From: Schlesneria paludicola DSM 18645
Lineage (GTDB): Bacteria > Planctomycetota > Planctomycetia > Planctomycetales > Planctomycetaceae
Length of the DNA stretch: 33,287 nucleotides
Direction of reading: 5' to 3'
NCBI GenBank assembly: GCA_945862235.1
Contig: CAMAYU010000050.1
Location: 1 to 33,287, forward strand
Both the position numbers and the translations under genes were made by a program. Position 1 is the stretch's first letter; every line of letters begins with the position of its first letter. The notes under the pieces are model-generated. The model was not told where the DNA came from. It did not search any database and was given only the letters and a program-made list of their open reading frames with translations. Below are positions 1-33,287 of the stretch, in pieces.

Positions 1-47
1 CTGGACGGTCGGTTTAACGCTCCGAAACGCGCGGTGGAAGCTCCTGG

Positions 48-1274
48 ATGCGATCTGAGCCTTCCGCATCCCGCCGAACCACGAAACGCCAGTCCAAGCG
101 ACAATCAACTGGCTCGGAAAACTCAAACTCGACCGACCATCCCTCACCACCAAACACACCGCTTTTTCAACAGGCTGCTAAGCCCCGCTCCGAGCCGCAG
201 GTGGTGAGCGACCAGACGATCGTTCCGCGTGGTTGGACTGCTCCACGTCCCACGTTCCGGACTGCACCGGAGACCGCTCCGAGTTCACCGGTGATTGAGA
301 CCGTCGCGCCGCGGCCTCGTGGGAATGTCGAGGCACTCGTGGCGAGGCCGGTACCGCAAGGGGTCTCCCCCGTTTTGGCCGCGGCCCCCACGGTCTCGCT
401 CACTGTCGATGACCTCGCCAAGATTGCGGCACAACCTCAACCGTTCGCGGGCCACGAGATCATCGAGGAGCTCGGACGTGGCGGCATGGGTGTCGTCTAT
501 CGCACGCGTTCGACCGCAGATGGTTCACTCGTGGCGGGTCAGGTCGTCTCGCCTGCCGTTGCGTCGAGTCCCGATGACCTGCCCCGCTTTGTAGGGGAAG
601 CGAACATCGTCAAAGAACCGTCTCATCCACACATCGTGCCGTTCCGCGATTTCGGCCATGCCGACGGGCAACTTTTCTTCGTGGTGGAACTCGTGCCGGG
701 AGTCGATGGACAGGCTCTCCTCCGACAAAGCGAGGGGCCGTTGCCGGTGGCGAGAGCGATCAGCATCGTGTGCCAACTGTTGGAGGCGCTCTCGGCTGCG
801 CATCGCAAAGGTTACGTCCATCGCGATGTGAAGCCGTCGAACTTGCTGATTGAGGAACGCTCCTCCCAGGACGTTGTCTGGCTCGCGGACTTCGGACTGG
901 CACGAACCTATCAGGCATCCAAACTCAGCGGCCTCACGACGACCGGGAACATTGGTGGCACGCTGCCGTTCATGGCTCCCGAGCAGATCACGAACTATCG
1001 CGATGTCACTCCCGCTGCGGATCAATACTCGGCGGCGGCCACGCTGTACCACCTGCTGACGAAGCGGCACACGTATGACTTTCCGAAAGTGGTCGCCAAA
1101 CAATTGCTGTTGGTCCTGCAAGAGTCTCCGAAACCGCTCCAGCAACATCGAGCCGATCTCCCTGACCAGCTCGCTGCCGTCATTCACAAAGGACTGGCTC
1201 GAATTCCGACCGAACGGTTTGTCGATGTCGAGGTATTTCGGACCGCGCTCTTGAACTGTCTGCGCCTGCCGTGA
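48..1274 (+). CDS. Ser/Thr protein kinase-like protein without the VAxK lysine
   Basis: This 408-residue protein has a disordered, Ser/Pro/Arg-rich N-terminal part (about 1-130) followed by a bacterial Hanks-type kinase domain (about 136-405). Visible motifs are the glycine loop GRGGMG at 143-148, a glutamate in helix C (GEA, E184), the catalytic loop HRDVKPSN at 258-265, DFG at 281-283 and APE at 310-312. The ATP-anchoring lysine of the VAxK motif is missing: the site reads VAGQ (162-165), so glutamine replaces lysine. No transmembrane segment or sensor domain follows, and the protein ends right after the C-lobe, so it is probably cytoplasmic. The start at 48 has a GGAAG ribosome site 7 bases upstream. 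Codons 40-44 lie in a copy of a repeat end found elsewhere in the window. The kinase fold is certain; activity is doubtful. It could be a pseudokinase or could use another lysine, as WNK kinases do. Confidence 0.88.
   Translation: MRSEPSASRRTTKRQSKRQSTGSENSNSTDHPSPPNTPLFQQAAKPRSEPQVVSDQTIVPRGWTAPRPTFRTAPETAPSSPVIETVAPRPRGNVEALVARPVPQGVSPVLAAAPTVSLTVDDLAKIAAQPQPFAGHEIIEELGRGGMGVVYRTRSTADGSLVAGQVVSPAVASSPDDLPRFVGEANIVKEPSHPHIVPFRDFGHADGQLFFVVELVPGVDGQALLRQSEGPLPVARAISIVCQLLEALSAAHRKGYVHRDVKPSNLLIEERSSQDVVWLADFGLARTYQASKLSGLTTTGNIGGTLPFMAPEQITNYRDVTPAADQYSAAATLYHLLTKRHTYDFPKVVAKQLLLVLQESPKPLQQHRADLPDQLAAVIHKGLARIPTERFVDVEVFRTALLNCLRLP
163..182 (+). repeat. Isolated end of an interspersed palindromic repeat, inside the kinase gene
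   Basis: The sequence tttttcaacaggctgctaag matches the end of the repeat at 17656-17763 (tttttcaacag followed by accgctaa) and the outer arm of the copy at 16676-16774. Here it lies in frame in the disordered linker of the kinase and encodes part of PLFQQAAK. Only the end is present, with no inner stem. Confidence 0.5.
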
Positions 1275-1286
1275 GCGAATCGCCGC

Positions 1287-1315
1287 ACACACCAACCCGC
1301 AGCGTGAGCATGGAG
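1287..1315 (+). repeat. Short intergenic repeat, copy 1
   Basis: The motif acaccaacccgcagcgtgag occurs just downstream of the kinase gene and recurs at 16207-16233 with one difference in the 20-base core. Both copies are intergenic, which suggests a short interspersed repeat. The rest of the gap between the kinase and the next gene (1275-1568) shows no further gene or clear terminator. Confidence 0.5.
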
Positions 1316-1568
1316 GAAAACGAGTCTTCGAGCGACACACCGAAATCCCACGCACACGCCGCAATTTCGTAAACCGCTCTTGAACTTCGCGGACCTCATC
1401 GTTGCGCGGGCCGGTGACATTTTTTTGGACTCTTTCCCACGCGATGGCTCAACCAAATTGACGGCCCCTTCAAACGCTCCCTATCATGCTGCCATCAGTC
1501 GTGCCCGATGACTTGCCCCGCCTCAATTGCCCCACCCTACCTCAATCCGCCTTCGGGAATTCATTCAC

Positions 1569-3896
1569 ATGATGTCACTCGCCCTGTTGCGACCGCTCGC
1601 CCTGTTTGCACGCCAGACCTTCTCTGCATCCGTGATCGGCTTGGCTCTCACGTCGTCCGGCTTGATGGCACTCGGCCAAGAGCCTGCCGCCAATGCCACG
1701 ACACCCGGTGCGTTGCCTCCCGGCGCGGTGACGAACCTGCAAATCAACGGCGGCAATCTTGCTGCGGCCAAAGGGCTGTGGCTGAGCTTTCCGTGCGAGA
1801 GCAGTCTGACCGCCGGAATCGACAAGAATGGTGAGAACCCGGCTCAGGTGACGTACACGTTGAACGTTCCGCCGAACACGCCGTGTGGCGTGCATGGTTT
1901 GAGAGTCATCACCGACAAAGGCGTTTCGCCGCTGAAGTTTCTGATCGTCGATGACCTGCCGTCGGCGGCGTCGGTCGGAAGCAACGTCACGCGCGCGGCG
2001 GCTCAGACGGTCACGGTGCCGACGGCTGTTGATGGAGCGGTTGCCGGGCTGAACTGGCAGTACTTCAAGTTCACGGCGGCGGCGGGACAGAAGCTGTCGA
2101 TTGAGGTTCTCGCGCGGCGGATCGGTTCGGCGCTCGACCCGATGCTGCGGCTGCTCGATGCGAATGGGAGGGAACTCGCGTTCAACGACGACACGCCGGG
2201 GCTGAGCGGCGATGCGGCGATCATTCATACGTTCAAAGATGCCGGTGAATACGTAGTGGAACTCCGCGACATCAAGTACGGCGGCGGAGCGTATCGGTTA
2301 CGGATGGGTGACTTCCCCGTGGCGACCGTCGCCTATCCGCTTGCCGTGCAGAAGGGGACGACGGCAAATGTAACTCTGGCTGGGTTCGGTGTTGATGGCG
2401 TTGTTCCAGTCGCCGTCGCCGTCGCGGCGGATCACGCTGCCGAATGGATCCCCGTCAGTTCGAAGCGGCCGAATGGCGCGAGTGGTTTCAGTTCCGTGGC
2501 CGTGGTCTCGACGCCGCAGTTCGTGGAAGTCGAACCCAACAACGCGGCCGAGCAAGCGAACAAAATCGAGTTCGGGCACGACGTGAACGGGCGACTCGAA
2601 CAGCCCGGCGACGTGGACCGTTTCACATTCACCGCGAAGAAGGATCAGTCGGCGACGTTTGTCGGCATCACGCGCCAACAGGGGTCACCGACGGACCTCA
2701 ACTTCAAGATTCTGAACAAGGACGGCGGACAAGTCGCCGCCGCTGAAGACACGGGAACGAATGAAGGTTCGGTCGCGTTCAAGGCTCCTGCTGACGGTGA
2801 TTACACACTGGTCGTCGAAGACTTGAATCGTCGCGGCGGCAGCGAACATGCCTACCGCATCGCCGTGCAAACGAGTCCCGCTCCGTTTTCACTGGCCGCG
2901 TCGCTCGACACCTTCAACGTCCCGGTCGGCGGTTCGGTACTGGCGACTATCACGACGGTGCGATCCCCGCACGCAGGCCCGATCGAACTGAGCCTCCTCA
3001 ATCCACCAGTGGGTCTCACCGCCAGTCGCTCCGTGATCGGTGCCGGTCGCAACGACGCGGTGATGACGATTCACGCCGCTCCCGATTTCGCAGCCGGTTC
3101 GCTGCACGGCATCACGATTGTCGGGACGGCCCGCATCGGTGAGACCGATGTCGCGATTCCCGCTGAGATCGGCGGCGTCCTCAAGGCTCGCAACAACAAC
3201 ATGCGCTGGACTCCCTCGTCCCTGAGCAAGTTCGTCGCCGCGTCGTCCGCTCCCGCTCCCGGCTTTGCGTGGCGCGTCGAGCCGGCCGAAATCGTCTTCG
3301 GCAAAGACCTCTCCGCCAAAGCGAAGCTCATCGCGACTCGAGCCGCAGGGTTTGAAGAGGGCGTGGTGGTGGCCATCACTCCCTCCGCGAACGGCCTTCC
3401 CGCTGGAGTCACCATCGCGGTGAAGAACATCGACAAGGGCCAGACCGAAGCTGAGATCACGATCACCGGCAACAACCAAGCCGCACTTGGCGACTTCACC
3501 GCCGGACTGACCGGAACTCTAAAACAAGGTGACAAAACAGCCGTTCAAGGAATGGCCCTGCGACTGAAGCTCGCGGCCCCAATGACGCTCAAGCTCGACA
3601 CGGGCGCGGCCAAAATCGCCAAGGGAGGCGAACTGATCGTGAAGGCAACAGTCGAACGGAACCCGGCCTTTACCGGCCCGATCAATGTCACGCTGATGAA
3701 TCTCCCCGCCGGAGTCACCGCCGCCCCAGCCCCTGCCGTAATCGCCGCCGATCAAACCACGATCGACATCAAACTCACCGCCACCGCCGATGCCGCCGCC
3801 GCCAACGTGGCCAACCTCACCGCCAAAGCCGACGGTATGGCGGGAGCCGCCAAAGTCGAAGCCACATCTCCTGTCACCACTTTGGCCGTGGAATGA
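1569..3896 (+). CDS. Secreted protein with two PPC-like domains
   Basis: A 775-residue exported protein. I chose the ATG at 1569, which has GGGAA about 10 bases upstream and opens directly with a hydrophobic signal peptide (about 1-37, ending near ALGQEPAA); an upstream TTG at 1527 would bury that signal. Two bacterial pre-peptidase C-terminal-like domains are recognisable: about 155-245 (WQYFKFTAAAGQKLSIEV ... YVVELRD) and about 330-430 (EVEPNN at its start, DVDRFTFTA, YTLVVEDLN). The remainder, about 440-775, is Thr/Ala/Gly-rich beta-type sequence resembling Ig-like repeats. In planctomycetes such proteins are commonly encoded next to DUF1549/DUF1553 genes, as here with the gene at 4743, although a toxin-antitoxin pair separates them. 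A likely role is an envelope or extracellular adhesion or structural protein; no catalytic motif is visible. Confidence 0.8.
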   Translation: MMSLALLRPLALFARQTFSASVIGLALTSSGLMALGQEPAANATTPGALPPGAVTNLQINGGNLAAAKGLWLSFPCESSLTAGIDKNGENPAQVTYTLNVPPNTPCGVHGLRVITDKGVSPLKFLIVDDLPSAASVGSNVTRAAAQTVTVPTAVDGAVAGLNWQYFKFTAAAGQKLSIEVLARRIGSALDPMLRLLDANGRELAFNDDTPGLSGDAAIIHTFKDAGEYVVELRDIKYGGGAYRLRMGDFPVATVAYPLAVQKGTTANVTLAGFGVDGVVPVAVAVAADHAAEWIPVSSKRPNGASGFSSVAVVSTPQFVEVEPNNAAEQANKIEFGHDVNGRLEQPGDVDRFTFTAKKDQSATFVGITRQQGSPTDLNFKILNKDGGQVAAAEDTGTNEGSVAFKAPADGDYTLVVEDLNRRGGSEHAYRIAVQTSPAPFSLAASLDTFNVPVGGSVLATITTVRSPHAGPIELSLLNPPVGLTASRSVIGAGRNDAVMTIHAAPDFAAGSLHGITIVGTARIGETDVAIPAEIGGVLKARNNNMRWTPSSLSKFVAASSAPAPGFAWRVEPAEIVFGKDLSAKAKLIATRAAGFEEGVVVAITPSANGLPAGVTIAVKNIDKGQTEAEITITGNNQAALGDFTAGLTGTLKQGDKTAVQGMALRLKLAAPMTLKLDTGAAKIAKGGELIVKATVERNPAFTGPINVTLMNLPAGVTAAPAPAVIAADQTTIDIKLTATADAAAANVANLTAKADGMAGAAKVEATSPVTTLAVE

Positions 3897-3910
3897 TGAG
3901 CACCCCCATG

Positions 3911-4315
3911 TCACACGACCGACCAATCCTCGACTCGCAGACCGTCCACGCGGCGAAACTCGCTGACGTTGTTCGTGACCACGGCCAGGTCGTGGACCAG
4001 TGCAATCGCGGCAATCTGCAAGTGGTATGGTCCAATCACTTCTCCGCGCTGTTCAAGCCGGTCGCGAACATTCGCGTAACAATTTGCGGTAGCGCGGTCG
4101 AACGGATGTTCCATGAAGGGGCTGAGAGTTTCGTAGATTCTCGCCACGCGGCGATCACGCCGCTCGTATTTGGTTGCACCGTGCAAGAGCTCTGCCCACA
4201 CGACAGAACAAGTCAAAACGTCGCTGATGTCAGTCGTCCGCAAATGGTCGGCAACCGAACTTGCGGCGTCCTTGAAGTACTGAATCCAAGCGCTGGTGTC
4301 GATCAGGAATCGCAT
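3911..4315 (-). CDS. vapC: VapC-family PIN-domain toxin
   Basis: A 134-residue single PIN domain, the usual length for VapC ribonuclease toxins. The ATG at 4315 overlaps the antitoxin stop by one base (TGATG), showing translational coupling; an upstream TTG is less likely. The first catalytic aspartate is present in FLIDTSAW near the N terminus, and a conserved glutamate in VVWAELLHGA. The third acidic site, normally the D of the IGxxDxxIA motif, reads IGPYHLQIA, so histidine (CAC, one base from GAC) replaces aspartate. The C-terminal VVTNNVSEF strand is typical. It is convergent with the PPC-protein gene, with only 14 bases between the two stops. VapC enzymes cleave RNA and are neutralised by the partner protein; the D-to-H change may weaken or abolish metal binding. 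Confidence 0.85.
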   Translation of the reverse strand: MRFLIDTSAWIQYFKDAASSVADHLRTTDISDVLTCSVVWAELLHGATKYERRDRRVARIYETLSPFMEHPFDRATANCYANVRDRLEQRGEVIGPYHLQIAAIALVHDLAVVTNNVSEFRRVDGLRVEDWSVV

Positions 4316-4560
4316 CACCAAACCTTTGCTGGAGGAAGCGGAAGTTCGACGGGTTCGTCAAATGGTTCGTTCGCGAAGCAACCGGCGGTTTCCTCGAAGT
4401 ACCCGAGGGGATATCCCTTGGCATCCGTGGGGACACCTTCCCATGCGGATCGTCGCTTCGCGTTTTCAAGAGCTTGCCGAACCGTTTGTTCAAACTCGCC
4501 GCGCGCCCTCGGATGGAGTTCCGTCAGAGCACGATCTACTTCCGCTGCCAGACTGGTCAT
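4315..4560 (-). CDS. VapB-type antitoxin
   Basis: An 81-residue acidic protein immediately upstream of the PIN toxin and overlapping it by one base, the classic order for type II toxin-antitoxin operons. A GAGG ribosome site lies 7 bases before the ATG. The N-terminal half (about 1-40) is helical and charged. The C-terminal tail, about 48-81 with FEETAG and a run rich in Pro, Glu and Trp, resembles the toxin-wrapping tail of antitoxins paired with PIN toxins. I see no clear DNA-binding motif (AbrB, RHH or Phd), so the identification rests on position and size. The pair is probably autoregulated from the divergent region 4561-4742. Confidence 0.7.
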   Translation of the reverse strand: MTSLAAEVDRALTELHPRARGEFEQTVRQALENAKRRSAWEGVPTDAKGYPLGYFEETAGCFANEPFDEPVELPLPPAKVW

Positions 4561-4742
4561 GATTCATCCTCGTCAATTTCCCCGAGGGGTTGCCGGGAAG
4601 AGGCAGCCCGATCACAGTTCGAGTGCTAACTTGGCGTGAGCCTTCGGGGCAGGCCACCTTACTTTTGAAACGGCCCCCTGTTCCAACGTCCCGCCCTACG
4701 AAAACGCCTTCCCACCGCTGTCCCAAGATGGAGACGACGACT
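4561..4742. other. Divergent promoter region between antitoxin and DUF1549 gene
   Basis: This 182-base spacer lies between the divergent starts of the antitoxin (minus) and the DUF1549/DUF1553 gene (plus), so it must carry promoters for both. An imperfect dyad (gggttgcc ... ggcagccc) near 4587-4610 could be an operator, but I cannot assign -35/-10 boxes with confidence. An open frame does run upstream of 4743, but it lacks a ribosome site and a signal peptide. Confidence 0.35.
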
Positions 4743-7205
4743 ATGAAATTTGTTCGCATTCCTCAACTGATGTTGCTGGCCGTGTTGGGCCTGAGTTCGC
4801 CGAACGTCTGGGCGGTTGATCCTCCGTCTGCGGTCGAGATCGGTCAGCCTGCTGGACTGGCGATCGAGCCAGGGCGGATTGAATTGATTAACAAGCGGAC
4901 GCAGCAACAACTGCTCGTCACCGGCAAGTATTCTGGAGACGAAGTCCGCGACTTGACGGCCGCCGCGACATTCGCTTCGTCCAACCCGGCCGTTGCGAAA
5001 GTGGAAGGCTCCGTCGTGCTGCCCGTTGGGAATGGTGAGGCCGTGGTGACGGCGACCGTTGCCGGGCAGACCGCTTCGGTGCCGGTCCTCGTCAAAAACA
5101 TCGAGGCTCCGGCTCCGGTGAGTTTTAAGAACGAGACGCAGATGGCGCTGACCAAGGCGGGCTGCAACATGGGAGCTTGTCACGGCTCGCCCTCGGGGAA
5201 AGGTGGCTTCCGGTTGTCGCTGCGAGCTTACGATCCTGAGTTGGACATCATGACCGTCCGCTCGGAATTCTTCGGGCGTCGGACCAACATCATGGAACCG
5301 GGCGAGAGTCTGCTGCTCCGCAAGCCACTCATGGAAGTGGCACATGGCGGTGGCAAGCGGCTCAAAAAGGGGGACCCGGCTCACAAGGTTCTCGAACAGT
5401 GGATCGGCGAAGGACTGCGACTCGACGCCGCCACCGAACCCGATCTCGTTCGCATCGAGACCATTCCCGCTAAGCGTGTCTTGAAGCAACTCGGCACTCG
5501 CCAGCAGATCGTCGTCCTCGGCCACTTCAGCGACGGTTCGATCCGCGACGTGACGGCTCTCACTGACTTCACGACCTCCAACGAGTCGGTCGGTTCGGTC
5601 AACGTTCAAGGCTTGGTGACGAAGAACGGACGGGGTGAGACCGCGATTCTCGCTCGCTATCTGACCGGCATGTCCACGACATATCTCACATTTCTCGAAG
5701 AGGTTCCCGGCTTCGCATGGAACAATCCAGCCGAGTCCAACTTTGTCGATAGCGCCGTCTTCGAGAAGCTTAAGCAGCTTCAGATTCTTCCGTCGGATGT
5801 CTGCACAGACGACGAGTTCCTTCGCCGCGTGACGCTCGATTTGACCGGTCGCCTTCCGTCCGCAGACGAAGCGAAAGCACTGATCACCGATGTCGCCAAT
5901 CCGAACCGCCGCGCGGTCATTGTGGATCGGCTGCTCGACAGCAACGAGTTCGCTTCGTTCTGGGCACTCAAGTGGGGCGATGTCCTCCGCTCGAACAGCA
6001 AGAAGCTGAAAACGGCAGGCGTCCACAAGTTCCGCGAATGGATTTATGAGTCGGTTCGCTCCGACAAGCCGCTCGATCAGTTCGCCCGCGAACTGCTGAC
6101 AGCGAACGGCAGCGTTTTTGAGAACCCGCCCGCCAACTTCTGGCGTGCCAGCCGCGATCCGCTCGACGCGACCGAGACCACCGCTCAGCTCTTCCTTGGC
6201 GTGCGCATTCAATGTGCGAAGTGCCACAACCATCCGTTTGAACGCTGGACACAGGACAATTACTACGGCATCGCCGCCGCGTTCGCGCGCGTCGGTCGCA
6301 AGAACTCGGTCGATGCCGACGAAGAAGTGATCTTCACGCAAGCCGGTGGCGAGGTGACTCAACCGCGCACGAACAAGCAGATGAAAGTTCACCTGCTGCT
6401 CAAGGGGGATGTTGATGTTCCTGCCGATCAGGACCGCCGCACCGTCTTCGCCGCGTGGCTCACGTCGCCCGAGAACCCGTTCTTCGCGAAGAGCGTCACG
6501 AACCGCATTTGGGGCCACTTGATGGGACGCGGGATCGTCGAACCAGTCGATGACTTCCGTGACTCCAACCCACCGTCCAACGCGAGGCTGATCGACGAGC
6601 TGTCGAAGCAGTTCGTGTCGAACGGCTTCAGCCAAAAGTGGGCGATCCGCACCATCTGCAACAGCCGTACGTATCAACTCAGCAGCCGCAAGAACGGTTT
6701 CAACAAGGACGATGAAATCTACAGCTCGCACGCCAACACCCGGCTGTTGTCGGCCGAGCAACTCCTCGACGGCATCTGTGCCGTGACGAGTGTCCCCGAA
6801 CAATTCCCCGGCTTCCCGCTAGGAACCCGGGCTTGCGAACTGGCCGATCCCCCGACCGATCACTACTTCCTGAAAGTCTTCGGCCAACCTCAGCGCGAGA
6901 TGGCCTGCCAGTGCGAAAGGTCGAGCGAATCGAACCTGTCGCAAGCCCTGCAAATGATCAACGGCCCCGTCGTCCACAACAAGCTGCGAGCCGACAACGG
7001 CCGCATCGCCACGATGATCAAGGAAATGAAACCCGATGACGAAATCATCGCCTCACTCTACTTGGCTGCTCTCGCGCGAACGCCTTCAGCCGAAGAGATG
7101 ACTGCGTCCAAGACCCACATCGCTGCTCAAACCGATCGGCGCCAGGCTCTCGAAGATGTCGGTTGGGCCATCCTGAACTCGAAGGAGTTTTTGTTCCAGC
7201 ACTGA
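4743..7205 (+). CDS. Secreted Big2/DUF1549/DUF1553 protein
   Basis: An 820-residue exported protein. The ATG at 4743 is preferred because it is followed by a signal peptide (about 1-24, ending NVWA) and preceded by GGAG at 10 bases. Domains in order: a Big2-like Ig domain (about 43-118), a CNMGACH segment (141-147) with a Gly-rich stretch after it, a second Big2-like region (about 235-310), DUF1549 (about 333-520) with a CAKCH heme-type motif at 491-495 inside CAKCHNHPFERWTQDNYYG, and DUF1553 (about 555-805). This architecture is a standard planctomycete family of unknown biochemistry, often thought to be envelope cytochrome-like or polysaccharide-related proteins. Heme attachment to CAKCH is plausible but untested; in this family the motif may bind metal instead. 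The gene ends just before a strong hairpin at 7216, so it is probably the last gene of its transcript. Confidence 0.88.
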   Translation: MKFVRIPQLMLLAVLGLSSPNVWAVDPPSAVEIGQPAGLAIEPGRIELINKRTQQQLLVTGKYSGDEVRDLTAAATFASSNPAVAKVEGSVVLPVGNGEAVVTATVAGQTASVPVLVKNIEAPAPVSFKNETQMALTKAGCNMGACHGSPSGKGGFRLSLRAYDPELDIMTVRSEFFGRRTNIMEPGESLLLRKPLMEVAHGGGKRLKKGDPAHKVLEQWIGEGLRLDAATEPDLVRIETIPAKRVLKQLGTRQQIVVLGHFSDGSIRDVTALTDFTTSNESVGSVNVQGLVTKNGRGETAILARYLTGMSTTYLTFLEEVPGFAWNNPAESNFVDSAVFEKLKQLQILPSDVCTDDEFLRRVTLDLTGRLPSADEAKALITDVANPNRRAVIVDRLLDSNEFASFWALKWGDVLRSNSKKLKTAGVHKFREWIYESVRSDKPLDQFARELLTANGSVFENPPANFWRASRDPLDATETTAQLFLGVRIQCAKCHNHPFERWTQDNYYGIAAAFARVGRKNSVDADEEVIFTQAGGEVTQPRTNKQMKVHLLLKGDVDVPADQDRRTVFAAWLTSPENPFFAKSVTNRIWGHLMGRGIVEPVDDFRDSNPPSNARLIDELSKQFVSNGFSQKWAIRTICNSRTYQLSSRKNGFNKDDEIYSSHANTRLLSAEQLLDGICAVTSVPEQFPGFPLGTRACELADPPTDHYFLKVFGQPQREMACQCERSSESNLSQALQMINGPVVHNKLRADNGRIATMIKEMKPDDEIIASLYLAALARTPSAEEMTASKTHIAAQTDRRQALEDVGWAILNSKEFLFQH

Positions 7206-7215
7206 TGCCATCAAT

Positions 7216-7265
7216 CACCCTGTCGAGACGAGTGGACGTGTTCGTTCACTCGTCTCGACAGGGTG
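7216..7265 (+). terminator. Perfect 19-bp hairpin downstream of DUF1553 gene
   Basis: Arms 7216-7234 and 7247-7265 (cactcgtctcgacagggtg) are perfectly complementary with a 12-base loop, starting 10 bases after the stop codon. Only a short T-rich stretch (gtttcc) follows, so it may terminate transcription or act as a bidirectional barrier against the pseudogene arriving from the other side. Confidence 0.75.
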
Positions 7266-7314
7266 TGTTTCCACCCGCGATGCCAGTTCGTCATGGTGAA
7301 CTCGCTGGTCGCCG

Positions 7315-8545
7315 TCGTTGGAGGCTGATGTTCCCAAGAATCGCGTCACGAGGGCGGTCCAACCAGCTTGGTGGCTGGCACCGACTCCCCGGCCGTTGTC
7401 ACCGTGAGAGTACTCGTGGAACAACACCAATTCGCGCCAATGCGGGTTCTCGGCAAACGGCCGGATTCCGCCATGACACGGACTTTGACCTTGCGCGTCC
7501 GGCAGGAACAGTGAGGCGAGGCGGCGACTTGATTCCCGGGTGACCTACTGCAACGTCATCCACTGCCCCGATCCGGTCGGGCTTCGATTTGGATCGAATC
7601 GCCGTAGAAGTGGTGGTAGCGTTCGAGCGCTTCGATCAGGAGATAGTTCACCGGAAACCAATCGGGTCCGCGCCAGTTCGAGTTGCCGCCGAACAGCCAC
7701 GAGGTCGATTCACCGGGAACATACTCGACGCGATGTTTTTCGTTCCCGCACCAGAACGAGTGCGGATGGTCGGCGTGGAATCGGGGCAGCGCCCGGACGC
7801 CGTGCGGTGACAGGAACTCGCTCTCATCGAGCACGTAGCGCAGGACTCGCTCCAACTGCTCGCGCGACGGAATCGCCAGCAACCGGTGCGAGTGCTTGCT
7901 GCCATCGGCGTGCTCCTCTTCTAGGTAGGAAATCTGTCTCGCCAGATCCCGCCGATGATTGAGGAACCATTCCATCCGCTTGCGGAAGCCGTGGAGCTTG
8001 TAAAGCACCTCGTCCGCGATCACCTCGACCGCGAACAGCGGAATGATGCCGACGATGGAACGGATGCGACTCGCCCTTCGACTGGAGTCGGTCGTAGTAA
8101 AAGCCGTCGGCCTCGTCCCACAGGCCCGTCCCACCCAAGCAATTCATCGCATCGGCGATGTGGACGAAATGCTCGAAGAACTTGGAGGCGACGTCCTCGT
8201 AGGACGGATCGTGCTCGGCCAGTTCCAGCGCGATGGCGAACATCGTCACGCAATAGAACGCCATCTTGGCCGTTCCGTCCGCCTGTTCCAAGTGGCCGCC
8301 CGTCGGCAACGGCTTGGAACGATCGAACACGCCGATGTTGTCCAGGCCGACAAAGCCTTCCGAAAACAGATGCTTCCCGGTCACGTCCTTGCGGTTGATC
8401 CACCAGGTGAAATTGATGAGCCGTTATTGAAAGGCCCGCGCCAGAAAGTCGCGGTCGCGCCGATCCCGCCGCCCGGTCATCTTGTAGACGCGCCAGCAAG
8501 CCCAGGCATGCATGGGCGGGTCACCATACGGCGAGTGTTCATGAG
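7315..8545 (-). pseudogene. Decayed C-terminal half of an MGH1/GH63-like glucosidase
   Basis: Read from 8545 downwards, fragments in shifting frames join into the C-terminal part of the large glucosidase family annotated as MGH1-like/GH63 glycoside hydrolases. In order they are [109 protein letters not shown] and ENPHWRELVLFHEYSHGDNG through GASHQAGWTALV. Lesions I can place: an in-frame TAA at 8426-8424 between FQ and RLINF, a frameshift near 8050-8075, a second near 7575-7585, and an in-frame TAG at 7547-7545 after MTLQ. The N-terminal half of the family is absent upstream of about 8545. With at least four lesions over 1.2 kb it cannot encode a working enzyme. The family hydrolyses glucosides or mannosylglycerate-type substrates, so the loss suggests a discarded carbohydrate function. 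Confidence 0.85.
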
Positions 8546-8894
8546 CGAAGTCTCTCTGTTTTTCGGTGCGAATGTCGGCGGAGGCTAATGCGGACCGTCC
8601 GTTTTACCTAGATCAATTCCGCGCTTGACCGAAGCGTTGGTTTCGATGAATCTGCGCCGAAGTGTGACGTGCGGCCGCGACCGGAATGCATGACATTGAC
8701 GTGTTTCAGTGAACCATTGATGGTCGAATTGCCGGGGTGAGCATGTCGGATCATCGCGGGGGGTATCACCCGTTTTTCAGCGACATCGCCACGAGCATGA
8801 CGCCACGAGGGGAGTCACCTTCGCGGATGAAATTCCATCCGCAGACGCAACATCGGACCCAGAGTTTCATTCCGGGGAAACGGCCGACGCGTCT
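8546..8894. other. Gap between two pseudogenes, no feature recognised
   Basis: About 350 bases between the truncated end of the glucosidase remnant and the start of recognisable GAF homology. A 65-codon open frame (8737-8934) is present but has biased, low-information composition, and its second half is the out-of-frame reading of the GAF remnant. The missing N-terminal half of the glucosidase is not here. I see no promoter, RNA gene or repeat. Confidence 0.4.
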
Positions 8895-10343
8895 GGAACC
8901 GAAGCGTTCGCCGTCCGAGTTCATCAGTCATTGAATCTCCAAGAAGTCGCGACGGTTGTCATTCAAGAACTGCGGCCAATTCTGCGATGCGAGCGACTCG
9001 GCTTTCTGGAACGACGCGGACGGCGGTTTCGTCTGGTGGCCGCGAGCGGACAGCCGGGGTTGCCTCCCAGATCGAGGCAGGCTTCACTGCTGGAGCAGAT
9101 CGTGGCCGCCGTCTTGCCGCGAGGTGAGCGGTTTGTCTATCCCGGGGATCACCTCCCGTTGCCCGACGATTTGGTTCGTCGGCTCGCACGCTACTGGGAG
9201 AGCCCAACGGTCAGATGATCCTGGTGGAGCCTGTCTTTTCCGTTCTGCCAAGCCTGGACGGAATCTCATCACAGACGACAACTCGCCCGGTTGTGGGCGC
9301 TGGTGATCGAGCCGTTCAGACGATCAAGTTTGAATCTTGGCACCGTCGAACGTCTTGATTCGGTAATGAAACAACTGACGCTGGCCCTGCCAAATGCCCG
9401 CAGGTATTCGCGGTTGGTCTCGATTCCCGGTCTGTATCAACTGGTCTGATTTTTGAAGTGCTTCGCCGGATACGAGCCGTCGCGCTGTTGATGTCTGTCA
9501 CGGTCATCGCCGGTTTGATCGCCGGTGCCTGCTTGGTGAAACGGCCGTTTGAAGTCGAATGCCACGGCCGGCTGATGCCGACCGTACGACGCGAGGTCTT
9601 CGCTGGACTCGAAGGCGAGATCGTCGAGTTGCTGGCGGGCGAATCGGAGCATGTCGAGGAAGGACAGATCATCGCCCGCATGCAGTCGCGCGATCTGGAG
9701 AAAATGATTCTCGAACAAACCGGACTGCTGAAGGGGAAGTTGAAGGCGCGCGACGCGGGCCGAGTTGCTCGGCCGGTCAACCTCGCAGGTCCGCGGCCAG
9801 TCCTCGCGCGATCAGGCTCAGTTGGAGGTCATCAACGCTGAGATCGACACGATCCACCGGCAACTCGAATTGCTGGAACGAGAACAACAGCAGCTCGTCA
9901 TTCGAGCGCCCATTTCGGGAACCATCCGCACGGAGCGACCGCGCGAGAAACTGCTCGATCGTCCCGTGCATCGCGGCGAATCTCTGTTGGAAATCATGGA
10001 CGAGTCTGTCGGATGGCAAATCGAACTGGCCGTGACCGATCGCAAAATCGGCCATTTGCTGTCGCACCGGCAACACGCCTCCGAAGCCAGAGTGAAGTTC
10101 CGATTACTCTCGTCGTCGCAGCAATCGTTTGATTGCACTGTCAACCGGGTGGCTGACCGGATCCTGCCCTCTCCGAAGTTGGGATCGTGCTGCCTCGCCT
10201 CCTATGACGTTTCCAAACACGATTTGCCAGCACGGCAGATCGGTTCCGAAATGAGTGCCCGAATCGACTGCGGACAGAAAAGCCTGCTGTTCATCTGGCT
10301 CCACGAGTTCTGGGAACTGCTGCAGCGCTCGTGGTGGGTTTGA
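8895..10343 (+). pseudogene. Frameshifted GAF-HlyD membrane fusion protein
   Basis: Fragments in different frames align into one planctomycete-type adaptor protein with an N-terminal GAF domain and a HlyD/biotinyl-lipoyl core. GAF: about 8895-9213 (SLNLQEVATVVIQELR, RCERLGFLERRGRRFRLVAASGQ), then a frameshift to MILVEP at 9214 and another to RLWALVIEPFRR near 9297, continuing to a TGA after GLYQLV near 9448. HlyD: from about 9450 (VLRRIRAVALLMS, a membrane segment, then RREVFAGLEGEIVELLAGES, the lipoyl-like half motif), a frameshift near 9740-9765, then a coiled-coil hairpin (INAEIDTIHRQLELLEREQ), the second lipoyl half (LVIRAPISGTI) and the C-terminal barrel ending FIWLHEFWELLQRSWWV at 10343. 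At least four breaks make it non-functional. Intact relatives are periplasmic adaptors of secretion or efflux systems; no partner transporter lies nearby. Confidence 0.8.
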
Positions 10344-10525
10344 GCGGGGCCGGGGCGGAAGTTCGACAGGCTGGCCAGCCCGTCGGCACCGCGCGATCAC
10401 CGTCGCGCGGTGTTGGCCACGGCGGTGATCGCCACCGTCGCCGCATGGATCACGCATCGATCGCAGGAGAGTCTCTCCCAGCTCAGGCAAGCGTGGCTAC
10501 GGGGAATTTTTCTGCCGCCAGCCGC

Positions 10526-13153
10526 CTAACGGGCTGGAACCAGATGTTCCGCAGCGAGCTTCGGGAGCATCTGCTGCACGAACTGGATCGCCTCTTCGAC
10601 TTGGTCGGCTTGAATGAGGACGAGGTCACCCTGACGCATCTTTCGGAGCGTCAGTTCGATCGCCAGCATCTCGCCGCGTGTCTCGTGAATGTTCTCGGGG
10701 AGGAGCCGCTGGCCCCGTTCGAGACCCTGTCGCATGAGTCGAATCACTTCGCCATCGGCTCGGCCGCGCGTGCATTGATCTTCGTAGATCACCATCTCAT
10801 CGAAGCCGTTCGCGATCAGTTCGCCTTGCTGAATGATGTCCTCGTCACGTCGGTCGCCCGCCGCCGTGTACATGATGACGCGGCGTTCGTGAGGCATCCG
10901 GTCGAAGGCTTCGCAGAGAGCGACCAGCGCCGCCGAGTTGTGTCCGTAGTCGATCACGATCGTCGAACCACGGAACTGCACGACGTTGAATCGAGCGGGG
11001 ACTTTTTGTGGATCGTTGACGAATGTTTCGAGGGCGTGACGAATCATCTCGAAGGGGATACCGAGCGTCCAACCGGCGGCGGCGGCGGCCATGACGTTCT
11101 CAACTTGGAAGCCGATCAGTCCACCAAACGTCAGTGGCACAGCGTCGAGCAGCGCGATGCGTGCGTCCCACGAACCTTCCGCCGCCATGATGCAGTTGTT
11201 CTGCACATAGACCACCTTGCCCCCTTTGGCTCGATGAGCCGCCAGGACCGGATGATCGGGTGTCTTCGCGAAGAAGAGGACTTTGCCGGGGCAGTAATCC
11301 GCCATCGCAGCGGTGAGCGGGTCTTCGGCATTCAATACCGCGTAGCCGTGCGGCGCGACCGCTTCCACCGTGACGCGTTTCACACGAGCAAGCTGCTCGG
11401 GCGTGTCGATGCCGTTCATGCCGAGATGATCGCCGTCGGCAATGTTCGTAACGACGGCGGTGTTGCAGAGATCGAAGCCCAAGCCCTCGCGAAGGATCCC
11501 ACCGCGAGCGGTCTCCAACACAGCAGCCTCAACCACCGGATTGGCCAACACGGTGCGAGCACTCTTAGGCCCGCTGCAATCTCCCGTGTCGATGCGGCGG
11601 TCGTTGATGTACACGCCGTCGGTGCAGGTCATACCAACTCGCTTCCCCGTGCAGCGGAGCAAGTGAGCGATCAATCGCGTCGTCGTCGTTTTGCCGTTCG
11701 TTCCGGTGACGGAGACCGTCGGGATGCGACCGTCGTCCGTTTCGTTGAACATCGTGCCGACAATCGCTTCACCGACCGGACGGCCTTTGCCGTACGAGGG
11801 TTCGAGGTGCATTCGCAGGCCCGGTGCTGCATTGATCTCGACGATCACGCCCCCTTGCTGTTCGAGTGGCCGGCTGATGTCCATCGCGACGACATCGACT
11901 CCCGCGATGTCGAGGCCGACCATCCGGACGCCCTCGACGATACGCGCCGCCACCTCGGGATGAACGAGGTCGGTCACATCGGTCGCCGAACCGCCGGTAC
12001 TCAGGTTCGCGTTGCGACGGATCAGTACGACTTGCCCGGCAGCGGGGACCGAATCAATCGTCAGCCCTTGTTCGGCAAGTACTCCCTTCGCGATCTCGTC
12101 CAAGCGGAACTTACTGAGCGAGGTCGCGTGGTCTTCGCCACGGCGCGGGTCTTTGTTTGCCTCGTCGACTAGCTGCGTGATGGAGTTCCGGCCATCACCC
12201 GTCACGAGCGGAGGTTCACGCCGAGCGGCGGCAACCAATTTGTAGCCGATCACAAGCAGACGATAGTCCGCCCCGTGGGCGAACTTCTCACAGATGATTT
12301 CGCTTCCCTCTTCGATTGCAGCGGCATAAGCGGCGAGGACTTGTTCGCGGGTGTTCAGATTCACTGCGACGCCGCGTCCTTGATTTCCATCCTGCGGCTT
12401 GATGACGACCGGGACGCCGATTTCTTGAGCGGCCTCCCACGCGTCTTCACCGCTCGTAATCGGTCGCCCCTTCGGAACCGGGACGCCAATCGCGGCGAGC
12501 AAGTTTTTCGTCAGTTCCTTGTCCTGAACGATCGACTCGGCGACGGCGGAGGTTTTGTCGGTCTCGGCGGCGAGAATGCGATGCTGGCGCGAACCGTATC
12601 CAAGTTGCACCAGACTGCGATCATTCAGACGGCGCGCCGGGATGCCGCGAGCGATTGCCGCTCGGACGATCGAGCCGGTGCTGGGGCCCAGACGAATTTG
12701 TTGATCCAAGCTGCGAATCTCAGCCAGCTTGGTCACAACATCAAAGGGGCGATCGTCGATGGCGGCTCGAACCAACTCGGTCGCCACGTCCAAAGCCAAG
12801 CGTCCGACAGGCTCTTCGCGGTACTGCACGACACATTTGTATTGGCCCGGTTCTTTGGTCTCGGCGACGCGACCGAGGTTCACGGGCGAACCGGCTTGAG
12901 TCTGAAGTTCGAGCGCCGTGCGGACGAGCAACTCGGACAGGATGAGGCGTGGCGAATGGCTCGCCCCTGCGTGAACGCTGGATGGTAAAGGAGAAACAAC
13001 TCCGGCAAGCATGCGCCCCGCCCGGCCGCGAACGACATCGACATCGTTGGCGGAGAGTTGCAGATGCCGCGTGAGATCGACGGTCGTTTCAAGAACCGTC
13101 GCTTGCGACCAAATGTTTGGACCACGCAAAGCTCGCGTCGTGCCCACGTCCAT
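10526..13153 (-). CDS. cphA: Cyanophycin synthetase-like ligase, motif-complete paralogue
   Basis: An 875-residue protein, the usual length of CphA. The N-terminal domain (about 1-160) has the family signature LRGPNIWS at 9-16. The ATP-grasp domain (about 205-470) shows KPQDGNQGRG at 252-261, NANLSTGG at 381-388 and VEINAAPG near 438-445. The Mur-ligase half (about 478-870) has the P-loop GTNGKT at 484-489, ETARGGILREGLGF near 547-560, DYGHN at 735-739, GDRRD at 766-770 and RGR at 796-798. Known CphA enzymes extend an aspartate backbone with the ATP-grasp site and attach arginine through the Mur-like site, using ATP and without a ribosome. An AAGGA ribosome site lies 10 bases before the ATG. 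It follows its paralogue on the same strand after 327 bases. No cyanophycinase or isoaspartyl dipeptidase is in the window, so a different amino-acid polymer or cofactor tail is possible. Confidence 0.88.
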   Translation of the reverse strand: MDVGTTRALRGPNIWSQATVLETTVDLTRHLQLSANDVDVVRGRAGRMLAGVVSPLPSSVHAGASHSPRLILSELLVRTALELQTQAGSPVNLGRVAETKEPGQYKCVVQYREEPVGRLALDVATELVRAAIDDRPFDVVTKLAEIRSLDQQIRLGPSTGSIVRAAIARGIPARRLNDRSLVQLGYGSRQHRILAAETDKTSAVAESIVQDKELTKNLLAAIGVPVPKGRPITSGEDAWEAAQEIGVPVVIKPQDGNQGRGVAVNLNTREQVLAAYAAAIEEGSEIICEKFAHGADYRLLVIGYKLVAAARREPPLVTGDGRNSITQLVDEANKDPRRGEDHATSLSKFRLDEIAKGVLAEQGLTIDSVPAAGQVVLIRRNANLSTGGSATDVTDLVHPEVAARIVEGVRMVGLDIAGVDVVAMDISRPLEQQGGVIVEINAAPGLRMHLEPSYGKGRPVGEAIVGTMFNETDDGRIPTVSVTGTNGKTTTTRLIAHLLRCTGKRVGMTCTDGVYINDRRIDTGDCSGPKSARTVLANPVVEAAVLETARGGILREGLGFDLCNTAVVTNIADGDHLGMNGIDTPEQLARVKRVTVEAVAPHGYAVLNAEDPLTAAMADYCPGKVLFFAKTPDHPVLAAHRAKGGKVVYVQNNCIMAAEGSWDARIALLDAVPLTFGGLIGFQVENVMAAAAAGWTLGIPFEMIRHALETFVNDPQKVPARFNVVQFRGSTIVIDYGHNSAALVALCEAFDRMPHERRVIMYTAAGDRRDEDIIQQGELIANGFDEMVIYEDQCTRGRADGEVIRLMRQGLERGQRLLPENIHETRGEMLAIELTLRKMRQGDLVLIQADQVEEAIQFVQQMLPKLAAEHLVPAR

Positions 13154-13371
13154 AATGAACTTGTCCTTCGTTACCTGTTCTCAACCGCCCAAGCTGACTC
13201 CGACAAACCATTCGGCTGTCGCTGCTCTTGGCTGGAAACCTTGCGGCCGCCAACCTCGTCCTGCGAGCACCCTCCACCAGGGGGAGTCCTTCGAGGCAGT
13301 CCTTTTATTTCTCACGGCCCACGTTTGTGGACCCACTGAAAGTTTCTGTTCGTTCGCAATCGCCGTGCCAT

Positions 13372-13477
13372 CGTAGGGTAAGCGTCTCGCTTGCCCGTTT
13401 TCTGTCTTCTTTATCTCTGCTCTCAACTCACGGCTTCTCGATGAGTGAGACGGGCAAGCGAGACGGCTTACCCTACG
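13372..13477. repeat. Long imperfect palindrome between the two cphA-like genes
   Basis: Arms 13372-13397 and 13451-13477 are complementary over 26 bases with a single inserted base, enclosing a 53-base loop. The arm contains gtctcgcttgcccg. The palindrome begins 4 bases beyond the stop codon of the upstream cphA-like gene, so on the minus strand it would fold as a large hairpin before the second gene. The arm composition (GGTAAGC, TCGCTTGCC) resembles the GGCTCGCCTG cores of the repeats around fae, so it is probably another member of a palindromic family, possibly acting as an attenuator or a 3' stabiliser. Confidence 0.75.
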
Positions 13478-13480
13478 TTT

Positions 13481-16111
13481 TCAGATTACGGCCGACTCCG
13501 GCGGCTCCAGTCCCAGCAACGACTGCAGTTTCCTCACGGTCTTTGGCACCGAGGACGTTTGAATCACCAGCATCTCACCGCGTCCCAGCTCCCCCCACGC
13601 GGTATCGACGGCGGCGGTCCAGTCTCGGATTTCGTCGATCTTCCGAGTCCGAGCCACTCCCTCAACACCGGCCGCTTCGATTCCGGCCCGCAGAATTCTT
13701 GTTACGTCACCCACCGGCCGATCGACGCCGTTCTCGATCTCACACAAGATCGCTCGATCAAAGGCCCGGCCGAGCAGAACACCCTGTTTGGAGATGTCTT
13801 GATCGCGTCGGTCCTCTTCGGCCGAGTAAACCACCGTGCGTCGCTCGTGCGGAAAGTTGTCGATCGCTTCGATCAGCGCGGCGAGGGCCGACGGGTTGCG
13901 ACCGTCCGTTACGACGAGCGTTCGATCGGCTGACTCCAACACGTTGAACCGCGCCGGGTTGTCGAACAGGTTTCCTTGAAAAGCTTGCAAACCAACGGCG
14001 ATGTGAGCCGGATCAATTTTCAATCCCCAACCCGCCGCCGCCGCTGCGAGGATGTTCTCAATCTGAAAGCCGACTCGCCCCGCGTGCGTACACGGCAGCT
14101 CATCGATGGAGATCAACGACGTTTCGTGAGTCCCCTCGCACAGCATGACCTGCCGATCACGCACGACCACCGTTCTCTGGCCGGACGCGCGGTGCTGTTG
14201 AATCACGGGGTGATCGGGATCGCGGGCGAAGAACGTCACGCTCCCCGCCGACAGCTCGGCCATCTTGGCTACGAGTGGATCGGTCGCGTTGAGAACCGCT
14301 GTTCCCGTTGGCAGGACAACGTCCACCGGAGTCCGCTTCACCTTGAACATGTCTTCCGGTGAGTCAATGAACGACTTGCCGAGATGGTCGCCATCACCAA
14401 TGTTGGTGACGATCGCCACGTCGCACTTATCGACGCCAAGTCCCTCACGCAGAATGCCGCCACGCGCCGCTTCAAACACACCCGCCGTGACCAGCGGATT
14501 CAGCAGGACGTTCTTCGCACTGCGTGGTCCGGCGCAGTCCCCTTGATCGATAACGCGACCATCAATCGTAACGCCATCGCTGCACGCCGTCCCAACGTAA
14601 TGGCCCGCGGCCTTGAGGATGGACGTGACCATCCGCGTGCAGGTCGTTTTACCGTTGGTTCCCGTGATGGAAACGACCGGGACACGGCCGTTATCTTCCG
14701 GGTTGGGAAACAGTGTCGCCAAGATGGCCTCACCCACGGGACGCGGTTTTCCGGCGCTGGGCTTCAAGTGCATCAACAATCCGGGGCCGGCGTTGACCTC
14801 GACGATCACGCCCCGCTGCTCTTCCAGAGGGCGGCCGATGTCTTCCACGACGAGATCCAATCCCGCGACATCCAACCCAATCACTTGGGCCGCTTGGACA
14901 GCATGTTCGGCGATCGACGGATGCACGCTATCGGTCACATCAATCGTTGGCACGTCGTGTCGCCGAATCGTCACGCGCACTCCGGCGGCGGGAACCGACC
15001 CCGGCGTGTATCCCTGCCGCTCCAGTTCCACCGTCAGCAGCGCATCGATTTTCACTTTGCCCAGCAGGCAGTTTTCGTCCTCTCCACGCCGCGGATCGGC
15101 GTTGATCTGCGACTCCAAGAGTTCGGCGATGGTGTGTTGTCCGTCGCCAATCATTTCCGTCGCATCGCCACGTGCAGCCGCGACAAGTTTTCCGCCAACC
15201 ACGAGGAGCCGATGTTCAGAACCGGGCGCGAATCGCTCGACCAGAACACCCGATCCCTCCTTGATCGCGGCCAAGTAAGCCGTCTTGATCTGCTGTTCGT
15301 TGGTCAAGTCCATGAAGACGCCACGGCCGTGATTGCCATCTGTCGGCTTGATGACCACGGAGCCTTCGAGTTCCTTGGCCGCCTCCCAAGCATCCTCGGG
15401 GCTTTCAACTTCGCGTCCTTCAGGAACCGGAATGCCTGCCGACCGCAACAACGTCTTGGTGAGATCCTTGTCCTGAGCGATCGACTCGGCGATCGCACTC
15501 GTGTTGTCCGTCTCGGCGGTCCAGATGCGACGCTGCCTCACTCCCTGCCCGAGCTGCACGAGACTGCGGGCGTTCAAACGCCGCACCGGGATATTGCGGT
15601 TTCGCGCCGCATCCACGATCGCCATCGTGCTGGGGCCAAGGCAGACGCGATCCGCCAGCTCACGCAGCCGCTTCAAGTTTCCTTCAATATCGAAGGGCAA
15701 GTCGAACACGGCGGCCATCAACAACTCACGAGCCGTTTCGAGGCATGCTCGTCCGAGCGTCTCCTCTTGGTACCGGATGGCAACCTTGAAGAGTCCCTCC
15801 TGAGAAGTCTCCCGCGCCCGCCCATAACCGACCGGCGTTCCCGACAAAGTTTCCAGTTCGAGCGTTGTGTGTTCCAAGATGTGGGCGAGATACGTTCCCC
15901 AGCGAAGCCGCTGAAAGAATCCGCCGCGTTCCCCGACACTGCATCGATGCTCGATCATCGACGGCAGCCACTTCATCAGCCGGTCGTTGAAGCCGGGAAA
16001 CGTCGCCGACGACGAGTCCTTTAGCGGTCCCAGTTCGACCCACGCTTCCAGAACCGTGTGCCGCGACCAAATATTGGGGCCTCGCAGTGCGAGGACTTTC
16101 AGAATTCGCAT
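13481..16111 (-). CDS. Cyanophycin synthetase-like ligase, degenerate paralogue
   Basis: An 876-residue CphA-family protein that aligns end to end with the gene at 10526-13153. I use the ATG at 16111, giving MRILKVLALRGPNIWS, the canonical CphA N terminus; the open frame extends 35 codons further but those residues are unlike the family. The ATP-grasp glycine loop is intact (KPTDGNHGRG at about 255-264), as is the Mur P-loop GTNGKT at 483-488. Several motifs are changed. The NANLSTGG loop of the partner is replaced by a shorter RRHDVP at 383-388. DYGHN becomes TDGRN at 735-739, losing the histidine. GDRRD becomes EDRRD, and the RGR motif near 796 is gone. The Mur half may therefore bind ATP but not complete ligation. 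It may act as a non-equivalent partner of the next protein, use another substrate, or be decaying. The frame is fully open, which argues against simple decay. Confidence 0.85.
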   Translation of the reverse strand: MRILKVLALRGPNIWSRHTVLEAWVELGPLKDSSSATFPGFNDRLMKWLPSMIEHRCSVGERGGFFQRLRWGTYLAHILEHTTLELETLSGTPVGYGRARETSQEGLFKVAIRYQEETLGRACLETARELLMAAVFDLPFDIEGNLKRLRELADRVCLGPSTMAIVDAARNRNIPVRRLNARSLVQLGQGVRQRRIWTAETDNTSAIAESIAQDKDLTKTLLRSAGIPVPEGREVESPEDAWEAAKELEGSVVIKPTDGNHGRGVFMDLTNEQQIKTAYLAAIKEGSGVLVERFAPGSEHRLLVVGGKLVAAARGDATEMIGDGQHTIAELLESQINADPRRGEDENCLLGKVKIDALLTVELERQGYTPGSVPAAGVRVTIRRHDVPTIDVTDSVHPSIAEHAVQAAQVIGLDVAGLDLVVEDIGRPLEEQRGVIVEVNAGPGLLMHLKPSAGKPRPVGEAILATLFPNPEDNGRVPVVSITGTNGKTTCTRMVTSILKAAGHYVGTACSDGVTIDGRVIDQGDCAGPRSAKNVLLNPLVTAGVFEAARGGILREGLGVDKCDVAIVTNIGDGDHLGKSFIDSPEDMFKVKRTPVDVVLPTGTAVLNATDPLVAKMAELSAGSVTFFARDPDHPVIQQHRASGQRTVVVRDRQVMLCEGTHETSLISIDELPCTHAGRVGFQIENILAAAAAGWGLKIDPAHIAVGLQAFQGNLFDNPARFNVLESADRTLVVTDGRNPSALAALIEAIDNFPHERRTVVYSAEEDRRDQDISKQGVLLGRAFDRAILCEIENGVDRPVGDVTRILRAGIEAAGVEGVARTRKIDEIRDWTAAVDTAWGELGRGEMLVIQTSSVPKTVRKLQSLLGLEPPESAVI

Positions 16112-16206
16112 GGATTGGCACCTGCAACTCGAACGAGACCAGTGATCGGCATCCGTACTTGGCACAAGGTTCCGCCGCAAACACGAGCGGCAGGCAATCG
16201 TCGTCC

Positions 16207-16233
16207 GCAACACCAACCCGAAGCGTGAGCGAG
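16207..16233 (+). repeat. Short intergenic repeat, copy 2
   Basis: The core acaccaacccgaagcgtgag matches the copy at 1287-1315 with one substitution in 20 bases. It lies about 100 bases upstream of the degenerate cphA-like gene. Confidence 0.5.
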
Positions 16234-16675
16234 GGGCCCCGATGAGGGCGCAAGCGGCGGGGATGAAATCGACTTTTCACCGCGCACGAAGCGGTCGCTT
16301 GCGGATGTCGCCGCAAATTCACGAAACAGATTCAGCCGGAGTCCGGCGGAGCGAAGAGGGGGTTGGTCCGTGCGAGACATGTCTGCGAGCGGATTCGTCC
16401 AGATGTGAGGCATCCAGTTTCCATGCAACCGAATGCCACAATAGGCGGGAGAGGCCGGAAATCCGTTCTGACCAACGGCTGAGCATTATTACGGCAGTTG
16501 ATCGGTGATTCCATGAACAATTCATTCCGTACCACAGTCCACCATAAGTTCTCATTTGCCGCCGCTCCAGTAGTTCCAGCAGGTTCGCCTTCCGCGACCC
16601 GCACCACGCATCGGACACATCCACTCCATTGAACCGCGAAACTCATCCACTGCCCATGTGCAACCGATTTCTGGG

Positions 16676-16774
16676 CAGCCTGTTGAAAAACGTAGCGGTG
16701 GTGGCTCGCCTGCTTGCATTTCGAGTTGGAAAACACGGGCGAGACGCCTGTGCGACAACGGTTTTAACAGGCTG
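16676..16774 (+). repeat. Palindromic interspersed repeat, copy upstream of fae
   Basis: Outer ends are inverted (cagcctgttgaaaaacg at 16676-16692 and cggttttaacaggctg at 16759-16774). The centre holds a GGCTCGCCTG core and a 21-base block (16716-16736) that is identical, in inverted orientation, to 17699-17719 in the copy downstream of fae. It encodes no protein, and it fits a non-autonomous MITE-like or REP-like element. Confidence 0.75.
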
Positions 16775-17042
16775 TTAAAACAGCCAACGCCTCCGTTCAA
16801 GAAAACATCCTCGATTAAACTCCACCCCACCCTACGATCCTCGTCAAACCCTAGCAGGGAGGAGACATGATGATCGTTTCGAGGCCGCTGGAATTATCAG
16901 AGTCCGATTGTTATCACTTCGCCCGTTGAGCGGCGGCGGTGGCGAACGGTCATCGTGCGAACCGGTCCCGCGACCGGACTCAGTTCCTCATGGTGAGGGC
17001 GAGGGCCGTCGAAAGTTATGGTTACTTGAAAAGGATCACTGC

Positions 17043-17540
17043 ATGTCGTTCTACGTTGGAGAAGCCCTCGCCGGTGATGGCAATGAGATCGCTCACATCG
17101 ACCTCCTCATCGGAGACAAGTCCGGTCCCGTCGGCACCGCGTTCTGCAACGCTCTCGCCGATCAGAAGCAAGGTCACAGCAACCTGCTGGCCGTGCTGAC
17201 CCCAAACCTCGCCGTGAAGCCAGCCACCGTCATGATCACCAAGGTCACGATCAAGGGTGCAAAGCAAGCCGTCCAGATGTTCGGTCCAGCCCAGTACGGC
17301 GTCGCCAAAGCCGTGGCCGATTCAGTTGCAGCAGGCGTGATCCCCAAGGATCAATGCGAAAAGCTGGTCATCGTCTGCGGCGTCTTCATTCACTGGGAAG
17401 CGGCCGACGACAAGAAGATCGTCGAATACAACTACCAAGCCACGATGATGGCCATCGCCAACGCGATGAAGAACTCGCCAAGTGTCGACGAAATGATCGC
17501 CAAGAAGGACACCGCCAAGCACCCGTTCTCGGGCGTTTGA
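17043..17540 (+). CDS. fae: Formaldehyde-activating enzyme
   Basis: A 165-residue protein of standard Fae length. Fae condenses formaldehyde with tetrahydromethanopterin to methylene-H4MPT in the cytoplasm, the first step of the archaeal-type C1 pathway in methylotrophs and planctomycetes. The N terminus has the strongly conserved VGEALAGDGNEIAHIDLLIG run with the active-site-region histidine at 18, then DKSGPVGTAF, LLAVLTPNL (about 58-66) and MFGPAQYGVAKAVADSV (about 80-96), all typical. The ATG at 17043 is chosen because it matches the family start and has AAAGGAT 9 bases upstream; the open frame runs further upstream but that part is unlike Fae. The gene stands alone with a terminator-like hairpin 45 bases downstream and is bracketed by inverted repeat copies. 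mtdB follows 280 bases later on the same strand. Confidence 0.96.
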   Translation: MSFYVGEALAGDGNEIAHIDLLIGDKSGPVGTAFCNALADQKQGHSNLLAVLTPNLAVKPATVMITKVTIKGAKQAVQMFGPAQYGVAKAVADSVAAGVIPKDQCEKLVIVCGVFIHWEAADDKKIVEYNYQATMMAIANAMKNSPSVDEMIAKKDTAKHPFSGV

Positions 17541-17585
17541 TGAAAAGCTGGGAAGCGATTAGCTCATAGCCGTTAGTCAGAACAA

Positions 17586-17617
17586 CAAGCCCACAGGATC
17601 GACATCCCGTGGGCTTG
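17586..17617 (+). terminator. Hairpin downstream of fae
   Basis: Arms caagcccac (17586-17594) and gtgggcttg (17609-17617) pair perfectly over 9 bp with a 14-base loop, followed by cttt. It lies 45 bases after the fae stop and is a good candidate intrinsic terminator, which would separate fae transcription from mtdB. Confidence 0.7.
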
Positions 17618-17655
17618 CTTTCATTCCGCCCGACGCCAATCGCATTCTGCTCCCC

Positions 17656-17763
17656 GCTAACAGCCAGTTGAAAAAGTCGTAGCACAGGCGGCTCGCCTGT
17701 GTTTTCCAACTCGAAATGCGAGCAGGCGAGCCGCCTACTCTACGTTTTTCAACAGACCGCTAA
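17656..17763 (-). repeat. Palindromic interspersed repeat, copy downstream of fae
   Basis: Outer inverted ends (cagccagttgaaaaa at 17661-17675 and tttttcaacagaccgctaa at 17745-17763) enclose an inner stem, aggcggctcgcctg near 17686-17699 against caggcgagccgcct near 17722-17735. The block 17699-17719 is the exact inverse of 16716-16736. The two copies are therefore in opposite orientation on either side of fae. This copy also sits in the fae-mtdB spacer and could influence the mtdB leader. Confidence 0.8.
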
Positions 17764-17820
17764 CCGATTCTTCGCCTTCTTGCTAATTGCTTCCCCGCTA
17801 ACCGCCTTTCAGCGACTCCC

Positions 17821-18681
17821 ATGAAAAACATCCTCATCCAACTCGACACCGATTCCTTGCCGAGCACCTTCGACCGCGTTGTGGCCGTTGATGCGGGGGC
17901 CGACGAACTCTTCAGCTACGGAGGCGTGTCGCCTGACAATGTCGAGTCACTTGTTCACGGAGCGATCTTCACCCGCAAGCCGTCCGACTTGATGCACACG
18001 GCGATCTATGTCGGCGGGAGCAACGTCGCGGCGGGAGAAGCTCTTTACAAGAAAGTGCTGAAGACACTGTTCGGCCCGTTTTCCGTCTCGGTCATGATGG
18101 ACTCGAACGGCTCGAACACGACGGCCGCGGCAACGGTGCTGGCTGCCGCAAAGCATCTCGACCTCACTCAGACAACGGCGGTCGTACTTGCGGGAACCGG
18201 GCCGGTTGGTTGCCGTGTCGCGCAGCTTCTGCTGAGTCAGGGAGCCACGGTTCGACTGGCTTCCCGTTCGATCGAGAACTCACGCGCGACGTGCGAGATG
18301 CTCGTGAAAGCGGCCGACACCGCGAAGCTCACCGCGTACGAATCGGCCTCGGCGGAAGGGATGGCTGCGGCAACAAATGGCGTGCAACTTGTCGTAGCGG
18401 CGGGTGCGGCGGGAGCTCAACTCATCTCGGCCGAGCAGTTTTCCGCGATCTCCACGTTGAAGTTGGCAATTGACCTGAACGCGGTCTCCCCCGCAGGCAT
18501 CGCGGGCGTTGAGGTCATGGATAAAGCGAAGGATCGAAACGGTCTGTTGTGCTACGGCGCGGTCGGAGTTGGCGGCACGAAGATGAAGATTCATCACGCC
18601 TGCATCCGCCGCCTGTTCGAGTCCAACGATCAACGCCTCGAAACGACTGCCATCTTCGATCTCGGCCGCTCACTCAGCTGA
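17821..18681 (+). CDS. mtdB: NAD(P)-dependent methylene-H4MPT dehydrogenase
   Basis: A 286-residue cytoplasmic enzyme of the MtdA/MtdB family. It oxidises methylene-H4MPT to methenyl-H4MPT, the step after Fae. The N-terminal substrate domain has LIQLDTDSLPSTFDRVVAVDAGAD (about 6-29) and HGAIFTRKP. The middle has the conserved MDSNGSNTTAAATV (about 93-106). The Rossmann fold starts with VVLAGTGPVG (GTGPVG at 125-130) followed by RLASRS (about 144-149). I call it MtdB rather than MtdA because it sits beside fae and because of its overall sequence; MtdA is the tetrahydrofolate-active form. No clear ribosome site precedes the ATG, so translation may start from a leaderless or weakly initiated message. 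Mch and the Fhc complex, needed to finish the pathway, are not in this window. Confidence 0.93.
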   Translation: MKNILIQLDTDSLPSTFDRVVAVDAGADELFSYGGVSPDNVESLVHGAIFTRKPSDLMHTAIYVGGSNVAAGEALYKKVLKTLFGPFSVSVMMDSNGSNTTAAATVLAAAKHLDLTQTTAVVLAGTGPVGCRVAQLLLSQGATVRLASRSIENSRATCEMLVKAADTAKLTAYESASAEGMAAATNGVQLVVAAGAAGAQLISAEQFSAISTLKLAIDLNAVSPAGIAGVEVMDKAKDRNGLLCYGAVGVGGTKMKIHHACIRRLFESNDQRLETTAIFDLGRSLS

Positions 18682-18724
18682 TTGACGCGACTGACAACAA
18701 TTTGAATACAGGGGAACAAGATCA

Positions 18725-18750
18725 TCACGCTTGAGAACGCCTCAGCGTGA
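18725..18750 (+). terminator. Possible hairpin downstream of mtdB
   Basis: Arms tcacgcttgag (18725-18735) and ctcagcgtga (18741-18750) pair with one bulged base around a 5-base loop, 44 bases after the mtdB stop. No T-run follows, so the terminator call is weak. The rest of the spacer to 18908 holds a run of eight G (18852-18859) and an isolated repeat end (gttcagcaggctgttag, 18896-18912) that supplies the TAA stop of the convergent DUF1552 gene. Confidence 0.4.
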
Positions 18751-18908
18751 GATTGCAGCACAGAAGGACAGGGCGAAGGCCGACCAGAGTCAATCACGGG
18801 GAGCGATGGACAGAGATCACGCGATTCTGTCTCTCCGGCACTCTTGAGTGCGGGGGGGGCGCGACCGATGAGTGCCGGGAGTCGCGACCGAACATGTTCA
18901 GCAGGCTG

Positions 18909-20201
18909 TTAGATCCCGGCTAAGCGATCTTTCGAGTCGCCGAACTGTGGCAGTTCGAGTCCCATGCGGTCCATCAGCGAGAGATACAGGCTGCACAGCT
19001 TTCGCTTCTCATTGCCGGCTTGCATGTAGTCCAACGAGCGACCGGTCTTCAACTGCCCGCCCAATCCACCGGCAAGAACCAGCGGGACCTGGTTGCCGTT
19101 GTGAGCGTTCCAATGTTCTGAGACGAACATCAGGCACGAGTTGTCCAGAACGGTCGCGTCCCCTTCCTGCATCTTGGCAAGGCGGTCGATGAGGTAGGCG
19201 TACTGCTCGACGTGAAACTTGACGATCGACTGGTACTCCGGGCCTTCGTTCGAGTGTGAATAGCTGTGATGGTCGTCACGCACGTTGAGGAACGGGTAGA
19301 CCTGTCCTGACAGATCGCGAGACAACAGCAACGTCGCCACGCGCGAGCGGTCGGTCTGAAATGCCAGCGCGATGATGTCGCACATCAGGCGGGCATACTC
19401 ACGAAAATCTTTCGGCTGGCCGACGGGAGGTCGCTGACTCGCGGCGGCGGTTGCGGCACTCTCTTCTTTCGCAGCGTTACGATTCAGCTTCTGCAACCGC
19501 TGCTCAGTTTCTCGAACCGAGGTCAGGTACTCGTCGATCTTCACTTGATCGGAACCGCTGACCTTCAGACGGAGTGAAGTCGCCTCCTCGAGGACTTGGT
19601 CGAGGATGCTCCCTTGCAGCTTGCCGGTCTGGCTACCGAAGAGGCTGTCGAAGGCCAGCGACGGATACAGCTCGATCGGGATCGGCGAATCGGGGCTGCG
19701 CCAGGAAATGTGCGAAGCGTAAACCATGGAATATTGGCTCTCATGAAAGCCGCTCACCGGTTGCTCGCAGCCAAGGACCAAGCTCGGCATGAGCGTGTCG
19801 TCGCCGACGTGAGCGGCCAACTTCTGGTCCATGCTCACGCCCCCCTTGATGATGCTGCCGCGATGCAGATTCGCGCCGGACAAAATGTTGCCCGTGCAGC
19901 GAGCATGTCCGCCATCACCCTCGCGATTGAATAGCCCGTTGATGACGTTGAGCTTTTCCTTGAACGGCATCAGCGATTCGAGCGATGAACCCAACTCCAT
20001 TTCGCGACCGTTGCCCTTCGCCCACCACTGTGGTGGCGAGATTCCATCGCCGATGAACAAACACGCGAACCGCTGCGGAGTTTTTGCCTTGTCGGTCGCA
20101 ATCGTCTCACGACCAAACGCCGACATCGACTCCAGCCACGGCAACGCGACTGAAGCACCGAGTCCCTTGAGCAACACGCGCCGCGAAATCGAAATCGACA
20201 T
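18909..20201 (-). CDS. DUF1552 family exported protein
   Basis: A 430-residue protein of the planctomycete and myxobacterial DUF1552 family. The N terminus has a twin-arginine type signal (SRRVLLKGLGASVALPWLES, residues about 6-25), so it is probably exported folded. Family features are the FIGDGISPPQWWAKG region (about 49-63), LNVINGL (about 84-90), a long central stretch including SSLRLKVSG-like helical sequence near 208-220, and the SEHWNAHNGNQVPLVLAGGLGG region near 360-385. DUF1552 genes usually neighbour DUF1592/DUF1588 or DUF1549-type cytochrome-like genes; here it is divergent from a PSD1/DUF1549/DUF1553 gene 567 bases away. Function is unknown. Start: GGAG about 10 bases before the ATG at 20201. 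The stop codon falls inside an interspersed-repeat end. Confidence 0.9.
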   Translation of the reverse strand: MSISISRRVLLKGLGASVALPWLESMSAFGRETIATDKAKTPQRFACLFIGDGISPPQWWAKGNGREMELGSSLESLMPFKEKLNVINGLFNREGDGGHARCTGNILSGANLHRGSIIKGGVSMDQKLAAHVGDDTLMPSLVLGCEQPVSGFHESQYSMVYASHISWRSPDSPIPIELYPSLAFDSLFGSQTGKLQGSILDQVLEEATSLRLKVSGSDQVKIDEYLTSVRETEQRLQKLNRNAAKEESAATAAASQRPPVGQPKDFREYARLMCDIIALAFQTDRSRVATLLLSRDLSGQVYPFLNVRDDHHSYSHSNEGPEYQSIVKFHVEQYAYLIDRLAKMQEGDATVLDNSCLMFVSEHWNAHNGNQVPLVLAGGLGGQLKTGRSLDYMQAGNEKRKLCSLYLSLMDRMGLELPQFGDSKDRLAGI

Positions 20202-20768
20202 TGGCAGGTCTCCACTTTGAAGTTGATTGCGGGGACAAAGTCATCAATGAGTGGTCAGGGGTGAAATTCAAATGCACGGTAGGCAAAATAATCGGGCGAA
20301 AAGGCGCTGACACTTTCAATCGGGATACTTCCTATTCCGGTGCCATATCTTTTACCCCTCCTACGATCTTTTGCCGGCCCCACTCTCGCCAAAGACCGAA
20401 ACGTCACCTTCCGCTGCGCAATGTTCGCCCAGAAAAACGCCAGCAGCGACGTGTTGCAGCAATCTCGATGCACGTTCCTCGAACGGTTCCAACGATCCCT
20501 CGAACGCAGTCCGTTTGAATGCGATTTCGGGTGAGGCCATTCTAAACGGTTGCCAGCCTAGTCGGCGACCATTCCGAAAGACATCGACCTTGTGAACGAC
20601 TCGTTCATGACCGCCTAGCGGCGGTGGAGTGTTTCGGAAACACTGTCTCTCCACGTTCCTCGCACGGCTGGCGAATCGCATCGGCGTTGGCCATCATGCC
20701 GGCTCGATTTGGCTGCCGGATGGCGTGCGACGCTGGGGCGGTTTCGATTTTGCCGAAGGAGTTCTCAA
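20202..20768. other. Divergent spacer, DUF1552 / PSD1 genes
   Basis: About 570 bases between divergent starts, with no supported gene. An open frame that would extend the PSD1 gene upstream to 20709 lacks a signal peptide and ribosome site. The spacer contains one notable palindrome at 20628-20644, listed separately. Promoters for both genes are expected here but I cannot place them. Confidence 0.45.
20628..20644. promoter_or_regulatory. Perfect 17-base palindrome upstream of PSD1 gene
   Basis: agtgtttc-g-gaaacact is a perfect dyad with a one-base centre, flanked by gtggag and ctccac segments that extend the symmetry loosely. It lies 125 bases before the PSD1 gene start. This could be an operator for a dimeric regulator or a hairpin in the leader. 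No regulator gene is adjacent. Confidence 0.45.
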
Positions 20769-23700
20769 ATGGTGCGTGAGTTCAAGTACGGTCTGTTGGT
20801 GAGCAGCCTGTTCGTCGGCGTTTGCTTCGTGTGTGGAACGGCTGGAGTCGCCGGGGCGGCTGAGGCTGCGCTGCCAGATGTTGTCGAGTTCAATCGCGAC
20901 GTGCGGCCGATACTTTCCGAGAACTGTTTCGCCTGTCACGGCCCGGATGCGAACAAGCGACAGGCCGAAATGCGACTCGACACGGCAGCCGGTCTGTTTG
21001 GAGCGGACTCGAAAACGAAGCCGGTTGTGGCGCGGGAAGTCGGTGCGAGCGAACTGATCAAGCGGATCATCTCCGCCGATCCCGAGCAGCTCATGCCGCC
21101 GGTCGATTCGGGCAAGAAGTTGTCTCCGCGTGACATCGCGATTCTCAAGAAATGGGTTGAGCAGGGAGCGTCTTGGCAAGGACACTGGTCCTACCTCAAG
21201 CCGGTTCGCGCGGCCGTCCCCTCAGCGACCGATGCCGCGTTCGCGCGAAATGACATCGACCGCTTCGTTCTCGCCAAGTTGAATGCGGCGGGACTGAAGC
21301 CGTCGCGGGAAGCCGATCGCATCACGCTCATTCGACGACTGTCGTTCGACCTACGCGGATTGCCGCCGTCGTGGGAAGAGGTTCAGGAGTTCGTGCAGGA
21401 TCAACGCACGGACGCTTATGAATTGCTCGTCGAGCGGCTGCTGGCATCGCCGCATCATGGCGAACGCATGGCGCTGTATTGGTTGGACCTCGTGCGGTTC
21501 GCCGACACGGCGGGCTATCACAGCGACAACCCGCGCGACATCGTTCCGTACCGCGACTATGTGATCCGCGCATTCAACGGCAACCAGCCGTTCGACAAGT
21601 TCACCATCGAACAACTCGCGGGTGACTTGTTGCCATCACCGACGGTCTCGCAGAAGGTCGCATCGGGCTACAACCGGTTGTTACAAACGACGGAAGAGGG
21701 CGGTTCACAAGCGAAGGAGTACATCGCGAAGTACGCCGCCGACCGCGTGCGGAATGTGTCGAGTGTGTGGCTCGGCGCGACGATGGGTTGTGCCGAGTGC
21801 CACGATCACAAATTCGACCCGATCACGCAGCGCGATTTCTACGCGATGGCCGCGTTCTTCGCCGACGTTCAGGAAGTCGCCGTCGGTCGTCGCGAGCCGG
21901 GGATGCCCGTCCCGACGGCGGATGACGAGCGGGAACTGGCTCGTCAGGATCAAGTCACCGCCGACCGTCGCGCCGTGCTGGATCGCGATGTCGCCACGCT
22001 GCTAGCTTCGACCGAAAGCTGGGAGCAGGAGCTACTCAAAGGGCCGGATTGGTCCGTACTCACTCCCGTCGAAACGAACGTCGTCGGTGAATCGCAACTG
22101 AAGCGACTCGATGATGGGTCGCTCAAGTCCACCGGCACGTCGGCGGCGACCGAGACGTATGTCATCACGTTTGAGGCCGCCTCAAAAGAAGCAGACTCCG
22201 CCAAATGGAATGGCCTCCGTTTGGAAGTCCTCGCCGATGACGAGTTGCCAGAAAAAGGCCCGGGCCTCGCGCCGAATGGCAACTTCGTGTTGACCGAGTT
22301 CAAGGTGGCTCGCATCGGCGCGGACGGAAAGCCGGTCGCAGTGAAGGTGACTCACGCGCTAGCCGATCATTCCCAGAGTGGTCACGACATTGGCACCGCC
22401 ATCGACGGGAAGGACAACACGGGCTGGGCGCTGTTGCCGCAGATTGGTCAGTCGCACGAAGCCGTCTTCGCGTTGCAGCAACCGGTGGGGGGAGGTGATG
22501 CCGGGAAACCCAACGCGGCATCGAGTCGCTTCGTCGTGACGCTCGAATTCAAATCCCAGTTCGCTCAGCACGGCATTGGCCGGCTTCGATTGAGTGGCAC
22601 GAGTGTCGAGCGGCCCACGTCGCATATCGTTCCCGTGGCGGTGCGCGAAGTACTCGCCAAAGCTCGCGATCAACGCAGCGACGCCGAGCGGCAACAGCTC
22701 ACCGCGTATCTGCGAGATCAATCGGCCCGATTCCATCCGCAACGCGAGGCGGTGCAAGTGGCTCAAGCCGCACGTGACGCCTTCGTCAAGAAGCTGCCCG
22801 CAAGCCTCATCACGGTCTCGGCGGCTCCGCGCATGGTGCGGATGCTGCCACGCGGCAACTGGCTCGATGAATCGGGTGCCGAAGTCTTGCCCGCGATCCC
22901 GGCGGTCTTTGGGAAGGTCGAGACGGGTGACAAACGGGCGACGCGGTTGGAACTCGCCAACTGGATGGTCTCCGCCGACAACCCGCTCCCCGCGCGGGTC
23001 TTCGTCAATCGGACGTGGCGGCTGTTCTTCGGCAACGGTCTGTCGAAGTCGCTTGAAGACGCCGGGAGTCAGGGCGAATGGCCGACTCATCCCGAGTTGC
23101 TCGATTGGTTGGCCGTCGAGTTCCGCGAGAGCGGCTGGAACATGCGGCACCTCATCCGGCTGATGGTCACGAGCGGTACGTACCGCCAAAATTCTTTACT
23201 CACAAAGGATGCCCGCGCGGCCGATCCGTTCAATCGAATGCTCTCATCACAGAATCGGATGCGTTTGGAGGCCGAGTTCATTCGTGACAACGCGCTGTCG
23301 ATCAGCGGCCTGTTGTCACCGCGCGTCGGTGGCGAGAGCGACAAGCCGTATCAACCCGACGGCTACTGGGAGTTTCTCAACTTCCCCCGCCGCACATGGG
23401 AACACGACAAGGGCGAGCAGCAATACCGGCGCGGCATGTACACGTTCTGGCAACGCTCATTCCTGCATCCGTCTCTGCTCGCGTTCGATGCGCCGAGCCG
23501 AGAGGAATGCACCGCCGACCGCCCTCGCTCGAACACACCGCAGCAGGCACTGACGCTCCTCAACGACCCCAGCTACGTCGAAGCGGCCCGAGTCTTCGCG
23601 TCCCACATCATGAAAGAGGGTGGCGACACCGACGAGTCCCGCCTCACCTGGGCCTTCCGCCGCGCCGTCTCCCGCGCCCCGAAGCCCGAAGAACTGGCGA

Positions 23701-23882
23701 TTCTCCAAAAACTCCTCGCCAAACACCGCGAAGAGTTCCTCGCCAATCCAGCCCACGCCGACCAACTCGACCGCACCGGCGAAGCCCCGCTCCCCGACGG
23801 CCTCAACAAACCAGACCTCGCCGCCTGGACAAGCATTGCCCGCACGATCCTGAACCTGCACGAGACGATCACGAGGCTATGA
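20769..23882 (+). CDS. PSD1/DUF1549/DUF1553 planctomycete cytochrome-like protein
   Basis: A 1037-residue exported protein. The ATG at 20769 has a strong AAGGAG 7 bases upstream and opens with a signal peptide (about 1-30, LLVSSLFVGVCFVCGTAGVAGA). PSD1 (planctomycete cytochrome c domain, about 38-135) carries CFACH at 53-57 in ENCFACHGPDANKRQ and MPPVDSGKKLSPRDI. DUF1549 (about 160-375) includes RLSFDLRGLPP and CAECHDHKFDPITQRDFY. A central region of about 380-720 resembles a carbohydrate-binding or Ig-like insert. DUF1553 (about 730-1000) includes NWMVSADNPLPARVFVNRTWRLFFG. CFACH is a bona fide CxxCH heme c site and CAECH a second candidate. These proteins are thought to act in the planctomycete periplasm; substrate unknown. 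The usual partner, a DUF1501 protein, is not here, but a DUF1552 gene is divergent. Confidence 0.92.
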   Translation: MVREFKYGLLVSSLFVGVCFVCGTAGVAGAAEAALPDVVEFNRDVRPILSENCFACHGPDANKRQAEMRLDTAAGLFGADSKTKPVVAREVGASELIKRIISADPEQLMPPVDSGKKLSPRDIAILKKWVEQGASWQGHWSYLKPVRAAVPSATDAAFARNDIDRFVLAKLNAAGLKPSREADRITLIRRLSFDLRGLPPSWEEVQEFVQDQRTDAYELLVERLLASPHHGERMALYWLDLVRFADTAGYHSDNPRDIVPYRDYVIRAFNGNQPFDKFTIEQLAGDLLPSPTVSQKVASGYNRLLQTTEEGGSQAKEYIAKYAADRVRNVSSVWLGATMGCAECHDHKFDPITQRDFYAMAAFFADVQEVAVGRREPGMPVPTADDERELARQDQVTADRRAVLDRDVATLLASTESWEQELLKGPDWSVLTPVETNVVGESQLKRLDDGSLKSTGTSAATETYVITFEAASKEADSAKWNGLRLEVLADDELPEKGPGLAPNGNFVLTEFKVARIGADGKPVAVKVTHALADHSQSGHDIGTAIDGKDNTGWALLPQIGQSHEAVFALQQPVGGGDAGKPNAASSRFVVTLEFKSQFAQHGIGRLRLSGTSVERPTSHIVPVAVREVLAKARDQRSDAERQQLTAYLRDQSARFHPQREAVQVAQAARDAFVKKLPASLITVSAAPRMVRMLPRGNWLDESGAEVLPAIPAVFGKVETGDKRATRLELANWMVSADNPLPARVFVNRTWRLFFGNGLSKSLEDAGSQGEWPTHPELLDWLAVEFRESGWNMRHLIRLMVTSGTYRQNSLLTKDARAADPFNRMLSSQNRMRLEAEFIRDNALSISGLLSPRVGGESDKPYQPDGYWEFLNFPRRTWEHDKGEQQYRRGMYTFWQRSFLHPSLLAFDAPSREECTADRPRSNTPQQALTLLNDPSYVEAARVFASHIMKEGGDTDESRLTWAFRRAVSRAPKPEELAILQKLLAKHREEFLANPAHADQLDRTGEAPLPDGLNKPDLAAWTSIARTILNLHETITRL

Positions 23883-24012
23883 GGTTTCGCGGTTCTGGGG
23901 GCGGGTGTCGGAAATTGAAAATGCAAAGTCCCTAAGGGGCGTCGTGCCTGTCACTATGTTTTGCTTCGCCATGCTCGATTTCCGATTCTGAAACGTCGTC
24001 GTCAACTCTGAT

Positions 24013-24036
24013 GGCGATAGCCTCAGGGCCATCGCC
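24013..24036 (+). terminator. Possible hairpin downstream of PSD1 gene
   Basis: Arms ggcgatagcc (24013-24022) and ggccatcgcc (24027-24036) pair over 10 bp with one mismatch and a 4-base loop, 130 bases past the stop. Only a weak T-containing tract follows, so this is tentative. Confidence 0.35.
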
Positions 24037-24239
24037 TTGCTTGGCCTGTGCAACCTGTCGGGGGGGGGCCAGCGGCGCTTCACTGTGCCCGCCCACTGCG
24101 CCCGCCCACCGTGGCTACTCGACGTTTTCCGGTGGTGGGCCGGCGCTCGAACGAACTCATCCCACCCCACGTTGAGCAAGGAGATGGCCTGACACGAGTG
24201 CAAACGACAACGGTCGCCACTCATCCGAAAGCCCTTGCC

Positions 24240-24260
24240 GTGTAAGGGGATTTCTTACAC
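24240..24260. promoter_or_regulatory. Perfect GTGTAAG-N7-CTTACAC dyad upstream of sensor kinase
   Basis: Two perfectly inverted 7-base arms (24240-24246 and 24254-24260) are separated by 7 bases, centred about 105 bases before the kinase start. Heptamer inverted pairs are the usual form of NarL/FixJ-type response-regulator sites, so autoregulation by the downstream regulator is a reasonable guess. A hairpin in the transcript is the alternative. Confidence 0.45.
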
Positions 24261-24354
24261 AACAAGCCTGCGGCGCACCTACATGCTTTTTTGAGTTTGT
24301 TGTCATAGTAGGGAGCGCCTCATTCATGGATAGATACAACAAAGGAGATTCATT

Positions 24355-25272
24355 ATGGGGTGGCGACTCACGATGCAGCGGGCCGTTTCCCCCCCCCCGT
24401 GGGTGGTGTGGGGCATGGTCTTGATCACGATCTCTTTGACGGAATTTGCAGTGATGGTCACCCTGCCTCGGCTGCTTCCTGCGAATACCAGCAGGGTGTG
24501 GGACTCCATCGTTGATGCCATTCTGCTCACGTCGATCATTTCGCCACTGATGTGGTGGAGTACCGTTCGGCCATTGCAGGAAGCCGCGCGGCTTCGAGAG
24601 AGGTTTGTCTCCGATTTGATTGCCGGCACCGAACGTGAACGTCGGAGGATCGCCCACGAACTACATGATGGATTGGGGCAATCACTGACTCTGTTGGTGT
24701 CAGGTTTGCGATCCTTGTCTGATCTGGTTCGAAACGATGAACCACACCGTCGAGTTGTGGATTTGGCGAGAATTGCCCAGCAAGCCCTGAGCGACGCCAA
24801 ACAAATGGCCATGGGATTGCGGCCAAGTTTGTTGGATGACCTCGGACTTGCCAACGCGATCCAACGATTGGCAGATGACGTTGCCAATCACGAAAAACTG
24901 GGAGTCTCGGTGGTGGCAACGACTGTGGAAGGCCATCGGTTCCTCGATGAAGTCGAGACGGCCATGTTCCGAATCTGCCAAGAGGCACTTCAAAACGTTT
25001 GCAAACATTCCAAGGCAAGTCAGGTTGCGATCACGCTGAGTCTCGCAGGTGATCATCTCCGGTTGGAAGTCAGCGACAACGGACAGGGGATTGAGTCGAT
25101 TCGACGATCCCCCACATCCGGACAGCTTGGATTGATTGGAATTCGAGAAAGAGCGACGCTGCTGAGAGGGCAACTGACGATTGTTTCCGTAGTAGGCCAG
25201 GGAACTCGGTTGATTGTGGAGCTACCGGCTCAGCGACAGAAGGAGGAGACCGCACGATGCGCGTCATGCTGA
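24355..25272 (+). CDS. NarL-type sensor histidine kinase with 5' C10 tract
   Basis: A 305-residue membrane sensor kinase. Two membrane segments (about 17-38 and 50-68) flank only a short external loop, so ligand sensing is not obvious. The HisKA_3 dimerisation domain follows, with phospho-acceptor H104 in RRRIAHELHDGLGQS, then a HATPase_c domain with the N box near 212-222 (EALQNVCKHSKAS) and a G box SDNGQGI near 240 plus GLIGIRERATLLRG. It would autophosphorylate and pass phosphate to the response regulator, whose gene overlaps its 3' end by 16 bases. The ATG at 24355 has AGGAG 8 bases upstream. Codons 12-15 contain an uninterrupted run of ten C bases (24389-24398); slippage there would frameshift the gene. 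The upstream dyad suggests autoregulation. Confidence 0.93.
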   Translation: MGWRLTMQRAVSPPPWVVWGMVLITISLTEFAVMVTLPRLLPANTSRVWDSIVDAILLTSIISPLMWWSTVRPLQEAARLRERFVSDLIAGTERERRRIAHELHDGLGQSLTLLVSGLRSLSDLVRNDEPHRRVVDLARIAQQALSDAKQMAMGLRPSLLDDLGLANAIQRLADDVANHEKLGVSVVATTVEGHRFLDEVETAMFRICQEALQNVCKHSKASQVAITLSLAGDHLRLEVSDNGQGIESIRRSPTSGQLGLIGIRERATLLRGQLTIVSVVGQGTRLIVELPAQRQKEETARCASC

Positions 25273-25898
25273 TAGACGATCATTCGCTGGTGCGGGCTGG
25301 GCTGAAGCAACTTGTCGCCGCTCAATCCGACATCGTGGTTGTGGCCGAGGCCAATCGCGTGGACGGAGCCTTGGAAATGGCGCAGAAGAGTCGGGCTGAG
25401 CTCGTCGTGTTGGATCTTACTCTCCCCGGCGGAGCCAGCCTTCCTTTCGTTGCTGTGTTGCGGCGAGAAACGAGCGCCAAAGTGCTGATTCTGACGATGC
25501 ATGATGACCCCGCCTACGCTCGGGCGGCACTGGCAGCGGGGGCTTTGGGATATGTTGTCAAATCCTGTCCCGAATCGGTTCTGCTGGAGGCGCTGCAGTC
25601 CGTTTCGCGGGGCAGGTTGTTTATCGACCTGGACAATGACGAGCAGACGGACCACCTCTGGAAAACGCTCATGCAGCCAAGCATTTCCGGTGACACGGAC
25701 TACAGTGGCTCAAAGCTCAGTAGTCGCGAAACTGAAGTGCTACGGATGCTGGGCCAAGGGTTGAGCAACCTAGTGATCGCTGAGCGGCTGGAGCTGAGTC
25801 CCAAGACGGTGGCAACGTACCGTGCCCGCATTGCTGAGAAAGTTGGCCTAAAAACAACGGCGGACTTCGTGAAGTATGCGCGTGACATGGGATTTTAG
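25257..25898 (+). CDS. NarL/LuxR-family response regulator
   Basis: A 213-residue response regulator. The receiver domain (about 1-120) has the acidic pocket D7 D8, phospho-acceptor D53 in VVLDLTLP, T80 in LILTMHDD and K102 in YVVKSC. The C-terminal LuxR-type HTH (about 148-205) has LSSRETEVLRMLGQGLSN and ELSPKTVATYRARIAEKVG, so it binds DNA. The ATG lies inside the kinase gene and is preceded by AAGGAGGAG, a very strong ribosome site. The operon ends at a hairpin 25 bases downstream. Targets are unknown; the dyad at 24240-24260 and the small secreted protein gene downstream are candidates. Confidence 0.95.
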   Translation: MRVMLIDDHSLVRAGLKQLVAAQSDIVVVAEANRVDGALEMAQKSRAELVVLDLTLPGGASLPFVAVLRRETSAKVLILTMHDDPAYARAALAAGALGYVVKSCPESVLLEALQSVSRGRLFIDLDNDEQTDHLWKTLMQPSISGDTDYSGSKLSSRETEVLRMLGQGLSNLVIAERLELSPKTVATYRARIAEKVGLKTTADFVKYARDMGF

Positions 25899-25922
25899 AC
25901 GCCCGATTTGCCGTAGGGTTTA

Positions 25923-25955
25923 CCGAGCCCGTCAGCGCCGCGCTGACAGGCTCGG
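25923..25955 (+). terminator. Intrinsic terminator after the two-component operon
   Basis: The stem ccgagcc/ggctcgg plus gtcagcg/cgctgac (25923-25937 and 25941-25955, one single-base bulge in each arm) has a 3-base loop and is followed by tttgaatt. It starts 25 bases after the regulator stop and is a strong candidate. Confidence 0.8.
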
Positions 25956-26141
25956 TTTGAATTACCACTCGCGCTGATTGTTTCTCGTCCTGCAGGGTAA
26001 TTAGGCTATTCAAGTCCAATCTTCTGCTCGCATCTGGCTGGATGTACCAACCTGAATGCCGATTCGGTCATCGAATGATGAACGTCGTCGTCGAGTGACT
26101 TGGGATTCCGTAAGTCCTCAATCTCTCTAGGGAAACAAGCT

Positions 26142-26918
<777 letters not shown>

Positions 26919-26972
26919 CTTGGCGGGGTGGTCCCGTTCAACCTGATTTGCACATCAAGCTGTGCAACTAAT

Positions 26973-27056
26973 TCGGAGTCTTCGGAGAAGCAGTGTTCTT
27001 CGGGACGTTGATACGACAGCGCCACTGTTTCTCCGAGGACTCCGAAACAGTGGCGC
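26973..27056. repeat. Overlapping, mutually exclusive inverted repeats
   Basis: Arm 26973-26995 pairs with 27023-27045 (21 of 23 positions). The second arm is shared with another, perfect 13-bp hairpin, gcgccactgtttc (27019-27031) with gaaacagtggcgc (27044-27056), so only one of the two can form. The spacer from 26919 to 27371 holds no supported gene and two more dyads (listed). This may be a palindromic repeat or an alternative-fold 3' region. Confidence 0.65.
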
Positions 27057-27200
27057 GTCTCTCGTCGTTTCCAAGTTCGCGTGACGCTTGGCCCTGAGGA
27101 GCGTTGGGGCATGGTCAAGCTGACGCCCGAACGACAAGCGGCGTTCGGGCGGGCCGAGCCGGACATCTTGCGGGAGATGACCAACGCAAGTTGAAATCGG

Positions 27201-27275
27201 GCGAGCCGCATGCCGTCAGGCTGCGGGTTTCCAGCGGGAGTCCAAGAACCCGCGGCCTGACGACACGCGGCTTGC
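27201..27275. repeat. Large imperfect palindrome
   Basis: Arms 27201-27229 and 27247-27275 are complementary at about 24 of 29 positions with a 17-base loop; the core is gccgtcaggc / gcctgacg. Probably a palindromic interspersed element of the kind scattered in planctomycete spacers. No second copy is visible in the window. Confidence 0.6.
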
Positions 27276-27317
27276 CGCTTGGTTGTTTGTGATGTCCAAG
27301 CAGGAGCTTGGCGAAAT

Positions 27318-27347
27318 CTCGGTCCCAAGCGTGGGCTTGGGACCGAG
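27318..27347 (-). terminator. Perfect 12-bp hairpin downstream of Gfo/Idh/MocA gene
   Basis: ctcggtcccaag (27318-27329) and cttgggaccgag (27336-27347) are perfectly complementary with a 6-base loop. On the minus strand this is 25 bases after the oxidoreductase stop, followed by atttcgcc, so it is a likely terminator without a strong T-run. Confidence 0.7.
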
Positions 27348-27371
27348 AGCGATCGCTACTGACAACAGAGC

Positions 27372-28709
27372 TTATGCCACCTCGTAGCCCTTGCGCTGTT
27401 CGCGGCCCTGAAACTGGTTGGCTTCGTCGTCGCCGATAATCTGTTCGGTCTCGGGGTTCCATTTGAGCGTGCGATTCAGACGCATCGCGATGTTGGACAA
27501 GTGGCAGGTCGTCAGGATGCGATGGTGCGACCAGACATCACTGACGGGGACCGAGCGGTCTCGGCAGCACTCGATGAAGTTGGCCATGTGGTTGTCGAGC
27601 CGCTTCCCTTTGCGGAGCTTGATAAGCACGTCGTCCGAGATCGGGTTGTCCTTCAGGTCATCGACGGCCTGTCCGGTCAGCTTGCCTCGGTTGACGAAGA
27701 TGCGACCTTTCTCCCCTTCAAACATGACGCCGTTGTCGAAGCCGAGATCTTTCGCGTCGTCGCGGATACGCATCTCGACGCCGTTCGCGAACATCACCTT
27801 TACGTCGAACGTGACGGCGGCGTTGAACGTGTCGTCTTTCATCGGCCAGCCCTTCTCGTAGGGGACGGGATGATCGACGGCGATGACTTCCAGCGACTCT
27901 GGGCCGCTCTGGTCCATGCCGATCCCCCACTGACCGATGTCCACGTGATGCGCACCCCAGTCGGTCAGCTTGCCGCCCGAGTACTCGTACCACCAGCGGA
28001 AATCGTTGTGACAGCGCTGCTTGATGTAATCGACGAGCGGTGCCTGGCCGAGCCACATGTCCCAGTTGAGTCCTTCTGGAGCCGCCTCTTTCTTGAACGT
28101 GCCACCGCGCGGGGAACCGCCGATGGCGCACGTCACCTTGTTGATCTTGCCGAGTCGCCCCTCCTGACAGATCGCGACCGCCTTGAGGAACATGTTGTTG
28201 TTCTCACTGCGCTGCTGCGTGCCAACTTGGAAGACGCGGCCCGTTTCCTTGACGACTTTGCAGAGCAGCTTCCCTTCATCAATCGTCAGCGTGAGTGGCT
28301 TCTGACAGTGAACGTCCTTCCCCGCTCGCAACGCGGCCAAGGCGATCCGCGTGTGCCAATGGTCGGGCGTGCTGATCGTCACGACATCAATGTCCTTCCG
28401 GTCGAGCAGTTCGCGGTAGTCCTCGTAGATGTCCGACTTCCCCCCGGCGATATTCTTCTGAAGCCGTTCGGCGTGGCCCTTGTCCACATCGCAGTTGGCC
28501 ACGATGTCGCCGTACCGCTTAATCGAATTGGCATCGCCGCTGCCCATCCCCCCGTTGCCGATACACCCAACGCGCGGCCGCTCGTTAGGAGACTTGGTTT
28601 CCTGCGCCATCGTGCTGGGCGACCAGGCCCAATACGGCAGCACGGACCCCGCCGCCGCAGCGGTTGTTGCAGTTTTGAGGAAGTCACGTCGTGAAGCGTT
28701 CGTCGTCAT
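27372..28709 (-). CDS. Exported Gfo/Idh/MocA-family oxidoreductase
   Basis: A 445-residue NAD(P)-dependent oxidoreductase. The ATG at 28709 is chosen because AAGG lies 7 bases upstream and it opens with a twin-arginine signal (ASRRDFLKTATTAAAAGSVLPYW, about 5-28); the frame extends 16 codons further without a ribosome site. The Rossmann fold begins GCIGNGGMG (about 48-56) after RPRV. The family lysine motif appears as CQKPLTLT (about 133-140), with Q in place of the more common E before KP, as seen in many planctomycete members. The C-terminal sheet domain includes WWYEYSGGKLTDWGAHHVD near 235-255, where aspartate and histidines line the substrate site. Relatives act on sugars, inositols or modified sugars, often extracytoplasmically in Planctomycetes. 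Substrate unknown; it may be cotranscribed with nothing, as the flanking gene is 185 bases upstream with its own start. Confidence 0.92.
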   Translation of the reverse strand: MTTNASRRDFLKTATTAAAAGSVLPYWAWSPSTMAQETKSPNERPRVGCIGNGGMGSGDANSIKRYGDIVANCDVDKGHAERLQKNIAGGKSDIYEDYRELLDRKDIDVVTISTPDHWHTRIALAALRAGKDVHCQKPLTLTIDEGKLLCKVVKETGRVFQVGTQQRSENNNMFLKAVAICQEGRLGKINKVTCAIGGSPRGGTFKKEAAPEGLNWDMWLGQAPLVDYIKQRCHNDFRWWYEYSGGKLTDWGAHHVDIGQWGIGMDQSGPESLEVIAVDHPVPYEKGWPMKDDTFNAAVTFDVKVMFANGVEMRIRDDAKDLGFDNGVMFEGEKGRIFVNRGKLTGQAVDDLKDNPISDDVLIKLRKGKRLDNHMANFIECCRDRSVPVSDVWSHHRILTTCHLSNIAMRLNRTLKWNPETEQIIGDDEANQFQGREQRKGYEVA

Positions 28710-28894
28710 GAGTTGCCTTTCGTGGTTGAGAACAAAGCTAAGAAAACTGTCGTTCAAGGTGCATTAAAACCGTCGTGCCTGATGTAACGAACCGTCGTGG
28801 TTGGTGTATTTATTCCGGATGTTTCCGTATTCATGTCTGATGCCCATGCGACTGAGTGGAACCGCCTTTCCCTGAAACCGGAACTGATCGGCCC

Positions 28895-31800
28895 TCATTC
28901 ACCCAGCTCGTGAATCGTGTTGTGAATCAGACCGTTGACCGGTTCGCCTTTCTCACCGGTCAGCTTGTAGTCGATCGACATGCACCACGTTGAGCGGATG
29001 TTGGGGAGTTCCAGCTGCACGGTCTTGCGGTCGGGCGAGAGAGTAACGTTCGACACTTTGAGTGTCTGCTCATCGAAGTGCTTCGAGCCGTAGCTGGCCG
29101 TTCGTTTCAGCGACCACGTTTGGACGACATAGCGTGCGCCGTCGGTCGCTGTGGCGGGATCGAGTGGCTCGGTGAATGTGAGCGTGACGCCGCGCTTCGT
29201 CGCCTTCAAATCAATCGGAGCGTGCGCCGGTTTGCCTGTCGCGCGGATGCGATAGAAACCGCCTGACTGAGTCTGGTTGCCGGCCCACGCAAACATGCCG
29301 CAGGCATAGAGGTGTCCGTCTGCTGCCGAGAACCGTCCGCGCATGATGCCAGTCGGGAATTGAGGGATCGGGAGTTCGCACATCCCTCCCTGCACAATCG
29401 TCCTGGAACTCGCTCTCTCCTTCTCCCCGCCTCCCCCTCTCTCCGTCTCCCTTTCCACAAGTTTTTCATGCGGCACGACGAAGACCTTGCCGTTGCCATA
29501 CGACAGATTGAGCAGCGAGCCTTTGAGCGGTCCCCACTTGTCGCTCGTCACCCACAAGAGTTCAGCGGGCGAGCGGTCGAAGGCGTTGGTGATCCAACAG
29601 AGTGGCGGGACCATCGCGCTGTCAGACGAGTCGGTCACGTCGGTGTAGCCGAACAGGTTGCCGTAGAAGTTCGGTTTCTCACCGGGCTTGGCGGGCGTGA
29701 CCCAGTTGATGCGGTTCTTCGGATTCCAAAAGCCCTCCTGATCGGTGACGACGAACGAGCCATCGGGGTTGAGGCAGACACCGTTCGCCGCCCGGAAGCC
29801 CGTCGCGAGGATGTCGGTCTGCGAGCCATCCTTGCTCACGCGGAGCAGCGTGCCGTGATGAGGGACCACCGCCGCCAAAGCGTGTCGTCCCGACTTCGCG
29901 TAGTAGAAGTTTCCATCAGCGTCCGTTTGCAGTCCCATCGCGAATTCATGGAAGTGCTCGGTGACTTGATGGTCGTTGTTGAAGCACTCGGTGAAATCGG
30001 TTTCGCCGTCGCCATTGAAGTCGTGCAGGATCGCAAGCTGGTCGCGACAGGTGACGTAAATCTGGCCGTTGACGATCTTCAGACCCAGCGGTTGGAAGAG
30101 GCCGTTGGCGATGCGCTGCCAAGTGAGGCGAGGGGGAGAAGGGGAGACAAGGAGAGGGGGAGACGAGGAGATTGAAGAAGATGATGGGTTCTGATGTTTC
30201 TCCCCATCTCCCCTTCTCACCGTCTTCCCCTCTTGCCTTCCTCGCAGCCCGCTCACCAGCCAAACATCTCCGTCCCACGAGCAGACCGCCGCGCGATCGC
30301 CGTCGTCGAAGAAGTCGAACCCGGTCAGACGCAACTGCGCGAACCACGGGTTGTTGTCGGGAGGGGTTAGCACATCGACTGCGAACGGCCCGTGGTCCGA
30401 GCCGGGGGTGACTTCGGTCGTGAGGACTTCCGGCCATCGTCGCGGACCACCTTTCGTGAGCGACGCCAAGTCGATCGGAGGAGCCGTCACCAGCGACACA
30501 AGTTGCTCTGCATCGACCTGCGGTTCGCGAATGGCGGTCACAGACAGGACGAACTTCAGCGGATCGTTTCCGGCGGGAAGACGGAGCACCAGCGAACCGT
30601 CCGCGCCGCCCTGCCACTTCGCACCGGCAGGTGTTGGCGAGAGTCCGGCTGCGATCGTCGTCTTCGTCTCGTCGAACGGAGGCTCACCGAATTCGCCGCG
30701 AACGGTTCCATCGTGCCCCTGCTTGGTCTCATCGCGAACGACGTTCTCCTTCGTTTCATCCAGCTTCCAGTGAGCGATCAGGTCGGCGTCATCGGCAAGC
30801 GGCTTGCCAACTTCGCCGTCCTGCATTCGCCGTTGCAGGAACCGCACGTCGGCCAGTTGGCCCACGAAATAAGTCGGATCGGGAAAGTTTGGCGACGTGA
30901 AGCCGATGCGAATCGCCTGCTTGCCAGCGTCCCCTTTCGGCTTGAGCGTCCCTTCACCATCGGGCTTGCCATCGACGAAGAAGCGGACTCGCGCGGAGTC
31001 ACGTTGCCATGTCAGGGCCACGTCATGCCAGCGGTCATCGGCGACATTGGTCTTCCCTGTGACGGCACCGACCCAGCCGATGTCGAACGTCAGTCGACCG
31101 CCTCGCACGAAGAACGACTTCCCATCGGGGCCCCACGGTCCTTCAACCGGAGCCTGACAGAAGATCGTTCCGCCCGCCTTCGTCTTGATGCGAGCAGTGA
31201 TCGTGAAGTCGCGACCGGCCAGATCGAAGTCGTCCCCCTTGGCAACAGTGAGGTGGGACTTGCCTGAGAAAATCAACGGGCCACTCGTCGCCCGCGTCTC
31301 TCCTTTCGAGGCCGCTGGTCGAACGGCGAGCAACGCGACCTCACCAAGGGGCGAACGCGCCTTGGCATCGGCGTCGATACCGATCGTTTCAACAACCGCC
31401 TCGCGCGACGGATGCGTCGCCACCTTGAGCAGCATCTCATTAGCTCGCGGCCCGACGTTGAAGGTCCGCGTGAAGACCGCCTGCGAGTCGGGGCTAACGG
31501 CTCGATCAGACTTCAACGAGATTGCAGACTGAGGATGCGACGTGACGAAAGCGCCCGGCATTTCGAACACGTCAGTCCGACCGACCGAGTAAGAAATGAT
31601 GGCCTGATCGCCGTGCTGATACAGCCCGCGATACCGGCCCCACGTGCGTGGTAACGGCCCGTACCGACGGTCATCGCGACCGAGGACACGCAGTTCGTCA
31701 AACGTTCCGGTCTCGGGGTTCGCCCAACCGGGACCGCTCGGGTTGGCAAAGGCGACATCGCCGGAGACGCGCGGATGAATCTGATGCCGCCCATCGAAGT

Positions 31801-33193
31801 TGATGCCGTGCCAGTCGATGAAGGCGGGAGAGGGCGAATGGGGGACAGGAAGAGGGGGAGATGAAGGAAGACGTTTCGATTTCGCCGTCTCTTTCTCGCT
31901 GTCTCCCTTGCTCCCCTTCTCCCTCTCGTCTTCCGCTCGGCTCCACGCCGCCGAGACCCTCAGCGTGTCATGGTCAAACGTCATCCAATGCCGTCCGCGT
32001 GAGACGCCTCCCGGCCCCAGATCGAGCCGCATGGCGATCCCCTTCTGTGCGAAGTTCTTTCCATCCGTACCGACCTCATACGTCGCCATCAAGTACGGGC
32101 CGTAGTTCATCGCCGACCACGGCTCGAAGTTGGACGGAGCCGGTCCGCGCGTTGATCCCTTCGGCAGTGAGGCAAGATACGCCTCGTCGATCTTCACCCA
32201 CTGAGTCGGGTTGTGCGGCTTGAGGTACGTTTCGCGGACGTAGTGAATCACGTCGTACTTCTGCTGCGGGACCATCCACGTCTGAGGAGTCATCAGCCCG
32301 AAGCCGTGAGTCAGCGTCTGATACATCTTCCACGGCTCGGCCCCATTCTTGAACTTCCCTTCGGCGAACTTCAGTGATGTCGGCAACGATCCCGGCTGCT
32401 CCTTGGTGCCGTGGCAGTTGATACAGAGCCGGTTGTAGATCGCCTCACCGCGTTGAAACGATTTGTCATCTAGCTCGCGCAGCATCCCGGCGTGGTCGAT
32501 CTGCTGCTCGTACTCCGGGAGCCGATACGTGATGAGCGACGCCGCTGGCTGAAGCTGCTTCGCCCGTTCAGGCCCACCTTCGGCGATCTCGACCAGGTAG
32601 CGAACAAGGTCGAGAAACTGCGCCCGCGACGCCAGAGCATTCACTTGCCCGGCTGGCATGATCGAAGTCTTGCCGTTCACTTGCTCGTCGATCTGTGACT
32701 TGGAGAGCGTGACCAGGCCTCCCCCTTGGCCCAACGCTTGCGACACGTCGCGCAGCACGAGCTTGTCCGCGTTCTCTTCCACGAACAGCCCCGTCACGGT
32801 CTTGCCGTCGGCCATTTGAACGACCACTGGCTCAAACCCCTTCTTGATGACCTTCGAGGGAGCCAAGATCGACTGGACAATCGCTTCCGCCAGCGCGGCC
32901 GGAGTCACTGCCGCACTCGTGTCGATCTTGGCTAGATCAGGACCGAGTGTGAGCGAAGAAGAAGTCGCAGGCAGGCTGGCCACCTGCCCCACGGCGTGGC
33001 ATTTCGCACACGCGAGAAATGGCTGATGAAACAGAATCGCCCCGCGCTGCGGATCGCCTTCCGACCGAGCCGCCTTCGCCAACGAGGTGACTCCCTCGGA
33101 CACAAGCTGCTCTTGGAGCGGCGTCTGCCCACGCCCCACATTTACCAACCCCCAAGTCAACGCCAGACAGCACACCACGCAGCGCAACAACAT
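28895..33193 (-). CDS. Giant secreted CxxCH heme-binding protein with LamG-like domain
   Basis: A 1432-residue exported protein. I use the ATG at 33193 (GAGGGG 7 bases upstream), which opens a signal peptide (LLRCVVCCLALTWGLVNVGRG); the frame begins earlier. Two c-type heme motifs are visible: CAKCH at 62-66 in a c-type domain with GPDLAKI, and CINCH at 257-261 (the second preceded by GEAIYNRLC, followed by HGTKEQPGSLPT). A region from about 345 (MNYGPYLMATYEVG, RHWMTFDHDTLRV, FIDWHGINFDGRHQIHP) matches the DUF6797-type planctomycete family. A LamG/concanavalin-like fold lies near 645-820 (FTITARIKTKAGG, HWKLDETKENVV). A beta-propeller-like, PVC-type heme-protein C-terminal part follows (NGLFQPLGLKIVNGQIYVTCRDQ, HEFAMGLQTDADGNFYYAKSG). 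Three low-complexity insertions interrupt conserved blocks at about 417-456, 983-1023 and 1245-1261. Function unknown; probably a periplasmic redox or polysaccharide-binding protein. Confidence 0.9.
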   Translation of the reverse strand: MLLRCVVCCLALTWGLVNVGRGQTPLQEQLVSEGVTSLAKAARSEGDPQRGAILFHQPFLACAKCHAVGQVASLPATSSSLTLGPDLAKIDTSAAVTPAALAEAIVQSILAPSKVIKKGFEPVVVQMADGKTVTGLFVEENADKLVLRDVSQALGQGGGLVTLSKSQIDEQVNGKTSIMPAGQVNALASRAQFLDLVRYLVEIAEGGPERAKQLQPAASLITYRLPEYEQQIDHAGMLRELDDKSFQRGEAIYNRLCINCHGTKEQPGSLPTSLKFAEGKFKNGAEPWKMYQTLTHGFGLMTPQTWMVPQQKYDVIHYVRETYLKPHNPTQWVKIDEAYLASLPKGSTRGPAPSNFEPWSAMNYGPYLMATYEVGTDGKNFAQKGIAMRLDLGPGGVSRGRHWMTFDHDTLRVSAAWSRAEDEREKGSKGDSEKETAKSKRLPSSPPLPVPHSPSPAFIDWHGINFDGRHQIHPRVSGDVAFANPSGPGWANPETGTFDELRVLGRDDRRYGPLPRTWGRYRGLYQHGDQAIISYSVGRTDVFEMPGAFVTSHPQSAISLKSDRAVSPDSQAVFTRTFNVGPRANEMLLKVATHPSREAVVETIGIDADAKARSPLGEVALLAVRPAASKGETRATSGPLIFSGKSHLTVAKGDDFDLAGRDFTITARIKTKAGGTIFCQAPVEGPWGPDGKSFFVRGGRLTFDIGWVGAVTGKTNVADDRWHDVALTWQRDSARVRFFVDGKPDGEGTLKPKGDAGKQAIRIGFTSPNFPDPTYFVGQLADVRFLQRRMQDGEVGKPLADDADLIAHWKLDETKENVVRDETKQGHDGTVRGEFGEPPFDETKTTIAAGLSPTPAGAKWQGGADGSLVLRLPAGNDPLKFVLSVTAIREPQVDAEQLVSLVTAPPIDLASLTKGGPRRWPEVLTTEVTPGSDHGPFAVDVLTPPDNNPWFAQLRLTGFDFFDDGDRAAVCSWDGDVWLVSGLRGRQEGKTVRRGDGEKHQNPSSSSISSSPPLLVSPSPPRLTWQRIANGLFQPLGLKIVNGQIYVTCRDQLAILHDFNGDGETDFTECFNNDHQVTEHFHEFAMGLQTDADGNFYYAKSGRHALAAVVPHHGTLLRVSKDGSQTDILATGFRAANGVCLNPDGSFVVTDQEGFWNPKNRINWVTPAKPGEKPNFYGNLFGYTDVTDSSDSAMVPPLCWITNAFDRSPAELLWVTSDKWGPLKGSLLNLSYGNGKVFVVPHEKLVERETERGGGGEKERASSRTIVQGGMCELPIPQFPTGIMRGRFSAADGHLYACGMFAWAGNQTQSGGFYRIRATGKPAHAPIDLKATKRGVTLTFTEPLDPATATDGARYVVQTWSLKRTASYGSKHFDEQTLKVSNVTLSPDRKTVQLELPNIRSTWCMSIDYKLTGEKGEPVNGLIHNTIHELGE
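29411..29456. repeat. Pyrimidine-rich half element inserted in frame (C)
   Basis: A 46-base run almost wholly C and T on the plus strand, with no complementary purine arm nearby. It encodes the charged segment ERETERGGGGEKERASS between VVPHEKLV and IVQGG. Intact relatives, as I recall the family, run directly between these blocks. It resembles one arm of the elements at 30125 and 31823. Confidence 0.6.
30125..30245. repeat. Purine/pyrimidine palindromic element inserted in frame (B)
   Basis: A purine-rich arm (30125-30170, with gagggggagaagggg) and a pyrimidine-rich arm (30200-30245, with catctccccttctc) are imperfectly complementary around a 29-base loop. It encodes the Arg/Gly then Ser/Pro-rich segment between DVWLVSGL and LTWQRIANGLFQ, blocks that are normally adjacent in this family. 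Confidence 0.75.
31823..31934. repeat. Purine/pyrimidine palindromic element inserted in frame (A)
   Basis: A purine-rich arm (31823-31869, gggagagggcgaatggggg) faces a pyrimidine-rich arm (31887-31934, ctccccttctccctctcg) around an 18-base centre; complementarity is imperfect. It encodes a segment of Glu/Lys/Asp then Ser/Pro between SAAWSR and FIDWHGINFDG, in the same reading frame as the gene. Same composition and frame bias as element B. Confidence 0.75.
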
Positions 33194-33287
33194 CGAAAAC
33201 CCCTCAAGCACCGGTTCGCTTCGCCCCGTACGAAGCATGGACTTGAAGGTAACGAGCCTTCGCATCGGTGTCGCGTTGGCAAGAGGA

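Follow-up and report, generated by a model that had tools for sequence, protein, structure and literature searches.

Probable in-frame insertions of a tandem-unit hairpin repeat in large protein-coding genes of a Schlesneria-related planctomycete

Introduction

A family of Rickettsia palindromic elements (RPEs) is defined by copies that align along their length, and the cyanobacterial STRR sequences are tandem short G-rich units spread across the genome. In the parts of the RPE reports on which we draw (Ogata 2000, 2002), these elements are in-frame palindromes in many unrelated genes, with several families per genome. The sections of Di Nocera 2013 (PMC3733652) used here describe GTAG and CGTC REPs, which have short stems of 5-13 or 8-9 bp plus a GTAG or CGTC tag, as intragenic in genes for DNA repair, DnaE2 and UvrA among them, report different REPs at about one recB site in two Xanthomonas species, and include planctomycetes and Opitutus (PVC) among the genomes. 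G-rich heptameric repeats of Nostoc and Xanthomonas are under-represented in coding regions, according to the cited sections of PMC4692102, and in nematomorph mitochondria the arms of coding palindromes are perfect copies that specify conserved residues, according to those of PMC6649704.

Here we describe a hairpin repeat with three segments in a single gene of a Schlesneria-related planctomycete. The window is the whole stretch of DNA that was analysed, 33,287 nucleotides of contig CAMAYU010000050.1; the genome to which it belongs is designated G000 and was compared with a set of 14 congeners. We propose the name AGA-octamer hairpin for the element, which has the form [AGANNNGG]n-AGA, loop, TCT-[CCNNNTCT]n.

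Results

The host gene lies in an ORF at 28895-33265 on the reverse strand, from which 1432 residues are read without a stop from the ATG at 33193 (Table 1). A preliminary description of this DNA had claimed in-frame palindromic segments in the 1432-residue protein and this was borne out, A and B being hairpins and C a half element, all three in frame with the host gene. On the coding strand, A and B run from a purine arm through a loop to a pyrimidine arm, while C, at ∼29411-29456 with a motif match at 29422-29444, is a purine arm alone. The arms of A are 34 nt long and 74% complementary around a loop of 32 nt; those of B are 42 nt long and also 74% complementary, a value which rises to 79% over the inner 34 nt. 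Folding as RNA, the check that had been proposed, gave z values against 200 dinucleotide shuffles of -2.48 for A and -5.50 for B and 0.12 for C, which is therefore only a half element, as had been claimed. Scanned in steps of 40 nt for ≥34 or ≤6 purines, the whole window has its longest runs of strong purine or pyrimidine bias at these three segments, and the sole further run to pass this criterion is at 13385-13424. The encoded peptides are charged or hydrophilic first and Ser/Pro-rich after. AlphaFold2 predicts the inserts with low pLDDT, flanked by better-predicted strands, the low value arising partly because one aligned sequence alone has each insert.

Table 1. Coordinates of the host gene, its inserts and related hairpins, and in-frame hosts in other genomes
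Feature	Position	Strand	Details
Host gene, Cytochrome_CBB3 / DUF6797 / Laminin_G_3 protein, 1432 aa	28895..33193	(-)	ORF 28895-33265, ATG at 33193
Insert A, full purine/pyrimidine hairpin, residues 418-457	31823..31942	(-)	arms 31894-31927 and 31828-31861
Insert B, full purine/pyrimidine hairpin with 8-bp units, residues 984-1022	30128..30244	(-)	arms 30199-30240 and 30130-30171
Insert C, purine-rich half element, residues 1246-1266	29396..29458	(-)	without second arm
GGGGTCAGGTGGTTCAAAGTTCATTTT-family copies, L154 (G000:C10)	335-433, 1123-1219, 1509-1607, 3460-3557, 4985-5083		
∼7-bp-unit in-frame hairpins	L358 2762-2843; L296 18020-18092; L298 2226-2302; L307 1234-1338; L406		
In-frame hosts outside G000			G395: UvrA and radical-SAM/UPF0004 protein; G187: NuoL and KdtA; G392: PSCyt2

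Elsewhere in the window, four more strong inverted repeats of other families are located at 7216-7265, 13383-13465, 26964-27054 and 27200-27276. As judged by eye from the translations, the adjoining long ORFs at 10526-13153 and 13481-16216 resemble a cyanophycin-synthetase-type ligase pair, the ORF at 16908-17540 a formaldehyde-activating enzyme and its neighbour at 17821-18681 methylene-tetrahydromethanopterin dehydrogenase.

Homologues covering the insert sites in the alignment numbered 88 for A, 93 for B and 93 for C. The inserts were missing from them, as had been expected, with no purine/pyrimidine-like (R/Y-like) repeat or hairpin scoring at least 15 at the sites (0/88, 0/93 and 0/93), and the contrary outcome, distant homologues sharing the segments at the same sites, did not occur. 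Relative to the median length in homologues, the inserted stretches are 40 aa compared with 4 at A, 39 with 6 at B and 21 with 3 at C. At site B, a 31-aa loop is present in four congeners and a 65-aa loop in one distant homologue, neither with a strong hairpin. As some homologues have longer loops, the insertions lie at length-variable loops, and all three sites are, on the evidence of the alignment, indel-prone loops of variable length across the family. Thus, the anticipated clean gaps are seen as extra residues at the three sites, and "clean" was too strong a word for loops of variable length.

In the genome of the window, a loose motif gave 25 matches (control 4); in the 14 congeners it gave zero to two each, seven in total compared with 16 in the controls, i.e. 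below control. Seven hairpins (C29, C43, C52, C89, C229 and inserts A and B) and two halves (C214 and insert C) were kept. All nine copies are in frame and their hosts are large ORFs, 880-1432 aa in length, that encode PSCyt, PSD, DUF7133 or DUF6797 domains. Left out of this count were C6:15532 (a short run without a second arm), C10:45480 (a different sort of repeat, in which the pyrimidines come first), C52:19325 (without a hairpin), C35:24359 (another type) and C189:9151 (a single 14-mer without a partner). A second hairpin pattern run on G000 gave no additional copy, its lone extra match being C35:24359. The preliminary description had predicted further copies in the genome. These exist in other genes, so that the opposite outcome, no further copies, did not occur; they are few, however, and none was found to be intergenic in G000 among the seven hairpins and two halves.

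The copies on C43, C52 and C89 break the PSD1 domain at one common profile position (62-67). PSD1 has 99 matches in G000, ∼85 loci once 14 split pairs are merged by eye. The same loop contains hairpins of other families on C4 and C72, with scores of 23.5 and 14.5, the latter falling just below the threshold of 15 used elsewhere, and inserts on C35 and C94 from which a strong hairpin is absent. On C151 (L409), a PSD1 gene undergoes a frame change at the common loop, adjoining a TCAACC-type low-complexity run, and no strong hairpin is present in that loop (score 8). In addition to the copy in its PSD1 domain, the C52 gene contains an in-frame hairpin from a different family. Its first site scores 19.0 in G000 compared with a best of 7.5 in the 13 congener orthologues that cover the site, none of which has a hairpin there, and its second site scores 22.5 compared with a best of 7 in 14 congener orthologues.

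Hairpin density was determined by inverted-repeat score in twenty 20-kb stretches of G000, a non-random sample of 400 kb taken mostly from the starts of the largest contigs, and in ten stretches from each of two congeners. Strong hairpins numbered 108 in G000, or 27.0 per 100 kb, and in the congeners 8 in 200 kb (4.0 per 100 kb) and 12 in 193 kb (6.2). Chance palindromes were rejected as a source, with 42 strong hairpins observed in 111 kb, partly picked for elements, compared with 0.4 after codon shuffling. Several palindromic repeat families have multiplied in this Schlesneria-like genome, the AGA-octamer hairpin being one of them. With genes called by a simple script, 9 of the 108 hairpins lie inside called genes, 8 across a gene end and 91 outside, in a sample that is 82% coding. 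Purine/pyrimidine hairpins of G000 lie inside genes in 7/7 cases when identified by pattern, compared with 9/108 of the other hairpins (p 2.6e-7), and in 5/5 cases at an equal hairpin threshold (p 1.4e-5). Although the two groups of hairpins were found by different means, this comparison supports a preference of the element for genes in G000. No gene preference was detected in a second genome, G332 (2/14 vs 9/88, p 0.65), in which two purine/pyrimidine hairpins lie inside genes, 11 outside and one partially inside.

Other hairpin families were also encountered. Five hairpins of one family (GGGGTCAGGTGGTTCAAAGTTCATTTT...), with loops partly alike, occur within 5 kb on L154, and a long palindrome with 79-nt arms at L152 36-194 is related to them. 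Further tandem-unit hairpin families (GGTTGAG, GGATTGC, GTCGAGA and similar ∼7-bp units) stand in frame in called genes.

The arms of the AGA-octamer hairpin are tandem 8-bp units, AGANNNGG on one side and CCNNNTCT on the other, in which NNN of AGANNNGG is mostly CAA or GGG, and the ends are AGA...TCT. The defined ends that had been predicted are fairly sharp, AGA being outermost at 42 of the 50 ends of 25 G332 hairpins, with two ends extending with GG. Loops were compared in 26 and arms in 25 G332 hairpins from fetched stretches, a subset of those behind the 268 overlapping pattern matches in that genome. The loops are unrelated save for weak pairs, two of which score at least 9 compared with 0.2 in shuffles. 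Agreement of mirrored NNN triplets in G332 is 0.349 within elements and 0.309 between them (p 0.19); in the other genomes, pooled in a way that may inflate the result, it is 0.282 within and 0.203 between (p 0.0135). The possibility that the arms are fold-back copies of each other is therefore unsupported in G332 and weakly supported in the pooled genomes. On L238, a contig from a viral collection, two copies have homologous arms and loops and different flanks, and the G332 hairpins C17:112471 and C17:119435 have an inverted loop stretch in common. These two pairs suggest that some copying of whole elements occurs. Most hairpins look separately made or without their former loop kinship. A second viral-collection contig, L239, contains two hairpin-like repeats (5880-6030 and 6690-6800) adjoining an AGA-octamer hairpin; as judged by eye, these repeats have a different purine unit, of the GGAG(T/G/A)TA type.

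Stop-freedom of the arms in six frames was established in part: of 19 R/Y hairpins scored, all have an open left arm and 16 have both arms open, rare TAG or TAA triplets shutting some frames. Whole R/Y hairpins, loop included, have a mean of 4.5-5.1 open frames compared with 2.5-2.9 for intergenic hairpins of other families in G000 and G332. Stop-freedom alone does not explain the position of the hairpins, because the equally open R/Y hairpins of G332 are mostly intergenic and because, among other families sampled in G000, an intragenic position goes with no greater openness of the arms (4.44 open frames compared with 4.48 for intergenic arms).

The motif is patchy within the class. Among 397 genomes drawn from it, 50 contain the 14-mer GGGAGACARGGAGA, 31 with one match, 5 with two and 14 with at least three. 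With the pattern reversed as a control, 16/397 genomes gave matches, to a maximum of two each and none reaching three, and single 14-mer matches may therefore be chance. The highest counts, in G332 (104), G022 (53), G395 (40), G319 (27), G238 (19) and G187 (11), belong to different genera, save for G319 and G187, which are in one. A looser hairpin pattern gave 268 overlapping matches in G332 compared with 2 in the control. Places were listed in G000 with one motif and in other genomes only with at least two, and therefore do not constitute an unbiased count. In-frame hairpins in unrelated genes (UvrA, NuoL, KdtA, radical-SAM/UPF0004 and PSCyt2) score 19-30; the radical-SAM/UPF0004 protein of G395 is presumably MtaB-like. 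In NuoL of G187, residues 202-241 stand opposite one single residue of a solved chain. The prediction of copies both intergenic and intragenic was confirmed in other genomes. An AcrB-type copy in G238 scores 5, too low for a strong single hairpin, with its arms 126 nt apart, above the loop limit. In a cyanobacterium, the CyRepA1 gene of a Rippkaea plasmid contains an in-frame 9-bp-unit relative of the motif with a weak hairpin (9.0, P 0.02).

The element is also in frame in the DnaE2-type polymerases of G392, G199 and G404. Pfam assigns these to DNA polymerase III alpha and nothing finer, and the DnaE2 label is one that we assume from sequence features; DnaE1-like matches form a separate group at 32-33%. 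In genus g44, 12 genomes were searched and the loop site was read in nine. Six of the nine alleles, from six species, contain a strong hairpin with scores of 16-28.5, equalled by 0/300 mononucleotide shuffles. Their arms belong to four families: three species have purine/pyrimidine octamers, and the GAGGGGC, GGAGGAG and TGTAGCCC types occur in one species each. The remaining alleles are that of G405, with a weak hairpin (8), and two with a 9-residue loop only. A single stop codon occurs in the DnaE2-type matches of each of three genomes, G400, G353 and G404.

Discussion

The three segments are probably in-frame insertions, two complete and one half, of a short hairpin repeat whose family has multiplied in the genome. 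The anatomy of the element, its presence here and not in the 14 congeners, its absence from aligned orthologues and the in-frame position of all copies found in G000 are observed directly. Insertion would be blind to gene and frame, and intragenic copies would persist only if in frame within a tolerant loop. Surviving arms would be translated as a hydrophilic Gly/Asp/Lys/Glu/Arg-rich and then Ser/Pro-rich peptide outside the fold, and no function need be supposed for the host protein. The lone PSD1 gene frame-broken at the common loop, on C151, lacks a strong hairpin and so lends frame-blindness no support. No transposase or other mobiliser tied to the element was found from counts of Y1_Tnp, the REP-associated tyrosine transposase, in 20 genomes. 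Y1_Tnp is present in 20/20, with 1-18 each, and a dose effect was rejected, as by eye these counts do not follow element number. The preliminary description had spoken of a mobile element; the behaviour resembles that of RPEs, as this implies, but mobility is undemonstrated, with the loops of 26 G332 hairpins unrelated save for weak pairs and arms that are not inverted copies there.

Alternatively, the hairpins could be assembled in place, loops gaining purine octamers before template switching, repair or recombination adds an inverted arm, its units taken from a pool present across the genome, with the pairing register selected or enforced and the arms not mutual copies. The unrelated G332 loops, the independence of the NNN triplets of the arms in that genome, the existence of half elements (insert C and C214), the variable length of the sites in relatives and the four hairpin families housed by one g44 DnaE2-type loop are all in keeping with such assembly. 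It accounts less readily for hairpins at unrelated sites being alike in length and in their AGA...TCT ends, or for the L238 copies, which have arms and loop in common but not their flanks, and the G332 inverted loop pair, and no intermediate was present among the orthologues compared; we regard assembly in place as possible but doubtful. It is unlikely that a hairpin-writing process, with no transposon, is at work in planctomycetes, in which the two arms flanking a unique loop would be drawn independently from a small set of octamer words, word families would switch between species and permissive loops would be re-used (the DnaE2-type loop in g44, PSD1 in G000), proteins repeatedly gaining disordered segments.

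Selection within genes for a functional nucleic-acid structure, whether an attenuator, pause site, mRNA stability element or G-quadruplex, would fit the strong RNA folding of insert B (z -5.50) and the formation of G-quadruplexes in vitro by the Nostoc/Xanthomonas G-rich heptamer repeats, as given in the cited sections of PMC4692102. This is very improbable, however, as the structure is missing from the aligned homologues and the 13 C52 orthologues and its positions vary between host families. Rfam returned no model at gathering score, and 33 of 34 sub-threshold matches were miRNA models; membership of an Rfam family was accordingly rejected. Ordinary drift of low-complexity loops with accidental palindromes is scarcely credible: the host loops are tolerant and variable in length, as drift would require, but the excess of strong hairpins over codon-shuffled sequence in the partly picked 111 kb and the occurrence of one unit alphabet across genes and genomes that are unrelated stand against it.

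Insertion of the hairpin repeat may provide a route by which large, putatively exported planctomycete proteins acquire disordered loops. The g44 DnaE2-type loop, with hairpins of four families in six of nine alleles, and the PSD1 loop of G000 make the origin of the inserts testable by close-strain comparison.

The AGA-octamer hairpin is like the RPEs, as portrayed in the cited parts of the RPE reports, in consisting of in-frame palindromes in unrelated genes, with several families per genome and hosts that are apparently whole. It differs in its arms of tandem 8-bp units, its unrelated loops and its phylum. It would appear to work like an RPE, the two being likened by behaviour and not by RPE sequence. 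Its copies do not align along their full length as those of an RPE family do, having a common unit consensus in the arms and, in 26 G332 hairpins, loops unrelated save for weak pairs. The comparison with RPEs made in the preliminary description thus holds for in-frame occurrence in unrelated genes but not for lengthwise alignment of the copies. To the GTAG/CGTC REPs, within the sections of PMC3733652 used, the likeness is in intragenic copies in DnaE2 and UvrA genes and different repeats at one site, and the difference is in arms of ∼30 bp compared with short REP stems. Membership of these REPs was rejected, as the GTAG/CGTC tag words occur no more than 14 nt from an end in 6/25 G332 hairpins, compared with 7/25 (0.28) expected by chance. 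As it lacks the tag and differs in build, the element is taken to be a variant of this kind of repeat.

The Nostoc/Xanthomonas heptamers have tandem short G-rich units across the genome in common with the element but the cited sections of PMC4692102 do not describe them as in-frame hairpins with two arms within proteins. Nematomorph mitochondria likewise have long inverted repeats within protein-coding sequence, in the part of PMC6649704 used, whereas the AGA-octamer arms lie in variable loops and are not mutual copies in G332. With regard to MITEs, which have terminal inverted repeats with target-site duplication, inverted ends are present here, and the orthologues are too diverged to give an exact empty site. 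No title or abstract opening describing the AGA-octamer hairpin was found in the open-licence literature. The preliminary description knew of no such element in planctomycete heme proteins; intragenic REPs in DnaE2 and UvrA were already known from the cited sections of PMC3733652. In-frame palindromes in conserved proteins of Rickettsia and intragenic REPs in other phyla, as far as the cited sections describe them, were known before; what is new is a structurally different element doing likewise in planctomycetes, in repair, respiratory and large PSD-type proteins.
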